A stretch of 64,000 nt of DNA from Bacteroidota bacterium (GTDB lineage Bacteria; Bacteroidota; Ignavibacteria; Ignavibacteriales; Melioribacteraceae), in contig JAHJUE010000022.1 of NCBI GenBank assembly GCA_018829205.1, positions 372,001-436,000 of the forward strand, in the 5' to 3' direction. The notes beneath the pieces were generated by a model. That model was not told the DNA's origin and did not search any database. It was given only the letters and a program-made list of their open reading frames with translations. A program made the position numbers and the translations under genes. This document shows, piece after piece, positions 1-64,000 of the stretch (the stretch's first letter is position 1; every line of letters starts with the position of its first letter).

Positions 1-74
1 GCGGACATAACTGCCAGAAAAGCAATCTCAATAAATCTTATAAAACTTCCGTTAAGTATTTTGTTTTTTTTCAT
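1..74 (-). CDS. N-terminal fragment of a membrane protein, possibly signal peptidase I
   Basis: An ATG at 74 on the minus strand opens a frame with no stop up to the window edge (24 complete codons). It begins MKKNKILNGS and then becomes hydrophobic (IEIAFLAVMS), as in an N-terminal membrane anchor. It lies 103 bases behind lepA on the same strand. In many bacteria the gene after lepA encodes signal peptidase I (LepB), whose N-terminus is such an anchor, so lepB is the natural guess. No catalytic motif is inside the window, so the identity is inference only. It is too short for a normal ORF search. Confidence 0.35.
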   Translation of the reverse strand, partial: MKKNKILNGSFIRFIEIAFLAVMS

Positions 75-177
75 CTAATATCATTTTTAATATGCAGTTC
101 GTTACCAGCATTAGATATTCTAATTGAATAATTATAACATTCCTTTTTCATTTGCGAGATACGGACTGCCGACTAAT

Positions 178-1971
178 TTAATCATCAAGCTGCAGCACTG
201 CTAAAAAGGCTTCCTGAGGTATTTCAACATTACCAACCTGTTTCATCCTTTTTTTGCCTTCTTTCTGTTTTTCAAGAAGTTTTCTTTTTCTTGTTATATC
301 ACCGCCGTAACATTTTGCGAGCACGTTTTTGCGCATAGCTTTTACGGTAGTTCTTGAAATAACCTTATTTCCGATTGCTGCTTGAATGGCTATTTCAAAC
401 ATCTGTCTTGGTATTAGGTCTTTTAATTTTGTGCAGACCTTTCTTCCGTAATCAAAAGCCTTGCTTTTGTGAACAATAATTGAAAGCGCGTCAACTGTAT
501 CTCCGTTAAACATAATATCAAGCTTAACTAATTCACTTTCGCGGTATCCGATATATTCATAATCAAGAGAAGCGTAGCCGCGTGAAATTGATTTTAACTT
601 ATCGAAAAAATCGAAAATAATTTCCGACAGCGGGAATTCAAATTCGGCATCGGCTTTGGTCGGATCAATGTAGGTGGTGTTTTTGTAAACTCCTCTTTTC
701 TCCATTGCCAGTTTCATTATACTGCCTACATATTCGCTAGGAGTAACTATCTGCGCTTTAACATAAGGCTCTTCTATTCTATCAATTGCTCCTACATCCG
801 GCAAATCGGCCGGGTTATCAATAGTTAATTTTTCACCGTTCTTTTTATAAACTTCATATTCAACGTTAGGAAGGGTTGTAACAATTGATAGATTAAATTC
901 ACGCTCAAGTCTTTCCTGCACAATTTCCATATGCAGCATTCCTAAAAACCCGCATCTAAAACCAAAACCTAAAGCGGCGGAAGTTTCAGGAGTAAAAATC
1001 AATGCCGAATCATTTAGAATAAATTTATCCAGCGCGTCGCGTAAATCTTCATAATCATCTGAACTGCTTGGGTAAAGTCCAGAATACACCATAGGTTTAA
1101 TTTCTTTGTAGCCCGGCAGCGGTTTTAACGCTCCGTTTCTTACATGGGTGATTGTATCACCGACCTTTGTATCATGAACGTCCTTGATACCGGAAATCAA
1201 ATATCCTACATCCCCGGTTTCAAGGATTTTTGTTTTTATTTTTTTTAATCCGAGTACGCCTATTTCTTCGGCCATATATTCATTACCGTGAACGAAAAAT
1301 TTTATTTGATCTCTTTCTCTTAATACACCGTTAAAAACTCTTACATAAGCGATAGCGCCTCGGTACGCGTCAAAAACAGAATCAAAAATTAATGCTTGAA
1401 GAGGGGCTTCCGGATCTCCTTTAGGGGCAGGAACTAATTTAACAATTGCTTCAAGAAGTTCGGATATGCCTTTTCTTTCTTTCGCGCTTGCTAATATTAT
1501 TGAATCGGCTTCGCATCCTATTAAATCAATTATCTGGTTCTTAACCACATCAACCATCGCGCTGGGCAGATCAATTTTATTTATAACGGGAATTATTTCA
1601 AGTCCCGCGTCAATTGCAAGATACAGATTACTAATTGTCTGAGCTTCAACTCCCTGCGCGGCGTCAACAATTAAAATTGCTCCTTCGCAAGCTGCAAGCG
1701 AACGGGAAACTTCATATGAAAAATCGACGTGACCCGGAGTATCGATCAAATTAAGTATATATTCCTGTTTATCGGAAGCAATATATTTCATTTTAATCGC
1801 GTGGGATTTGATTGTAATCCCTCTTTCGCGCTCAAGATCCATATCGTCAAGAAGCTGAGATTTTAATTCTCTCTGTGTTACGGTATGCGTCATTTCGAGC
1901 AAACCGTCGGCAATGGTAGACTTACCGTGATCTATGTGTGCAATTATGCAGAAATTTCTAATGTTTTTCAT
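178..1971 (-). CDS. lepA: Elongation factor 4 (LepA), ribosome back-translocating GTPase
   Basis: This is a translational GTPase of 597 residues, the usual LepA length. The G1 motif AHIDHGKST is at residues 11-19, DTPGH at 77-81 and NKID at 131-134. The EF-G-like domains II, III and V and the LepA-specific C-terminal domain follow. The lysine-rich C-terminal segment ([18 protein letters not shown]) is typical of the family. LepA binds stalled ribosomes at the inner membrane or in the cytosol and promotes back-translocation under ionic stress. The ATG at 1971 starts directly at [18 protein letters not shown], so no longer start is needed. A partial gene for a membrane protein follows 103 bases downstream. 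Identification is very secure. Confidence 0.97.
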
Positions 1972-2090
1972 TTATATCAAATTTTTTAAGCAGGAAATAT
2001 AAGCAATAATGTATCAATTTTTTCATAAAATGTTAAAATTCTTTCTCTACGGTAAATATTCACTAATTTTAATGTGAATTCTTAATTTCG

Positions 2091-2098
2091 TACCTTTG
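2091..2098 (+). promoter_or_regulatory. Putative Bacteroidota-type -7 box TACCTTTG
   Basis: TACCTTTG matches the Bacteroidota primary sigma factor -7 consensus TAnnTTTG exactly and lies 30 bases before the ATG at 2128. A clear -33 TTTG is not obvious; the region around 2067-2076 is only T-rich. This is a match to a known consensus, not a mapped start site. Confidence 0.45.
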
Positions 2099-2127
2099 TA
2101 ATTAAAATAGACAGAAAAATAAAGTAT

Positions 2128-3960
2128 ATGAAAAAATATTATCTCATCCTTCTACTTTTATTTCAGAGTTTAGTTTCAGCGCAGAATGTTCGGTTCACGG
2201 TAATTTCAAGTCCGGAATCCGGTTCAAAAGAATCTTCATCAGCGTTTAAAGAGACAATAACTAAAATAAATTCGGCGGGGATTACCGATTTTCTAATTAT
2301 AACCGGGAATATTTCCGGCAATGGAAAAAATGCCGAATTAGAAAATGCTAAAGATATTTTGAATGAACTGAACGGCAATTATTTTATAATTCCCGGCGAG
2401 TCCGATTCCAGATTCAGCGAAAGCGGATCAGCTAAATTTTTTGAACTGTTCGGAGATGATAAATTTATTTATGAAAAGGATTCTTCAATTTTTATTGGAC
2501 TTAACAGTTCATCTTATAGGCAAATTGACGGACATATTAAACCGGAAGATTATAAATGGCTCAGCGATAATTTGGCGGGAATAGACTCATCTTACTCGGT
2601 TTATTTATTTGTTTATCATAATCCTAAAAATGAAATTGATAATTGGCCGAAAGTTAACAATTTATTAAGCGGTTTTAAAAAGCCCGTAATTTTTTACGGA
2701 AGCGGCCGCGATTATAGTATTGAGAATTTGTTTAACATACCTCTAATATCAATACCCCGTTTGAACACAAGTAAAAATCAGGCAATACAATTGTTTGAAA
2801 GCAGAAATGATTCTTTATTAATTTATGATTTTAATAATGAAAAAATAAAATTATTAAACAAGATTTCAGTCGCAAGAAAAACCGAACCTGAAATAATTGA
2901 AACTCCGGTTACAACTTTTAATGAAGCCGAATTAATTTGGGAATATAATCTAAATTACACCTTGGACGATGAACTGACAGTATCAAACGGTTTAATTTAC
3001 GCGTGCGACAAATCAGGATTAATAACATGTTTAGATTCTACCGGAAATGTTTTATGGGAATATGATTCGTTCGGGACAATAGTTAATAAACCGGTTGCCG
3101 CCGACGGTATATTTGCAGCGGCAACTGTACAGGGTGATCTGCTTACGCTTGACGCTTTTACCGGTGAATCAATTCAAACAATTGGGTTTGACGATATAAT
3201 CACAACACCATTAATTTCTTTTGATTTTACCGGCCCGGCAAATTTTATGATACCGAAACAGAGCGAATCAAAAGCGGCTGTTGTATTCGGCACCTCTTCG
3301 GGGAAACTGCATTGCTACGATCTCGAAACTCTACAGCAGATTTGGGTATATGATAAAATTAATGGAATGATAGCCGCAATGCCTGTTTATATTGAAAACA
3401 AAATAATCTTTCCCGCCTTTGATAATCATCTATATTGCATTGACGCACAGCACGGATGGCTGAACTGGAAATGGAACGGAATAATTAAAGGAGATGATTT
3501 TCCGGTATTGTGCAGCCCGGCGGCAAATAATGAAAATGTATACCTTGTTTCCGGAAAAGGAAATGTATATGCTGTCGATATTCTTTTAGGAAGGACTGAA
3601 TGGGTGAACAATAAATTAAACGGATTTGAGTCAATCGGAATTTCGGAAATAGGCCATAGATTATTTATAAAAAGCAGGAATGATAAATTTCATATTATCT
3701 CCGCTAAAACAAGCAATTGGGTAAAAGAAATTAATTTAAGATATGGTAAAGATTACTCAAGCCTTAAACCTATTGAGTATAACGGCAAGGTACTGCTGGG
3801 CACAAAGAGCGGCAATGTTTTTTTGATTGATGAGAAATTTAATTCATATAATTTGTTCTTTATGGGATCGGCCGTTATTAACTCGGTAATTCATTTTAAA
3901 GATGATATGTTTGCCGCCTCCAATAGTGACGGTAAAATTGTACTTTTTAAATTAAAATAG
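2128..3960 (+). CDS. Secreted fusion: degenerate calcineurin-like phosphoesterase plus PQQ-type beta-propeller
   Basis: The protein has 610 residues with a signal peptide (cleavage expected after LVSAQ, about residue 19). Residues 20-240 follow the calcineurin-like metallophosphoesterase pattern, but the metal ligands are mostly gone. ISSPES (26-31) stands where DxH belongs, ITGN (58-61) where GD belongs, PGESD (89-93) where GNHD belongs, and YGSGRD (190-195) where GHxH belongs. Only H164 in VYHNP is kept. Residues about 265-610 are PQQ-like propeller blades (repeats such as ITCLDSTGNVLWEY, LHCYDLETLQQIWVY and LYCIDAQHGWLNWKW). It is probably a periplasmic or surface binding protein without phosphatase activity. 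A HAD phosphatase gene follows 33 bases later. The function is unknown. Confidence 0.7.
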   Translation: MKKYYLILLLLFQSLVSAQNVRFTVISSPESGSKESSSAFKETITKINSAGITDFLIITGNISGNGKNAELENAKDILNELNGNYFIIPGESDSRFSESGSAKFFELFGDDKFIYEKDSSIFIGLNSSSYRQIDGHIKPEDYKWLSDNLAGIDSSYSVYLFVYHNPKNEIDNWPKVNNLLSGFKKPVIFYGSGRDYSIENLFNIPLISIPRLNTSKNQAIQLFESRNDSLLIYDFNNEKIKLLNKISVARKTEPEIIETPVTTFNEAELIWEYNLNYTLDDELTVSNGLIYACDKSGLITCLDSTGNVLWEYDSFGTIVNKPVAADGIFAAATVQGDLLTLDAFTGESIQTIGFDDIITTPLISFDFTGPANFMIPKQSESKAAVVFGTSSGKLHCYDLETLQQIWVYDKINGMIAAMPVYIENKIIFPAFDNHLYCIDAQHGWLNWKWNGIIKGDDFPVLCSPAANNENVYLVSGKGNVYAVDILLGRTEWVNNKLNGFESIGISEIGHRLFIKSRNDKFHIISAKTSNWVKEINLRYGKDYSSLKPIEYNGKVLLGTKSGNVFLIDEKFNSYNLFFMGSAVINSVIHFKDDMFAASNSDGKIVLFKLK

Positions 3961-3993
3961 ACTGGAATACAAATCATTTATCGGGATAATAAA

Positions 3994-4641
3994 TTGGAAA
4001 AATTTGAAGGGATAATTTTTGACGTCGACGGTACATTAACATCAACCAACGAATTGATTTTTGAATCATTCCGGCATGTATCAAATAAATATTTGGGCAG
4101 GAATTTTACCGATGAAGAAATTATAGGTTTATTCGGACCGACTGAAGACGTAATTTTAAAAGAGTTGTTCCTGGAAAATTATATAATGGTAAGAAAAGAT
4201 TATTACGATTTCTATTCATCAAACCATTCTAAAATGGCGGACTCCTATCCGGGCATAAAAGAAATAGTAATTAAAATTAAGAAAGCTAATATTCCCCTTT
4301 CGATTTATACGGGCAAAGGAAGGGACAGCGCAGCTATTACATTAAAAGAAATAGGCATATATGATTATTTTGATATGATAGTATCCGGCGATGATGTAAA
4401 AGATCATAAACCTTCCCGCGAAGGAGTTGATATGTTTGTAGATAAATTTGGTTTGAATAGGAATAATACATTGCTGGTTGGTGATTCAACCGTTGATATT
4501 AAAGCGGCCAGAAACAGCGGAATTAAAATCGCTTCAGTAGTTTGGGACAGTTACGGTAAAGAAAAAGTAATCGCGATGGGCAGCGATTACCTTTTCCATA
4601 CGGTTGAAGAGTTTGATGATTTTATTTCGGAGAGAATTTAA
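3994..4641 (+). CDS. HAD-superfamily hydrolase (phosphoglycolate phosphatase/beta-phosphoglucomutase type)
   Basis: This is a 215-residue HAD hydrolase. Motif I is FDVDGTLTST (nucleophile D10, acid D12), motif II is the Ser/Thr in YTGKGRDS, and motif III/IV is KPSREG ... VGDSTVDIKAA. The helical cap between motifs I and II is of the C1 type. The closest well-known members are phosphoglycolate phosphatase (Gph) and beta-phosphoglucomutase-like phosphatases; the substrate cannot be told from sequence. It starts at TTG (3994) because motif I begins eight residues later and no ATG fits better. It sits 33 bases after the propeller gene and ends exactly against the convergent barrel gene. Confidence 0.85.
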   Translation: MEKFEGIIFDVDGTLTSTNELIFESFRHVSNKYLGRNFTDEEIIGLFGPTEDVILKELFLENYIMVRKDYYDFYSSNHSKMADSYPGIKEIVIKIKKANIPLSIYTGKGRDSAAITLKEIGIYDYFDMIVSGDDVKDHKPSREGVDMFVDKFGLNRNNTLLVGDSTVDIKAARNSGIKIASVVWDSYGKEKVIAMGSDYLFHTVEEFDDFISERI

Positions 4642-5997
4642 TCACCCTCCGAAGTTAATTGGATATATTAAAGATACTCTCGGTTCAATTTTCTTTTGAG
4701 GTTCATACCTGATTATATTATCGTCAGTGTCTCTAACGGGAGTAAATGTCCAGTTGTAAACCATGGATACCAAAAGATAAGGATACGGTTTATACCCGAA
4801 TTCAAAATAAAGATAAGATCTGTCATCAAGCGTAAACAAATCTTTTTCATTTCTAATATTAATTTTATCGTATCCCGCGCGAACAAGATACGGAACTCCT
4901 TCAGGGGCTATTTCGGATGAGATATGAAGAATTCCGCTGTTTGGATCTTTGTCAAGCCGCTGGTAGCTTCCGAGCACGTCAAATGTATTCAAAAGCGAAA
5001 CGTATAATTCGCCGTAATAACCGTTGCCGATTGACTGCAGATTTTTAAGCTGCTGCACCTTGCTTGTTACTGTTCCGGAAACGGTATCCAGTTTAAATCT
5101 TTCTATTTCATAAAATGAGTTAAAATATGAAGGTATGTATTCATCGCCGTTAAAACGTCTTTCCAGCTTCGCCATTAAATTCACTAAACCTAGTCCCCTA
5201 AATTCAGCTTTTATTCCTGCTGCCGTTCCGGAACCGAACTTGATAATTTTAGAATAATCAAAATACAAATCAAGGTTGAGCATACTTGATCTTACAATAG
5301 GAAGTCCCAAATCCAAACCAATAATTGTAACATTACCCTCATCCACTGTAGCTTTAAAATTTTGAGAACTGCTGTATGTACCGGCAATCACTCCCGCGTT
5401 CTCATCCAAATCGGATACAACCGAAGCGCCAACTTCAAGATTGCCAATAATTGGAATTGTACGGGCTTCGGTAAACTGAAGCGGGCGTATATAACCTCTT
5501 AAGCCCATTACTCCGGCTTGACCGAAATTACCGTAAACCGATTCGAATCCGAAATTTGTAAAATCAATATCAAACTCAAGTCCTATTTTTCTTGTATCAT
5601 AACCCGGACTATTTCTGTAGAGGTACATAATGCTTCCGTGCCCTAAGGTCGCGTAATCAAGCGCCCCGGCTCTAATATACAACGGATCGTTTTTATACCC
5701 GTAACGCAGATAACGTATAATGCTGAGGTAATCAGAAAATTCGTTAAAGTTCTCGGTTCTTATTTTACCGTCGGCGTTAAATTCCATTTTAAAATCCAGG
5801 CCTATTCCAACATTCTTAAACTGTAGTTCAGGGAATAACCGGAATGAATAAAACGGTTTCCCGTCAATCCACGAAAGTCCGAATCCACCTCCGAGCAGTC
5901 CTTCATTTTCTCTGAGTCTTCTGTAATCATCAAACTGAGCGAATGCATTAGTTGATAATAATAAAATCAACATGAATAATATTTTAATGTTTTTCAT
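4642..5997 (-). CDS. Exported outer-membrane beta-barrel protein, function unknown
   Basis: The protein has 451 residues with a clear signal peptide (MKNIKILFMLILLLSTNAFAQ). The remainder is made of alternating polar and hydrophobic stretches rich in Tyr, Phe, Gly and Asn (for example LYFEFGYKPYPYLLVSMVYNW), as in outer-membrane barrels. There is no cysteine at the signal cleavage site, so it is not a lipoprotein. I do not recognise a named family. It stands alone, convergent with the HAD phosphatase with no spacer, and has a long 397-base region upstream. Confidence 0.6.
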   Translation of the reverse strand: MKNIKILFMLILLLSTNAFAQFDDYRRLRENEGLLGGGFGLSWIDGKPFYSFRLFPELQFKNVGIGLDFKMEFNADGKIRTENFNEFSDYLSIIRYLRYGYKNDPLYIRAGALDYATLGHGSIMYLYRNSPGYDTRKIGLEFDIDFTNFGFESVYGNFGQAGVMGLRGYIRPLQFTEARTIPIIGNLEVGASVVSDLDENAGVIAGTYSSSQNFKATVDEGNVTIIGLDLGLPIVRSSMLNLDLYFDYSKIIKFGSGTAAGIKAEFRGLGLVNLMAKLERRFNGDEYIPSYFNSFYEIERFKLDTVSGTVTSKVQQLKNLQSIGNGYYGELYVSLLNTFDVLGSYQRLDKDPNSGILHISSEIAPEGVPYLVRAGYDKINIRNEKDLFTLDDRSYLYFEFGYKPYPYLLVSMVYNWTFTPVRDTDDNIIRYEPQKKIEPRVSLIYPINFGG

Positions 5998-6124
5998 AAG
6001 GTTATAATTTTTGTTTTAAATGTAGTTCAAATTACTAATAATAATTCTGTATGACAATTATAAGTTTATTACCTATTCATTATTAAGGTTCATATTAAAA
6101 CTATGAATTCGCTCCAAGAATTTC

Positions 6125-6144
6125 ACTGTACTTTTTAATACAGT
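6125..6144. promoter_or_regulatory. Dyad ACTGTA-N8-TACAGT, candidate operator 1
   Basis: This is a perfect 6-bp inverted repeat with an 8-base spacer. A near copy with a 7-base spacer lies 145 bases further on. It resembles an SOS box (CTGT-N8-ACAG), but the spacing measured the same way is N10, so it is not a LexA site of the E. coli type. The regulator is unknown. Confidence 0.3.
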
Positions 6145-6185
6145 AAAAAAATACCGGTTCCATTATTGGTTCATTATAGGTACTG

Positions 6186-6228
6186 GCTGGTTTCAGGCCT
6201 GTTATATGCTGGTTTCATGCTGGTTTCA
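6186..6228 (+). repeat. Three copies of GCTGGTTTCA
   Basis: The exact copies start at 6186, 6208 and 6219, so the starts are 22 and 11 bases apart, about two turns and one turn of the helix. Such phasing would suit binding of one protein to one face of the DNA, but it could also be a relic of local duplication. Confidence 0.4.
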
Positions 6229-6269
6229 CACTGATATTATCGGTTTATGCCTATTTTTAGGTTTAATAA

Positions 6270-6288
6270 ACTGTAAAATAATTACAGT
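6270..6288. promoter_or_regulatory. Dyad ACTGTA-N7-TACAGT, candidate operator 2
   Basis: This is the second copy of the dyad at 6125-6144. The arms extend to ACTGTAA/TTACAGT when the spacer is counted as five bases. It lies 282 bases from the barrel gene start at 5997 and 107 bases from the PorU-like stop. Confidence 0.3.
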
Positions 6289-6394
6289 AGATTTGTACGC
6301 AAAAAAGGAAATTAAGTGGTACTATTTTTTTATTAATCAGCGCTTTACGGATAAAATAAAAAATAATTATAAAACGGTTTAATGGTAGATTTAA

Positions 6395-9300
6395 TTACCT
6401 AACAATCGCGAGTTTTTGTGTAATGTCCTGCGAAATTCCATTGGCTTCAATAATCGCCTTGTATATATAAACACCGCTTCCGAGAAGATCGCCGTCTTCA
6501 TCTCTGCCGTCCCAATATATTTTGTTAAAATCATTATTAAGTTCTATCCGGTTTTTCCGGATTTCTTTTACGAGTCTTCCGGCAATTGTATAAATTTTAA
6601 TTCTAAATTCATCCGGAATTTGAGTAAGTGTAAAAGTGAAATAGGTATCGTTTGAAAACGGATTCGGATAATTAAATAAATTAAGTAGCTTTACCTGGGT
6701 TGAAACAATAAAGGATTTTGACAAACCGTTTTGTTCGGCAAGGTTGCCTGAGGCGTCTTCGGCAAATACTTCAATCGTATGCTCTCCGTCATTTAGTTCA
6801 GGTTTAAATTCAACAGTATATTTTGGATTTGTATTTGAAATCGAATAGCTGATATTATTATTTCCCGAATAATAAACTGGAGTATTATCTAAAAATAATT
6901 TTACCGATGAAGTATCCGTAATAGGCAGAACGGAATTATCGTTCAGTTCAATCTTTATAAGGGGATTCGGACGAATATATTCGCCGTCAAAAATATCATT
7001 CCCGTCAATTGTTAAAATTAATGACGGTTTGTTTGTATCAGGCTTAACATAAAAAGGAATCGAATAGAAATTATTATCCTTATAAAGCTCAATAATTTTA
7101 TTCCCGGCATCCGCATTAATATTAAACTTATAATGCCCGCTTAAATTTGTTGTATTATAATCTATGTTAAACGATTTTTTACTAGCCGAATCGATTGAAG
7201 CTACAAACTGTTCTAATACATTAAATGATGATTTATTATTTTCATTGACCAAATATACCTTTATATAAAAACTATCCGCGGGAGATTCTCCCGCATTATA
7301 AACATCAAATTTAAGTTCCGCATTTTCGCCGGAATTAACAGAATCACTTAATAGTGATACAACTTGATAATTGACGGCAAGTTCGGGGGGCATATCGTAC
7401 TCAACTCCAAATGAATTTAATACAGGCGATTCATTATTTTTATTCGAATTAAACAGCGCGAGAATTTTAAGTTTGGGATAAATTTTAGAATCAATTTCGC
7501 TTAAATCCGCGGATGAATTTATAATTAATAATTCTTTTAATGTATCTGCAGAACCGTCAGATTTAATTCCAATCGGGAAAAATGAAATGTTTGAATTGGA
7601 AAGTAATTCCTGACCGGCAACTAATTCTTTCCAGCGTCCTGCGTAACCTAATTCTTGAGTAATAAAACTTCCCGAATCCGCGAGAAAAGAAAATGTTGTA
7701 TTAATTGATACCGGTCCGTCGCCGGCTTTGGAAACGGCTTCGGGCATTGTTCCGGTTAAAGCACCTTTTCTTCCGATAAATGCCCATGAACTTCTAAAAC
7801 CCACCTCATCAATTAATTTACTCCCGAATGATTTTATAAGATTAATTAATTCAACATTACTAAGAGAACCTTCATCGGAAACAGCGATCGCGACTAACCG
7901 ATTTCCAGATAATGTATCAAGAAAATTAATATAAGCCGTAATATTATCGCCGCCGGCAAATGTATTAAAATATTTGTATTCAATAAAACTATAAGGCGGG
8001 TCCGCGTTGAACAATGAAATATGGTGACCGACGGTAGGAGTCGGCACATAATTAATTCCGTTTCTTGAAATTATTGCCGCCTGCCCGTCTTCAAAACCTG
8101 CGGAGAAAAGTTCGAACAGTACAAAGGTGCTGTCTATTGACCATTGATTATTACTAAAAGTTAGATTACTGCTTGACGTGCCTAAGTTGCTGATGCTGTC
8201 GTTCATAAAAAATTTGTTTTTCTCTTTAACAAAAGAAAATGAAGGCGAATAATCATTGCTCCCTTTTATTCTCGTCCGTCCCCAATACCTCTTCCCTGTC
8301 AATGTATTATTTAACTCAATTGTTGTGAATACGGTATCAAATGGGATTTCATAAATTTCTTTATTTAAGAATTTATCGTCATCCGAAATTTCAATTTCTA
8401 TAATTTCTGCGTTTGGAACTGCTGTTGAATTTAAAAGTCTCAGGCGATTTAAAATTCCGTTCGCATATTTGTATTGAATAAGCGGTCTAATCGAGGAACT
8501 TGCTACATTAAATTCTATTTGTTCGTAATTGTCGTCTTCCGAAATTTCATCGTATTTGGATTTTGAGTCAAGCTGAACCTTTATTAAATGCCTGCCTGCT
8601 TTATCTTTTACAGGCAAATTAATATTTATAGAATCTTCAAAATTGGGAATTACTGCCTTAAGCGAATATGTTTCGGAAATGTTTTTATAGGAATGTGTAA
8701 TTAATAAGTCCAATGAATCATCCGGTACATAACCTAAATTTCTAATCCGTATGCTTAACTTAACACTGTCCGATAAATCTGTTAATGTTTGAGTGCTTAC
8801 GCTTAATCCGTTATTGAGAACAAAATTTGGTTTTTGCGGAATCGGCAAAGTAATAACAGGATCACCGATTAAGGTATTAGTTAAAGCAAATACTTTATAA
8901 ACATCGGAAGAACCGAATTGACTAATCATCTCTAATTTTGCTTCTTTATGAGCCTCGCTAATGTTAAAAATATTATCGCCAAGGATTTTTTTATAAAATA
9001 ATTTAGGACTTAAAACTGAAGAAGAAACAAAACCAAGGGATGAATTACCTATATATGCTATTGCCTGCCCTTCTTCGGCTAAAACAAATAATTCTGAAAA
9101 TGAAGTAATATCCGATTCGGCGAATTTGGCGGTTGAACATCCGAAATCCGATATAATCGGATAACGATTTCTATTATTTTTTAACTGTGCCGGACTAGTA
9201 ATTGAATTATCCCAAATTTGAGTTCCGCTATGCCCTAAATATGAAATAAATACAGCGCCGTTATCAATCGCTTTTTGAAAATAGTCTTTTGAATACGGGC

Positions 9301-11683
9301 CGAAATTTGACGGCGGATTTACTGTTTTATAAAAATGTTCGTATTGTCCGCCGACAGGTTTAACCGCAAGATAATTATCAATTACAAATTGATTCGATTC
9401 CCTCAATAAATTTATTTCCGAAGGAGACGCCGCATCACCGCTAGAAAAGAACAAATATTTTTTATTCCAATCGTCAAAATCTTGTGAAATATAATCCCGA
9501 TGTTTTTCAAAATAACGATCTAACTGTTCATTGCTAGTAACAGGAAGACGTCCGATATTCATTTGAGGAATATACGCTCCGGTCGTATCCCAAACTACGA
9601 ACCAATTATCACTTACCGGAACGCCGAAGGAAGGCACATAATTAATTACGCGTTCTTTTACGGAAGTTAAATTTTTATATTTGTTCCCGTAATAATCGTA
9701 AGTTGCTCCTCCAATAAGAACAACATATTCCGGTTTTGGATCACGCCAGTAATCATGTGTCGAAATTAAAAAATCTTTTACGGCTTCGGGATTAAAAAAC
9801 CCGAATGAATATTCATCGTATATATCGTCGATATCAACAACAGCCGTTGAAAGATTATAACCGTTTCCAACAAACCCGGCGTATTCATTTACTTTTGATA
9901 AAAACTTTTTATGTGTAACCGCGATATAATCGGCTTGATTATCAGAGTTTCTTAAATTTTTAAATATCTTCGTATAATAGATTTTAGGAGATCCTATTAA
10001 ATTCTCATCCGCCAAAATAAATTTGTCATTTGCGTCCAACGTATCGCCAAATACTATAGTCCCATGCTCCGACTCAGTAAAATATTTTTTATAAACATTT
10101 CCTTTCTTCCATAAAACCAATTGTGTGTCCGATAGATTTGTAATTTTAACATTCATTCCTTTCGACTGCGTTAGAAAAGAAAATTGAAAAGCCAAAGAAT
10201 CGTTTTCGGCTTTTAAGTATCTAGGGTATTCAATTTCATACCAATCAAAAATACAAGCGTTGATTGAAGCGTTTGTGGGGATTGAGTTAACTTTTAGTGT
10301 ATTCGCGCCGTCCAGCAACAAACTTGAATTTAATTTATTTTCAATAACGACTTGTTCATATTTATCAATATAGATTGAATTACTCCATTGATCCGTAGAA
10401 TTAAGGCCCAGCGTAATCAGATGAGCGTTAGTACTGATATTTGAAGCAAAGTCCTGAAGTTTAACAAACATTTTAAATTGTTTGTCCGGGTAAATATCGG
10501 TCGCGGTAAAATTGCAATTTCTAATACCTACACCCAAATTTCCTTCATGCCATGTTTTATTTTCAGTCCAATCCGGCATTTCTCTGCGCACGGAACTGGA
10601 CATAGAGAAATCAAACCAGGTATTAGTTTCATAATGTTCAATTTGAGAATAGTATTCTAATGTATCTGGATAAGCTGGCACGGATTTATCCGCGGTTACG
10701 ACACGCTGTCCTAATTCCGCCCCCCATGTAAGCCAGTAAATTGTTGTATCGGTATATCTCCCTAGGTATTCATTATAAGGTTCGTTATAATTGCTAATTT
10801 CCCGGTGAATCCCGCCCATATTTCTTAACCCAAAAAATTCTATATAATCAGACTCATCAAACATAAAATCATTTTCGCCGTAAACAAAAATCGGAATTTC
10901 ATTCCCCTTTAAGTACAGTTTAAAAGTTTTTGGATTTATTGCCGCGGTTAATATCCCCAAAGATTCAATATCATTTTTATATAGCCTGTATATTCCGTCC
11001 TTGGCTGTTCCTAGTTTAATGTATGCGGCTGAATAATCGATCCATGAATCATTTTTAGATCTTATATTTTCATTTTTTATTAATTGGCTTGATGCAAATT
11101 CCTTATCCAGAATTATATTGTTAATTTCTCCGGATGAAACAGGTACTTGGTTATCTATACCGGAGTTAAACATAATATCAAGTTTTATAATTTCTACAAA
11201 GGTAATTCCGGATTTTTCATTTAAATGAAAGGGGTTTATTTTTAAGTGCAGACAATAATTGTTATCAATCCTAAGTTTCCCTTTTTCCTCTACTAATATT
11301 TTTGAAGAGTATTTAGGGATAACGCTTTCTTCATAAATAATTTTACCGTTTATTGTATTTACAATCGGATTAAATTCAGGAACCGCGTTTATTATTTTTT
11401 GAGATATTACTTCATAAGATATTTTAGGATTAGAGTTTTGAGGTATCGCCAGGAATATATCATAACCAGGTAATTTCGCTTCATTAGGATTAGATTCGTT
11501 CATATAATCCGGGAAGATTATTTTTTCCGAATTATCTTTTTTTACAATGTGATAATTTGTATTTAACTTCAGCTTATAACTAATTGAATTTCGTAAATAT
11601 TTTTTATCAATTATTTTTACCTGAGCGCTGGCTGCCATTCCCGTTAAATAAAATATAAAGGCGATTTTTAGAAATGATTTCAT
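6395..11683 (-). CDS. porU: Type IX secretion sortase PorU-like, gingipain (C25) family, very large
   Basis: The protein has 1762 residues with a signal peptide (MKSFLKIAFIFYLTGMAASAQ). The C25 cysteine protease domain lies at about 600-950. The catalytic pair is visible as GHSG with His818 and FGCSTA with Cys849, spaced as in gingipains. Ahead of it are Asn/Tyr-rich domains usual for PorU (for example GGIHREISNYNEPYNEYLG). Behind it come CARDB/Ig-like repeats (about 980-1090 and 1430-1570) and a C-terminal T9SS sorting domain (FNYPNPFSNDTYF ... GSGVYIYKAII ... KLAIVR). PorU removes the sorting domain from T9SS cargo at the cell surface and attaches the cargo to A-LPS. Bacteroidota PorU is usually nearer 1100-1300 residues. 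A secreted C25 protease that is merely T9SS cargo is the alternative. No other T9SS machinery gene is in the window. Confidence 0.8.
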   Translation of the reverse strand: MKSFLKIAFIFYLTGMAASAQVKIIDKKYLRNSISYKLKLNTNYHIVKKDNSEKIIFPDYMNESNPNEAKLPGYDIFLAIPQNSNPKISYEVISQKIINAVPEFNPIVNTINGKIIYEESVIPKYSSKILVEEKGKLRIDNNYCLHLKINPFHLNEKSGITFVEIIKLDIMFNSGIDNQVPVSSGEINNIILDKEFASSQLIKNENIRSKNDSWIDYSAAYIKLGTAKDGIYRLYKNDIESLGILTAAINPKTFKLYLKGNEIPIFVYGENDFMFDESDYIEFFGLRNMGGIHREISNYNEPYNEYLGRYTDTTIYWLTWGAELGQRVVTADKSVPAYPDTLEYYSQIEHYETNTWFDFSMSSSVRREMPDWTENKTWHEGNLGVGIRNCNFTATDIYPDKQFKMFVKLQDFASNISTNAHLITLGLNSTDQWSNSIYIDKYEQVVIENKLNSSLLLDGANTLKVNSIPTNASINACIFDWYEIEYPRYLKAENDSLAFQFSFLTQSKGMNVKITNLSDTQLVLWKKGNVYKKYFTESEHGTIVFGDTLDANDKFILADENLIGSPKIYYTKIFKNLRNSDNQADYIAVTHKKFLSKVNEYAGFVGNGYNLSTAVVDIDDIYDEYSFGFFNPEAVKDFLISTHDYWRDPKPEYVVLIGGATYDYYGNKYKNLTSVKERVINYVPSFGVPVSDNWFVVWDTTGAYIPQMNIGRLPVTSNEQLDRYFEKHRDYISQDFDDWNKKYLFFSSGDAASPSEINLLRESNQFVIDNYLAVKPVGGQYEHFYKTVNPPSNFGPYSKDYFQKAIDNGAVFISYLGHSGTQIWDNSITSPAQLKNNRNRYPIISDFGCSTAKFAESDITSFSELFVLAEEGQAIAYIGNSSLGFVSSSVLSPKLFYKKILGDNIFNISEAHKEAKLEMISQFGSSDVYKVFALTNTLIGDPVITLPIPQKPNFVLNNGLSVSTQTLTDLSDSVKLSIRIRNLGYVPDDSLDLLITHSYKNISETYSLKAVIPNFEDSININLPVKDKAGRHLIKVQLDSKSKYDEISEDDNYEQIEFNVASSSIRPLIQYKYANGILNRLRLLNSTAVPNAEIIEIEISDDDKFLNKEIYEIPFDTVFTTIELNNTLTGKRYWGRTRIKGSNDYSPSFSFVKEKNKFFMNDSISNLGTSSSNLTFSNNQWSIDSTFVLFELFSAGFEDGQAAIISRNGINYVPTPTVGHHISLFNADPPYSFIEYKYFNTFAGGDNITAYINFLDTLSGNRLVAIAVSDEGSLSNVELINLIKSFGSKLIDEVGFRSSWAFIGRKGALTGTMPEAVSKAGDGPVSINTTFSFLADSGSFITQELGYAGRWKELVAGQELLSNSNISFFPIGIKSDGSADTLKELLIINSSADLSEIDSKIYPKLKILALFNSNKNNESPVLNSFGVEYDMPPELAVNYQVVSLLSDSVNSGENAELKFDVYNAGESPADSFYIKVYLVNENNKSSFNVLEQFVASIDSASKKSFNIDYNTTNLSGHYKFNINADAGNKIIELYKDNNFYSIPFYVKPDTNKPSLILTIDGNDIFDGEYIRPNPLIKIELNDNSVLPITDTSSVKLFLDNTPVYYSGNNNISYSISNTNPKYTVEFKPELNDGEHTIEVFAEDASGNLAEQNGLSKSFIVSTQVKLLNLFNYPNPFSNDTYFTFTLTQIPDEFRIKIYTIAGRLVKEIRKNRIELNNDFNKIYWDGRDEDGDLLGSGVYIYKAIIEANGISQDITQKLAIVR

Positions 11684-11744
11684 AAATTCCCAAATACTTT
11701 AATTTTTAGAAGATTAGCACAACACAAAAAGTAGTTAAATTGAA

Positions 11745-12509
11745 ATGAGTAAAATTAATATACTAAAAATTAATATTTGTAATACCCGATTTGAAAAACT
11801 TCTTAAGGAAATCGAAGATTCTATTCACAACAATTTAAAAATAAGCATACTGTACTTAAACGCTTACGGAGTAAATTTGACAAGAAATAATATTCAATTA
11901 GTAACTTCATTAAACTCTGCCGATATTGTTCATATTGATGGAATAGGAATTTGGTTAGCGTTAAAATTTCTTTTTAAAGTAAGAATCCCGCGCTTTAACT
12001 GGACCGATTACGCCTATAAATTCCTAAGTATTTGCGAAAGAAATCAATGGACAATATTTTTTCTAGGCTCAACAGACAAGACATTAGAGAAAGCCAGAAA
12101 TAATTTATTCAGCCAGTTCCCAAATTTAATATTAGCCGGGACAATGAACGGTTATTCGGATTTATCCGATAGTAAAGTAATTGATAAAATAAATAAAGTC
12201 AGCCCCCAAATATTATGGGTAGGATTAGGTACCCCGAAACAGGAAATTTGGATACAAAAAAATAAAGACAAACTTAACTGCCGGGTTATACAATCCGTAG
12301 GAGATGTTTTCAGCTTATTTGCACGTGAAAGAATCAGAGGACCTGTGTATTTACGGAAGCTGGGATTTGAATGGCTGTTCAGATTAACTCAAAATCCGGG
12401 GAGATTTTGGCGTAGGTATCTATTAGGGATTCCGAAATTTATATTTTTAGTTTTATGCGAAAAGATAAAATTAATTCTGAGGATTAAATCTTCCAAGATT
12501 TCTCAATAG
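11745..12509 (+). CDS. WecG/TagA/CpsF-family glycosyltransferase
   Basis: The protein has 254 residues, the normal length of GT26 (WecG/TagA/CpsF) transferases. The family signatures are DGIGIW at about 65-70, WVGLGTPKQEIWI at 158-170, and the C-terminal RLTQNPGRFWRRYL. The family adds N-acetylmannosaminuronic acid, N-acetylmannosamine or glucose to undecaprenyl-linked intermediates on the cytoplasmic face during surface polysaccharide synthesis. It is transcribed divergently from the PorU-like gene (61 bases apart) and followed by a GT2 gene on the same strand, so it belongs to the polysaccharide locus. The sugar specificity cannot be assigned. Confidence 0.9.
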   Translation: MSKINILKINICNTRFEKLLKEIEDSIHNNLKISILYLNAYGVNLTRNNIQLVTSLNSADIVHIDGIGIWLALKFLFKVRIPRFNWTDYAYKFLSICERNQWTIFFLGSTDKTLEKARNNLFSQFPNLILAGTMNGYSDLSDSKVIDKINKVSPQILWVGLGTPKQEIWIQKNKDKLNCRVIQSVGDVFSLFARERIRGPVYLRKLGFEWLFRLTQNPGRFWRRYLLGIPKFIFLVLCEKIKLILRIKSSKISQ

Positions 12510-12586
12510 TAATTTTCTTCATATACAAAAATGGAAATATTATTAATGAATAATGAATTTAGTTTAACAATAATTTATTATAAACA

Positions 12587-13477
12587 ATGACAAATGAAAA
12601 AATGTTAACCGTAATTATGCCTGTTTACAACGGATGTTTGTATGTTAAACAGACGGTTGATTCAATTCTAAATCAGAGGTTTGATAATTTTTTGTTTCTG
12701 ATAATTGATGACGGTTCAACGGACGATACGATTAATATACTTTCGGAAATAAAGGACGGACGTATAAAGATTATAAGGCGCGAACATTCGGGAATTATTG
12801 ATTCATTTAATTACGCTCTATCAATTTCTGATACAAAGTATCTCGCGCGGATTGACGCGGATGATATATATTATGAAAATAAATTTCAGAAACAAATCGA
12901 TTTACTGGAAAACAATGAGGAGATTATACTTGTCGGCACTGACGCGCATTATATGTCGGCTAAAGGAATTGTTTCAAAAATCAGAGCCGGGGTGCCTGAA
13001 AAACATAACGATATAGTGAATAATTTAATTAAAAGAAAAAGAGGATTAATTCAATCTACCTTTATAGCAAGAAGTGAAATATTAAAATATATCGGAGGAT
13101 ATAGAAAAGGTATTTACCCTGAAGATTATGATTTGTTTTTCAGATTGAGCAAATATGGAAAGCTGTGTAATATTACAGAACCCTTGGCTGCGATTAGAAT
13201 TCATAAAAGTTTTTCGCATAAAAACCTGAGCATGTTAATTAATAATCACGACAGATTAATTTCCGAGTACAATTTAATTAATAATAACAAATCAAAACTA
13301 ATTCCTCTAAAATACAGGGCTTCTTATTTAAGCATTTATCTCAATAGAATCGGACTATATTATTTTCTGAACGTAAGTAGAATATTATCAATCCCGATTT
13401 TCCTGCTTAGTCTAATTTTTTCGCCGATAAACTCTTCAAAAGTTATACTGAATAAAATTTCGGGGTCGCTTAAATAG
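12587..13477 (+). CDS. Family 2 glycosyltransferase
   Basis: The protein has 296 residues. The GT-A fold starts at MPVYNG (11-16), with the nucleotide-binding DDGST at 41-45 and the metal-binding RIDADD around 90. The later PEDYDLFFRLSKYG is the acceptor/catalytic-base segment usual in GT2. The C-terminal hydrophobic stretch (IPIFLLSLIFSPI) may associate with the membrane. It transfers an unknown sugar in surface polysaccharide or lipid-linked oligosaccharide synthesis. It lies 77 bases after the WecG-type gene and converges with the GT9 gene. Confidence 0.88.
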   Translation: MTNEKMLTVIMPVYNGCLYVKQTVDSILNQRFDNFLFLIIDDGSTDDTINILSEIKDGRIKIIRREHSGIIDSFNYALSISDTKYLARIDADDIYYENKFQKQIDLLENNEEIILVGTDAHYMSAKGIVSKIRAGVPEKHNDIVNNLIKRKRGLIQSTFIARSEILKYIGGYRKGIYPEDYDLFFRLSKYGKLCNITEPLAAIRIHKSFSHKNLSMLINNHDRLISEYNLINNNKSKLIPLKYRASYLSIYLNRIGLYYFLNVSRILSIPIFLLSLIFSPINSSKVILNKISGSLK

Positions 13478-13510
13478 GAAAATAAATAAGCGCCCTAAAC
13501 TTTTACCGCA

Positions 13511-14608
13511 TCAGTTTAACATTTCATATACTGCATTTATTACTTTTTCCGGTTTGATTTCCGTTAAGCAGAACATCTCGCTTTTTGAGCATTGCCAATG
13601 ACATAAGAAACAATCCATTTGATGATAGAGATATCTTACATTTTCAGATTCTTTATAAGGGAAAAACCTCCCGTGTTCGCCTCCGCCGATAATAGCAATT
13701 AATGGAACATTCATTTTTAAAGCGATATGAGTTAACCCGGAATCCAGTCCAATAAAAAGACCGGCCGTTTTAATTACTAAAGGTATTTCACATAATTTAA
13801 GTGAACCCGCATAAATAGTTATATCTTTATTATCGGTTAGACCCGACAATTTTTTCCCTTGATCCTTGGAACCAAGTAATACAATTTTATATTTTTCGCT
13901 TAATATGCTGATTAAATTTTTAAAATATTCAAATGACCAATCTCTGTTCGACAATAACGAAAACGGAGCGATTACAATTGATTTTGGATCCGGTATTAAT
14001 TTTATATTATTCTCATTAAACGTTACGGAGTTATTAAATTTTATAAGCGCATTTTCATTATCAGATAAATGTTTAATCAACCTTATATGTTTTTCATATT
14101 CATTAATAATATCGGCGCCGATAATCGACGTATACATTTTATCAAAATAATTGGCAAGATATTCCCCCAGGTAAAACCGGTAGGAATTAAGAGTAAATGT
14201 TTTTACCCCGCAGGTTAAAAATGTTAATTCTTCATTAAGTATTCCTCTAGCGGCACTTAAATGTATTACTGTATGGAAGCCTTCTGTTCTTAACATCTTT
14301 AACAATTTTATTTTATATATTATGGAAAATCTGTATCGTTTGTGAGTGTATCCGATAAATTCCGCTTCCCCTTTATAATTTTCGAACAATTCCAAATATT
14401 CATCTTTAATTAGAAATCTAATCTTCTTATAATTATTAAAGAGTTCTATATTCTCCAATAATACGGATGATACAACCAAGTCCCCAATTTCACCAGTATT
14501 AATAAACAACAGTGAGTTTTCATTTTTTTTATAAATAGGAAGAACTCTTTTAAGCAGAAGAAATAATAAGAATTCACAATAATTTTTTATGTGGTTTTTT
14601 ACTTTCAA
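13511..14608 (-). CDS. Family 9 glycosyltransferase (heptosyltransferase-like)
   Basis: The protein has 365 residues with the two Rossmann halves of GT9 (ADP-heptose:LPS heptosyltransferase family). The N-terminal half has LLFINTGEIGDLVVSSVLL. The C-terminal half has VIAPFSLLSNRDWSFEYFKNLI and the donor-binding GLDSGLTHIALKMNVPLIAIIGG, which is the classic D-S-G-x-x-H element. The cysteine-rich end (QMDCFLCHWQCSKSEMFCL) is common in this subgroup. Members build LPS core or O-antigen. It is the last gene of a minus-strand run with glf and wzx and follows the GT2 gene by one base. Confidence 0.87.
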   Translation of the reverse strand: MKVKNHIKNYCEFLLFLLLKRVLPIYKKNENSLLFINTGEIGDLVVSSVLLENIELFNNYKKIRFLIKDEYLELFENYKGEAEFIGYTHKRYRFSIIYKIKLLKMLRTEGFHTVIHLSAARGILNEELTFLTCGVKTFTLNSYRFYLGEYLANYFDKMYTSIIGADIINEYEKHIRLIKHLSDNENALIKFNNSVTFNENNIKLIPDPKSIVIAPFSLLSNRDWSFEYFKNLISILSEKYKIVLLGSKDQGKKLSGLTDNKDITIYAGSLKLCEIPLVIKTAGLFIGLDSGLTHIALKMNVPLIAIIGGGEHGRFFPYKESENVRYLYHQMDCFLCHWQCSKSEMFCLTEIKPEKVINAVYEMLN

Positions 14609-14609
14609 T

Positions 14610-15512
14610 TTAACCTAATGAGTTATTACCGGTTTTTAATTCCTTTATAAAAGCCGGCGCCTTGCTAATTGAATAAATATATTGAATGAAAAAGGATATG
14701 TTTTTTTGAATAATTAGTATGCCGATTAAATCGTAAAAATAAGTTTTCAGCAATCTTCGGAATGTAAATTCTTCGTAAAAATACCAGATCGCGCTTATAT
14801 TTCTCGGGAAATATTTTACACCTAATAAATTAAAATGATTTATTCTATAAAAGAATTTCCACTTCCCAAAATAAATATGACGCTGCGGAGGATGTTTAAC
14901 AACGGAAGCAGTCACTGTAAATATTGCGGTGTTTGATTTTTTGATTCTGAGAAAGTATTCGTAATCATCACCGTAAATAAAAAATTTGGGATTAGGCAAG
15001 CCTACATTTTCTATTACATTTTTATGGATTAAAGTGCCGTTAAAAAGATTCGCGGTATTTATAAGATTAATGTTTTTAATTTCATCGAAATATTTGTAAA
15101 ATTTTTTATTCACGGCATCATTTAATCCAAATGTTAAATTTTTCGGATTAGTTTTATCAACTACAACGGAATTTAGAAGAACGTTTGTTTTATATTCGGT
15201 ACAAAACAATTTTTCCAATGCGTCCGTTTCCGGCAGACAGTCGTCATCCATGCACCAGATCCAATTATAACCTTTATTATAAGCCGAATTAATTCCGTTA
15301 AAAAATCCGCCGGCTCCCCCTAAATTTTCCTGATGTAAAGCGGAAATATCATTCTGCAGGGCCAGCCATTCCTTTGTCCCGTCATTGCTATTATTATTAA
15401 CAACAATTATCCCGTCCAAATTTTTTGTTTGTTTTCTTAATGAATCGATACATTCTTTTAACAACTTTATCCTGTTATAAGTGACAACAACCGCGCAAAT
15501 ATTATTTTTCAT
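14610..15512 (-). CDS. Family 2 glycosyltransferase, probably galactofuranosyl- or rhamnosyltransferase
   Basis: The protein has 300 residues. The start AVVVTYNRIKLLKECIDSL and the sequence QENLGGAGGFFNGI, followed by WCMDDDCLPE (metal-binding DDD at 89-91), are characteristic of GlfT2/rhamnosyltransferase-like GT2 enzymes. The start codon overlaps the stop of UDP-galactopyranose mutase by four bases (ATGA type). The tight coupling to glf suggests that the donor is UDP-galactofuranose; that is inference from context. It is cytoplasmic or membrane-associated and acts in surface polysaccharide synthesis. Confidence 0.87.
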   Translation of the reverse strand: MKNNICAVVVTYNRIKLLKECIDSLRKQTKNLDGIIVVNNNSNDGTKEWLALQNDISALHQENLGGAGGFFNGINSAYNKGYNWIWCMDDDCLPETDALEKLFCTEYKTNVLLNSVVVDKTNPKNLTFGLNDAVNKKFYKYFDEIKNINLINTANLFNGTLIHKNVIENVGLPNPKFFIYGDDYEYFLRIKKSNTAIFTVTASVVKHPPQRHIYFGKWKFFYRINHFNLLGVKYFPRNISAIWYFYEEFTFRRLLKTYFYDLIGILIIQKNISFFIQYIYSISKAPAFIKELKTGNNSLG

Positions 15513-16612
15513 TTATCTCTTAATTCCTCAAAGAATAATAAACATTTTGCCACAACCTGATCCATATTGTAATACTGATATTCGGCTAGTCGTCCTACAA
15601 AATATACGTTTTTAGTTTTTTCGGCTTCTCTAAAATACTTGCCGTAAAGTAATTTGTTTTTAGAGTTAGGAACGGGATAATAAGGCTCGCCGTTTAATTG
15701 AGCGAACTCTTTCGAGATTACGGTTTTACCGCCGAATGATTGAGCGGTAAGTTTTTTGTACTCCGTAAGTCTTGTAAAAGGAATATTTTTTTCCACATAA
15801 TTTACAACCGCTGTTTCCTGATAACTTTCCATATCATGTTTCTCAAATTCAAATCTTATAGACCGATAAGGAAGTTTCCCGAATTTATAATCGAAGTAAT
15901 AATCTATGGGCCCGGTGAATATCATTTTATCAAATTTTATTTTGTCTAACATAGTTTTGTAATCCGTATTTAATTGGATATAAATATTTTTATGCGCGAG
16001 TATTTTTTCAAACATTTTTGTATATCCTTCTTTCGGCATAAATTGATATTTATCGGTAAAATATCTCGAGTCATCATTTGTTCTTATTGGTATTCTGCCG
16101 CAGACTGCGGGTGATAATTCATCCGGGTATAGATTCCACTGTTTTTTCGTATAATGCTTAAAAAACTTCTCATAAAGATCATGCCCGATTTTATTAACAA
16201 TTATGTCTTCGCTGTTGGAAATAGGATGCCGTTTTTCTTTTACGGAATTGTAAAACTCTTCAGTTTCTTTTTCGGTTGAAAAGTTTTTATTGTACAATTT
16301 ATTGATTGTAATTCTATTAATCGGAATAGGGTATAACTTATCATTTATTTTTGCCGAGACCTTATGCTCGTAAAAACGCCATTCCGTAAAACGGGATAGA
16401 TATTCAAATACTTTTTTGCTGTTGGTATGGAATATATGCGGACCGTATTTATGAATCAATATTCCATGTTCGTCGAATTCATCGTAGGCGTTGCCGCCTA
16501 TATGATTTCTTTTATCAACTAGCAAAACTTTTTTATTAAGCATTCCAGCTATTCTTTCGGCCATAACGGAGCCGGCGAAACCGGCGCCGACAATCAGGTA
16601 ATCATATTTCAT
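15509..16612 (-). CDS. glf: UDP-galactopyranose mutase
   Basis: The protein has 367 residues, typical for Glf. The FAD-binding motif VGAGFAGSVMAER begins at residue 8, followed by LVDKRNHIGGNAYDEF, the substrate loop YGPHIFHTNSKKVFEYLSRFT, and the C-terminal FVGRLAEYQYYNMDQVV. All are diagnostic of the flavoenzyme that converts UDP-galactopyranose to UDP-galactofuranose. It overlaps the flippase gene upstream and the GT2 gene downstream, so all are translated from one message. The locus therefore probably makes a galactofuranose-containing surface glycan. Confidence 0.96.
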   Translation of the reverse strand: MKYDYLIVGAGFAGSVMAERIAGMLNKKVLLVDKRNHIGGNAYDEFDEHGILIHKYGPHIFHTNSKKVFEYLSRFTEWRFYEHKVSAKINDKLYPIPINRITINKLYNKNFSTEKETEEFYNSVKEKRHPISNSEDIIVNKIGHDLYEKFFKHYTKKQWNLYPDELSPAVCGRIPIRTNDDSRYFTDKYQFMPKEGYTKMFEKILAHKNIYIQLNTDYKTMLDKIKFDKMIFTGPIDYYFDYKFGKLPYRSIRFEFEKHDMESYQETAVVNYVEKNIPFTRLTEYKKLTAQSFGGKTVISKEFAQLNGEPYYPVPNSKNKLLYGKYFREAEKTKNVYFVGRLAEYQYYNMDQVVAKCLLFFEELRDK

Positions 16613-17852
16613 ACAGCAGCTTTCTTTTAGTAACTAATATACCCATTGTGATAGTTACAAATAACTCCGCAAGCAACATTGACAGTGCCGCGCCTTGTTC
16701 ACGCAAGGGCGGCACAAGCAAAAACATTAGTATCATGTTTAAAAATGCGGCTGCCGAAATTATTCTGTTAAATTCTTTCGCGAGTCCCGTATTAAGCATC
16801 AATTGGATACCGAATACATTGCTAATTACAATTATAAACGGAATGAATGCCAGTATTCTCATAACATTAATAGAATTTAGGTATTGATCCCCTAAAACAA
16901 AAAGAATTATTTCTGCTGGATATATAAAAAATATAAACCCCGATAATACGGAGATAATTGAAGCAATCATTAAATATTTTTTAAGAGATTTAATACCGGC
17001 TCTCCTATTGTTTAAAAGCAATTCTGAAAAATGAGGAAATACGGCCGTGCCCATATTTAAAAATATTCCCGATACTGCTTCCTTGATTTTATTAGCGCCT
17101 GTATAATAACCTACTGACAAACCTCCGGATAACAGACCTAAAATAAATACATTAGAAGAAGTATAAATATTTATTGAGATTTGCGACAAGAAAATATGGT
17201 ATCCTTTTTTTAATTGTCTTAAAAAATGATATTTCGAAGGTAAAACGAATTTAATATTAAAATAATTTTTCGCGGTAATGTATAAAATTAAACCGGAAAT
17301 AAATTGATAAGAACTTATAATCAAGACGTATTCAAATAGATTATCACCGGAAGTAACAAAAACAAAAATCGCCGCTGTTGAAATTATTCTTAACGGAATT
17401 GTAACACGGTATAGGAAGTGCATTTTTTCAATGCCCTGAAAAAACCAGTACGGATAAAATACGCTGCCCGCGGCAAAAAGAAAGGCTGTTAAAAAGATTG
17501 GCAAATTTCCGCTGAATGTCTGAAAATTTAAGATAATTAATAAAAACACAGCAAATGAAATCATACAAAGAATTGATTTTATTATAACTGTTGAATTAAA
17601 AATATTTTCCAGCTGTTTAATATTGTTTTTAAAAACAGCTATTTCCCTGGTAGCGCTAAATCTAAACCCGTATTCCGTAAACGCGGTAAAATAGGTAATA
17701 AAAGCAAAGGCAAAATTAGCCGTTCCGAAGTTTTCTACTCCCAATACTCTTACAAGATAAGGGAAAGTAATTAACGGGAAGATATAATCGGATATTTGCA
17801 GTATTGTAAGAGAGGAAAAATTTTTAATAAGTTTAAGATTATTCTTAATCAC
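16602..17852 (-). CDS. Polysaccharide flippase (Wzx/RfbX type)
   Basis: The protein has 416 residues and is almost wholly hydrophobic, with about 12 membrane segments. The N-terminal FSSLTILQISDYIFPLITFPYLVRVLGVENFGTANFAFAF region is the signature of the MOP-superfamily polysaccharide transporters (PST/Wzx). The protein moves undecaprenyl-diphosphate-linked oligosaccharide across the inner membrane. It overlaps glf by 11 bases and follows the EnvC-like gene by 11 bases. No wzy polymerase is recognisable nearby. The ORF is complete and the family is clear. Confidence 0.9.
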   Translation of the reverse strand: MIKNNLKLIKNFSSLTILQISDYIFPLITFPYLVRVLGVENFGTANFAFAFITYFTAFTEYGFRFSATREIAVFKNNIKQLENIFNSTVIIKSILCMISFAVFLLIILNFQTFSGNLPIFLTAFLFAAGSVFYPYWFFQGIEKMHFLYRVTIPLRIISTAAIFVFVTSGDNLFEYVLIISSYQFISGLILYITAKNYFNIKFVLPSKYHFLRQLKKGYHIFLSQISINIYTSSNVFILGLLSGGLSVGYYTGANKIKEAVSGIFLNMGTAVFPHFSELLLNNRRAGIKSLKKYLMIASIISVLSGFIFFIYPAEIILFVLGDQYLNSINVMRILAFIPFIIVISNVFGIQLMLNTGLAKEFNRIISAAAFLNMILMFLLVPPLREQGAALSMLLAELFVTITMGILVTKRKLLYEI

Positions 17853-17863
17853 TTAATCTCGAT

Positions 17864-19075
17864 TTACTTTTTCACAAGCCACTCTTCTGGATTTTGATAA
17901 TTGCGTTCATTCCAGATTTCGAAATGCATAACACTTCCTTCGAGGCTTTCGTTAACTTCCCCGATAATATCGCCTCCTATTACCTTAGCCCCTTCAACTA
18001 CTTTAATATTGTCGAGGTGACCGTAGACTGTTCTGTAATTATTTTTATGTGTTATAATTACAACGCTTCCATATCCGGGTATCCATTGGATTGCCGATAC
18101 TATTCCTTCCGCTACGGCTCGTACATTTCCCCCTTTCGGGGTTTTAACATCAATGCCGTAATTTAGCGTAACGGTCTTAAGTTGTTCATTTTTATTTTCT
18201 CCGAACTTTCGTATGATGCTGCCGTTTGCCGAAGGCCAGTTTAATTTTCCTTTAAGCAGCGCAAAGTTTTCGAATGTATCGTAATTATAATCAGGGACGC
18301 TTATAACTTCGTTGTTTTTAAGCTTTTCTTCTGCAAGTTTTTTCAGCCGTTCACGTTCATCTTCTATAAGTTTTGTAATTAAGTTTTTAATCTGTATTTC
18401 CGCGATACGTTTTTCGTCTATTTCTTTTTCAATTGAAGCGCTGTTCTTTCTTAATACGGTTATTAATTCTTCCTTTTCCGATTTTCTTTTTTCGAGCCTG
18501 TTCTTCTCTTCGGCTTTTTCTTTTTCAAGAACGGTTAGTTCTTCAACTTCCCCGTTTAATTTTACTTTCAGGTCTTCCCGTTTATTTATATTACCGGTAA
18601 GTTCATTTAAATTGCTTTCGTTCTGTCTTGTTACATAGGATAAATATTTGTACCTGATTAGTGCCTGGTTAACGCTGCCTGCCGTCAGCAAACCTTTAAT
18701 TTGATTATCCGCCCCGTTTTTATAGAGCCAGACAATATATTTTGAATACTCATTCTGAAGGCTTTTTATTTTATTTTCAAGATCCACAATTTCAGCATTA
18801 TATTTATTTATCTTATTTTTTTTCTGCTTTTCCTGTTTAATTAATGCAGTAATAACTTTTCCAATAAGAAGTTTCTGCTCTTCAATTTTATGAAGAGTGT
18901 TTAACGATTCCTTCTCCTTAACTCCGAGGTTTTTCAGTTTGTTTTCCAAACCTGTTATATCATCTTTAATTTTCGTAAGCTCGGAGCTTTTCTGCTCAAT
19001 CTTCTGATTGGACTGCGCAGATAAAGCCGAAACCCAAAGTAGAACAAATAATATTTTTGTTAAATATTTTACCAT
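17864..19075 (-). CDS. EnvC-like murein hydrolase activator with degenerate LytM (M23) domain
   Basis: The protein has 403 residues: a signal peptide (LFVLLWVSALSAQ), a long coiled coil at about 20-245, and a LytM/M23 domain at about 275-400. Two of the metal or catalytic histidines are lost. HxxxD is replaced by NYGID, and the first His of the HxH pair is replaced in SVMHFEI; YGHL is kept. EnvC and NlpD carry the same type of dead LytM domain and activate cell-separation amidases in the periplasm, so an activator role is more likely than hydrolysis. It overlaps the DUF4292 gene by seven bases and is part of a TPR-DUF4292-EnvC trio often seen in Bacteroidota. Confidence 0.85.
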   Translation of the reverse strand: MVKYLTKILFVLLWVSALSAQSNQKIEQKSSELTKIKDDITGLENKLKNLGVKEKESLNTLHKIEEQKLLIGKVITALIKQEKQKKNKINKYNAEIVDLENKIKSLQNEYSKYIVWLYKNGADNQIKGLLTAGSVNQALIRYKYLSYVTRQNESNLNELTGNINKREDLKVKLNGEVEELTVLEKEKAEEKNRLEKRKSEKEELITVLRKNSASIEKEIDEKRIAEIQIKNLITKLIEDERERLKKLAEEKLKNNEVISVPDYNYDTFENFALLKGKLNWPSANGSIIRKFGENKNEQLKTVTLNYGIDVKTPKGGNVRAVAEGIVSAIQWIPGYGSVVIITHKNNYRTVYGHLDNIKVVEGAKVIGGDIIGEVNESLEGSVMHFEIWNERNYQNPEEWLVKK

Positions 19076-19851
19076 TCTATAATTTCAACATCCGTAGGAT
19101 AACTGATTGTTAAATCACCTATTTCATTATTTATTTTAATGCTTCTGTATTCTATATCGACAACCTGGTTTAATGATTTATTCTGCACATTTGTTTTATA
19201 TGGAATAAATACATTTTCAAAATCTTTAAATTGCGAGTAGGTTCCTTCGAACAAAATTTCTCCGGGCAGTTTAATTAACTTATAATTAGTAATAGCTAAA
19301 TCCAAGGCGTTTATTTTGTAAATACTTTCCTTGCCCGCGTTCTTTTCGGTGTATTTAAGAATATATTCATCCTCATTAATTTCAAATCCGTCCGGTTCAC
19401 TTCTGAGTTTGTCGGTTAAATTAACCGCGCCGGCAAAGGCATCCATAAGATCGTCAAATGTTAAATCTATTTTAAATATTTTTTTAAGGACTTCTTCTTT
19501 TGCGTTTCCTCTATAAAGGTTATTTCTCATCACGTCGTAAAAAACAAAATTATTTTTAGAAACAAGCGCGTGCGCAAGTTCAATTCCGAAAGGTCCGTAT
19601 ATAGAGACTTTAACCGAATCCGGTTTTTTCATTATAACTTCAAAGTTAGCCTTTGCGCTAATTTCGGGTGTTTGGATATTTAATATCCCCGTGCCTTCAA
19701 AAGTTTTTATTTTTCTTCTATTAGCTTCAAGTTTTTTAATTAATCTATCGGCGGGGAGTATTAACTCCTCATCCTGAACCGGTTTGGAAGGAACGCACCC
19801 TGTAATAAAAAATCCGGCGGCAAAAAGAAATACAACTAATAATATTTTCAC
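19069..19851 (-). CDS. DUF4292 lipoprotein (LolA/LolB-like fold)
   Basis: The protein has 260 residues. The lipobox is FFITGC, with the lipidated Cys at about 19. The body matches DUF4292: a LolB-like sheet protein with FEGTGILNIQTPEISAKANF near the start, then SVKVSIYGPFGIELA. It is probably anchored in a membrane facing the periplasm and may handle lipids or lipoproteins. It overlaps the TPR lipoprotein gene by four bases and the EnvC-like gene by seven, so all three are translationally coupled. No enzymatic residues are expected or seen. Confidence 0.82.
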   Translation of the reverse strand: MKILLVVFLFAAGFFITGCVPSKPVQDEELILPADRLIKKLEANRRKIKTFEGTGILNIQTPEISAKANFEVIMKKPDSVKVSIYGPFGIELAHALVSKNNFVFYDVMRNNLYRGNAKEEVLKKIFKIDLTFDDLMDAFAGAVNLTDKLRSEPDGFEINEDEYILKYTEKNAGKESIYKINALDLAITNYKLIKLPGEILFEGTYSQFKDFENVFIPYKTNVQNKSLNQVVDIEYRSIKINNEIGDLTISYPTDVEIIEW

Positions 19852-21647
19852 AGAACTCCTTTTTCAATTTTTTCCAATATATTTTTATTATCCGGCTCAA
19901 ATTTCAGCGCTTCACGCCATGCTTCCAAAGCTTTTTCCCCTTCTCCGAGTTTCATATACACTTCAGCGAGATGATCATACTGAGTAGCGTTTCCGGCATC
20001 GAATTCAATTGCTTTCTGAATATACTCTTTCGCTTTCTGATAATCTCCCAATTGAAAATAAATCCATCCTATTGTATCAAGGTAGGAAGAATTTTCAGGC
20101 TCGGCTTCAACCGATTTTTTTACCATTTCCAGAGCTTCCTCAAGTCTAATTCCTCTTTCACAGAGAGAATAAGCGAAGTTATTTAGGATTGACGGATCTT
20201 CGGGATCGACCTGCAGCGCCTTGGTATAAATGCTGTCCGATTTATCGAATAAATCTTTATTATCGTAAAGCAGGCCGAGCATTCCGAGTATTGTTATGTT
20301 TTCGGGAGAAAGGTTCAACGCTTTTTCAAGATAAGGAATTGCTTCATCGCCGCGGTCCTCCTGATATAATGAAAATCCGAGCGCGGAAAGAGCCGTTAAA
20401 TCATCAGACTGCAATTCAACCGCTTTTTTAAGATACTGCAGCGCTTCGCCGTGCCTGTTTTCCTGCGATAGAGAAAGCCCGAGATAAATATTAATTACAA
20501 AATCATCCGGGAAATTTAATACAGCTTTTTTCATTTCTTCGACGGCTTCATCATATCTGCGGCTTTCGAATAACATTCCGCCGAGACGCATCCAAACCTG
20601 CGGATTCCATGCGGCCATTTCGCTTGCAAGTTTAAAATTATGCACTGCTGCCGAATCGTCATTTTGTCTGGCCGCTATTTCACCCAAATATATTTTAACC
20701 TGGTAATCGAGAGTATCTTTATCAATGCTGTTGAAAATTTCTTTAGCTGTTTCGAGCAATGTACTGTCCTTATCCGATTGAGTAAAAAACGCTAATCCAA
20801 TTCTTAACTTTGATTCAAAAGAAATTTTATTTTCTTCAATAAGTTTCTTGTATTCTTCAGCGCCTTCTTTCCATTTACCTGTTTGTATATTTGCGCTTGC
20901 TTTATATTCAATCAGGTTTTCGTCATCAGGATAAATTGCGAGAGTTTCATCAAGATGCTCAAATGCTTTTTCAAATTTTCCTGCTTTAAGATATGATTCG
21001 ATTAATATTTTTTCCAGGTCAAGGTTGGAAGGATTTAATTCCAGAAGGTTTTCAACCGATTTAATGGTCTCTTCAACATTTCCCATACGTTCATTTAAGT
21101 CAGCGATTTTAACAAGCACATTCCACTGCGGACCCAATAAATCGAGAAGTTTATTATAAACCGAAAGGGCTTTCATTGGTTTATCCGCTTCATATAAAAA
21201 GCCGAGGTTATAATAGGCCTGATAATTTGTTGAATCGAAAGTAATCAGATTTTCATATACAGCTATCGCGCTGTCCCTTTGATTAGCCGCGGCATAAATT
21301 CTGCCGAGAAGAAAATTATAATCGGGATTTTTAGGCTCCAATAAAACAGCGCTTTTAGCGTGAGTTAATGAAGAACGCAGTTTATTTAAAACAAGATAAT
21401 TTTTACCGAGAGCGTAATGAATACCGGCAGACGAATCATATTTAAGCGCGTCCTGATATTCAAGAATCGCTTCGGCGAATTTATTATCCAGTTCCTTAAT
21501 TGTGCCGTCAATAAAATGTTCCTGCGCTTTTTTCTTTGCTTCCTTATCACTGATTGATTTTTCATCCTTAATATTTACGGTTTCCGTCTGTGCCGAACAG
21601 CCGACTAACATTGTTATAATCATCAGCGTATTTATAAATTTTAGCAT
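19848..21647 (-). CDS. TPR-repeat lipoprotein
   Basis: The protein has 599 residues with a lipoprotein signal ending MLVGC (Cys at about 17). At least twelve tetratricopeptide repeats fill the remainder (for example GIHYALGKNYLVLNKLRSSL, AYYNLGFLYEADKPMKAL and TQYDHLAEVYMKLGEGEKAL). TPR arrays bind proteins or peptides, and here the array would face the periplasm as a scaffold. It is the first gene of a minus-strand run that goes through DUF4292 and EnvC to the flippase and glycosyltransferases. Its specific partner is unknown. Confidence 0.9.
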   Translation of the reverse strand: MLKFINTLMIITMLVGCSAQTETVNIKDEKSISDKEAKKKAQEHFIDGTIKELDNKFAEAILEYQDALKYDSSAGIHYALGKNYLVLNKLRSSLTHAKSAVLLEPKNPDYNFLLGRIYAAANQRDSAIAVYENLITFDSTNYQAYYNLGFLYEADKPMKALSVYNKLLDLLGPQWNVLVKIADLNERMGNVEETIKSVENLLELNPSNLDLEKILIESYLKAGKFEKAFEHLDETLAIYPDDENLIEYKASANIQTGKWKEGAEEYKKLIEENKISFESKLRIGLAFFTQSDKDSTLLETAKEIFNSIDKDTLDYQVKIYLGEIAARQNDDSAAVHNFKLASEMAAWNPQVWMRLGGMLFESRRYDEAVEEMKKAVLNFPDDFVINIYLGLSLSQENRHGEALQYLKKAVELQSDDLTALSALGFSLYQEDRGDEAIPYLEKALNLSPENITILGMLGLLYDNKDLFDKSDSIYTKALQVDPEDPSILNNFAYSLCERGIRLEEALEMVKKSVEAEPENSSYLDTIGWIYFQLGDYQKAKEYIQKAIEFDAGNATQYDHLAEVYMKLGEGEKALEAWREALKFEPDNKNILEKIEKGVL

Positions 21648-21760
21648 AATTTCCCATTAATTAGAAATAAAAAAATATGATATACCCTATTTAATAACAA
21701 GCCTAAAAGATTGAATTGAAAGTGTATTTATAGTATTTTATACTCAAAATTCCAGGTTCA

Positions 21761-22660
21761 ATGTACAAATTTGATTTAGCAATTTCATACAAATGGATAT
21801 ATGATGTTGATTTCGTCGAGCAAATAGAATCTATTTTTTCTAAACACGGCATTTCAACATTTATAATTCACAAAAAAAATGTATTTGAAATTACCAACCT
21901 TGTAAAAAATAAAGACATTTCTTTTAAAGCTTATCTCGACAGAGGTTCCGACGAAGACGAAGATTTTGAAGAATTAGCTCAATTATTAAAAAACAGTCGA
22001 ACGTATATTATCAATCATTATGATAATATTAAAAACGCGGTCGATAAATCCATTATGCATATCAGATTAAAAGGGACAGGTATTTTAACCCCGGAAACAA
22101 TTATCGTTGAACCTTTTGATAAACGGAAAAAATCAGGCTTAACAAACAACGATATACAAAAATTGGGCATACCATTTATAATAAAGCCAGCTTATTACAG
22201 CGGCGGCGGCGACGGTGTAATCACAAACGCCGGACTGATTGAAGAAGTTGAAAAAGAAAGATTAAAAAATTGCGACGATTCATACCTGGTGCAGAAGAAA
22301 ATTTATCCTAAAATAATTGAAGGACACCGCGCTTGGATACGCACGCTTTGGGCCTTCGGCAAAGCCGTACATCTTGTATGGAATGATAATACGCATGTTT
22401 ATGCCGAGAATTCACAGAAAATATTGAAGCATCTTGACATAAAGAAACTGGATTCAATAATGCACAATTTAGCCGAGATTACCGGGCTCGATTATTTTTC
22501 ATCAGAAATAGCAGTAGATAAAGAGAATAATTATTATTTGATAGATTATATAAACGATCAATGCGACATGAGATTAAAATCTAAACATTTTGACGGTGTG
22601 CCGGACGAGGTAGTAGAATATTTTATTTTAAGAATGGCCGAACTTGTAAACAGCATTTAG
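21761..22660 (+). CDS. Orphan ATP-grasp-like protein
   Basis: The protein has 299 residues and no signal peptide. An ATP-grasp core is visible. FIIKPAYYSGGGDGV (139-153) supplies the ATP-binding Lys142 and a glycine-rich loop. YLVQKKI follows at the base-binding hinge, then HRAWIRTLWAFGKAVHL, and the end has the metal-binding LIDYINDQCDMR. The N-terminal third (FDLAISYKWIYDVDFVEQIESIF) resembles a pre-ATP-grasp Rossmann-like half. The product and substrate are unknown: carboxylate-amine ligases of small molecules or peptides are possible. It is a single-gene transcript whose last four bases overlap the convergent rsgA. Confidence 0.65.
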   Translation: MYKFDLAISYKWIYDVDFVEQIESIFSKHGISTFIIHKKNVFEITNLVKNKDISFKAYLDRGSDEDEDFEELAQLLKNSRTYIINHYDNIKNAVDKSIMHIRLKGTGILTPETIIVEPFDKRKKSGLTNNDIQKLGIPFIIKPAYYSGGGDGVITNAGLIEEVEKERLKNCDDSYLVQKKIYPKIIEGHRAWIRTLWAFGKAVHLVWNDNTHVYAENSQKILKHLDIKKLDSIMHNLAEITGLDYFSSEIAVDKENNYYLIDYINDQCDMRLKSKHFDGVPDEVVEYFILRMAELVNSI

Positions 22661-23565
22661 AAATTCATATCATCTTCAATTGTATCCAGAATATTTAAAT
22701 AGCTTTCGTATCTAAGCTCGTCAATTTCCCCTTTCTCAACCGCGTCAACAACGGCGCAGCCGGGTTCGTGATAATGAGTGCATGTGTTAAATCTGCAGTC
22801 CGGGAAAAAAGGAGTGAAATCAATAAAGTAATGACCGAGATCTTCTTTCTTAATTCCGTACGGATCAATTTCCCTTATTCCGGGCGTATCAATTACATAT
22901 GTTTCATCATCAACTTTATTTAATATGCTTGTTACGGTTGTATGTTTTCCTTTGTAAGATGATTCGCTTATATCGCCGGTCTCAAGTTCAAGGTCAGGGA
23001 ATAGTTCGTTAAGTATTGAGGATTTTCCCACACCAGAGCTTCCCCAGAATAAGTTTACCTTACCGTGAATTTCATTTCTTAAATCCTCAATTCCGATTTT
23101 ACTTTTAGCGGAAGTTAAAAATACTTTATAGCCTATTGATGTATAAAGTTCTTCCCATAATCCGGCTTCATTCCCGGAATCGATATCAACTTTATTAATA
23201 ATTATAAAGGTATTAAGACGGGAGCTTTCGCCTGCTACTATTATTCTGTCGATTACTTTGTTGTTGAATTCAGGTTTAACTATGCTTGATACAATAAAAA
23301 GATTATCAACATTTGACGCTATCACCTGTTCAAATCTTTCTCCCCTGAAGCTGGCGCCTTTCATTTTAATTGCTTTTCGGGAGAGATGATTTTTTCTATC
23401 TTCAATTTCTGAAATAGCCCCCGTACCGTCATTACTTAAATCAACTTTAACAAAATCGCCAACGGCGGCAACATCAAGCGTATGAAGTTTATCTTTCTTT
23501 AAGCTGAATTGTTTTTTGAATTTTCCCCTAAGTGAACATCTGATTTTCTGATTATCGGGGGTCAA
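22657..23565 (-). CDS. rsgA: Ribosome small-subunit GTPase RsgA, 5' end apparently frameshifted
   Basis: This is a circularly permuted GTPase with 302 residues in the open frame. G4 (IIINKVD) precedes the P-loop GSSGVGKSS and DTPG, and the zinc knuckle DCRFNTCTHYHEPGCAV lies near the C-terminus. RsgA matures the 30S subunit. The only canonical start in this frame is TTG at 23565, which cuts off the first strand of the OB domain. Upstream codons in the same frame still encode ARIYKIESKDYYVL, matching the family N-terminus, but they run back to a stop without a start codon. An ATG at 23621 lies in another frame and joins this one if one A is added to the A4 run at 23610-23613. The gene is therefore either frameshifted or affected by a sequencing error. 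Confidence 0.9.
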   Translation of the reverse strand: MTPDNQKIRCSLRGKFKKQFSLKKDKLHTLDVAAVGDFVKVDLSNDGTGAISEIEDRKNHLSRKAIKMKGASFRGERFEQVIASNVDNLFIVSSIVKPEFNNKVIDRIIVAGESSRLNTFIIINKVDIDSGNEAGLWEELYTSIGYKVFLTSAKSKIGIEDLRNEIHGKVNLFWGSSGVGKSSILNELFPDLELETGDISESSYKGKHTTVTSILNKVDDETYVIDTPGIREIDPYGIKKEDLGHYFIDFTPFFPDCRFNTCTHYHEPGCAVVDAVEKGEIDELRYESYLNILDTIEDDMNF

Positions 23566-23621
23566 AACATAATAATCTTTACTTTCTATTTTATAAATTC
23601 TTGCTCTTATTTTAACACCAT
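23566..23621 (-). other. rsgA: Out-of-frame 5' end of rsgA
   Basis: From ATG 23621 the reading is M-V-L-K-stop. With one extra A in the run at 23610-23613 it becomes MVLKIRARIYKIESKDYYVL and continues into the annotated RsgA frame. The last dozen of these residues are already encoded in the RsgA frame without any change, so the coding nature of this stretch is visible independently of the repair. Confidence 0.65.
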
Positions 23622-23697
23622 AAAAAATTATGGAATTAAAATAAGCCGGATTAATTATTGAATCAACTTGAATCGCAATAAATTAAAGGATTACGAA

Positions 23698-24225
23698 TTA
23701 ATTAAGCCGTGTTATAACGGTTTCATTAGGCAGGCATTTTATGCTTTTTAAGAAATTACGCACAACCGCGAATATTATACTTTCATTAGGATATATATAT
23801 ATTTTCGACTCTCTATCCTTTACAAGGCACAATTCATTGTTTAAATAATGCTCTTTCAGTATGCCGCGGCCGAACCCGTAAACCGCGTATGATTTGTTTT
23901 CACCGACAATATGAAAAGTAATATCTTTTGGAATTCTATTGGAAGACCTTCTTTTTAAAAACCTTTCCCATGTTTCTACATTTGTCTGCATATTATGGGT
24001 ATAGTCCTGTTTCTTTATAATCAGGGTACTGCTTTTTAAGATTTTCGTTTTTAAATCCTTCGACTGAATATTTAACGTATACGTAGGAATCAGTTCAGAA
24101 CGTTCATAAATTAGTTCGCATTTATATTTTCTGCCGTTAAATTCAAAGTCCTTGTAAAACTTATCCTTTGCATTCGAGCTGCCGGTAATAATGATTAACA
24201 ATATTATAAAAATTATTTTTTTCAT
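23698..24225 (-). CDS. Small exported protein, function unknown
   Basis: The protein has 175 residues with a signal peptide (MKKIIFIILLIIITGSSNA). The mature part has about 155 basic, mixed alpha/beta residues without recognisable motifs; the only cysteines are in KYKCELIYE, NELCLVKD and IKCLPNE. It follows the FadL-like gene by 21 bases on the same strand and may be co-transcribed with it. I do not recognise a family. Confidence 0.55.
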   Translation of the reverse strand: MKKIIFIILLIIITGSSNAKDKFYKDFEFNGRKYKCELIYERSELIPTYTLNIQSKDLKTKILKSSTLIIKKQDYTHNMQTNVETWERFLKRRSSNRIPKDITFHIVGENKSYAVYGFGRGILKEHYLNNELCLVKDRESKIYIYPNESIIFAVVRNFLKSIKCLPNETVITRLN

Positions 24226-24246
24226 TTTATTTACCGGGCCGTAACT

Positions 24247-25701
24247 TTAAAAGTTATAAGCCACATTAAATATTAATTTATCAACAGAAATATCCTGGAA
24301 TGTTCTTGAAACATTAAAATCATAATTATCGCTGAAATTTTTCCACCATCCATGCGCATACGCTATATCAATACTTACGGCTTTATCTGTTGCTAATCCT
24401 AGTCCGGCTGTAAAATATTTTTTATCAAAATCGGAAGGATCGCCTTTATAAGGAGATTGGCTGCTCATGTATCCCCCTCTAACCTTAATACCCAGCATAG
24501 GGATTGAATACTCTGCGCCAAGACTGTAATTAAGTACATTATCAAACAGGGATATTATTTCTTTATTGTTATCGTATCTTTGACCAGGATCCAGACCTGC
24601 GCTGAATTCCATTTGCGAATAATCAATTAGTTTAATATCGGCGCTTACAATAAGTCCGCTTATATTTACAGACGCGCCTCCCGAGAATTCATAAGGCGAA
24701 TTAATATCATATTCGGATTTTGATTCTTCGGGGTCAAGATCATACCCGTCTCCAAAAGCGAATGTGCTTGAACCGGATACAAAAAACTTCTCTTTAATCG
24801 TATAATAACTTGGGAATTTAACGGCTCCGCCGATGTTAATAAACGGATTTAGCTTATACAAAAAGCCTAGTTTAAAATCCCATCCGCTTATATCCCAGTC
24901 AATAACGTCATTTAAGTAGAATGTTTGAAAATCTCTCGTAACTTCGTCATTGGGATCAAGAAGAATTGAGCTGTTGTAAATATTTAAATCATCGTCCTCA
25001 TAAAAATCTTTATATCTTTTGTATGAACCTGTAATTAGGTTAAGAGTCCCCCCCACAAAAAGATTTTTAGCGACTTCTGCTGAAGCAGAAATATTCCAGC
25101 TATTAATATTTCCTTCTTCATTAATTGTACCGCTTTGATTTAAATTACCGTTAATAACTGTTTCGTCGCTTATATAATTATCATTATTATCATACACCGG
25201 ATAACTTAAACCGAGCAGATAAGGAATATCGTCGTTAAAACTAGTTAGATATTGTATGTAAGAATTATTCCCCGAATTATAGCCGTCGAATTTTAATGTT
25301 CTGTTAAAACTTTTATTCTGATTATAACCGAACGCGAATACAAGGCTTCCTCTATATGTAGGGAAGGGAAAAACTAATCCGATCCGGCTGAAGTTCGTAG
25401 CGCCTATTGAGTTTTTTGTAGTGCTTCCGAATAATGAAGCGCTGTTTTCAAGATTTTCATAATTTAATCCCATAGAAAGCGAGGCGTCGTTAATAAGACC
25501 GAGTCCGGCCGGATTAAAAAACACCGCAGAGTAATCATTGCTAACGGCCGTAAAGCTGTTTCCCATTGCTAATGCTCTGGCGCTTGAGCCGAGGCCTGGT
25601 TCCGACAATCTCAAAGCGTCGTTAAAATTTTGTGCACTTAAGGTACCGGCAATCAGAAAGAAAACAAATGCCGCACGGATTTTTGTCAATACTGTTTTCA
25701 T
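24247..25701 (-). CDS. FadL/OmpP1/PorV-like outer-membrane protein
   Basis: The protein has 484 residues with a signal peptide (FVFFLIAGTLSAQ). The N-terminus SARALAMGNSFTAVSNDYSAVFFNPAGLG is the signature of the FadL/OmpP1/TodX superfamily, which also contains the T9SS shuttle PorV. The remainder is a 14-stranded-barrel-like pattern ending in an aromatic residue (LIFNVAYNF), as usual for outer-membrane insertion. It could be a hydrophobic-substrate porin or a T9SS accessory barrel; the sequence does not decide. Its ATG overlaps the stop of the small lipoprotein upstream, so the two are coupled. Confidence 0.8.
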   Translation of the reverse strand: MKTVLTKIRAAFVFFLIAGTLSAQNFNDALRLSEPGLGSSARALAMGNSFTAVSNDYSAVFFNPAGLGLINDASLSMGLNYENLENSASLFGSTTKNSIGATNFSRIGLVFPFPTYRGSLVFAFGYNQNKSFNRTLKFDGYNSGNNSYIQYLTSFNDDIPYLLGLSYPVYDNNDNYISDETVINGNLNQSGTINEEGNINSWNISASAEVAKNLFVGGTLNLITGSYKRYKDFYEDDDLNIYNSSILLDPNDEVTRDFQTFYLNDVIDWDISGWDFKLGFLYKLNPFINIGGAVKFPSYYTIKEKFFVSGSSTFAFGDGYDLDPEESKSEYDINSPYEFSGGASVNISGLIVSADIKLIDYSQMEFSAGLDPGQRYDNNKEIISLFDNVLNYSLGAEYSIPMLGIKVRGGYMSSQSPYKGDPSDFDKKYFTAGLGLATDKAVSIDIAYAHGWWKNFSDNYDFNVSRTFQDISVDKLIFNVAYNF

Positions 25702-26030
25702 TAATTCCCCCTGGATTTGGCGTTTCTTTGTCCTGTATTATTCCTGATATTTTTATTTCCTTCTTCTCTTGATTTCGTCTGAGAATCATCCTTCTCAATA
25801 TTTGTTCTCACCTTTGTTTTAGTATTAACGGGTTCCGGCTGAACAATTACGGGCGCATAAATATAAACAGGCTCAATTACTATTTCCGGAGTATCATAAT
25901 AGATATCCTCTTGAACAATTACAGAAACAGGTTCTTCACGCTCCTGAAATCTTTGAATTCTGTTCGCGGTGCACGCCGAAAATATTAATAACGTCAGCGA
26001 AAGAATCGATGCCTGTTTAATTAAGTTCAT
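25701..26030 (-). CDS. Small lipoprotein, function unknown
   Basis: The protein has 109 residues with a lipobox IFSAC (Cys at about 20). The middle has a Pro/Val/Tyr segment (IVIEPVYIYAPVIVQPEPV) likely to be extended. The tail is rich in Lys, Arg, Asn and Thr and looks disordered. It sits two bases after the Tyr-rich lipoprotein and overlaps the FadL-like start by one base, so the three form an operon. It may be a partner of the Tyr-rich lipoprotein. Confidence 0.6.
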   Translation of the reverse strand: MNLIKQASILSLTLLIFSACTANRIQRFQEREEPVSVIVQEDIYYDTPEIVIEPVYIYAPVIVQPEPVNTKTKVRTNIEKDDSQTKSREEGNKNIRNNTGQRNAKSRGN

Positions 26031-26032
26031 AA

Positions 26033-27061
26033 TTATTTTCTCCCTCTAGAAGAACTTGATGAACTGCCGCTTGATCTTGACGAACCGCTTGAAGAAGATG
26101 ATCTTGACGCACTTCCGCTCGAGTTATTGGAGCTTGAACCTGAGGAACGGTATGAACCGCTGCTTGAAGTTCCGCTTGACCTGCTGCTGCCGGAACTGCT
26201 TCTGGGAGTACTATAAGTACTTCTTCCTGAATTAGAAGAGCTGCTTTTTCTTTTATTAACCGATGAGGATGACCCCGACCTGCTCGTTTTTCCGGAATTA
26301 TATTCTTTGCTCCTTGAACCGGAAGGTCTTGTATAAGTTTTACCTGTGGAATTTCTGGTGCCCGAATTTATTCTTTGCCTGTTTGTACTTGCCTTTCTTC
26401 CGTTACGCACATTATTATCTGTTTTTCTTTCGCTTGATACTTTTCCTCTTCCGGAAGTTGTATAACTTCCTGTTTTATCCAAGGTAGTATTTCTTCCGAC
26501 AGAACCAGTATATCCGTCCTTTCTTGATCTTTCACTATAACTATCGCGGTCTCTGGTAGCTTTGCCTCTACCTCCGCCGTCATTTCTTATACTTGCGTAT
26601 TTGTTGGTTCTGTATTTTGTGCCGTACGAATTATAATATCCGGAGTAATAACCGCCGCCATAATAATATCCGCCGTAATAACTTGTGTATCTATCGTAGT
26701 ACCAAGGACTATACCAGGGACTGTAGTAATAATCATAAATTCCTGGATACCAATACCAGTTGTACGTAAATAAAAATCTTGAGTGAGGATAAAAGTTAAA
26801 ATTGTATCTTCCGTAGAACGGGTAACCGTAATCATCATAATAATAATTATTAATGATCAGAGGATCTTCGTTATAATCGTAGACATAGTCAGAGGTATCG
26901 TATTCATCATAATAATAACCCGCCGAATCTTCATATACATAATCTTCTTCATCCCAGCTTTCATAAGTTCTATAATCAGGATTTCGGGTGGCCAGCTGAG
27001 TATAACAGCCTGTAAAAGATACTGTTAATATTAAAATTGAAAGTTTTGCTAATAATTTCAT
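26033..27061 (-). CDS. Tyr-rich / Ser-Arg-rich low-complexity lipoprotein
   Basis: The protein has 342 residues. The lipobox is SFTGC (Cys at about 19). Residues about 25-155 are extremely tyrosine-rich (runs such as YYSPWYSPWYYDRY and GGYYYGGGYYSGYY). Residues about 160-342 are low-complexity Ser, Arg, Gly and Thr (for example RSSGSSSNNSSGSASRSSSS). No globular domain is visible in the second half. The design, an aromatic sticky block followed by a Ser/Arg-rich tail, resembles adhesive or self-assembling proteins. The start MKLLAKLSILILTVSFTGC is typical. It is the first gene of the operon with the small lipoprotein and the FadL-like barrel. Confidence 0.75.
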   Translation of the reverse strand: MKLLAKLSILILTVSFTGCYTQLATRNPDYRTYESWDEEDYVYEDSAGYYYDEYDTSDYVYDYNEDPLIINNYYYDDYGYPFYGRYNFNFYPHSRFLFTYNWYWYPGIYDYYYSPWYSPWYYDRYTSYYGGYYYGGGYYSGYYNSYGTKYRTNKYASIRNDGGGRGKATRDRDSYSERSRKDGYTGSVGRNTTLDKTGSYTTSGRGKVSSERKTDNNVRNGRKASTNRQRINSGTRNSTGKTYTRPSGSRSKEYNSGKTSRSGSSSSVNKRKSSSSNSGRSTYSTPRSSSGSSRSSGTSSSGSYRSSGSSSNNSSGSASRSSSSSGSSRSSGSSSSSSRGRK

Positions 27062-27203
27062 TTTGAACCCCTTTCCATTACGTCAAACTATAATTAAAAA
27101 AGCAATTATTATGCCTAAAAATTGTGCGATAAAATGATAAAATGAGGGAGAAGCTGCCGGACTTGTATATATAATTAAACTGTAGTGTTTAGAATAATGT
27201 ACA

Positions 27204-27989
27204 CTAGAAAATGCCTTTTATGTATTCGACAAAAATGCCACGATCGGCTTTATTGCCGTTAAATTTTTTATTATCCAAAAGATTTCTTAAATCAAGACCT
27301 AAAGTAAACCCGTCGCCCACCGACCATCGGGCGCCCATATTTAAATATCCGTTTCCGTCGCCGAGCGATAAACTTCCGTTATCATTAATTGCGAAATCAT
27401 ACTCTGCAATAATTGAGAATCTGGATCCAATTGTTTTTTCTACTCCAATACCAACATTTAAATCTTTATCGCCGTCTTCTCTTTCTAACGAGTAATTAAT
27501 AATTCCGTGCACACTTAAGTAACCGAAAAATTCAAAGTTTTTTGCTGCTGCGGCAAAAAATCCGGGTGATTTAATTTCATATCTGTCGTCAGTTTTAAAA
27601 AAGAATCCTTTGCCTTGAGAATCGAATCCTAAAGTTAAAGCCGGAATGGCTTCTGTTTCATCAAGAACCCTGAATCTAGCATTAATACCGGGAAGATTAT
27701 ACCATGATATTTTACCGGTTCCGATAATATTTGATCCGCCGTATGAAATTCCGAAACTAAAATTATCAAATACTCCCACTTCCATTTTAGATATTACAAC
27801 TCCTTCGGGCAGCACATCCATTGAAACGCCTACAAAACCTTTTTCCAAAATTCCCGCCGAAGGCATATCTATAAGGGAGCGGTATTCAAATTTTGCGTCC
27901 GTTCCTGCTGTGCCCTGCGCGTTAAGATTTGAAAAAACAATCATTAATAAAAACAGAAAAAAGATAAAATTGTTTTTAGGTGATTTCAT
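27204..27989 (-). CDS. Exported beta-rich protein, probably outer-membrane barrel
   Basis: The protein has 261 residues with a signal peptide (FFLFLLMIVFSNLNAQG). The mature part has regularly spaced amphipathic strands with Gly and aromatic residues (VGVFDNFSFGISYGGSNI, FSIIAEYDFAINDN, FTLGLDLRNLL) and ends in IF, as many outer-membrane barrels do. The family seems to be one of the small barrel proteins common in Ignavibacteria, but I cannot name it. It stands apart from the Tyr-rich lipoprotein gene by 142 bases. Confidence 0.6.
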   Translation of the reverse strand: MKSPKNNFIFFLFLLMIVFSNLNAQGTAGTDAKFEYRSLIDMPSAGILEKGFVGVSMDVLPEGVVISKMEVGVFDNFSFGISYGGSNIIGTGKISWYNLPGINARFRVLDETEAIPALTLGFDSQGKGFFFKTDDRYEIKSPGFFAAAAKNFEFFGYLSVHGIINYSLEREDGDKDLNVGIGVEKTIGSRFSIIAEYDFAINDNGSLSLGDGNGYLNMGARWSVGDGFTLGLDLRNLLDNKKFNGNKADRGIFVEYIKGIF

Positions 27990-28068
27990 AAAGCCTCTAT
28001 CTGAAGTACAAAATATTCTTTATAAATTTATTGAATAATATATTCAAATGCTGAATTCAATTATTATT

Positions 28069-28494
28069 TTACTCATTTTCTTTTAATTCAAATTCCACAA
28101 TCTGGGGAAAGAGAGAAAGTTTATTTTTAAAAATAAAAATTACTTTCCCGCTTTTTTTAAAGGATCTAAAAAAAAGTTCTTCTTTATTTTCTCTGGGCAG
28201 ATTTTCTACTAATGAAGCGCCTTCAATAATTTCAAAATCAAAATCTAGTTTTCTTAAAGGTACTTTCTTACCCATTAAATTAATTGGTATGTTTTTTACT
28301 TCATATAATTTTTCATTTACTATTTCATTTACTTTTTCATCATCGTCAAATTTTTCAATCTGATTTATTTCATACCTAACTTCATAAATATTAAAAACAT
28401 AATACCATAAAGCGTAAACAAGAGTAAGCAAAACAAGAAGAGATATTATAAAGATGCTCATTTTCCCGTGTAAAATTTTGTGATCGGATTTCAA
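28069..28494 (-). CDS. Small single-span membrane protein in the sensor-kinase operon
   Basis: The protein has 141 residues. One membrane segment lies at about 12-34 (FIISLLVLLTLVYALWYYVF), followed by a soluble domain of about 105 residues with a beta-rich end (KVIFIFKNKLSLFPQIVEFEL). There is no CxxCH and no catalytic motif. It starts 10 bases after the NtrC-type regulator and is the third gene of the kinase-regulator operon, which suggests a role in the same signalling pathway, with its domain probably in the periplasm. I do not recognise a family. Confidence 0.6.
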   Translation of the reverse strand: MKSDHKILHGKMSIFIISLLVLLTLVYALWYYVFNIYEVRYEINQIEKFDDDEKVNEIVNEKLYEVKNIPINLMGKKVPLRKLDFDFEIIEGASLVENLPRENKEELFFRSFKKSGKVIFIFKNKLSLFPQIVEFELKENE

Positions 28495-28504
28495 AATATT
28501 AAAA

Positions 28505-29884
28505 TCAGTTAATTTCTTTCGATTGATAAACTATATTATATTTATTTATAAGCCGGTGAATCGATCTTCTGTCAAGCCCGCATTCATCGGCAGTTTTGGA
28601 AATATTGCCGTTATTAATTTTCAGATAATGTGTAATATATTCTATTTCAAATTTTTCAAGTAAAGCGTCTTTTGCGTCTTTAAAATTAAGCGACAATACA
28701 TTTTTATCGATCGTTACGGTTTTATTAACAAGGTTAGCAGGCAAATCGGAGAGCTGAATAACATCCGAGCTGCAGAGAAAAAAGGATCTGCCGATAATAT
28801 TTTTTAATTCCCTAACATTTCCCGGCCATTGATAATTCAACAAAGCTTCTTCAGCTTCCGGCGAAAATCTTTTAATTGTTCTAGAATTTTTATCGCACAA
28901 TTCCTTCATAAAACTACAGACCAGCGGGATAATATCATCCTTTCTTTCTCTTAAAGGGGGTACTTCCAAGGAAAAAGTGTTAAGCCTGTAGAATAGATCC
29001 TGTCTGAATCTTTTTTCGGCGACTTCAACTTCAAGATTCTGATTTGTAGCGGCTATAATTCTAACGTCAATATCAATTTCTTTTTGTCCGCCTACACGTC
29101 TTATTTTTTTCTCTTCAAGCATTCTTAACAATTTGATTTGAAGCGTCTGCGTCATATCGCCTATTTCGTCAAAGAAAAATGTACCGTTGTTTGCGAATTC
29201 CAATAATCCTGGTTTTGTTTTAACCGCGCCAGTAAAAGCGCCTTTTTCGTGTCCGAAAAGTTCGCTTTCAAAAAGATGTTCAGGCAAGGCGCCGCAGTTC
29301 ACAGGAACAAAAGGATCGAGAGTGCTTTTACTGATTTTATGAATTGCCCGCGCAATCAATTCTTTACCGGTTCCGCTTTCGCCAGTAATTAAAACATTCA
29401 TGTTATTTTCGGCAACGCGTTTAACGCTTTCCATAAGTTCGGCCATTTTAGAGCTTTTGTAAATAATACCTTCAAGCTCATTATGATCAATACCATTTGT
29501 CACGAGAACTAATTTTTCATCTGTTTTTTTCAATGCCCTGTCAATGCATTCAAACAATTTTTTTGAAGTAAAAGGTTTTTCTATAAAATCAAACGCCCCG
29601 TTTTTTACAGCTTCTACACTCGCTTCAATTGTTCCGTATCCCGAAATTACAATAACAACCGAAGTAGGATTATTTTGAAGTGCAGTTTTCACTATATCAA
29701 TACCCGATACATTTTTCATTTTAAGATCGGTTATAACCAAATCAAATTTTTCATTCCCTAAAATTTCGGAAGCTATAACCGAATCCTGCTCAAACCTTAA
29801 ATCATATTCATCCCTTATTGTAAGAATTTTCTTAAGGCTGTTAAGCATTTCTATTTCGTCGTCGACAACTAAAACTTTTTTCAT
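28505..29884 (-). CDS. NtrC-family sigma-54-dependent response regulator
   Basis: The protein has 459 residues. The receiver domain (1-120) has the acidic pair VVDDE, phosphoacceptor D53 in VITDLKM and K103 in EKPF. The AAA+ domain (about 140-380) has Walker A GESGTGKE, the sigma-54-contacting loop GAFTGA, and Walker B FFFDEIG. The C-terminal Fis-type helix-turn-helix ([19 protein letters not shown]) binds upstream enhancer sites. It activates promoters of the -24/-12 class. It starts 12 bases after the sensor kinase gene and is almost certainly its partner. The divergent cytochrome genes are the obvious targets; that is inference. Confidence 0.95.
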
Positions 29885-29896
29885 AAAACTTATCCG

Positions 29897-31360
29897 TTAA
29901 TTAAAAGTAATTATAAAACTTGTTCCTTTACCCTTTTCGCTTTTGCACTTTATGCCGGCATTATGATTTTTGCAGATGTTTTTTACAATATACAATCCCA
30001 AACCCGTTCCTTTTTCGGCCTGTTTGGTGGTAAAAAAAGGAGAAAAAATCTGGTCGATATATTTGGAATCAATTCCTTCGCCGTTATCTGTTATGGTTAT
30101 TTGTATTTTCCCGTTATTATTTTTATCGAGAATAATTTTAAGCTGCCCTCCCTCGGAAAGCGAATCAATAGAATTATTGTACAGATTTGTAAATACCTGA
30201 TCAAGCTGATAAGCGTCGGCATAAACAAAAACGTCTTCAATATTAAATTCTTTAGTTAAAATAATATTTTTCTTCTTAACAATCGGTTCAAAAATTTGGA
30301 GACTGTCGTTTATAACTTTCGTTAAACTTACCTCAGAAAAATCTTTTTCCGATTTTTTGCTATGCTTTAATATATTGCCCGTTATTTTAGATACTTTTAA
30401 TGATTGGTCGAGCAGTACATCAAAATCTTCTTCATATTTCTGCAGATTAGGATTATTCATTGATTCGAGCTGCAGATAATCAGCACGAGTCATAATAATT
30501 GCCGTATGATTATTAATCTCATGTGCCATCTCGGTAGTCAGCTCCCCTATTGTTGCTAATTTATGAGTATGCTGAAGCTGTTTAAAATGAAGCTCTTCAA
30601 TTTCATTTCTTGAATTTTGAATTTCCGAAACCATATTGTCAAAGTTTTTTTCGAGCTGACCGAATTCATCATCTTTTACCGGATTAAATCTGATTCCGAG
30701 ATTCCCCTTTTCAACTTCGTCAAATGCTGAAAGGAATTTTTTTAAAGGATTATTAATTAATTTCTCAAAGAAGTATATAAAACCTATAGCGAGAACAATA
30801 ATAATAACTACCGCAAGAAAAAGAATATGGTAAGAACCCGTATAAAAATATCTCTCTGCGTTTGTTAAATGAGAATCGACATCCAGGTAAGCGATAACAG
30901 GATCATTTCCATGGCAATTTTGACATCTGTTTTCGTTTTGAATTGCTTCAAAAGCTGAATAAGCATGCTTATCCTTCAATAAAATAATTTTCCTTTCCAT
31001 TCCGTCGGCTGTGTAGGGATTAATATGGTCAGGTGCCAATTTGATAAAGTTCTTTCCGACTTCAGTTAAATCCGTTGCGTAAGTAACAATACCGTTTTTA
31101 TTAAATATTCTTATATGATTGATATTATCGTAAGCTGAAATTTCATTCACAATTCCCTGAACATTTTTACTGCTGCCCTGCATCATAGCGTTGTCTAATC
31201 CGTACCTTAACATATCCATTGTCGCATCGAGCATAATTGTCGATCTCTGATGGAAATTTTCGGCAAACTGACTCATTATAAAGGTCACGGGAATTCCAAC
31301 AACAAGCATAATAAATAATATTGTTGACCAAATAAACTTTTCTTTAATAGTTTTTAACAT
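29897..31360 (-). CDS. Sensor histidine kinase with a haem-binding CxxCH in its periplasmic domain
   Basis: The protein has 487 residues from ATG 31360. I prefer this start because hydrophobic residues begin at FIWSTILFIML; a longer frame from GTG 31405 adds 15 unlikely residues. TM1 is at about 9-30, the periplasmic sensor at 31-177, TM2 at about 178-202, then a HAMP domain. The H box is MAHEINN, the N box is NLYNNSIDSL, and the G boxes are DNGEGI and GTGLGLYIV. The periplasmic domain contains CQNCH (146-150), a c-type haem attachment motif, in the context NRCQNCHGND. It may therefore sense redox state or a gas through covalent haem. It phosphorylates the NtrC-type regulator encoded 12 bases downstream. 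Confidence 0.92.
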   Translation of the reverse strand: MLKTIKEKFIWSTILFIMLVVGIPVTFIMSQFAENFHQRSTIMLDATMDMLRYGLDNAMMQGSSKNVQGIVNEISAYDNINHIRIFNKNGIVTYATDLTEVGKNFIKLAPDHINPYTADGMERKIILLKDKHAYSAFEAIQNENRCQNCHGNDPVIAYLDVDSHLTNAERYFYTGSYHILFLAVVIIIVLAIGFIYFFEKLINNPLKKFLSAFDEVEKGNLGIRFNPVKDDEFGQLEKNFDNMVSEIQNSRNEIEELHFKQLQHTHKLATIGELTTEMAHEINNHTAIIMTRADYLQLESMNNPNLQKYEEDFDVLLDQSLKVSKITGNILKHSKKSEKDFSEVSLTKVINDSLQIFEPIVKKKNIILTKEFNIEDVFVYADAYQLDQVFTNLYNNSIDSLSEGGQLKIILDKNNNGKIQITITDNGEGIDSKYIDQIFSPFFTTKQAEKGTGLGLYIVKNICKNHNAGIKCKSEKGKGTSFIITFN

Positions 31361-31591
31361 GTTAAGCTCAAAATTTATTAAAAATAATTGCGACATCGGT
31401 GTCACAGTGCGACAAACATTTCACATAAAAAGTGAATAATTTGATTAAAAACCAACAAATCCGACAGTTAATCTGAATATATTAATTTAATAAAACCGAC
31501 ATTTCAACATCTTTTAAGACATCAATATCAATTTAACTAATTTTATTCATTTTGGAAAATTTCAGGCACAATCATTGTAATAATAATAAGC
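31361..31591. promoter_or_regulatory. Divergent control region between kinase operon and receiver-cytochrome genes
   Basis: Within 231 bases the pentamer CGACA occurs at 31391, 31410, 31462 and 31497 in the same orientation. An imperfect dyad TGTCAC-AGT-GCGACA lies at 31400-31414. In AT-rich DNA this is far more than expected by chance and may mark binding sites for the NtrC-type regulator. No gene is present unless the kinase starts at GTG 31405. Confidence 0.45.
31564..31579 (+). promoter_or_regulatory. Weak sigma-54-like -24/-12 match AGGCAC-N5-TTGTA
   Basis: AGGCAC (31564-31569) and TTGTA (31575-31579) have the correct GG-N10-Gx spacing of the sigma-54 consensus TGGCAC-N5-TTGCA. A start about 12 bases on would fall at the ATG (31592), leaving no leader, which argues against it for the receiver gene. 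A Bacteroidota-type box TCATTTTG (31547-31554) nearby would leave a normal leader and is the rival explanation. Confidence 0.25.
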
Positions 31592-31975
31592 ATGAGAGTA
31601 TTTATAATTTCAAATGAATTTACGAAAGAAAATATGTTTCAGCTTATAAACGGATATAATGATGCTGAGATTTATTTTTGCACGGACATAAATGATCCTT
31701 TTGGAATTATATCAAAAACAATAGATCTGAATCCTTCATTGGTTGTTATTGACGATGATTTCACTTCTCCTAATACAATACAAATCCTGAAGTCAATTAA
31801 AACAATCAACAAAAATATGGCGACAATATTTGTGACTTCAAATAACAGTCTGGAGTTAGGGCGTGAAGTTACGCCGTTAGGAATTCAGTTCTATGCTATT
31901 AAGCCGCTGTCAAAAGCGGAAATTTTTGAATCAATTAAATCAATTATTAATCTACAAAAAAAAATGTCTTATTAA
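31592..31975 (+). CDS. Stand-alone receiver-like protein
   Basis: The protein has 127 residues, a single receiver-type (CheY-like) domain without an output domain. The beta-3 segment LVVIDDDF supplies D54 as the likely phosphoacceptor, and beta-5 supplies K104 in AIKPLS. The usual acidic pair after beta-1 is reduced to N8-E9 in IISNEF, so Mg2+ binding and phosphorylation may be weak. It ends 16 bases before the first cytochrome and is probably co-transcribed with it. It may be a phosphate sink or adaptor for the kinase encoded divergently; that is inference. Confidence 0.75.
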   Translation: MRVFIISNEFTKENMFQLINGYNDAEIYFCTDINDPFGIISKTIDLNPSLVVIDDDFTSPNTIQILKSIKTINKNMATIFVTSNNSLELGREVTPLGIQFYAIKPLSKAEIFESIKSIINLQKKMSY

Positions 31976-31977
31976 AC

Positions 31978-31998
31978 ATGCGGAGGCAGAAATGCTAA
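31978..31998 (+). promoter_or_regulatory. Leader of cytochrome 1: strong SD within a six-codon ORF
   Basis: GGAGG (31982-31986) lies five bases before the cytochrome ATG at 31992 and fixes that start. It is embedded in a tiny frame M-R-R-Q-K-C-stop (31978-31998) that overlaps the cytochrome start. The same 26 bases precede the second cytochrome (from 34299). Confidence 0.45.
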
Positions 31999-34076
31999 AA
32001 AAACTCACTTTATCTTTACTTTTCATCGCTTTGTCTTTTACGATGGTTCAAGGACAATCCGTTGAGATTAAAACATACGGTATATCTGACAGAACAGTTG
32101 CTGCAGATGCCAATGATATTTTTGATCTCAAGTATAACGGTCTTGCTAACGTAGGTGTTGGAACTAAAATCTACCTAATTGGTAACGCCGTTGATACAAC
32201 TTTTACAGCTCCACAATTTACAATTGTTTCAAAACCAGGCACTTCAGCCGCAGATTTTATTGGAACAGCGGATTTGGATGCTAATTCAAAAGTTGTTTCT
32301 CTTATTGTTGATGTAGTTGGTACCTACACAATTGAATTTACAGACGGTACAATGACTTCTTCAATCACAATAAACGCTGGTACGTATTTAGGTTTACCAT
32401 CAACCGGATTATCATGCGGAACATGCCATTCAAGCGAAAAAGCTAAATGGGAATTAACCGGTCATGCTAATACAGTAAAACCTTATACTGATGATCCTGC
32501 AGGCCATTTCCAAGCATTTTGTTTGGGCTGCCATACAACCGGTTTTGATGCAAATGCAGATAATGACGGATTTGACGATCATGATTTCGTATTCCCCGCT
32601 ACTTTAGCAGAAGGCAATTATGATGCATTAGTAGCAGCTTATCCTGCAGCAATGCAAAGAGCAAATGTTCAATGCGAAGCTTGCCATGGTCCGGGAAGCG
32701 CGCATAACAGCGTAGTAGCAGACAGCAAAATGGTTTCATCAAACGCATCAGCGGTTTGCGCAAGCTGCCATGATGCGGGAACACATCACGCAATTCCTGC
32801 ATTATTTGAAGAATCTGGTATTGACGCTACAGAATTTGACGGACGCGGTTTCCACGGCGGACACGCAGCAGGCGCTTTCGTTTCTTCTACCGATAGAGAC
32901 GGTTGCTCACCTTGCCATAGCGGTGCCGGATACGTACAATGGATTAAAGAAGGAAGACCTTCAGACGCTTTAGGTTTACCTGCAAAAACTGCTGTAAGAC
33001 CTACAGCTTCAACTTTTACATGCGTTACATGCCACGATCCTCATGACGCAACAAATCCTTATCAATTAAGAGCTAAAGAAACTACACTTGGCGACGGAAC
33101 AGTTATATCTTTTGAAAAATACGGAACTGGCGCTCAGTGTATTGATTGCCATAGAAGCCGCCGTCAAGCTGCAACTTATGCAGAAGACGTTAAAAACGGA
33201 AGCTCGCATTTCGGCGCACACCATGGTCCTCAGGGAGATATGCTTTTAGGTAAAAACGCTCCTGATTACGGTATTGAATGGCCAAGCTCACCTCACGGTG
33301 TTGCCGGCGGAAACGCATGCGTTGACTGTCATATGGCAGGCGAAAGCGCGTTTGATGCAGACGGTAATTTATTAAAATTCGGCGGTCACACATTTAACAT
33401 GAACAATGAAGAAGGCGAAGACAACGTTGAAGCTTGCGCTCCTTGTCACGGCGAAGTCGGCGAAACATTTAAAGAGAAAAAATTCTATATCAACGGAAAA
33501 GCTGATTTAGACGGCGACGGAACTGCTGAAGGTTTACAGGTTGAAGTTCACGGCTTATTGGAAAAATTAGCTACATTCTTACCTAAAAATGCTGATGGCG
33601 TAGTATTGATTCAATCAAGTGCAGACTTTACAACAGCGGCAGACGACAGTCTTACACCTAGAATTATGAGAGCCGGTTATGTTTACTTCTTTGTTGAAGA
33701 AGACAGAAGTCTTGGCGTTCATAATCCTCAGTTTACAATTGCTCTTCTTAAAGCGGCAATTGATGAAATGGGTGGAACAACAGGTATTGAATACGCTAAT
33801 ACAGAATTACCTAGTGATTATTCCTTGGATCAGAACTATCCAAACCCATTCAACCCTTCAACAACTATCAGATTCTCTATTCCTGAGGCTGGAAACGTAA
33901 AAGTTTCTGTTTATGATGTATTAGGAAAAGAAGTTGAAGTTTTAGTTAGTGAAAATATGAATGCTGGCGTATTTAATGTAAGCTGGGACGCTTCAAGATA
34001 CGCTTCAGGAATTTATTTCTACAAACTGCAGTCAGATAATTTTGTAAGCATCAAGAAAATGGTACTTATCAAATAA
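31992..34076 (+). CDS. Secreted nonahaem c-type cytochrome with T9SS sorting domain (copy 1)
   Basis: The protein has 694 residues. I start at ATG 31992 because GGAGG precedes it and the signal peptide MLKKLTLSLLFIALSFTMVQG follows at once; the longer frame from 31893 overlaps the receiver gene. Residues 22-135 are beta-rich (Ig-like). Nine CxxCH haem sites lie between C142 and H486 (CGTCH, CLGCH, CEACH, CASCH, CSPCH, CVTCH, CIDCH, CVDCH, CAPCH), with many extra His as possible axial ligands. Residues 611-694 form a type A T9SS sorting domain (LDQNYPNPFNPSTTIRF ... ASGIYFYKLQ). It should be matured in the periplasm and then displayed at the cell surface, where it could pass electrons to extracellular acceptors. 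The start lies 16 bases after the receiver gene. Confidence 0.93.
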   Translation: MLKKLTLSLLFIALSFTMVQGQSVEIKTYGISDRTVAADANDIFDLKYNGLANVGVGTKIYLIGNAVDTTFTAPQFTIVSKPGTSAADFIGTADLDANSKVVSLIVDVVGTYTIEFTDGTMTSSITINAGTYLGLPSTGLSCGTCHSSEKAKWELTGHANTVKPYTDDPAGHFQAFCLGCHTTGFDANADNDGFDDHDFVFPATLAEGNYDALVAAYPAAMQRANVQCEACHGPGSAHNSVVADSKMVSSNASAVCASCHDAGTHHAIPALFEESGIDATEFDGRGFHGGHAAGAFVSSTDRDGCSPCHSGAGYVQWIKEGRPSDALGLPAKTAVRPTASTFTCVTCHDPHDATNPYQLRAKETTLGDGTVISFEKYGTGAQCIDCHRSRRQAATYAEDVKNGSSHFGAHHGPQGDMLLGKNAPDYGIEWPSSPHGVAGGNACVDCHMAGESAFDADGNLLKFGGHTFNMNNEEGEDNVEACAPCHGEVGETFKEKKFYINGKADLDGDGTAEGLQVEVHGLLEKLATFLPKNADGVVLIQSSADFTTAADDSLTPRIMRAGYVYFFVEEDRSLGVHNPQFTIALLKAAIDEMGGTTGIEYANTELPSDYSLDQNYPNPFNPSTTIRFSIPEAGNVKVSVYDVLGKEVEVLVSENMNAGVFNVSWDASRYASGIYFYKLQSDNFVSIKKMVLIK

Positions 34077-34089
34077 GAAGTATGTTATT

Positions 34090-34121
34090 AAAATATGCCC
34101 GGATTAATCCGGGCATATTTT
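34090..34121. terminator. Perfect 32-base palindromic terminator after cytochrome 1
   Basis: The arms are 34090-34105 and 34106-34121, exactly complementary, with a GC-rich core (ATGCCCGG) flanked by A and T tracts. It lies 13 bases after the stop, so copy 2 probably has its own promoter. Confidence 0.85.
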
Positions 34122-34258
34122 TACATTATAATAAGATAACAAGACATTATTTCCCAATACTAAAAAATTGTTCCCCTCTCTATCTTACTTTTGAGAAGAA
34201 ATAATTTATATCATATCCCTTAGTCCTATTTTTTTGTTTTTTTTCTAAAATATAACTA

Positions 34259-34274
34259 TGGTATAATAGTTGAT
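34259..34274 (+). promoter_or_regulatory. Candidate promoter of cytochrome 2
   Basis: TGGTAT-N5-TTGAT (34259-34274) has sigma-54 -24/-12 spacing with three mismatches to the consensus core. The start would fall near 34285, giving a leader of about 28 bases. The same stretch contains TATAAT (34262-34267), so a sigma-70-type -10 box explains it equally well. Confidence 0.3.
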
Positions 34275-34298
34275 ATTATGTCTATAAGTCTTATTAAA

Positions 34299-34319
34299 AT
34301 GCGGAGGCAGAAATGCTAA
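34299..34319 (+). promoter_or_regulatory. Leader of cytochrome 2, identical to that of cytochrome 1
   Basis: The same frame M-R-R-Q-K-C-stop surrounds GGAGG (34303-34307), five bases before ATG 34313. Identity with the first copy runs from the mini-ORF ATG into the A-run of the second codons of the cytochromes. Confidence 0.45.
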
Positions 34320-36301
34320 AAAAAACTACTACTTTCCTTTTCATGATGTTATTGCTTGCCACTATAACATCGGCTCAGAATGTTACTATTGACACTTACG
34401 GAGTAACTGACAGAGAAGCTGCAGTATCGGCAGAAGATATTTTTGATTTATCATATAACGGTTTGACAAATGTAGGAACCGGAACAAAGGTTTATCTGAA
34501 AGGATATACAGCGGACAAAAATGCCGCAAACGGACAATGGTTTACTATTACACTGCCAAGCGGTTCAGCCGCACAATTCGGCAGTTCGGTAAATCTTGAT
34601 TCAAGCAATCAGGTAATTTCGGTTACACTTGATTTGGCCGGGAAATATGTTTTTCAATTTTCAAACGGAACTGAGTTTGACGAAATAACATTTAACGCCG
34701 GTACATATTTAGGATTGCCCTCAGGTTTTAATTGTACATCATGCCATTCTACAACCGCTGCAAAATGGGTTGAGACAAAACATGCAACAACATTGCAAAG
34801 AGGATTAAACGGAACTTTAAGCAGCCATTTCGGCGAAAACTGCGTCCGCTGCCACTCTACAGGTTATGATGCTAATGCATCTAACAACGGTTTTGACGAC
34901 AGAGATTTTGTATTCCCCGATACATTAAGCGAAGAAGCATACAATCAAGTTTTAACAAATTCACCATTAGCAATGCAGTTAGCAAATGTTCAGTGCGAAT
35001 CATGCCATGGTCCGGGAAGCGAACACATGGGAAATACTGCTGATTCAAAAATCGTAAGTTCGATTTCGCAAGAATCATGCGCTAAATGCCATGACTCAGG
35101 CACACACCATGTATTCCCTTCGCAGTGGGATATTTCAGGTCACGCTAAATTAGCCGAAACAGGTCATTCAGGTCAAACAAGAGCGGCTTGTATTCAATGC
35201 CACAGCGGAAACGGATTCGTTTCTTATATTAAGGCAGGCAAAGTAGCACCTACAGCCAACGAAGCAGAAAAAACAAATATTACATGCGCAACTTGCCATG
35301 ATCCTCATGATGCTACAAATCCTCACCAGTTAAGAACAGTAACAGCAACACTTTCAAACGGAGTTGAAGTTACCGACGGCGGACTTGGAATGTTATGTAT
35401 GAATTGCCACAAAACCCGCAGAGACGCTGTTACTTATACTGACGGATATTTAAAGAATTTAAGCGCGCATTACGGACCGCATTACGGACCACAGGCAGAT
35501 ATAATTACAGGTAATAATATTCCTGATTTAGGAAAAACATTCGCAACTACAAACCATTTCCCTTTTACGCCTAATGCCTGCGTAAGCTGTCATATGAATA
35601 ATCAAGGCGCTGTTGACACTGAAGGAAATGTATTATTAAGCGGCGGACATTCATTCAGCATGAGTACGCCTGACGGCGTAGACAACGTTGCGGCTTGCGC
35701 ACCTTGCCACAGTATTGAATCATTCGATAAGTTATCAATTACCGTTAACGGCAAGACAGATTTTGACGGTGATGGAACTTCGGAAGGTCTGCAGCATGAA
35801 GTAGAAGGAATGCTCGAAGAAATTACAATGCTTTTACCTCCTCTTGGCTCGCATGAAATCGGTCTTATAGACTCATCATGGTCGCCAATTCAGGCCAAAG
35901 CATTTTACATTTGGGAAATGGCTCATGAAGACGGAAGTTTAGGTATTCATAATCCTAAATTTGTTGTCGGATTTTTAGAAGAAACCTTAATTCAGCTTAA
36001 AGGCGCTGTTGGTGTAGATGAAGTTGGCGGATTGCCAATATCATACTCCTTGGATCAGAATTATCCGAATCCGTTCAACCCATCAACAACAATCAGATTC
36101 TCGGTACCTGAAGCAGGAAATGTAAGAATTACAGTTTATGATGTTATAGGAAAAGAAATTGAAGTTTTGGTTAATAAGGATATGAATCCCGGCGTATTTA
36201 ACGCTACTTGGAACGCGGCTAATTACGCATCCGGAATATATTTCTACAAAATGCAGACAAACAATTTTGTAAGCGTTAAAAAGATGATACTTGTAAAATA
36301 G
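34313..36301 (+). CDS. Secreted nonahaem c-type cytochrome with T9SS sorting domain (copy 2)
   Basis: The protein has 662 residues and is a paralogue of the gene before it. The signal peptide is MLKKTTTFLFMMLLLATITSAQ. Nine CxxCH sites lie between C141 and H466 (CTSCH, CVRCH, CESCH, CAKCH, CIQCH, CATCH, CMNCH, CVSCH, CAPCH) in the same order and spacing as in copy 1. Residues 579-662 form the T9SS sorting domain, nearly identical to that of copy 1. The main differences are in the loops between haems 4 and 7. It is expected at the cell surface as an electron carrier. The tandem arrangement shows recent duplication and divergence, and the second copy has its own leader and probably its own promoter. 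Confidence 0.93.
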   Translation: MLKKTTTFLFMMLLLATITSAQNVTIDTYGVTDREAAVSAEDIFDLSYNGLTNVGTGTKVYLKGYTADKNAANGQWFTITLPSGSAAQFGSSVNLDSSNQVISVTLDLAGKYVFQFSNGTEFDEITFNAGTYLGLPSGFNCTSCHSTTAAKWVETKHATTLQRGLNGTLSSHFGENCVRCHSTGYDANASNNGFDDRDFVFPDTLSEEAYNQVLTNSPLAMQLANVQCESCHGPGSEHMGNTADSKIVSSISQESCAKCHDSGTHHVFPSQWDISGHAKLAETGHSGQTRAACIQCHSGNGFVSYIKAGKVAPTANEAEKTNITCATCHDPHDATNPHQLRTVTATLSNGVEVTDGGLGMLCMNCHKTRRDAVTYTDGYLKNLSAHYGPHYGPQADIITGNNIPDLGKTFATTNHFPFTPNACVSCHMNNQGAVDTEGNVLLSGGHSFSMSTPDGVDNVAACAPCHSIESFDKLSITVNGKTDFDGDGTSEGLQHEVEGMLEEITMLLPPLGSHEIGLIDSSWSPIQAKAFYIWEMAHEDGSLGIHNPKFVVGFLEETLIQLKGAVGVDEVGGLPISYSLDQNYPNPFNPSTTIRFSVPEAGNVRITVYDVIGKEIEVLVNKDMNPGVFNATWNAANYASGIYFYKMQTNNFVSVKKMILVK

Positions 36302-36311
36302 TTTTACTTTA

Positions 36312-36338
36312 TAGTGGACGCATAATATGCGTCCACTA
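36312..36338. repeat. Perfect inverted repeat downstream of cytochrome 2
   Basis: The 13-base arms 36312-36324 and 36326-36338 (core GTGGACGCATA) flank a single base. No T-tract follows on the plus strand, so it may be an mRNA 3' stabilising hairpin rather than the terminator itself. Confidence 0.6.
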
Positions 36339-36365
36339 AAAATTTGCAAATACTTATTTTATTGG

Positions 36366-36391
36366 ACCCCAGGTTTCCCGGGGGTTTTTTT
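36366..36391 (+). terminator. Rho-independent terminator after the cytochrome genes
   Basis: The stem ACCCC (36366-36370) pairs with GGGGT (36381-36385), followed by a run of seven T. It lies 65 bases after the stop of cytochrome 2 and before aspA. Confidence 0.7.
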
Positions 36392-36459
36392 ATTCCAAAT
36401 TTAAAAAATCGTTACGTTTCTTTTTGATATATTTCATATACAAATAATAGAAAATTGAT

Positions 36460-37869
36460 ATGAGAATTGAAAAAGATTCAATTGGACATGTAGAATTAGA
36501 GAACAACTCTTTATACGGAATTCACGCTTACAGAAGCGTACATAACTTCCCCCCAAGCGGTGAAAGAATAAATCTTCACCTAATTAAAGCGTTCCTTCAA
36601 GTAAAAAAAGCCGCGGCTGAAACTAATTTTTTATGCGGACTGCTGAATGAAAATAAGTATAAATTCATAATCGATGCAGTTGATTCGCTTCTAACTGAAA
36701 TTCAAGAAAATATTGATAATTCGGCAGATACAATATATTCGAAAATAATTGTCGACCCTTATCAAGGCGGCGCCGGCACTTCATTAAATATGAATGTAAA
36801 TGAGGTAATTGCAAATACGGCTTTAAAATTAATGGGGAAAAACTGCGGAGAATATCAATACATTCATCCGTTGGATGATGTAAACATGTCGCAGTCAACT
36901 AATGATACATACCCAACCGCGCTTAGAATCGCATCGTTAATATTATTAAAAGAACTAGAAGATTCATTTGCCGAACTGCAGAATTCACTTCAGAATAAGG
37001 AAGAAAACTTTAAAGGGATAATAAAATTAGGTCGCACGCAATTTCAGGACGCGGTGCCGATCACTTTGGGACAGGAATTCGGAGCCTACGCGCAGGCTAT
37101 CGCAAGGGACAGATGGCGCATTTATAATTCGGCAGAGAGACTCCGCTCTGTGAATATGGGTGGAACGGCAGTCGGCAATTCAGTATCTGCGCCTAAGGAA
37201 TATGTGCTTCAGATAAACTCCTTGCTGAAAAAAATCACGGGTCTTCCAATTGCCAAAAGTGAGGATCTGATTGACGCAACTCAGAACCTGGATGTTTTTG
37301 TTGAAGTTCACGGGATAATAAAAGCCGGCGCGGTATCTATTATAAAAATATGCAATGATTTGAGATTTATGTCGAGCGGACCATACGGCGGAATAGGTGA
37401 AGTTAAAATGCCCCCGCGGCAATCGGGATCTTCAATAATGCCAGGGAAGGTTAATCCGGTAATTTTAGAAAACGCTATTCAAATTTCTGAAATGATTAAA
37501 GGGCATGATGTTGTAATTTCAAATCTCGTGGGAGCAGGAAATCTTGAGCTTAATGCTTTTGCCCCAATGATTGCTCATTATTTTTTACGGACTCTCGATA
37601 TGCTTAAAAAATCAAATTATAATTTAGCAAGAAATTGTATAAACGGAATTGAAGCAGACAAAGAAAAATGCATGAAGAATTTAATTAATACTTCCGCAAT
37701 ATCCGCTTCCTTTATTTCAGAATTCGGTTATGATAGAATACAGGAAATTGTAAAAAACGCATATAAAAATAATGTGCCTTTTATTCAGGAATTAACAAGC
37801 AGTAAATTAATTAAAGAAGATGATTTGAAAAAAATATTAGCAAAAGATTTAGGTATAGAAATTGAGTAA
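36460..37869 (+). CDS. aspA: Aspartate ammonia-lyase
   Basis: The protein has 469 residues, the normal length of AspA and class II fumarase. The superfamily signature GSSIMPGKVNP is at 323-333, with SQSTNDTYPTA and GRTQFQDAVPITLGQEF as the other two active-site segments. Gln in the GRTQ(F/L)QDAVP element favours aspartase over fumarase, which has GRTHLQDA. The reaction is L-aspartate to fumarate plus ammonium in the cytoplasm. Its last eight bases overlap hydF, so the two are co-translated. The same pair occurs in [FeFe]-hydrogenase maturation loci of other anaerobes, where released ammonium could serve cofactor synthesis; that role is inference. Confidence 0.88.
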   Translation: MRIEKDSIGHVELENNSLYGIHAYRSVHNFPPSGERINLHLIKAFLQVKKAAAETNFLCGLLNENKYKFIIDAVDSLLTEIQENIDNSADTIYSKIIVDPYQGGAGTSLNMNVNEVIANTALKLMGKNCGEYQYIHPLDDVNMSQSTNDTYPTALRIASLILLKELEDSFAELQNSLQNKEENFKGIIKLGRTQFQDAVPITLGQEFGAYAQAIARDRWRIYNSAERLRSVNMGGTAVGNSVSAPKEYVLQINSLLKKITGLPIAKSEDLIDATQNLDVFVEVHGIIKAGAVSIIKICNDLRFMSSGPYGGIGEVKMPPRQSGSSIMPGKVNPVILENAIQISEMIKGHDVVISNLVGAGNLELNAFAPMIAHYFLRTLDMLKKSNYNLARNCINGIEADKEKCMKNLINTSAISASFISEFGYDRIQEIVKNAYKNNVPFIQELTSSKLIKEDDLKKILAKDLGIEIE

Positions 37870-39082
37870 AACGGCAAACTCCGAAAGGAAACATATAATA
37901 TTTACAGGAAAAAGAAATTCAGGTAAGTCTTCTCTCGTTAATAGATTTATTGGTCAGGATTTAGTTATAGTAAGTGATACTCCCGGAACAACTACCGACC
38001 CGGTAAAGAAAGCGATGGAGCTTCTGCCTTTCGGACCGGTTGTTCTTGTTGATACGGCCGGGATAGATGATATAGGCGAACTTGGCGAGAAAAGAATAAA
38101 TAAATCCCTTAAAGAAATTGCAAAAGCAGATTTTGCCGTTGTAGTTGTTGAGGCGGAGAATATCTTAGTTAAAAATGAATTATTACTTTTTGATCATTTA
38201 AAAAACCTGGAAATTCCTTTTCTGGCGGTTATTAATAAATCAGAATTAGGAATAAATTATAATCTTGTTGAACAACTGGATGAAAAAGGAATTAAACACT
38301 TTTCCGTTTCATGCAGTAACAATGAAGGAATATCCGGATTAAAAGAAAATATCGCGAAATTAATTCCGCGGGAAATTGAACCTTTATTAATCGGCGATCT
38401 TGTCCAAAAACATGATTTGATAATTCTTGTTGTACCTATTGATTTAGGAGCTCCTAAAGGAAGACTTATAATGCCGCAGGTTCAGACTATAAGAGAAGCA
38501 TTGGACGAGGATACAATTGTAATGGTTGTAAAAGATAAAGAACTGCGTGCCGCTCTTGATAAATTAAAACAGCCTCCCGCTCTTGTTGTAACCGACAGTC
38601 AAGCTATTATGCGAGTCTCGGCTGATGTACCCGATCATATTCCGCTTACAACATTTTCGATTTTAATGGCACGTTATAAGGGTGATTTGCAGGAATTTGT
38701 TCGCAGTATTAAATATGTTGATGAATTACAAAACGGCGATAAAATATTAATTTCGGAAGCATGTTCCCACCACGCGCAGGAAGACGACATAGGAAAGATT
38801 AAAATACCCAGATGGCTACGCAATCATACAAAAAAAGATCTTATTATTGATGTAAGAAACGGCGCGGACTTCCCGGAAAATTTGTCGGAATATAAAATGA
38901 TTGTGCATTGCGGGGCATGCATGCTAACACGCAGAGCTATGCAGGTTCGGATAAAAGAGGCAAAACTTAACGGAGTACCAATTATAAATTACGGGGCAAT
39001 TATTTCTTATATGCACGGAGCAATACCAAGAGCAATATTACCTTTTGATGAAGCCCGTTCCGAGTGGGAAAAGATAAAATAA
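37862..39082 (+). CDS. hydF: [FeFe]-hydrogenase maturation GTPase HydF
   Basis: The protein has 406 residues, the standard HydF length. The N-terminal Era-like GTPase domain has the P-loop GKRNSGKS (16-23), DTPGTTTDP, DTAG and NKSE. The C-terminal domain carries the three cluster-binding cysteines C301 (EACSHH), C350 and C353 (VHCGAC). HydF is the scaffold on which HydE and HydG products are assembled into the 2Fe subcluster before transfer to the hydrogenase. It starts at TTG 37862, inside the end of aspA. hydE, hydG and the hydrogenase itself are not in this window and should lie elsewhere on the genome. It implies hydrogen metabolism and an anaerobic or facultative life. Confidence 0.95.
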   Translation: MSKTANSERKHIIFTGKRNSGKSSLVNRFIGQDLVIVSDTPGTTTDPVKKAMELLPFGPVVLVDTAGIDDIGELGEKRINKSLKEIAKADFAVVVVEAENILVKNELLLFDHLKNLEIPFLAVINKSELGINYNLVEQLDEKGIKHFSVSCSNNEGISGLKENIAKLIPREIEPLLIGDLVQKHDLIILVVPIDLGAPKGRLIMPQVQTIREALDEDTIVMVVKDKELRAALDKLKQPPALVVTDSQAIMRVSADVPDHIPLTTFSILMARYKGDLQEFVRSIKYVDELQNGDKILISEACSHHAQEDDIGKIKIPRWLRNHTKKDLIIDVRNGADFPENLSEYKMIVHCGACMLTRRAMQVRIKEAKLNGVPIINYGAIISYMHGAIPRAILPFDEARSEWEKIK

Positions 39083-39098
39083 CCCGTTATATTTCCGC

Positions 39099-39953
39099 AT
39101 GATATATTTATTAATAGTTTCCGTTTTATGGGCGTTTTCATTCGGAATAATAAAGGGAAATTTAACCGGGCTTGATTCCAACTTTGTAGCATTCGTTAGA
39201 TTATTCATTCCCTTTATTATATTTGTTCCGTTTCTAAAAATATCCGGATTAAAAAACAAAATTAAAATTTCATTGATCTTTAACGGCGGTATTCAATTCG
39301 GATTAATGTATATATTTTATATCTACTCATTTCAATTCCTTAAAGCTTATGAGATTGCGGTATTTACTATTCTTACCCCGTTATATGTAACGTTAATAAA
39401 CGACATTTTCCAAAATAAATTCAACAAACTGTTTTTTACTACATCCGTTTTATCCATTATAGGCGCGGGTGTTATTGTGTTCCAAAATCTTGATAGAACA
39501 AACTTTTTACTGGGATTTATTATTCTGCAGTTATCAAATCTGTGTTTCGCTTTCGGGCAGATATATTATAAAAGAATTATGAATCATACAGAAAGCGCAA
39601 GCGATAAGAATGTGTTCGGACTTTTATATTTAGGCGCGATGATAATAACCTTTGTTTTTTCAATGTTCACGACAGACTATACTAATTTGGAAATAAATAA
39701 TACTCAGGTTTTATCATTGTTATATCTGGGTGCCGCTGCATCAGGCATCGGATTCTTTTTATGGAATTACGGAGCCCGCAGAACCGACGCCGGGGCTTTA
39801 GCAATTTTTAATAATCTTAAAATTCCACTTGGCGTTGCGGCATCTGTTTTTTTGTTCGGAGAAGACGGAAATTTATTAAAATTGTTATTCGGGTTTTTAA
39901 TTATTTGCGCCGCGCTTATTATTAATGAAAAATATAAATCTGCGTTAAATTAA
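39099..39953 (+). CDS. EamA/DMT-family membrane transporter
   Basis: The protein has 284 residues with ten predicted membrane segments arranged as two EamA repeats of five. Each half has the family pattern (FVAFVRLFIPFIIFVPF near the start; AAASGIGFFLWNYGARRTDAG in the second half). The family exports amino acids, nucleotides or other small metabolites across the inner membrane; the substrate cannot be inferred. It follows hydF by 16 bases and may be part of the aspA-hydF operon, although a functional connection is not obvious. Confidence 0.85.
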   Translation: MIYLLIVSVLWAFSFGIIKGNLTGLDSNFVAFVRLFIPFIIFVPFLKISGLKNKIKISLIFNGGIQFGLMYIFYIYSFQFLKAYEIAVFTILTPLYVTLINDIFQNKFNKLFFTTSVLSIIGAGVIVFQNLDRTNFLLGFIILQLSNLCFAFGQIYYKRIMNHTESASDKNVFGLLYLGAMIITFVFSMFTTDYTNLEINNTQVLSLLYLGAAASGIGFFLWNYGARRTDAGALAIFNNLKIPLGVAASVFLFGEDGNLLKLLFGFLIICAALIINEKYKSALN

Positions 39954-40088
39954 TTTTCACTAAATAATCTTATGAATTTGTTTAAATTTTTTGAATGATT
40001 CATAGATTAAAATTTTCAATAATAATAACAAAATTGAAGTCTTTCGTAGAAGGTCAATATAAATTGAACTTGGGATGGGAAAGTAAAA

Positions 40089-41069
40089 TTAAATTTTTAA
40101 TCCTTCCAACAGCAGCTTAAAATCTTCGGGAAGTTCGGACTCGAATACAACCTTCTCTTTAGTGACAGGATGAACAAATCCCAATGTTTTGGCGTGAAGC
40201 GCCTGTCTTTGCATAATCTCCAACAAATTATCCACCCGGCTTTTCATTTTAGGCAGATTAGAACCGTAAACTATCCCGCGTCCGCCGTAGGTTGGATCAC
40301 CGAAAATGGGGTGATTGATATGCTGCATATGAACTCTTATCTGGTGAGTTCTGCCGGTTTTTAATTTTAATTTAATAAGAGATGCAAACTCAAACTCCTC
40401 AATAACACTAAAATATGTATGCGCGTGTTTGCCGTCCGATTCATGCACCGTGAATATTTTTCTGTCCTTTTTGCTTCTTGTAATATTCCCTACCACTTCC
40501 CCATCCGATTCTTTAAACTTCCCCCAGCAGACAGCCCAATATTCTCTTTCGATATCATGTTTTGAGAATTGTTTTGCCAAAAGCGCGTGCGTATTTTCAT
40601 CTTTTGCGACTATAAGAAGTCCAGTTGTATCTTTATCAATTCTGTGTACAATTCCCGGTCTACCTTTTTCATTAAGCGCGCTTAATTTCTGAACATGATG
40701 CAGAAGCGCATGCACAAGCGTACCCGTATGGTGACCGAATGAGGGATGCGCTGTCATATTAGCCGGTTTATTAACGAGCAGCAGATAATCATCTTCATAA
40801 ATTATATCAAGAGGAATGTCTTCGGGTTCGGGAAATTCTGGACGCGGTGAAATAGGAATACAAACATCTATAACATCGCCGCGGGCAATTTGATAATTTG
40901 ATTTTTCCAGTTTGCCGTTTACTTTTACATAACCGGCTTTAATTAATTTCTGAATTCTGGACCGTGTAGCGTTTTCTATTGAGTTTGCAAGGTAGGTATC
41001 AAGCCGCTCTTTTTTCTTCCCATCGGGAATATCAAACTTAAGATTTTTTTCTGTTATTATCTTTGCCAT
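40089..41069 (-). CDS. rluD: 23S rRNA pseudouridine synthase (RluD/RluA family)
   Basis: The protein has 326 residues. The S4 RNA-binding domain at about 17-80 includes ERLDTYLANSIENATRSRIQKLI. The catalytic domain has HRIDKDTTGLLIVAKD with the invariant Asp, then GRTHQIRVHMQHINHPIFGDPTYGG. RluD modifies helix 69 of 23S rRNA. Its start lies within the lspA gene (32-base overlap), a close coupling that matches the lspA-ylyB order of Bacillus. Distinguishing RluD from other RluA-family members relies on the S4 domain and context. Confidence 0.93.
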   Translation of the reverse strand: MAKIITEKNLKFDIPDGKKKERLDTYLANSIENATRSRIQKLIKAGYVKVNGKLEKSNYQIARGDVIDVCIPISPRPEFPEPEDIPLDIIYEDDYLLLVNKPANMTAHPSFGHHTGTLVHALLHHVQKLSALNEKGRPGIVHRIDKDTTGLLIVAKDENTHALLAKQFSKHDIEREYWAVCWGKFKESDGEVVGNITRSKKDRKIFTVHESDGKHAHTYFSVIEEFEFASLIKLKLKTGRTHQIRVHMQHINHPIFGDPTYGGRGIVYGSNLPKMKSRVDNLLEIMQRQALHAKTLGFVHPVTKEKVVFESELPEDFKLLLEGLKI

Positions 41070-41844
41070 TGTCGGAATCTATATCATCGTTAAAAGAATC
41101 TTCCCCAAGTCTTGAGGCCATTAATAACTCATCTTCGGCAGACATAGATGGCACATCATCGGGCATAGGCAAAGAACTTTTTACAACTCGTGTTGTTTTT
41201 GTGGTACCCACAGGCTTTACAAGTACAGGTTTTTTCTCTTCGACTAAATTAATTGTTTCGTTTTCCTTTTCATCTTTTTCACCGAAACCAAGTTCCTTAT
41301 CTTCCTTATTTATTTTCCAGTTAAAGAAAATAAGGATTACAACACCAACAGTAACAGAAGCATCTGCAATATTAAATATGGGCCATCGGTCATATGTATG
41401 CCCGAAAATTGTAAAGTCCCAGAAATCAACATTAAAAAAGTCTACTACTTTTCCATAAAAAAGCGGACCGTATTCAAAAATTACTCCGTAAAATGTTCTA
41501 TCAATTAAGTTTCCGATTGCGCCGCCTAAAATTAATGCAAGCGCAAATCTTAATGTAAAACTTCTGTTTCTAACTGCAACCAAATAAACCAAAATACCAA
41601 TACTGGCAACTAAAGAAAAAAGAGACAAGTAGAGTTTTGAATCGCTGCTTACGTCAATCCCAAAAGCCATACCCGGATTTTCGACAAATGTAATTCTAAA
41701 GAAATCACCAATTACATTAAAGCTTTGTCCATAATTCATTCCTTCCCAATTAATATTTAAAGCCGGAATAGAAATTCCTTTTACGACAAGTTTTGTAAAT
41801 TGATCTGCAATGACTACAAATACTGTTAATAATAGAACTCTCAA
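41038..41844 (-). CDS. lspA: Lipoprotein signal peptidase (signal peptidase II) with a C-terminal tail
   Basis: The protein has 268 residues, about 100 longer than the usual 160-170. Four membrane segments and the catalytic aspartates D115 (GNLIDR) and D161 (FNIADAS) are present, so residues 1-175 are a complete LspA. Residues 181-268 form a charged tail (NKEDKELGFGEKDEKE ... SMSAEDELLMASRLGED) without known domain, expected in the cytoplasm. LspA cleaves prolipoprotein signals after lipidation, which fits the many lipoproteins of this window. It lies 21 bases after the DksA-like gene and overlaps rluD. Confidence 0.94.
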   Translation of the reverse strand: MRVLLLTVFVVIADQFTKLVVKGISIPALNINWEGMNYGQSFNVIGDFFRITFVENPGMAFGIDVSSDSKLYLSLFSLVASIGILVYLVAVRNRSFTLRFALALILGGAIGNLIDRTFYGVIFEYGPLFYGKVVDFFNVDFWDFTIFGHTYDRWPIFNIADASVTVGVVILIFFNWKINKEDKELGFGEKDEKENETINLVEEKKPVLVKPVGTTKTTRVVKSSLPMPDDVPSMSAEDELLMASRLGEDSFNDDIDSDNGKDNNRKKS

Positions 41845-41865
41845 AAATCTACCTTTTCTTTTTAA

Positions 41866-42537
41866 TTATTTACTCTGCATTTTTTGTTTAATCTGCAAAC
41901 AATGCTGTGTATGCGGGACTGCTTTTAATCTTTCAATAGGAATTAATGGACATGTAGCACAGAGATTCTGAGGTTCATCGATGCATTCAATACAAATTCC
42001 GTATGTACCGTTTTCAATTCTTTGAAGAGCATCTTCAAGATATCCTAAGAATTTGTTTTCTCTTTGAGCCCACAGATATAATTTTTCTCTTTCCTGAGCG
42101 TCGGTTCCCTGCTCGGCCATATGAAGAGAATAAGGTGAACTTTCATTAACATACTGCCCAGTTGTTGGATCCATCATTTGTTCTTTAAGGCTTTGAAGCT
42201 GTTCAATGATTTCATCTCTTTTAACAAGTATAATATCCTTTAAACTTTCCAATTCTTTTTTACTATAGCCTTTTACCTTTCTTACTTTTTTGGTAGGAGA
42301 TATAACTTCAACTACCTTTCTTGAAGATACTGTCTTGGCCTTGGTTTTTGTCGCTTCGGCTTTAACTGTTTTTTTTATATTTGAAGCAGCCGCAGGTTTG
42401 GGCGCGACTTTCTTTTTAGGCGCGGCGGCTTTTTTAACATTAGTTTTGGTCGCAGCTTTCTTAACACTTGCTTTAGCTGGTTTGGCTTTTGGAGCCGCAG
42501 TTTTTTTTGTTGTTTTTTTACCTGTTGATTTTGCCAT
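41866..42537 (-). CDS. DksA/TraR-family protein with a histone-H1-like N-terminal tail
   Basis: The protein has 223 residues. Residues 1-70 are almost only Lys, Ala, Pro and Thr (KKTAAPKAKPAKASVKKAA), like histone H1 tails and AlgP. Residues 92-223 follow the YlyA/YteA/DksA pattern: a coiled coil (KKELESLKDIILVKRDEIIEQL), HMAEQGTDAQERE, and a zinc finger. The finger is unusual. C182 and C185 are present, the second pair is C213 with no partner three residues on, and an extra CATC pair (C193, C196) is inserted. It probably acts on RNA polymerase or nucleic acids. The gene lies between ileS and lspA, exactly where ylyA is in Bacillus. Confidence 0.87.
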   Translation of the reverse strand: MAKSTGKKTTKKTAAPKAKPAKASVKKAATKTNVKKAAAPKKKVAPKPAAASNIKKTVKAEATKTKAKTVSSRKVVEVISPTKKVRKVKGYSKKELESLKDIILVKRDEIIEQLQSLKEQMMDPTTGQYVNESSPYSLHMAEQGTDAQEREKLYLWAQRENKFLGYLEDALQRIENGTYGICIECIDEPQNLCATCPLIPIERLKAVPHTQHCLQIKQKMQSK

Positions 42538-42556
42538 TATTCCTCCGGATAGAAAA

Positions 42557-45500
42557 TTAACTCAGAACTTTTTCAATTTCGATTTCACAATTGTAATCGC
42601 CGATCTGCCATTCCTGTCTGAATCCCTCTCCGCCAGAATGACGGTTATTATTAAGTTGACCGGATTTAATTCCATCAGCCAGAATTTCATTAACTATATA
42701 ATCGGAAAATTTATTAACATATTCTACAAATTTCTCATCGGCAGAAAACTCGACAGATATTCTGTCCATTACATCTAGACCAGCGTCTTTTCTCATATTC
42801 TGAACGCGATTTACAAATTCTCTTGCAATACCTTCGGCAATTAAATCTTCGGTCATCTCGGAATCGACAGCAACCGTAACGCCTTCTTCAGATTCAACGA
42901 CCCAGCCTTCAATTTCCGTACTAACAATTTCAACATCTTCAAAAGATATTTTTATATCTTCCCCTTCAACATTCAGAACCAATTCTTTATTTTTTTCCAA
43001 TTCAATAATTTGAGCCTTGTTCATTTCTTTAATTTTATTCGCCAGTGACTTTACCACCTTACCGTATTTAGGTCCAAGCGTTTTAAAATTCGGTTTAGCG
43101 GATTTGTTTACAATACCCGCGTCATCTTCAAGCACTTCTAGTTCTTTAATATTAACTTCTTCAAGAATCACATCGCGCATTTTAAGAACCGCGTCTTTGT
43201 GATCCTTGCCCGCAGCGATCATAATTTTTTTAAGCGGCTGACGCACTTTTAAATTGGATTTTGCCCTAATAGATCTGGTTAAATAAACAACTCTTTGCGC
43301 AATATCCATTTTATCTTCAAGCTCTAAATCAACATAACCTGCTTTAGGAAATTCGGCCAGATGCACTGATTCGTAAGTTTCTTTTTTAGTAGCGCTATTT
43401 AAATTCTGATAAATTTCTTCGGCAATAAACGGAGCAAAAGGAGCCGTTAATTTGCATACCGTTGTCAAACATTCGTATAAGGTTTGATATGCCGCCATTT
43501 TATTTTCATTAACTTCCGATTTCCAGAATCTCCTTCTGCATCTTCTTACGTACCAATTAGAAAGCTGATCAATTGTAAAACTTGAAACTGCACGCGCGGC
43601 TTTAGTAACATCATAATTATCCATTAACGATTCATATTCTTTCAAAAGCGAATTCAGTTTTGAAATAATCCAGCGGTCAATTTCTGGACGCTGTTCATAA
43701 GCTATCAAATTTTCGGAATAATCAAACTTATCTATATTTGCATAAAGCGCGAAGAATGAATATGTATTTATTAAAGTACCGAAAAATTTGCGCTGTACTT
43801 CAACAATTCCTTCAATATCAAAAAGAGTCGGTTTCCATGGCGGGCTGGTTGTAATCAAATACCAACGTGTCGCGTCGGCTCCGTATTTTTCGAATAATTC
43901 AAAAGGATCAACCGTATTGCCTTTTGACTTGGACATTTTCATTCCGTTTTTGTCCAATATCAATTCATTAACGATCAGATTTTTGTACGCAACATTATCA
44001 AAAAGCATTGTTGAAATAGCATGAAGCGTATAAAACCATCCTCTTGTTTGATCAATACCCTCGCATATAAAATCGGAAGGGAAATTTTGCTCAAACCATT
44101 CTTTATTTTCAAAGGGATAATGATACTGAGCGAAAGGCATACAGCCGGAATCAAACCAGACGTCAATAAGTTCCGGTGTGCGGGTGTATATTTTCCCGTC
44201 CTTTTCAAATTTTACTTTATCCACAAAAGGTTTATGCAGATCAATTTCTCCCGCTTCACCTACCGGAATTCTTTTACCGTCAACTTCTATAAATCCTTTC
44301 AATAATTCTTCAATACTTCCAACGGCAATCATCTGACCTTCGTCATTAACCCATATTGGAAGCGGAGTTGCCCAGAATCTGTCTCTCGACAGGTTCCAAT
44401 CTTTATTTTCCTGCAGCCAATTGCCGAACCTTCCGGAACCTACTTCGGGCGGATACCAATTGATTGTTTTATTAAGCTCCACCATTCTATCCGATACATC
44501 GGTAGTTTTAATAAACCATGATTCGCGGGCGTAATATATAATCGGAACGTCTTCATGTCTCCAGCTGAAAGGATAAGAGTGAGTGATCTGTTCTCGTTTG
44601 AATAATCTGCCCATTTCTTTTAATTTTTTGATTATGCCTTTATCCGCGTCTTTGACAAATTGTCCCGCGAAATCAGTAATATCATCCGTAAAAGTGCCGT
44701 TGGGTTTAACCGGCTGAAGCATAGGCAAATTAAATTTTTGTGAAACCTCATAATCATCCTGACCGAACGCCGGGGCGATATGAACAATACCCGATCCGTC
44801 TTCGGTGCTTACAAATCCACCTTCGATTACAAAGAATGCCTTTTTATCCGGCTTTACGTAATCAAACAATTGTTCGTATTCGATTCCGGCTAAATCTTTA
44901 CCTTTATATCTATCAACTATTTCATATTCGCCTGTAATAACCGAAAGTCTTGACTCGGCTAAAATTAAATATTCGTCGGCAAGTTTGATTTTGACATAAT
45001 CAATTTCCGAACCGACAGCCAAAGCGACGTTTGAAATAAGCGTCCAAGGTGTCGTAGTCCAAACAAGAAAATATGTAGTACCTTGTTCAGTAAACCTGCA
45101 TTCTTTAATTTTCATTACAATATAAACAGACGGGTCCGTTGTTTCACGGTATCCCAATGCCAGTTCGTGAGAAGAAAGAGGTGTTTCCGATTTTGGATCC
45201 TGCGGTACAACCTTGTATCCTTTATAAATCAATCCTTTGTCGAACATTGTTTTTAATGCCCACCAAACCGATTCAATATAATTATTGGTGCATGTAACAT
45301 AGGCTTCATCGAGATTAATCCAGTAACCCATTCTATCGGTCATATTTTCCCATAAATCTTTATATGTGAAAACAGACTTCAAACATTCCGCATTATATTT
45401 TTCCACACCGAAAGCGGGAATTTCGCTTTTGCTTTTTATACCAAGTTTTTTTTCAACTTCAATTTCAACCGGCAGTCCGTGAGTATCCCAGCCGGCTTTT

Positions 45501-45742
45501 CTATTAACATGAAAGCCCTGCATTGTTTTATAACGGCATACCAAATCTTTTAACGTACGCGCCATTACATGGTGAATGCCCGGACGGCCGTTAGCCGTAG
45601 GCGGACCTTCGTAAAAAGTAAAAGGTTTTGAAGCGTCGCGTGTAGAAATGCTTTTTTCAAAAATCTTATTATCTTTCCAATTCTTTAAAACTGATTTTTC
45701 AATTTCTGAATAATTTACCTGATTTGAATACTGCTTAAACAT
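42557..45742 (-). CDS. ileS: Isoleucyl-tRNA synthetase, long eukaryote-like type
   Basis: The protein has 1061 residues. The class I signature region reads GPPTANGRPGIHHV (46-59), with HH in place of canonical HIGH spacing as in this clade, and KMSKS is at 602-606. The editing domain (CP1) lies between about 190 and 400. The GRPGIHHV form and the length over 1000 residues are characteristic of the second IleS type, shared with eukaryotes, several bacterial phyla and mupirocin-resistant IleS2, so natural mupirocin resistance is plausible. No T-box is visible upstream. It is followed by the DksA-like gene after 19 bases. Confidence 0.96.
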   Translation of the reverse strand: MFKQYSNQVNYSEIEKSVLKNWKDNKIFEKSISTRDASKPFTFYEGPPTANGRPGIHHVMARTLKDLVCRYKTMQGFHVNRKAGWDTHGLPVEIEVEKKLGIKSKSEIPAFGVEKYNAECLKSVFTYKDLWENMTDRMGYWINLDEAYVTCTNNYIESVWWALKTMFDKGLIYKGYKVVPQDPKSETPLSSHELALGYRETTDPSVYIVMKIKECRFTEQGTTYFLVWTTTPWTLISNVALAVGSEIDYVKIKLADEYLILAESRLSVITGEYEIVDRYKGKDLAGIEYEQLFDYVKPDKKAFFVIEGGFVSTEDGSGIVHIAPAFGQDDYEVSQKFNLPMLQPVKPNGTFTDDITDFAGQFVKDADKGIIKKLKEMGRLFKREQITHSYPFSWRHEDVPIIYYARESWFIKTTDVSDRMVELNKTINWYPPEVGSGRFGNWLQENKDWNLSRDRFWATPLPIWVNDEGQMIAVGSIEELLKGFIEVDGKRIPVGEAGEIDLHKPFVDKVKFEKDGKIYTRTPELIDVWFDSGCMPFAQYHYPFENKEWFEQNFPSDFICEGIDQTRGWFYTLHAISTMLFDNVAYKNLIVNELILDKNGMKMSKSKGNTVDPFELFEKYGADATRWYLITTSPPWKPTLFDIEGIVEVQRKFFGTLINTYSFFALYANIDKFDYSENLIAYEQRPEIDRWIISKLNSLLKEYESLMDNYDVTKAARAVSSFTIDQLSNWYVRRCRRRFWKSEVNENKMAAYQTLYECLTTVCKLTAPFAPFIAEEIYQNLNSATKKETYESVHLAEFPKAGYVDLELEDKMDIAQRVVYLTRSIRAKSNLKVRQPLKKIMIAAGKDHKDAVLKMRDVILEEVNIKELEVLEDDAGIVNKSAKPNFKTLGPKYGKVVKSLANKIKEMNKAQIIELEKNKELVLNVEGEDIKISFEDVEIVSTEIEGWVVESEEGVTVAVDSEMTEDLIAEGIAREFVNRVQNMRKDAGLDVMDRISVEFSADEKFVEYVNKFSDYIVNEILADGIKSGQLNNNRHSGGEGFRQEWQIGDYNCEIEIEKVLS

Positions 45743-45885
45743 ATTTCCTTAGTGTTTATTTGTTTAACGGAATTTATTTATTTATACAAAATTTTTTATT
45801 AACAAATCAATTTAACTGAATGAAGGATTGCTTGATTGATTAAATAAAAATCATTCATCTATTCAATCATTCAACCAATATCATC

Positions 45886-46506
45886 TTACTCTTCTTTTTC
45901 ATTTTCATAATTTGCAATAAGTTCTTTTTCAACTCGAATAAATTCGCGGAGCTGGTTTTCGATTTTATTTTTTCTTTCTTTTAAAACGAACAATCTTTTT
46001 TCGGTATTAAGTAAAATCTTTTCGGAATTTACTTTTGCTTCTCTAATTATTATGTCTGCTTCTTTTTTGGCCTCTTCAATTATTCTGCTGTTCTCGCCGT
46101 TTTTATAAAGTTCGTGATCAATACTTTTTTGAAGAAGGAACATTTCTGCCGTCATCATTCCAAATAATCCCATAGCGCCAAGAAGTATATTTCTTAACGA
46201 ATAAAGGATAAGGTTTTCGGTAAGCAGATCATTTATTGCGAAATAATCGCTGAAAAAAGAGACAAGTAAAATACTTACAAATACAGTGGCAATTGTAACT
46301 GCAAAAAGTATTTTTCCTCCGTAAACCCAACCGAGAGTTTTATTCATTATCCAGCCGCAAACAAATGCGAATAATGAGAGTATAAACCACACGGCGAAAT
46401 TCTGAACGCTTGAACCGAACAGGTCCGTGCTCAGAAAGTTTGATCCGAACATAATTACAGAAAGAAGCGCCGGTATTCCGTAATATGGTATTTTACTTTT
46501 TAACAT
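45886..46506 (-). CDS. Membrane protein with C-terminal coiled coil
   Basis: The protein has 206 residues. Four membrane segments lie at about 10-25, 36-53, 64-85 and 98-124. A long charged helix at about 135-206 (NSRIIEEAKKEADIIIREAKVNSEKILLNTEKRL) must be cytoplasmic or periplasmic and form a coiled coil. The helix resembles the stalk-type helices of DivIVA and F-ATPase subunit b. It sits nine bases after purine nucleoside phosphorylase in the divIVA cluster, so a link to envelope growth or division is possible, but no family is recognised. Confidence 0.6.
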   Translation of the reverse strand: MLKSKIPYYGIPALLSVIMFGSNFLSTDLFGSSVQNFAVWFILSLFAFVCGWIMNKTLGWVYGGKILFAVTIATVFVSILLVSFFSDYFAINDLLTENLILYSLRNILLGAMGLFGMMTAEMFLLQKSIDHELYKNGENSRIIEEAKKEADIIIREAKVNSEKILLNTEKRLFVLKERKNKIENQLREFIRVEKELIANYENEKEE

Positions 46507-46514
46507 ATATATGC

Positions 46515-47336
46515 TTATAAATTTTTGATTACTTCTTTCATAATTAAAGTCATTTTAGGTTCAGCTTTCATCGCTGCAGCAATTATTTCCTCAACATTAA
46601 CGGCCTGAAGAGAATCCGGGAAACATTCATCGGTAATAATACTAATTCCTAATACATTAATTCCCATATGAACCGCAACAATATTTTCGGGAATTGTGGA
46701 CATACCTACAACATCGGCGCCAATACCTCTTAAGAATCTGTATTCGGCCCTTGTTTCAAGATTAGGTCCGGATACCGCGACATAAACGCCTTTGTGAACT
46801 TTAATTTTATTTTCAAGCGCGGCTTGTTCAGCTTTCTCAATTAATTTCAAACTGTATGGTTCGCTCATATCTGGGAATCTTGGTCCCAGTTCATCTTCGT
46901 TCGGCCCTATTAACGGATTATCGCCAAGCAGATTTATATGGTCAACCATCAGCATCAAATCGCCTCGCCTGTAATAAGGATTCATACCGCCGCACGCGTT
47001 TGAAACAAGCAAATTTTTCACGCCAAGAAATTTCATAACACGAACCGGATATGTTATTTGTTTCATCGAATATCCTTCGTAAAAATGAAATCTTCCCTGC
47101 ATCGCAACTACGTTTTTCCCGTTTATTTTCCCGAATATCAGTTTACCGTGATGAGATTCCACAGTTGACAATGGAAAATGAGGGAGTTCTGAATAATCAA
47201 TTTCATGAGTAATTTCAATTTCTTTTACTAAACCGCCGAGACCTGTTCCTAAAATAATTCCGACTTCGTAATTTTCACCGGTTATTTTTCTTATAACTTC
47301 CAATGTTTCATTAATCATATCGATTAATTTACTCAT
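46515..47336 (-). CDS. punA: Purine nucleoside phosphorylase (trimeric, PunA type)
   Basis: The protein has 273 residues, typical for the trimeric inosine/guanosine phosphorylase. Key segments are GIILGTGLGGLV (phosphate-binding), VESHHGKLIFGKINGKNVVAMQGRFHFYEGY, SNACGGMNPYYRRGDLM, and VSGPNLETRAEYRFLRGIGADVVGMST with the catalytic Glu and the substrate Asn near ITDEC. It cleaves (deoxy)guanosine and inosine with phosphate in purine salvage. Its start overlaps the divIVA stop by four bases, placing it inside a cluster that is otherwise about division and translation. Confidence 0.94.
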   Translation of the reverse strand: MSKLIDMINETLEVIRKITGENYEVGIILGTGLGGLVKEIEITHEIDYSELPHFPLSTVESHHGKLIFGKINGKNVVAMQGRFHFYEGYSMKQITYPVRVMKFLGVKNLLVSNACGGMNPYYRRGDLMLMVDHINLLGDNPLIGPNEDELGPRFPDMSEPYSLKLIEKAEQAALENKIKVHKGVYVAVSGPNLETRAEYRFLRGIGADVVGMSTIPENIVAVHMGINVLGISIITDECFPDSLQAVNVEEIIAAAMKAEPKMTLIMKEVIKNL

Positions 47337-47878
47337 AATAATTTCTCCAGTATATCGTCGACATTTATTTCGCTGCTGTCGTTTTTCTTTGGTTGTTTTA
47401 ATGTTTGTTCAACAGCGGGGATTTCATCTTCATCGTGTATTTCAATATCAAGAAGACTAGTCTGCGATTCAATCATGGTTTTTAATCTTGCAAGGAGCAA
47501 ATGTTTTTCTTCTTTTAGTTTAATAACGGAATTCCGGATTTTTTCGGCTTCTGTTTTGGCGTTTTCAATTAATTGAGCCGCTTTTAACTCTCCTTCTTTT
47601 AATATAAGCTGAGTTTGTTTTTTTGCCGACTCAACGGCTTTAGAAGAAGATTCGTGCGCATTTATCAATGTGCTTTGCAAATTCTTTTCAATTTTTCTGA
47701 ACTCTTGAATTTGTTCGTTAAGCTCATCATTCTGTTTAACCAGTTTCTCATTTTCAAATTGAAGTCTTTCGAACTCATCCGCTAATTTTTCAAGAAACGC
47801 ATGAACTTCATCTTTATCAAATCCGCGCACGGATTTGTTGAACTCCTGGTTTTTTATGCTGAACGGGGTGTATTTCAT
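47333..47878 (-). CDS. divIVA: DivIVA-domain coiled-coil protein
   Basis: The protein has 181 residues. The N-terminal DivIVA lipid-binding domain is clear: YTPFSIKNQEFNKSVRGFDKDEVHAFLEKLADEFERL, the same pattern as Bacillus DivIVA and GpsB. A coiled coil extends over about 30-140, and the end (SSEINVDDILEKLL) may be a peptide for partner binding. DivIVA proteins bind curved membrane and recruit division or growth factors. They are best known in Gram-positives but also occur in Bacteroidota and relatives. It overlaps yggS by four bases and punA by four bases. Confidence 0.9.
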   Translation of the reverse strand: MKYTPFSIKNQEFNKSVRGFDKDEVHAFLEKLADEFERLQFENEKLVKQNDELNEQIQEFRKIEKNLQSTLINAHESSSKAVESAKKQTQLILKEGELKAAQLIENAKTEAEKIRNSVIKLKEEKHLLLARLKTMIESQTSLLDIEIHDEDEIPAVEQTLKQPKKNDSSEINVDDILEKLL

Positions 47879-48582
47879 ATTACCTTCCAGCTTTTTGAAT
47901 AATCTCTTTCACCGAAAATCGCCGTTCCTACTCTAATCATTGTGGCGCCTTCTTCAATAGCAATTTCAAAATCGTTTGTCATGCCCATCGAAAGTTCATT
48001 TAGATTAAAATCTTTTTTATTCATCGAGTCTTTTATGCTTCTTAATTTTACAAAACAACTTCTAATTATTTTTTCATCGTCGGTATAAGGGGCCATTGTC
48101 ATTAAACCTTTTAGATCAATATTGCCGCAATTTCTGCAGTAATCCGCTACATCAAGAATATCTTTTTCTGAGGTTAATCCGAATTTAGTTTCCTCATCCG
48201 AAGTATTAATTTCAAGAAGTACTTTCTGGACTTTATTTATGCTTTTTGCTCTTTTGTCAATTTCTTCCGCAAGTTTAATTGAATCGACGGAATGAATAAA
48301 CTCAGCGGGTTCAATAATATATTTTACTTTATTGGTTTGAAGATGACCTATAAAATGCCAATATACGGGTTTGGAGATTTTAGGAAACTTGGCATTTAAC
48401 TCTTGTGCTTTATTTTCTCCGAAATCAGTCGCACCCGAACCAGCGGCTTCTTCAATTTCTTCAATTGTATGAGTTTTTGAAACTGCGATTAATCGTATTT
48501 CGGCCCGGTTTCTGCCACTTTTAAGACAGCTTTCAAGTATCTTTTTTTCTACATTATTTATGTTGTCTTTAAGCATTTTCAA
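47875..48582 (-). CDS. yggS: YggS/PROSC-family PLP homeostasis protein
   Basis: The protein has 235 residues and is a single-domain alanine-racemase-fold protein. The PLP lysine lies in IRLIAVSKTHTIEEIEEA. FGENKAQEL, WHFIGHLQTNK and the phosphate-binding LSMGMTNDFEIAIEEGATMIRVGTAIFG are the family hallmarks. It buffers pyridoxal phosphate and has no known catalysis. As ylmE in Bacillus it starts the ylm-divIVA cluster, the same position as here. It is the first gene of the run that ends with rluD. Confidence 0.95.
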   Translation of the reverse strand: MKMLKDNINNVEKKILESCLKSGRNRAEIRLIAVSKTHTIEEIEEAAGSGATDFGENKAQELNAKFPKISKPVYWHFIGHLQTNKVKYIIEPAEFIHSVDSIKLAEEIDKRAKSINKVQKVLLEINTSDEETKFGLTSEKDILDVADYCRNCGNIDLKGLMTMAPYTDDEKIIRSCFVKLRSIKDSMNKKDFNLNELSMGMTNDFEIAIEEGATMIRVGTAIFGERDYSKSWKVI

Positions 48583-48641
48583 AATTATAAGACATGGAAA
48601 CTATTGCTTTTAGAGGGAAAAGTCAACTTAAAACCTAAATA

Positions 48642-48668
48642 AAAAAGGGGCTGAAAGAGCCCCTTTTT
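48642..48668. terminator. Strong bidirectional terminator between nrdJ and yggS
   Basis: The arms 48642-48652 and 48658-48668 (AAAAAGGGGCT / AGCCCCTTTTT) flank a five-base loop. It has T-tracts on both strands. It ends the nrdJ transcript 20 bases after its stop. Confidence 0.88.
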
Positions 48669-48687
48669 ATAATTTTTCTTAACTATT

Positions 48688-51600
48688 TTAACTGCAGCCG
48701 GTTGTGGAGCCGCAAGTATTGCACTTTAAGCAGGTTCCATTTCTAACCATTGTCATGCTTCCGCACTCGGGGCATATATCGCCTGTATAACCTCTTTCTC
48801 TGGCTTTAACAACTTCCTGATGCATTGAAAGGATTTTACTTCTTTCTGAAGCTTGAGAACCTTTAGGTACATTAGCAGTAACTAATTGAGCCCCGTTTCC
48901 GTTGTCGTTATCAAGTTCAATCATTCTTTCACTTACTACCTCTTCACTTTCAAAATCAGGTTCTGCAACTGAAACGCGTTCAGGTTTTTTATTAACAAGT
49001 TCATCGGCATCAACATGTGATAAATCATTTCTGCCGAGATACGTAACGGCTAATTCTCTGAAAATATAATCAATAACAGAGGTAGTCATTTTAATTCTTT
49101 TATTGCCTGCTACCATACCGCTCGGTTCAAATCTTGTAAATACAAAAGCATCAACAAACTCTTCAAGAGGAACTCCGTGCTGAAGTCCGAGTGATATTGC
49201 AATAGCGAAACTATTTAACAGACTTCTAAATGCGGCGCCTTCTCTTGCCATATCAATAAAAATTTCACCGAGCTGTCCGTTTTCATATTCACCGGTTCGT
49301 ATATAAACTGTCTGCCCGCCTATTTTTGCTTTTTGAGTATATCCCTCTCTTCTGTCGGGCAGTCTTCTTCTTTTAGCAATATATCTATGAATAATTTTTT
49401 CGGCAATTTTTACAATATCATTTTCTTCCTGCTGTTCAATCAATTCTTCATAATCTTCTTCCGAAACAGAATTTAGCGGCTGAGAAAGTTTTGAACCGTC
49501 TCTATATAAAGCGTTGGCTTTTAGTCCGAATTTCCAGGACTGCATATAAGCGCTTTGAACATCCGTAATATTAGCATTATTGGGAAGATTAATAGTTTTA
49601 GAAATCGCACCGGAAATGAATGGCTGGGCTGCGGCCATCATTTTAATATGAGCGTCCGGTTTAATAAACCGGCTTCCTTTTTTACCGCATTTATTAGCGC
49701 AGTCGAAAACCGGGTAATGTTCGTGTTTCAAGAAAGGTGCGCCTTCAACAGTCATTGTACCGCAGACGTAATCATTTGCCGATGCAATTTCTTCAGAAGT
49801 ATAACCGATATGTTTCAACAGATTGAAATCGAATTTATTCATAAGTTCGTCTGTAAGTCCAAGCACTTCCTTGCAGAATTTTTCGCCTATATTAAATTTA
49901 TTAAACGCGAATGTTAAATCGAAAACTGAAGGAAGCATGTCGTTTATTTTTTCAATCACTTCATCCGAAAATCCTTTTGATTTTAATGTAGCCGGATTTA
50001 TATGCGGGCATCCTTCAAGCGTACCTGCGCCTTTAGCGTATTTTACAATTTCATTAAGCTGTTCATGATTGTATCCTAAATTTTCGAGCGCGGGAGGAAT
50101 TGACTGGTTAATAATTTTAAAATACCCACCGCCAGCTAATTTCTTGAATTTAACCAAAGCGAAATCGGGTTCAATCCCGGTAGTATCGCAATCCATAACC
50201 AGGCCAATAGTACCTGTAGGAGCGATAACCGTAACTTGAGCGTTTTTATATCCGTACTGTTCTCCCAGCTGAACCGCAATATCACTATCTTCTCTTGCAG
50301 CTTCCAATAAATCGGAAGGACAATATTTAGGATCAATTCCTAAAGGAAAAATTGACAAACCTTCATATTCTTCTTTGGGAACATTATAAGCCGCGCGTCT
50401 GTGATTTCTTAATACACGAAGCATATGATCTTTGTTAGCTTCGTATCTGGGGAAGGTTCCGCTTTCTTTTGCCATTTCAGCCGAGGTTGCGTACGCGCGC
50501 ATATGCATAATTGCCGTTAAAGCTCCGCAAATTGCCGCAGATTCTTTGCTATCGTAAGCTATTCCCTGTCTCATTAAGAGTGAACCTAAATTAGCGTAAC
50601 CTAATCCGAGCGTTCTATAATCAAAACTTTTTTGCGCAATTTCTTTACTTGGGTATTGAGCCATCAGCACACTTGTTTCAAGTACAATTGTCCATAATCT
50701 GGTTGCGTGTCTGTATGCTTCAATATCAAATTTCTTTGTTTTACTGTCGTAGAATTTCACCACATTTAAGGAAGCAAGATTGCATGCGGTATCATCAAGA
50801 AACATATATTCGCTGCAGGGATTTGAGGCTTTTATTTCACCGTCGGATTTGCATGTATGCCATTCATTAATAGTAGTATGATATTGCAGCCCGGGATCGG
50901 CGCTTGCCCATGCGGCAAATCCTATATCATCCCACAGTTCTTTAGCCTTCATAGTTTTTGAAGGTTTGGGAGCTCTTTTATCTCTTCTTGAATTTTCAAG
51001 TTCAGTTCTGAAATATAAATTCCAATTGCCTTCATTAACAACGGCTTTCATAAATTCATTTGTGACACGTACCGAGTTATTAGAATTTTGTCCGGATACA
51101 GTAGCGTAAGCATCGCTGTTCCAGTCGATATCGTATGTTGGAAATTCAATTGATTTAAAACCCAGTTTGGCTAGATGAATAACCCTTTCAATATAATTAT
51201 CGGGTATATAAGCTTTTCTGGCTTCCATTACAGCTAGTTTTAATCTTTTATTATTTTTCTTGCTGAACCTGTCGTTTTCGGGATGTTCGTCAAAACATGC
51301 TTTCATAATTCTATTTAAATGAAGATTGCATAATTTTGAACCGGCAACAATTGAAGCTACTTTTTGTTCTTCAATAACCTTCCAATTAATATATTCTTCG
51401 ATATCCGGATGATCAATATCAAGAGTAACCATTTTAGCGGCTCTTCTTGTTGTACCGCCTGATTTTATAGCGCCTGCGGATCTGTCGCCGATTTTTAAGA
51501 ATGACATTAAACCTGAAGATTTCCCTCCTCCGCTTAGCGGTTCATCGGAGCCTCTTAAATTAGAAAAGTTTGAACCTGTGCCCGATCCGTATTTAAATAG

Positions 51601-52269
51601 TCTCGCTTCTCTTACCCATAAGTCCATTATGCCGCCTTCATTTACAAGGTCGTCGCTTACAGATTGTATAAAACACGCATGCGGCTGAGGATGCGTATAA
51701 GCATCTTCTGATTGAGTTAATTGCCCTGTTCTAAAATCCACATAATAATGACCTTGAGCCGGACCATTAATCCCGTAAGCCCAATTTAATCCAGTATTAA
51801 ACCATTGCGGACTATTGGGAGCGCAATATTGACTGGCAAGCATAAAGACCAGTTCGCTGTAATAAGTAAGAGCATCTTCTTCGGAATCAAAATAATTTGC
51901 TTTCCATCCCCAGTATGTCCAAGTGCCCGCTAATCTGTGAAAAACCTGGCGTGAATCGGTTTCGGATGAATACCTTTCTTTTTCGGGAAGATCATTTAAT
52001 CTTTCCGTATCGGCAACAGCGGGCTGCAGCCATTTTGGTATTCCTTTTTCAGCTTTCTTTTTTAAAAGCTTAGGAACTCCCGCTTTGCGGAAATACTTTT
52101 GCGCAATAATATCTGTGGCAACCTGGGACCAGTTTTTCGGAACCATTACATCTTCCATTCTAAAAACCACAGAACCGTCGGGATTTTTAATTTCTGATGT
52201 TCTTTTTACAAATGGAACACTTTCTAATGGATCTTTATCGGGAGAGGTAAATAGTCGGGCAATTTTCAT
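48688..52269 (-). CDS. nrdJ: Vitamin-B12-dependent ribonucleotide reductase (class II)
   Basis: The protein has 1193 residues from ATG 52269, chosen because GGAG precedes it by five bases and [20 protein letters not shown] is a usual NrdJ start; a longer frame adds 21 unlikely residues. The catalytic barrel has CxxN-type segments such as [20 protein letters not shown] with the active-site Cys, the [17 protein letters not shown] loop, and the radical region around [13 protein letters not shown]-terminal zinc-ribbon-like tail ([29 protein letters not shown]) carries the redox cysteines. It reduces ribonucleotides with adenosylcobalamin and works with or without oxygen. No class I or III enzyme is in the window. 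Transcribed alone. Confidence 0.96.
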
Positions 52270-52295
52270 GAATACTCCAATCTTTATATCAAATA

Positions 52296-52319
52296 ATAAG
52301 GGGATATTGTATCCCTTAT
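52296..52319 (-). promoter_or_regulatory. Hairpin/dyad in the nrdJ leader
   Basis: The arms 52296-52305 and 52311-52319 (AAGGGGAT / ATCCCTT core with one bulge) flank a five-base loop. They lie 27 to 50 bases before the nrdJ ATG, right at the inferred transcription start. The sequence does not fit the NrdR box or a cobalamin riboswitch. Confidence 0.5.
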
Positions 52320-52329
52320 AAATTAGTTG

Positions 52330-52356
52330 CAAATTAAAAAATAATATCAGAACAAA
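52330..52356 (-). promoter_or_regulatory. Putative nrdJ promoter, Bacteroidota type
   Basis: On the minus strand, TTTG (52353-52356) and TTAATTTG (52330-52337, seven of eight matches to TAnnTTTG) are separated by 15 bases, with 19 bases between the two TTTG cores. This agrees with the -33/-7 layout. The predicted start would be near 52325. Confidence 0.4.
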
Positions 52357-52568
52357 ATGTTTACAGGATGAGAGTCTGAACTATATCAATGGGACTTCAA
52401 ATTAAATAAAAATTTTTTTTTAAGCAATTACCTGAGGAGAAATAAAAAAAATAATTCAATATGTTTATCATTAATCACATATTTAATATAAATATTTTAT
52501 TTTAAAGTGGTAGTCTTGATTTTTTATTTAAATTATTTTTTTAATTTTTTTCTTTAAAGAGGTCAAAA

Positions 52569-54086
52569 ATGGAATTCAGAAGATCTGCGGGTGTATTGCT
52601 TCATCCAACATCATTACCCGGTAAATTTGGAATTGGTGAATTAGGAAGCGAGATATATAATTTTATTGATTTCTTAAAGCATTCAGGACAAACACTTTGG
52701 CAGGTTTTTCCGCTTGGTCCGACTGGATACGGCGATTCGCCCTATCAGTGCTTTTCGGCATTTGCAGGAAATCCTCTGCTAATCAGTATTGAATCATTAT
52801 TAAAAGAAAAACTTTTAACGGAGGATGATTTAACAGAACTTCCAGGGTTTGACCCAAATATTATTGATTACGGAAGTATAATCCCCGCAAAAACAAAATT
52901 GCTTAAAAAAGCTTTTGCAAATTATAAGTCTAACGGAAGCGGGTTAAAGGATAAAATAGAATTATTTAACAATAATAACAAAGAATGGCTTGATGATTTC
53001 GCTTTATTTATGGCGTGTAAAAATTATCATAACGGTGTTCAATGGAGTCAGTGGGAAAAAGAAATTGCTTTCCGTGAAGAAGGCGCGGTAAAAAAATGGA
53101 ATGAGAAATTAGCCGATGAAATTGAATATCAGAAATTTGCTCAATATAAATTTTACGAACAGTGGACGGAAGTAAAAAAATACGCGAATGAAAACGATAT
53201 AAAAATTATTGGCGATCTTCCAATATTTATAGCATATGATAGTTCGGATTTATGGGCCAATAAAGGTTTGTTTTCGGTAAATCAGGAAACAGGGAAATTA
53301 GAAACAGTTGCCGGTGTGCCGCCGGATTATTTCAGCGCTACCGGACAGCTTTGGGGAAATCCGCTTTACAAATGGGAAGTAATGAAAGCCGATAATTTTG
53401 AATGGTGGAAAAAGAGATTTTCGCAGATGTACGAATTAATTGATATTGTTAGAATTGACCATTTTAGAGGGTTCGAAGCATATTTTGAAATACCCGGCGA
53501 TGCCCAGACCGCTATCAAAGGCAAATGGTTAAAAGCACCCGGTATTGAATTGTTTACGGAGATTAAAAAATCTTTGGGCGATTTGCCGATTATAGCCGAA
53601 GACCTTGGAGTTATTACAAAAGAGGTTGAGGAATTAAGAGATATGTTTAATTTCCCCGGCATGAAGATACTTCAATTTGCTTTCGGTGAAGAAGGTGATA
53701 AAGGTTTTCTTCCTCACAATCACTCAAAAAATTGCGTGGTTTACAGCGGCTCGCACGATAATGATACAACACGAGGATTTTTTGAGAATGAAAAAAATGT
53801 AGGTTCGGGAATTTATGAATGGGCACAGAAATATTTGAATTATTACGGCGAAGATATGTGCGGGGCAGTCGTTAATGCTGCTTACGCTTCAGTTGCAGAT
53901 ACTGTCGTTATTCCAATGCAGGATTTATTAAATCTGGGCACCGAAGCCCGCATGAATTTCCCCGGCAAACTCGGAGGAAACTGGACATGGAGATTTACAT
54001 GGGAACAAATACCAACCCAACTGCCGTCTAAGTTGAATGAAATGGCAAATATTTATGAAAGAGATCATAAAGAGAAAACAAAATAA
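52569..54086 (+). CDS. malQ: 4-alpha-glucanotransferase (amylomaltase)
   Basis: The protein has 505 residues, the usual length of single-domain GH77 amylomaltase. GVLLHPTSLPGKFGIGELG at the start, DLPIFIAYDSSDLWANKGLF, the nucleophile region IVRIDHFRGFEAYFEIP, the acid IIAEDLGVIT and YSGSHDNDTTRGF are the family's conserved segments. It transfers maltooligosaccharide units in glycogen or maltodextrin metabolism in the cytoplasm. The ATG at 52569 follows AGAGG by five bases. The TerB-like gene begins 22 bases later, perhaps in the same transcript. Confidence 0.97.
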   Translation: MEFRRSAGVLLHPTSLPGKFGIGELGSEIYNFIDFLKHSGQTLWQVFPLGPTGYGDSPYQCFSAFAGNPLLISIESLLKEKLLTEDDLTELPGFDPNIIDYGSIIPAKTKLLKKAFANYKSNGSGLKDKIELFNNNNKEWLDDFALFMACKNYHNGVQWSQWEKEIAFREEGAVKKWNEKLADEIEYQKFAQYKFYEQWTEVKKYANENDIKIIGDLPIFIAYDSSDLWANKGLFSVNQETGKLETVAGVPPDYFSATGQLWGNPLYKWEVMKADNFEWWKKRFSQMYELIDIVRIDHFRGFEAYFEIPGDAQTAIKGKWLKAPGIELFTEIKKSLGDLPIIAEDLGVITKEVEELRDMFNFPGMKILQFAFGEEGDKGFLPHNHSKNCVVYSGSHDNDTTRGFFENEKNVGSGIYEWAQKYLNYYGEDMCGAVVNAAYASVADTVVIPMQDLLNLGTEARMNFPGKLGGNWTWRFTWEQIPTQLPSKLNEMANIYERDHKEKTK

Positions 54087-54108
54087 TTAATAATAAAAAC
54101 GGATTGAA

Positions 54109-54570
54109 ATGTTAGAACTAATAAAGGATTTACTAACCGGTAAAAAAGAAAAAAACGAAGAAATAATTAATTTAGTACCGTATGAAAAAAAGCTTCAGAT
54201 AGCTACATGCGCCCTTTTTCTTGAAGTGGCTAACTCCGACGATAATTTCGCGAAAGAAGAAAAAGAAAACATTTATAAATCGATGAAAGAAATATTCGGA
54301 CTCGAAGAGCAGTATATAAAAGAATTAATTTCGCTTTCGGAGGAACAAATTCGTAATAGCGTAAGCTTATACGAATTTACGGATATTATTAATCAGAACT
54401 TTTCAAAAGACGAGAAATATGAAGTAGTGAAAAATTTATGGAAATTAATTTACACGGATAATAAAGTTGACAAGTACGAAGATTTATTCATTAAAAGAAT
54501 AAGCAGTAATTTTCATCTGGAACATAAAGATTTAATTGCGGCAAAGCTGGAAGTGAAAAACGACCATTGA
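54109..54570 (+). CDS. TerB-like (tellurite resistance/COG4103) protein
   Basis: The protein has 153 residues, all-helical. KKLQIATCALFLEVANSDDNFAKEEKENIY and LWKLIYTDNKVDKYEDLFIKRIS are the two metal-binding-type acidic helix pairs of the TerB domain (A-x-x-D-x-x-x-x-x-E pattern). Small stand-alone TerB proteins of this length (COG4103 type) are widespread and not shown to confer tellurite resistance. It follows malQ by 22 bases and ends at a bidirectional terminator. Confidence 0.85.
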   Translation: MLELIKDLLTGKKEKNEEIINLVPYEKKLQIATCALFLEVANSDDNFAKEEKENIYKSMKEIFGLEEQYIKELISLSEEQIRNSVSLYEFTDIINQNFSKDEKYEVVKNLWKLIYTDNKVDKYEDLFIKRISSNFHLEHKDLIAAKLEVKNDH

Positions 54571-54579
54571 TTTTTAATT

Positions 54580-54606
54580 GCAGCACAGATTAATAATCTG
54601 TGCTGC
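54580..54606. terminator. Hairpin between convergent TerB and GPx genes
   Basis: The perfect 12-base arms 54580-54591 and 54595-54606 (GCAGCACAGATT and complement) have a three-base loop. It lies between two convergent stops and can serve both. Confidence 0.8.
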
Positions 54607-54612
54607 ATAAAA

Positions 54613-55206
54613 CTATTTTAACAATTCGGCCTCTAAAGCAGAAACCAGTTTCTCACTTTCCGGCTCAATTTTACTTCTGAATCTATTAACAATAGTGCCG
54701 TCTTTTGCTATTAAGAATTTTTCAAAATTCCATTTAATGTCGCCGTTTTCGGTATTAGGATTATTAATCAATATCTCATATAAAGGTTCTTTATCTTCAC
54801 CCAGCACCTTTATTTTATCGAACAATGTAAAATTAACTCCGAAATTAACCGAGCAGAATTCTTTAATTTCTTCATTTGTCCCAGGCTCCTGTCCGCCGAA
54901 ATCGTTGCAAGGGAAAGCTAAAATCTCCAAACCTTTTTCATTGTATTTGGAGTAGATTTCCTGAAGTCCTTTATATTGTTTTGTGTAGCCGCATTCGCTT
55001 GCAACATTTACAATTAATAAAACTTTACCGTTATAATCGGAAAGATTTATTTCATTTCCATTTATATCTTTAACTATTACACCGTTTATATTATCCGGCA
55101 TTTTTCTTTCATCTCCCTTTATTGTTTTTGAATCGGTATTTTGAGCAAAGTTCAAAACAACCATTATTAAAAATAAAAACGGAATTATTTTTATATTTCT
55201 TCTCAT
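54613..55206 (-). CDS. Exported glutathione peroxidase-family thiol peroxidase
   Basis: The protein has 197 residues. It has a signal peptide (IIPFLFLIMVVLNFAQ), so the enzyme works in the periplasm or outside. The peroxidatic cysteine is C72 in NVASECGYT; the rest of the tetrad is in FPCNDFGGQEPGT (Gln) and KWNFEKFLI (Trp and Asn). The second Cys in FPCNDF region and FCSVNFG suggests a thioredoxin-dependent mechanism, as in bacterial Cys-GPx. It reduces hydroperoxides. It is convergent with the TerB gene and lies 78 bases beyond the stop of the broken GNAT gene. Confidence 0.93.
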   Translation of the reverse strand: MRRNIKIIPFLFLIMVVLNFAQNTDSKTIKGDERKMPDNINGVIVKDINGNEINLSDYNGKVLLIVNVASECGYTKQYKGLQEIYSKYNEKGLEILAFPCNDFGGQEPGTNEEIKEFCSVNFGVNFTLFDKIKVLGEDKEPLYEILINNPNTENGDIKWNFEKFLIAKDGTIVNRFRSKIEPESEKLVSALEAELLK

Positions 55207-55284
55207 TTTACAACTCCTTTATAAACCTTTTAACAAATTACTAGATAATTTAGTTCAAATTATTTGAATGTTTTTAAATAAATT

Positions 55285-55797
55285 TCATTTCAATTGTTTA
55301 GCCGAAATTTCATAAACTAACCATTCGCCGAGTTTATCTGTAAAACTGTTTCTGAATTTCATCCCTAACTTTTCTATTACTTTTATGGAAGCAATGTTTT
55401 CCTTAATTACCCTGGCAAGAACAGTTTTTATGTTTAGTTCAATAAATGCAAATTGCAGAACGGCCTTCGCTGTTTCTGTCGCTATTCCATTTCCCCAATA
55501 TTTTTTACTAATTCTAAAACCGATATCTATTTCATTTAATTCTTCTGAGTATTATAATCCGCACCATCCTATATAATTACCGGTTATCTTCTCAATAATT
55601 GTCCATCGTCCGAAACCGAATTTTTTATAATGGTCGTAATTATTAATAAAATCTTCGGTTTCTTTAATCGAATTGAAAGGTTTATCACCGGTAAATTTTA
55701 AGACTTCGACATCAAGATTCATTTTATAAAATCCTTCGGAATCTTCAGCGGAAAATTCTTTTAGAATAAATCTCGTTGTTTGAAGAATAGTTTTCAT
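55285..55797 (-). pseudogene. GNAT (RimJ/RimL-type) N-acetyltransferase with one in-frame TAA
   Basis: A single reading frame of 171 codons covers a complete GNAT domain, interrupted only by TAA at 55552-55554. The first 81 residues (TTRFILKEFSAEDSEGFYKMN ... GWCGL) are followed in the same frame by YSEELNEIDIGFRISKKYWG, then GIATETAKAVLQFAF with the acetyl-CoA-binding loop region, and NIASIKVIEKLGM. A single A-to-T change of AAA would create this stop, since Lys is common at this place (GL-K-Y). The gene is otherwise intact, so inactivation is recent, or the base is a sequencing error. It overlaps nothing and sits seven bases after the AraC regulator gene. Confidence 0.85.
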
Positions 55798-55804
55798 CTA
55801 CTAG

Positions 55805-56638
55805 TTATTGTGAAAAATCGGAGATATTAGGATTTACAATAAACTTATCACGTTTATTAATAAATATTTTCGGGGCTTCGCCTGTAAAATGTTTAAAATC
55901 GCGGATAAAATGAGGCTGATCTGCAAAACCGCAAATATAAGAAAGCTCAGATAGATCAACCCTCTTTCCTTCTCGGATCAAACGGTTCACCTTGTTTAAT
56001 CTAACCAAACGCATATATTTTTTAGGTGAGAGGCCCAGTTTTTGTTTAAACTCTCTTTCAAGTTGACGTTTGCCTATGAACACATTTCTTGTAAGTTCAT
56101 CAATTGAAATTAAGCCGTCATTTTTTCTAATAATTTCAGCCGCACGGTTTAGATAATATAAATTTATTTTGCTGCCGTTTATTTTTTTAAAGAAATATTT
56201 ATGACATTCTGTTATCATATTTTCGGTTGTACTTAATTCTTTAAGCCTGCGGCAGAAGTCGCGGAAGTCTTTAAGGTGTAGACTTTCAATATCAACGTAA
56301 CCTTCATAAAATTCAGCGGCCGGTATCCCGAATATCTGCATGAATCCTTCCGGTTTAAAACGGATACCGAATACTTCAACTTTATCTTTAAAATGAACAC
56401 TATAAGGCTGTGAATACATACCGATCAATGTATAATCCGGCGATGAATCAAATGATGCGCTGTTAAATAATTCACAATGCGAATCAGAAAGATGTATAAT
56501 TAATTCTATATATCCGTTTGGAATCACCCTCTGTTTCAGCAGTTCATTAGAATTAATATTAAATTCACCTGTCCAAAAAAATTCTATATATGGACTGAGC
56601 TCGAACGAAGGGTTATATTCTCGGATATTTACTCTCAT
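55805..56638 (-). CDS. AraC-family transcriptional regulator
   Basis: The protein has 277 residues from ATG 56638; a frame from 56725 adds 29 residues unlike the family and is rejected. The N-terminal half (MRVNIREYNPSFELSPYIEFFW ... RVIPNGYIELIIHLSD) is the DUF6597-type sensor domain found in many Bacteroidota AraC proteins. The C-terminal double helix-turn-helix includes SIDELTRNVFIGKRQLEREF and LSELSYICGFADQPHFIRDFKHFTG. It may control the adjacent cupin and DUF3237 genes, which lie upstream on the same strand. The ligand is unknown. Confidence 0.9.
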   Translation of the reverse strand: MRVNIREYNPSFELSPYIEFFWTGEFNINSNELLKQRVIPNGYIELIIHLSDSHCELFNSASFDSSPDYTLIGMYSQPYSVHFKDKVEVFGIRFKPEGFMQIFGIPAAEFYEGYVDIESLHLKDFRDFCRRLKELSTTENMITECHKYFFKKINGSKINLYYLNRAAEIIRKNDGLISIDELTRNVFIGKRQLEREFKQKLGLSPKKYMRLVRLNKVNRLIREGKRVDLSELSYICGFADQPHFIRDFKHFTGEAPKIFINKRDKFIVNPNISDFSQ

Positions 56639-56757
56639 TTTGCTATCAAAAATAAAGATTAATGCTAAGAAATCAAAACCACTATTCAATTGGGAATTGG
56701 AGCAATGAAATCCGTAGTAATTCACGCAGAAATTCCATTACTCCAATCAACAAATAA

Positions 56758-57180
56758 TTAATCTTCGATAACAGAAGTATCAACCATATTCGAATTTGTA
56801 GGCAACCATGTATTTTCAAAAGTAGCCACAATATTATTTGCCCCGCCGAAAAATCCAAGCACTTTTGCTTTTTCTTTCCCAATATTTCTAAAATTATGTT
56901 CTATCATTTCGGGTACTAAAACTAAACCACCTTTCGAAGCAACGGTTGTTTCTTCACCTACCTTTGCTTCAATTCGTCCTTCAAGCACTATCAAAGTTTC
57001 TTCCGCGCTGTCTGTATGGGAGCCGAGTTCCTCGCCGGGATCAAGTTCAACATATACCGCCGCGCTTTTTTTTGAACCCATAAAGCCGAGCAGCGGGAAA
57101 GCGGCTTTGCACCTTTGTCCGGGATTTTCCGGAGCTGTAAATTCCGTAAGCTCTATTTTATTTAAATCTGCTGTTACCAA
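56758..57180 (-). CDS. Cupin-domain protein
   Basis: The protein has 140 residues and is a single cupin barrel. The first cupin motif is visible as LGSHTDSAEETLIVLEGRIEA and the second as LVLVPEMIEHNFRNIG, with metal-binding His and Glu in both. It may bind a small ligand or act as a dioxygenase or isomerase; the substrate is unknown. It lies 23 bases after the DUF3237 gene and 119 bases before the AraC start, so the three probably function together. Confidence 0.85.
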   Translation of the reverse strand: MVTADLNKIELTEFTAPENPGQRCKAAFPLLGFMGSKKSAAVYVELDPGEELGSHTDSAEETLIVLEGRIEAKVGEETTVASKGGLVLVPEMIEHNFRNIGKEKAKVLGFFGGANNIVATFENTWLPTNSNMVDTSVIED

Positions 57181-57203
57181 TTTTATATCTCCTATTTATA
57201 ATA

Positions 57204-57677
57204 TTAATTTGAATAACCTTTAACTTTTATTTCACCTTTTTTCATGTCAACCTCTCCAATTCCCCATACCTGCTTTTTATTAAGCCAGTCATATTTTTTT
57301 GATGCTGTTGAAAAGTGCATATTAAGATGAAGCTGAGCAGTACCGTCGTTATTTGGAGTTAGAATTCCGTCTTCTTCAAGAAAAATCATTTCTCCGTCGT
57401 CAGTTAAAATTGAGGCTTGAATATTTAAGATAAACTGCTTGTCTGCTCTTACTAATAAATAATCGGTACCTTTGATTGCTCCGTTTATTTTTTCTCCAGT
57501 GATCCGCCCTTCGAATGTAATAATATATCTAGCTCCGTGGGGCGGAACACGGTCTTTTCCTGCAAGCATATCTTCCCAAGATATACCGAAATCGGTTATA
57601 CCTGTTAAATAAATTGTTTCGTCAAAAATATAATTTACGGTTGTCAGCTTTTCCGTTTCATTTATTTCTGTGTTCAT
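57204..57677 (-). CDS. DUF3237 family protein
   Basis: The protein has 157 residues. The pattern FEGRITGEKINGAIKGTDYLLVRADKQFILNIQASILTDDGEMIFLEEDGIL fits DUF3237, a small beta-barrel family often annotated as UPF0311. No catalytic residues are established for the family. It is the first gene before the cupin gene, with a good Bacteroidota-type promoter 40 bases upstream (TAATTTTG). Confidence 0.75.
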   Translation of the reverse strand: MNTEINETEKLTTVNYIFDETIYLTGITDFGISWEDMLAGKDRVPPHGARYIITFEGRITGEKINGAIKGTDYLLVRADKQFILNIQASILTDDGEMIFLEEDGILTPNNDGTAQLHLNMHFSTASKKYDWLNKKQVWGIGEVDMKKGEIKVKGYSN

Positions 57678-57720
57678 TTTGTCCCCTTGTTTTTGTTTTA
57701 CATTTATTTAATTGACAGGA

Positions 57721-57728
57721 CAAAATTA
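57721..57728 (-). promoter_or_regulatory. Putative -7 box TAATTTTG for the DUF3237-cupin genes
   Basis: It is an exact match to TAnnTTTG on the minus strand. The predicted start is near 57716, leaving a leader of about 38 bases before the ATG at 57677. Confidence 0.45.
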
Positions 57729-57890
57729 TATGCTATGTGCAATTTTTGATTGAAAAAAAACGACATAATTTAGGAATGATTTTGAAGGAATAATTATTTC
57801 ACATTAGATTTATTAAGACAGGCGCCGGGATTAATAACAATATAATTTATAAATAACCGCAACATAGATAGGATAAATAAGGTAAAAAAC

Positions 57891-58021
57891 GGCTGTTTCA
57901 AAAGTGCTTTGTAACCCTTAGTATCTTAGGGACTTAGTGGTTTTTTTTGACTTTATTTGATAATTATTTTTTCTGCCGCAAATGCACTAAGACACAAAAT
58001 ATATTTACTTTTAAAACAGCC
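57891..58021. repeat. 131-base inverted-repeat element, MITE-like
   Basis: The terminal arms 57891-57905 (GGCTGTTTCAAAAGT) and 58007-58021 match as inverted repeats at 14 of 15 positions. Inside is a second pair, CTTAGTG near 57934 and CACTAAG near 57985. The interior (CCTTAGTATCTTAGGGACTTAG) resembles the CTTAGTG-type intergenic repeats that are widespread in FCB-group genomes. No target-site duplication is evident. It is non-coding and could be a relic of a non-autonomous transposon or a dispersed palindromic repeat. Confidence 0.55.
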
Positions 58022-58055
58022 ACTTTAAACTAATTATAATATTTTAACTGCTCTT

Positions 58056-58679
58056 CTATTTTTCCTCAAGATTTTCTTTTACTAATGTAACAATTGATCC
58101 GTCTTCAAAATATTTATAAAGATTTTTACCCGGGCATAATGTTGTAGCTGAGTAATCTTTATGTGTTTTAATATTCCCGGCGGATACTTCAAATTTTTGA
58201 GCGAGAAAGGTTAAAAATTTTATTAATGATTGAATCTGCTTTTCGTTCGGTTCCTGGATTTCATAATTTCCCATTATCTCCACCAGCACATGGCCGAAAG
58301 GATTGTATTCTGTGTTGGTATCACCCGGATAATTTACTGGACGGGCTTCGTAAATATTGCCTTCTAAATCCATCATAAAATGATAAGGTATATCAATCCA
58401 TTTCTTTTCCCGGCGGCTCCATGATTGTAGATTACGTATTTTCTGCATGACATTTTCCTGGTCATAAAACTCTTCACCGGCGTGATGAACTGTTAAGTAC
58501 TTTATATTGTGCTGCTGTTTTATTGTATCGGTAAGCGGAACCCATCCCCAATCAGCTCTTTTAACTACTTCTATACTGTCGGGATAATTAATTTCAAACA
58601 AAGGGAATTTAAATTCTTGAGCATTAATTGATAACGCTAAAATAAAATTAATAAAAAAATAAACTCTTGCGATGTGCAT
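58056..58679 (-). CDS. Exported N-acetylmuramoyl-L-alanine amidase (Amidase_2/PGRP family)
   Basis: The protein has 207 residues with a signal peptide (VYFFINFILALSINAQ). The Amidase_2 (type 2, T7-lysozyme-like) domain covers the remainder: the zinc ligands are the first His in LTVHHAG, the His in THKDYSATTLCPG and the Cys of TTLCPG. PYHFMMDLEGNIYEARPVNYPGDTN is the conserved middle. It cleaves the amide bond between MurNAc and L-Ala in the periplasm, in peptidoglycan recycling or remodelling. It lies 36 bases before lysA on the minus strand, so one message may carry both. Confidence 0.92.
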   Translation of the reverse strand: MHIARVYFFINFILALSINAQEFKFPLFEINYPDSIEVVKRADWGWVPLTDTIKQQHNIKYLTVHHAGEEFYDQENVMQKIRNLQSWSRREKKWIDIPYHFMMDLEGNIYEARPVNYPGDTNTEYNPFGHVLVEIMGNYEIQEPNEKQIQSLIKFLTFLAQKFEVSAGNIKTHKDYSATTLCPGKNLYKYFEDGSIVTLVKENLEEK

Positions 58680-58714
58680 TCCAACCCCACTTTACAATGA
58701 TAAGAAATATAATA

Positions 58715-59947
58715 TCAATCCCCGACGTATAATTTTAAAATCGAATCTGTCAATTCATCATTCGACATTCTTTTAGTAACCAGTTTATCAACTCCCTTTT
58801 CAACAAGAATTTCTGAAGGCATTGACCTAAGGTTATAAATACTTCCCATCGAATAGCAGTACGCGCCGCCGTTTTTAACCGCTAAAATATCACCTTCTTT
58901 TATTTCAGGCAGCTCACGCTGTTCGGCGAATACGTCCCCTGTCTCGCATAAATTTCCGGCAACATCGTAAACTTTTTTTTCGCCATCGGGATTACTGAGA
59001 TTTTCAATATGGTGATAAGCATTATAAAGAAGAGGACGAATTAAATGATTAAACCCTGAGTTAGTCCCGGCTATTACCCTTTCTTTATTACGCTTTAGAG
59101 TATTCACTTCCATCAGTAAGGTTCCCGCTTCGGCTACAATATATTTTCCCGGCTCAAAGTACATGTACAATTCTTTACCGTATTCATTGCAAAATTCCGA
59201 AAACATGCGGGCGGCCTTTTTGCCGAATGTTTCATAATCAATTTTTGAGGATTCCGGTCTGTACTGCACCTTAAAACCCCCTCCGAAATCAATAAATTTA
59301 AGGTCGGGGAAATTTTCCTTTTTGGCAATACTAAGAAGATTATTCATGCTTTCAAAAACTTTTTCCGTTTCCCCAATGCCCGAACCGGTATGTTCATGAA
59401 GTCCGACAACCTTTACATTATATTTATTAATAATTTCTTTTACTTCTTCAACTTCCGACATCAGAATTCCAAATTTTGAAACATCACCTGCAGTCATAAC
59501 ATGTTTGTTTTCGCCGGCCATAACATCAGGATTAAAACGCAAACAGACTTCGGAACCGGGATAAATTTTAGCGAACTTCTCAAGACGGGTAATTGAACCG
59601 ATGTTAAAAAGCACGCCAAGTTTTTTTACCTCAAACATTTCTTCATCGGTTATGTTATTGGCAGTATATAAAATATCTTCCCTGTTATATCCTAGTTTTA
59701 ACGCAAGCTGAACTTCTCCGGGACTTACTGTATCCAGGTAGGCATTATTTGCTTTTAACAAGTTTAATATTCCGATGTTATAATTTGCCTTCATCGCATA
59801 AAGAATTTTAAGTTTCGGCCAATTGATATAATTATAAAATTCTTTATATCTCCGGACAATTAAATCTCCGTCATATACATAAAGCGGAGTGCCGTATTTA
59901 ACGGCATACTTAAGCATAGTCATTCGTTCCTGCGTATTTATTTCCAT
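58715..59947 (-). CDS. lysA: Diaminopimelate decarboxylase
   Basis: The protein has 410 residues, normal for LysA. The PLP lysine is K53 in YAMKANYN. GLHEHTGSGIGE and FGGGFKVQYRPES bind the cofactor phosphate, and CETGDVFAEQRELP supplies the Cys of the active site from the second subunit. It converts meso-diaminopimelate into lysine plus CO2 in the cytoplasm, the last step of lysine synthesis. The FGGGF form rather than GGG(L/I)G is characteristic of a subset of Bacteroidota-type LysA, and carboxynorspermidine decarboxylase is a related alternative. It precedes the amidase gene. Confidence 0.88.
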   Translation of the reverse strand: MEINTQERMTMLKYAVKYGTPLYVYDGDLIVRRYKEFYNYINWPKLKILYAMKANYNIGILNLLKANNAYLDTVSPGEVQLALKLGYNREDILYTANNITDEEMFEVKKLGVLFNIGSITRLEKFAKIYPGSEVCLRFNPDVMAGENKHVMTAGDVSKFGILMSEVEEVKEIINKYNVKVVGLHEHTGSGIGETEKVFESMNNLLSIAKKENFPDLKFIDFGGGFKVQYRPESSKIDYETFGKKAARMFSEFCNEYGKELYMYFEPGKYIVAEAGTLLMEVNTLKRNKERVIAGTNSGFNHLIRPLLYNAYHHIENLSNPDGEKKVYDVAGNLCETGDVFAEQRELPEIKEGDILAVKNGGAYCYSMGSIYNLRSMPSEILVEKGVDKLVTKRMSNDELTDSILKLYVGD

Positions 59948-60050
59948 AATTTTTCTGATTATTTATATATGATTTTAATTCATTTAGATTGATTTCACAA
60001 AACCGGAATAATACATTGCTTGTAGAAATAACAAAATATTTTATTTAAAA

Positions 60051-61154
60051 TTATAACAATCTGCCCAATTCAAAAAGCAGGCTGTCAATTTGACTTTCGG
60101 TATGCGTTGAAAACACAACAATTCTTAATGCTCCCGCTTCGCCAGTTCCCATATAATTAATTAACTGTATCGAAATATTTTTGTTCATTAATTCAGTTTG
60201 AATTTTATTCATTTCATTAAAGCTATTTAATGTCCATGCGGCTACGGGAACATTTGTATTTTCAACTTCAATTCCTATTTTACTGAGACCTGATTTTAAC
60301 CGCCGCGCATTTTCCCACAACTTAATTCTCATGCCGGGATTAGATTTTAAAATTTTAAGTCCCGTTAAACTTGCCGCCGCGGCTGAGGAAGGCGGAGGCG
60401 TTGAGCCGTTTTGAGTTTGACTGTGTTTTATGTCTTCAATAAATTTTTTCTTACCGGGAATTATTCCACCGAAACCGCCGAAAGCTTTAGACATTGTTCC
60501 GCCGAAAAACAAACTATCTGAATTAAGATTAAAATGTTCGCACGTTCCGCGTCCGTTTTCACCAATAACGCCGAGGGCATGCGCGTCATCAACCCAAATA
60601 ACACCGTTATATTTTTCAATTAATTTTATGTAATCCGGCAGCGGAGCGATTTTCCCGAATATAGGGAATATGCCGTCTGTAATTAATAAAGGCCTTTCAC
60701 CGGGCAGCAGATTTTTTTTGATTGAATCCTCGAGTCCGTTATAATCGGCATGCGGGAAAGTAAATACGCTTTTACCGCTAAGTTTAGAAGCGTAATTATT
60801 ACTATAGTGAGAAATCTCATCAATAAATATTGAATCGAAAAGATCCATATTTATAAAGGCCTGCACAGCGGCTATATCGCTTAAGAATCCCGACGCAAGA
60901 TAGGCAGCGTCTTCACACGCAAAATATTGAGCCGCGGTCTTTTCTACCTCAAGCAGCAGGGGTGTTGTACCGTAGCTGTTTCTGGACGATGAACTGTTAA
61001 CTCCGTATTTCTTTAACGCTTCAATTGCCGCGTTTATAACTTCATTATTACTATGAAGTTCGTAATAACTTGTTCCGCCGAAATAGGTGTATTCTTTTCC
61101 GTTTATTGTTGTTAATGCTCCCGGCGCGCTTTCCATCAAATAACTGTTTTTCAT
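60051..61154 (-). CDS. PLP enzyme of the BioF/KBL (alpha-oxoamine synthase-like) family
   Basis: The protein has 367 residues. The PLP lysine is K223 in GGTMSKAFGGFGG, with VDDAHALGVIG (Asp189/190, His192) binding the cofactor and EISHYSNNYA around 113-121 as the ring-stacking part. The sequence starts near TYFGGTSYYEL, like BioF (8-amino-7-oxononanoate synthase) and 2-amino-3-ketobutyrate CoA ligase. The usual alpha-oxoamine synthase length is about 390; this one is slightly short at the N-terminus. No biotin genes are nearby, so which acyl-CoA and amino acid are used remains open. Confidence 0.85.
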   Translation of the reverse strand: MKNSYLMESAPGALTTINGKEYTYFGGTSYYELHSNNEVINAAIEALKKYGVNSSSSRNSYGTTPLLLEVEKTAAQYFACEDAAYLASGFLSDIAAVQAFINMDLFDSIFIDEISHYSNNYASKLSGKSVFTFPHADYNGLEDSIKKNLLPGERPLLITDGIFPIFGKIAPLPDYIKLIEKYNGVIWVDDAHALGVIGENGRGTCEHFNLNSDSLFFGGTMSKAFGGFGGIIPGKKKFIEDIKHSQTQNGSTPPPSSAAAASLTGLKILKSNPGMRIKLWENARRLKSGLSKIGIEVENTNVPVAAWTLNSFNEMNKIQTELMNKNISIQLINYMGTGEAGALRIVVFSTHTESQIDSLLFELGRLL

Positions 61155-61217
61155 GATTACCGTTAGTTAAAACTCAATTTGTAAAATTTCTCTTTTGCAG
61201 CTTTTGTTACCTTTTTG

Positions 61218-64000
61218 TTATTTAATAAACGCATCGTAAATAATTTCAACCGGATGCAGAGCTTTTTTCTGAGCACCGTCTTTGATTTGATGACGGCAGC
61301 TTGTGCCCGGGGCGCAGATTAAAATATCGCTGTCGGTTTTACGTAAAGAAGGGAAAAGAACCAGTTCGCCTACCTTCATAGAAAGTTCGTAATGTTCTTT
61401 TTCATAACCGAAAGCGCCTGCCATTCCGCAACAGCCGGAAGGTATTTCTTCAACTTCATAATTTTTTGGAAAAGATAAAATTTCCATTGTCGCTTTTGTT
61501 GATGATATAGCTTTCTGCTGACAATGACCGTGAAGTTTGATTTTAATCTTATTGTCTGTAAAAGATTCCTGTTTAATTTTTTCTTTTTTTATTTCCGCTG
61601 AAATAAATTCCTCGAAAGTAAATGTGTTATCGGATATTTTTTCCGCCGCGGATTTGAGGTTTGAATCGACCAGATCGAGATATTCATCTCTAAATGATAG
61701 AATTGCAGAAACTTCAATTCCTACTAAGGGAGTTTTTTCAGAGATATAATCTTTCAGCAGTTTTACATTTTCATTAGCTATACTTTTTGCGTTTCTTAAT
61801 AATCCCTTTGTTATAAATGTTCTTCCGCTTTCCAAGTGTACCGGCACAATAACTTCATATCCTAATCCCGACAAAAGTTTAAATGTTTTAATTCCAAGTT
61901 CAGATTCGTTAAAATTCGTAAACTCATCAACAAACAGAAACGCCTTGCCGTTGGGATAAACCGCTTTAATATAATTCTTTTTATTTTTCTTGTACCATTT
62001 TGAAAATGTTTCTTTGGACATCAAAGGTAAATTTCTTTCCTTGGCGATTCCAATAATTCTATTCGTTATTTTTAGTTTTAAGAACAAATTTACTATCGGA
62101 GAAAAACCTGAAATAAAAGAATTTATTTTGGGCAGATACGCGATAAGTCTTGTACGCAGCGGGATTCCGTTTGAATCATAGTAATGCTGAAGAAATTCGC
62201 TTTTCAGTTTGGCCATATCAAGGCCCGACGGGCATTCGGATTTACATGCTTTGCAGGAAAGGCATAAATCCATAACTTCGTAAATTTCTTTGTTGTCGAA
62301 AGGATTTGCCTTTTGCGACTTGGTAAGCATTTCTCTTAATGTATTCGCTCTTGCGCGTGTTGTATTTTTTTCGTCTCTTGTCGCTCTGTAGCTGGGGCAC
62401 ATAGTGCCGCCGATAATATCAATTTTCCGGCAGTCGCCCGAACCGTTACATTTTTCCGCCGCTCTTAATATTCCGCGTGTGTTCGAAAAATCATAAACAG
62501 TTTCAATATTTTTTACACCTTTATCAACTTCGTATCTTAAACTTGTATTCATTCGCGGAGTATCAACAATTTTTCCAGGATTAAAAATATTTTTCGGGTC
62601 CCACGTTTTTTTAATTTCTTTACAAAGTTCATAATTATGCTGACCGATAACAATTGGAATAAATTCGCCGCGCAGACGGCCGTCGCCGTGTTCACCGCTT
62701 AACGAACCGTTATATTTTTTAACAAGATGAGCAATTTCTTTTGTTATCGTATAAAATAATTTTACGTCAAATGAATCTTTAAGATTAAGCATGGGCCTAA
62801 GGTGAAGTTCGCCCGAACCAATATGAGCGTAATAAACGCAGTCAAGTTTTTTCTCTTTTAATATTTCCTGAAATTCCCTCATATATTCGGGCAGATCGAC
62901 CGGGCGCACGCAAGTATCTTCAATAAACGGTTCTGCCCTTTTATCTCCCGGTATATTGGAAAGAAGTCCGAGTCCGGCTTTTCTTAACGACCATACCTTG
63001 TTAACATCTTCATTAAACAGAAGCGGGTAATGGTAGCCGTAACCCTCGGCGCGCATATCGGATTCCATATTTTCAGCAATTAGTTTTATTTCTTCTTCAG
63101 TATCACGGGCAAATTCAACAACAAGCAGAGCGGCCGGGTCTCCTTTTATAAAAAAACGGTTTTTCTTCTGACCAATATTAACCTTTGTACATTGAAGAAT
63201 TTTATCGTCAATTAATTCAACGGCGCCGGGATTATATTTAAGCGCGATTAAATTAGCTTTGAATGTCTCTTCAAGTGAATTCATATGAATAGGAATAACA
63301 CCTACAATTTTAGGAGGAAGCGGAATAAGGTTTAATTTAAGCTCCGTTGTAAATGCAAGCGTACCTTCGGAACCGGCAAGCAACTTACAAATGTTAAAGT
63401 CTTCTTCTCCTAAATCGAATGTATTGCATTTCAGCAGCTGATCAATGGCGTATCCGTTGTTTCGTCTATTAATTTCCTGATGCGGATATTCATTTATAAT
63501 TTCTTTTCTGTTAAAAGGATCGGATAAAATATCGAACAACTTTTTATAAATTTTGCTTTCTAATGAGTTGCCTCTGCATTTTTCCTCTATTTCATTTTTC
63601 TTTAAAGGTTTGAATACAACCTGTGAGCCGTCGCTTAATATTACGTTTGCTTCAATTACATGATCGCGTGTGGAGCCGTATAAAATTGAATGAGAACCGC
63701 ATGAATTATTTCCAAACATTCCGCCTATCATACATCTTGTGCTTGAAGCAGTTTCGGGTCCGAAAAACAATCCGTATTTATGAAGATAAATATTCAATTC
63801 ATCCAAATTTACTCCTGGCTGAATTCTTACCCATCTTTCATCCGGATTTACTTCAATAATCTTATTCATGTATTTCGATATGTCTACGACAATACCCGTA
63901 CCTACGACCTGCCCTGCCAACGAAGTCCCCGCGGCGCGAGGTATTATAGGAATATTATTATCGTCGGCGTATTTGATTATTGTTATAATATCTTCAACTG
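61218..64000 (-). CDS. FAD/Fe-S 2-hydroxyacid dehydrogenase (YdiJ/GlcD-GlpC fusion type), 5' end outside window
   Basis: At least 927 residues are in the window, and the frame runs off the edge at 64000. The first visible residues VEDIITIIKYADDNNIPIIP lead into PRAAGTSLAGQVVG, the FAD-binding PP-loop, so the true start is upstream and a TTG at 63920 within this motif is not it. The N-terminal half is a GlcD-like flavoprotein (HIGSGELHLRPML, SGEHGDGRLRGEF). The C-terminal part has ferredoxin-type cysteines (CLSCKACKSECPSG) and two CCG domains (HGHCQQKA, SGCCGMAGAFG). The family includes D-lactate and D-2-hydroxyglutarate dehydrogenases that feed electrons to quinone. It is membrane-peripheral. 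Substrate is undetermined. Confidence 0.92.
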   Translation of the reverse strand, partial: VEDIITIIKYADDNNIPIIPRAAGTSLAGQVVGTGIVVDISKYMNKIIEVNPDERWVRIQPGVNLDELNIYLHKYGLFFGPETASSTRCMIGGMFGNNSCGSHSILYGSTRDHVIEANVILSDGSQVVFKPLKKNEIEEKCRGNSLESKIYKKLFDILSDPFNRKEIINEYPHQEINRRNNGYAIDQLLKCNTFDLGEEDFNICKLLAGSEGTLAFTTELKLNLIPLPPKIVGVIPIHMNSLEETFKANLIALKYNPGAVELIDDKILQCTKVNIGQKKNRFFIKGDPAALLVVEFARDTEEEIKLIAENMESDMRAEGYGYHYPLLFNEDVNKVWSLRKAGLGLLSNIPGDKRAEPFIEDTCVRPVDLPEYMREFQEILKEKKLDCVYYAHIGSGELHLRPMLNLKDSFDVKLFYTITKEIAHLVKKYNGSLSGEHGDGRLRGEFIPIVIGQHNYELCKEIKKTWDPKNIFNPGKIVDTPRMNTSLRYEVDKGVKNIETVYDFSNTRGILRAAEKCNGSGDCRKIDIIGGTMCPSYRATRDEKNTTRARANTLREMLTKSQKANPFDNKEIYEVMDLCLSCKACKSECPSGLDMAKLKSEFLQHYYDSNGIPLRTRLIAYLPKINSFISGFSPIVNLFLKLKITNRIIGIAKERNLPLMSKETFSKWYKKNKKNYIKAVYPNGKAFLFVDEFTNFNESELGIKTFKLLSGLGYEVIVPVHLESGRTFITKGLLRNAKSIANENVKLLKDYISEKTPLVGIEVSAILSFRDEYLDLVDSNLKSAAEKISDNTFTFEEFISAEIKKEKIKQESFTDNKIKIKLHGHCQQKAISSTKATMEILSFPKNYEVEEIPSGCCGMAGAFGYEKEHYELSMKVGELVLFPSLRKTDSDILICAPGTSCRHQIKDGAQKKALHPVEIIYDAFIK

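Follow-up and report, generated by a model that had tools for sequence, protein, structure and literature searches.

Two adjacent genes in the window, the 64,000-nucleotide stretch of DNA analyzed here, raise the question of what kind of cytochrome carries nine haems and ends in a T9SS sorting domain, and where it would act. Gene A (31992..34076, + strand) encodes 694 aa and gene B (34313..36301, + strand) 662 aa, with the same architecture: a signal peptide, an Ig-like domain, a predicted OcwA-type nonahaem core and a T9SS type A sorting domain. In A, the Ig-like domain spans 32055..32390 (+), as aligned to the model of B; the haem core spans 32403..33776 (+), with CxxCH motifs at residues 142, 177, 228, 256, 305, 344, 383, 443, and 482 followed by C-terminal helices; and the sorting domain spans 33819..34073 (+). 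The corresponding parts of B lie at 34376..34708 (+; supported by structure model matches), 34721..36004 (+; CxxCH at residues 141, 177, 228, 256, 293, 325, 362, 423, and 462, then C-terminal helices), and 36044..36298 (+). We place the start of A at 31992 because a GGAGG ribosome site and the predicted signal peptide are found there; the program-called ORF start, 31893, is too early. The sequence-only reading of this DNA had described both products as nonahaem proteins with a signal peptide and a sorting domain, and this description holds: alignment of A and B showed nine CxxCH motifs in one shared order, both proteins begin, as read by eye, with a hydrophobic signal peptide devoid of a lipobox, and both tails exceed the cut-offs of TIGR04183 (A, 51.1 bits; B, 48.3 bits; cut-off, 23) and PF18962 (A, 47.5 bits; B, 46.8 bits; cut-off, 27).

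We then asked to which family the haem core belongs. Compared with the PDB, the family profile matched OcwA first (E 4.5e-25), collinear in every one of the nine haem motifs and in the GxHN helix at the C terminus, followed by OmhA (E 2.6e-17), NrfA, and MccA. An AlphaFold model of B built with 33 homologues reached a pLDDT of 86.6 and a pTM of 0.84 (with only three sequences, the pLDDT was 34), and its best fold match was again OcwA (Z 16.7, rmsd 3.7, 335 residues aligned), ahead of OmhA (Z 16.1) and then NrfA (Z 13.7). The C-terminal helices lie at residues 472-486, 504-519, and 527-541 of the model, and for residues 1-111 the matches were Ig and filamin folds, with Z of about 7-8. The N-terminal Ig-like domain is an addition to the OcwA-type haem part in A and B. 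Because of this domain, Foldseek with the whole B model gave mostly Ig-like folds, none with E <= 0.001, and OcwA was absent among the best matches listed; the haem core was resolved by VIA-align, the OcwA match being drawn from Foldseek's own top 1000.

The likeness to OcwA of Thermincola potens (PDB 6i5b) extends from the nine haems in the same order and the OcwA/NrfA-type core with its C-terminal helices to invariant, putatively distal histidines, candidate paired-His pocket motifs after haem 4 and haem 7, and a predicted surface location. OcwA is a protein of the Gram-positive cell wall, whereas A and B add the Ig-like domain and the T9SS tail. OmhA of Carboxydothermus ferrireducens (PDB 6qvm) shares the core and has an S-layer location, but it carries eleven haems and no T9SS tail. 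NrfA and MccA match in the second half of the core and the C-terminal helices, but these pentahaem nitrite and octahaem sulfite reductases are soluble periplasmic enzymes, and A and B fall below their family models. An assignment to the NrfA nitrite reductases was discarded, as A and B have nine haems rather than five, leave the NrfA model unmatched, and match PF02335 only partially. So was the OmcA/MtrC family (for TIGR03507, B scored 27.3 of 209.3 bits, and A was not among the matches); MtrC/OmcA and OmcS-type extracellular cytochromes resemble A and B in the proposed hand-over of electrons outside the cell and differ in haem number and delivery route.

We next considered the haem ligands. 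Seven His residues outside the CxxCH motifs are invariant in 33/33 homologues, as is a Met after haem 8. OcwA has six bis-His haems, one His-Met haem, and two open haems (PMC6703420), and the count of invariant His and Met residues matches this set, the model itself being haem-free. By sequence, six of the seven His could account for the bis-His haems of OcwA, also six in number; the remaining one, H390, takes the position of the first His in the OcwA haem-5 pair. The paired motif after haem 4 is HH in A, B, and a third copy, C (see below). The family does not keep the HH of the haem-2 pocket throughout (H266, 29/33). The motif after haem 7, equated with the OcwA haem-5 pair by order only, is HH in A but HY, unlike OcwA, in B and C, which makes divergent redox properties of A and B possible. 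Structure prediction had been proposed as a way to tell a nanowire from a terminal reductase. It returned the fold and haem order of OcwA, which favor a terminal reductase, in a haem-free model; contiguous haem packing would be expected from homology to OcwA. From sequence and model, we thus lean toward an OcwA-type nonahaem terminal reductase for the haem part of A and B.

How the two genes are related proved less simple than the tandem duplication with subsequent divergence of the middle part proposed earlier. The leaders, said to be nearly identical, share 8/21 residues (38%), and the identical stretch at the starts of A and B, gcggaggcagaaATGctaaaaaaa, consists of 5' flank plus the first codons. 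The sorting domains are indeed alike, but only at 74% identity, and the cores have diverged as claimed (48% identity; 49% for the N-terminal domains). The third full-length copy, C, at G000:C12:158981-160882, is 74% identical to B overall. Query matches occurred in 103 regions of the genome, nearly all through the sorting domain, yet only three ran along the entire protein, which argues that the observation on A and B is not due to chance. A contig scan with N-terminal patterns likewise found three loci only, and three is also the number of multihaem proteins with sorting tails in this genome among the matches listed; a genome-wide count of CxxCH by DNA pattern was noisy (312 matches versus 176 in the control). 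A groups with homologues from other genera (cores 60 to 63% identical) and B with C and one homologue of another genus, both with strong support. Since each groups with homologues from other genera, the A/B split is older than these genera, and, judged by their sequences, A and B are old lineages that branch separately. In a trimmed alignment, the sorting domain of A is closer to that of B (70% identity) than to those of its own orthologues (50 to 52%), which fits, and suggests, gene conversion of the A/B tails.

A lies beside a conserved, putatively regulatory locus. A small single-domain receiver protein of 127 aa (31592..31975, + strand) is encoded 16 bases upstream of A, in the same direction, and is conserved in five relatives; 28 bases upstream of its start is a -24/-12 site of the sigma-54 type, AGGCACAATCATTGTA (31564..31579, + strand), with the spacing kept in four relatives. 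Divergent from the receiver and A are genes for a sensor histidine kinase (29897..31405, - strand), whose predicted periplasmic sensor domain has one CxxCH haem c motif, invariant in 7 orthologues, and for its partner, an NtrC-type sigma-54-dependent response regulator (28505..29884, - strand); relatives keep this arrangement. Between A and B lies a strong terminator-like hairpin with a T run (34090..34122, + strand; folding of 34074-34140, -23.2 kcal/mol, z -7.4), which was not among the matches listed by a pattern scan, and B is probably transcribed separately from A. A scan for sigma-70-type promoters gave only chance numbers.

Elsewhere in the genome, a gene for a CcmF-type haem lyase adjoins copy C, and no ResB was found. 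A CymA/NrfH-like hexahaem protein is encoded with a multihaem and beta-barrel cluster on a contig other than that of A and B, and in two relatives a nonahaem gene adjoins close homologues of this hexahaem protein. The beta-barrel of this conduit cluster matches LptD only, and weakly, so that the electron source is uncertain.

Are A and B then exported as their tails predict? SprA and PorU, the T9SS translocon and sortase, are both encoded in the genome and score above cut-off, and a sorting domain is present on 44/45 distinct nonahaem homologues, which indicates that it is not accidental and, with the scores above, bears out the prediction of T9SS cargo. The sorting domain could nevertheless be nonfunctional on A and B, leaving them in the periplasm as electron carriers: maturation there is unavoidable, and passage of a nine-haem protein through T9SS is so far a prediction. 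We regard this as very unlikely, as the tail is kept although the cores diverge to ∼33% identity, and the sole homologue that lacks it (L011) has an apparent lipobox in its place.

A nanowire subunit of the OmcS/OmcE/OmcZ kind would also be multihaem, extracellular (as predicted here), and present in several copies per genome. Such filaments are not known to have a folded Ig-like domain or a cleaved sorting tail. We give this reading next to no credence and reject it, as A and B agree in fold and haem order with a globular OcwA/NrfA-type reductase; filament cytochromes were also absent from the sequence matches, which is weak evidence, and from the fold matches listed. An NrfA-, OTR-, or MccA-like enzyme, at the surface or in the periplasm, whose substrate is not a solid or a shuttle but a soluble compound of nitrogen or sulfur, such as nitrite, hydroxylamine, NO, or tetrathionate, is unlikely, though less so than the two readings above, given a core in the NrfA, OcwA, and MccA superfamily, open haem pockets predicted in it, and the ability of OcwA to reduce nitrite slowly and to react with hydroxylamine (PMC6703420). 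However, a separate NrfHA pair on contig C24 scores as the ammonia-forming nitrite reductase, the NrfA, OTR, and MccA models stay below cut-off for A and B (OTR, 23.5 of 375 bits), and a surface address would be needless for a small soluble substrate.

We therefore consider it likely that A, B, and C are OcwA-type terminal reductases delivered to the cell surface via T9SS, a reading drawn from their architecture, family, fold, and tail conservation, from the SprA, PorU, and CcmF genes, and from the regulatory locus with its sigma-54-type site. We infer the following course for their export, processing, haem loading and contacts, electron source, substrate, and regulation. Sec would export the proteins to the periplasm, where a CcmF-type (system I) apparatus would attach the haems, and folding would yield a nine-haem OcwA/NrfA-like core with an N-terminal Ig-like domain. 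T9SS would recognize the sorting domain and pass the protein through SprA, and PorU would remove the tail and anchor the protein. At the surface, it may be fed by a porin-cytochrome conduit of the outer membrane and, through one or two open haem sites, deliver the electrons to metal oxides, humics, electrodes, and possibly soluble oxidants; for OcwA itself, reduction of iron oxide, of shuttles, and of electrodes is on record (PMC6703420). Switching of A transcription would begin with a redox or ligand signal at the periplasmic haem of the kinase, which the NtrC-type regulator would pass on to the sigma-54 promoter.

Gram-negative nonahaem relatives of OcwA are already on record as cluster IV.A (PMC7829351), and the main text of that paper does not contain the word "sorting." A multi-omics paper on Melioribacter roseus likewise lacks the words "nonaheme," "multiheme," and "secretion," and the literature searched, with partial coverage, yielded no report of a T9SS-exported cytochrome. 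We incline, with some reserve, to a route conserved across the class, in which holo nine-haem reductases are matured in the periplasm, pushed folded through T9SS, and placed under haem-sensing two-component control. With the same reserve, T9SS would join lipoprotein export and attachment to an S-layer or cell wall as a third means of bringing an OcwA-type reductase to the cell exterior. If so, fully haem-loaded multihaem cytochromes would be possible T9SS cargo, and whether a holo-cytochrome can be exported could be put to a direct test in a tractable host with T9SS. The combination of an OcwA-type core, a sorting tail, and a locus with a haem-sensor kinase and sigma-54 control would mark extracellular respiration in genomes where MtrC- or OmcB-type searches yield little, and terminal reductases would have a route to the cell exterior peculiar to a large, little-studied group of bacteria with T9SS.

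We analyzed the tandem nonahaem cytochromes A (31992-34076, + strand, 694 aa) and B (34313-36301, + strand, 662 aa). Each carries a leader resembling a signal peptide, nine CxxCH motifs (counted in both proteins) and a C-terminal T9SS type A sorting domain ("tail"), which scored 51.1 bits in A and 48.3 bits in B with TIGR04183 (curated cut-off 23), and 47.5 and 46.8 bits with PF18962 (curated cut-off 27), as the sequence-only reading had proposed. A third copy, C, located elsewhere in the genome (contig C12, 158981-160882), is 74% identical to B. Region-wise alignment of A and B yielded identities of 38% for the leader, 49% for the N-terminal domain, 48% for the haem core and 74% for the tail. 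The claim that the two proteins share nearly identical leaders and sorting domains around differing haem cores thus survives only in part: the cores do differ and the tails are similar, but not nearly identical, and neither are the leaders; the identical stretch covers the ribosome site and first codons.

A single-sequence PDB search pointed to OcwA (6i5b), the surface reductase of Thermincola potens, and OmhA (6qvm). With a profile of 33 homologues, these were retrieved with E values of 4.5e-25 and 2.6e-17, respectively, followed by NrfA, octahaem nitrite reductase, MccA and c554, and the haem motifs of OcwA were collinear with those of the A/B family. The predicted structure of mature B without its tail (pLDDT 86.6, pTM 0.84) ranked OcwA first in VIA-align (Z 16.7, rmsd 3.7, 335 aligned), ahead of OmhA (Z 16.1) and NrfA (Z 13.7); the first page of the Foldseek ranking, taken by itself, did not include OcwA. 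Residues 1 to 111 of the model resemble Ig-like domains (Z about 7-8, VIA-align), placing such a domain N-terminal to the haem core. OcwA, a nonahaem reductase of the cell surface, passes electrons to iron oxide, to shuttles and to electrodes, and it reduces nitrite slowly (PMC6703420); a Gram-negative nonahaem subclade around it was already noted (PMC7829351).

Seven histidines outside the CxxCH motifs (H157, H238, H277, H332, H390, H446 and H546 of B) are invariant in 33/33 homologues, as is M428. In OcwA, six haems are bis-His and one is His-Met; the remaining two are open, and a His-His pair belongs to each of them (PMC6703420). The six invariant histidines other than H390 equal the number of distal ligands that this pattern needs, and most pair with histidines of OcwA in the HMM alignment. 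The THH motif following haem 4 aligns with the SHH motif that forms the OcwA haem-2 pair, and H390 and H/Y391 are located between haems 7 and 8, at the position of the OcwA haem-5 pair. Residues 390/391 are HH in A and HY in B and C, and the family is divided between both forms. This contrast, HH in A versus HY in B, stands out as the best candidate for a difference in function between the two proteins, an effect that we infer.

A haem-region tree placed A in a group with homologues from four other genera, and B in a group that also contains C and a homologue from a related genome (G024); both groups had 100% bootstrap. The A core is 60-63% identical to those of its tree group and 49% to that of B; its tail is 70% identical to that of B and just 50-52% to those of the same relatives. 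The tail value is high yet not unique, as the tails of other pairs of comparable core identity are 52 ± 6% identical, with a maximum of 73%; tandem gene conversion of the tail would be the simplest reading, though not a proven one.

The family was found in 43/58 related genomes searched and in 62/395 genomes of the phylum, nearly all of the same class. An NxPNPF tail ends 44/45 distinct nine-haem homologues from the extracted loci, the sole exception showing an apparent N-terminal lipobox, and tailed versions also occur in FCB-group and Neomarinimicrobiota bins. Going by these sequences, the tail is under selection. The exception (L011:9230-11809, unclassified bin) has LAGC as its apparent lipobox, suggestive of alternative surface anchoring. 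A second T9SS-tailed cytochrome with seven or eight haems adjoins the nonahaem gene in G009 and G002 (L062:11647-13200, L064:6988-8535).

SprA and PorU each scored above cut-off in the genome. On the haem-loading side, the CcmC/CcmF/CcsA domain had five matches, three in CcmF-sized frames, and ResB none. A CcmF/NrfE-family lyase gene near and upstream of C (L060:12064-14472) has a homologue (49%) adjoining the nonahaem locus of G032 (L065:14132-16531), and may possibly encode a dedicated haem lyase. The window also encodes a PorU-related C25-peptidase protein (6395-11683, - strand, 1762 aa) that contains ILEI and CARDB and itself carries a sorting domain; its best match is PorU2, a putative second sortase of the T9SS, at 421 bits (cut-off 450). 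An outer-membrane protein (24247-25701, - strand) has weak matches to the PorV family and BamG; a protein of similar size lies close to the nonahaem locus in many relatives.

A co-directional receiver protein (127 aa) is encoded 16 bases upstream of A and at the same place in five relatives (27-49% identical). A sigma-54-type site, AGGCACAATCATTGTA (31564-31579, shuffle P 0.003), lies 28 bases upstream of its start; stronger sites (19.6-20.7 of 21.2) occur at 27-28 bases in G024, G009, G032 and G031, one precedes the cytochrome gene in G002, and none was found at the G013 locus. The site marks 6/7 loci with the divergent kinase and regulator versus 0/6 relatives without them, where no comparable site was seen (P 0.005, threshold picked post hoc). 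The sensor part of the kinase contains a CxxCH that does not vary among seven orthologues, and the kinase is paired with an NtrC-type sigma-54 activator; together with the site, this makes a haem-sensing switch of A likely. Here and in relatives the site ends 12 bases 5' of the receiver ATG (31564-31592), so that transcription would begin very close to the start codon; either the transcript would be leaderless or the real receiver start lies further downstream. The strong hairpin between A and B (-23.2 kcal/mol, z -7.4) suggests that B is probably expressed separately. Directly behind B are genes for an aspartase-like lyase (36460-37869) and the [FeFe] hydrogenase maturase HydF (37862-39082, + strand), a pair that also comes after the nonahaem gene in several relatives.

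A cluster on contig C38 encodes CymA/NrfH-like hexahaem, 19-haem, 18-haem, c554-like tetrahaem, 14-haem and 10-haem proteins and a possible beta-barrel (425 aa, matching LptD weakly). Near this cluster lies the gene of another histidine kinase that has a single CxxCH motif (L057:1262-2893). In both G031 and G013, a homologue of the C38 hexahaem protein (62% identity) is encoded next to the nonahaem locus, joined in G031 by an 18/23-haem homologue, which links the nonahaem proteins by neighbourhood to an extracellular electron chain. Porin-cytochrome complexes are on record in Ignavibacteria (PMC7399161). Nitrite reduction, to judge from gene content, is covered by a separate NrfHA pair on contig C24.

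The literature searched, with partial coverage, held no description of a multihaem cytochrome exported by T9SS. We consider it rather probable that A and B are surface terminal reductases delivered by T9SS. Given the OcwA precedents and this lack of a published account, their fold is known and their function probably so, and their domain architecture and putative delivery route are new.
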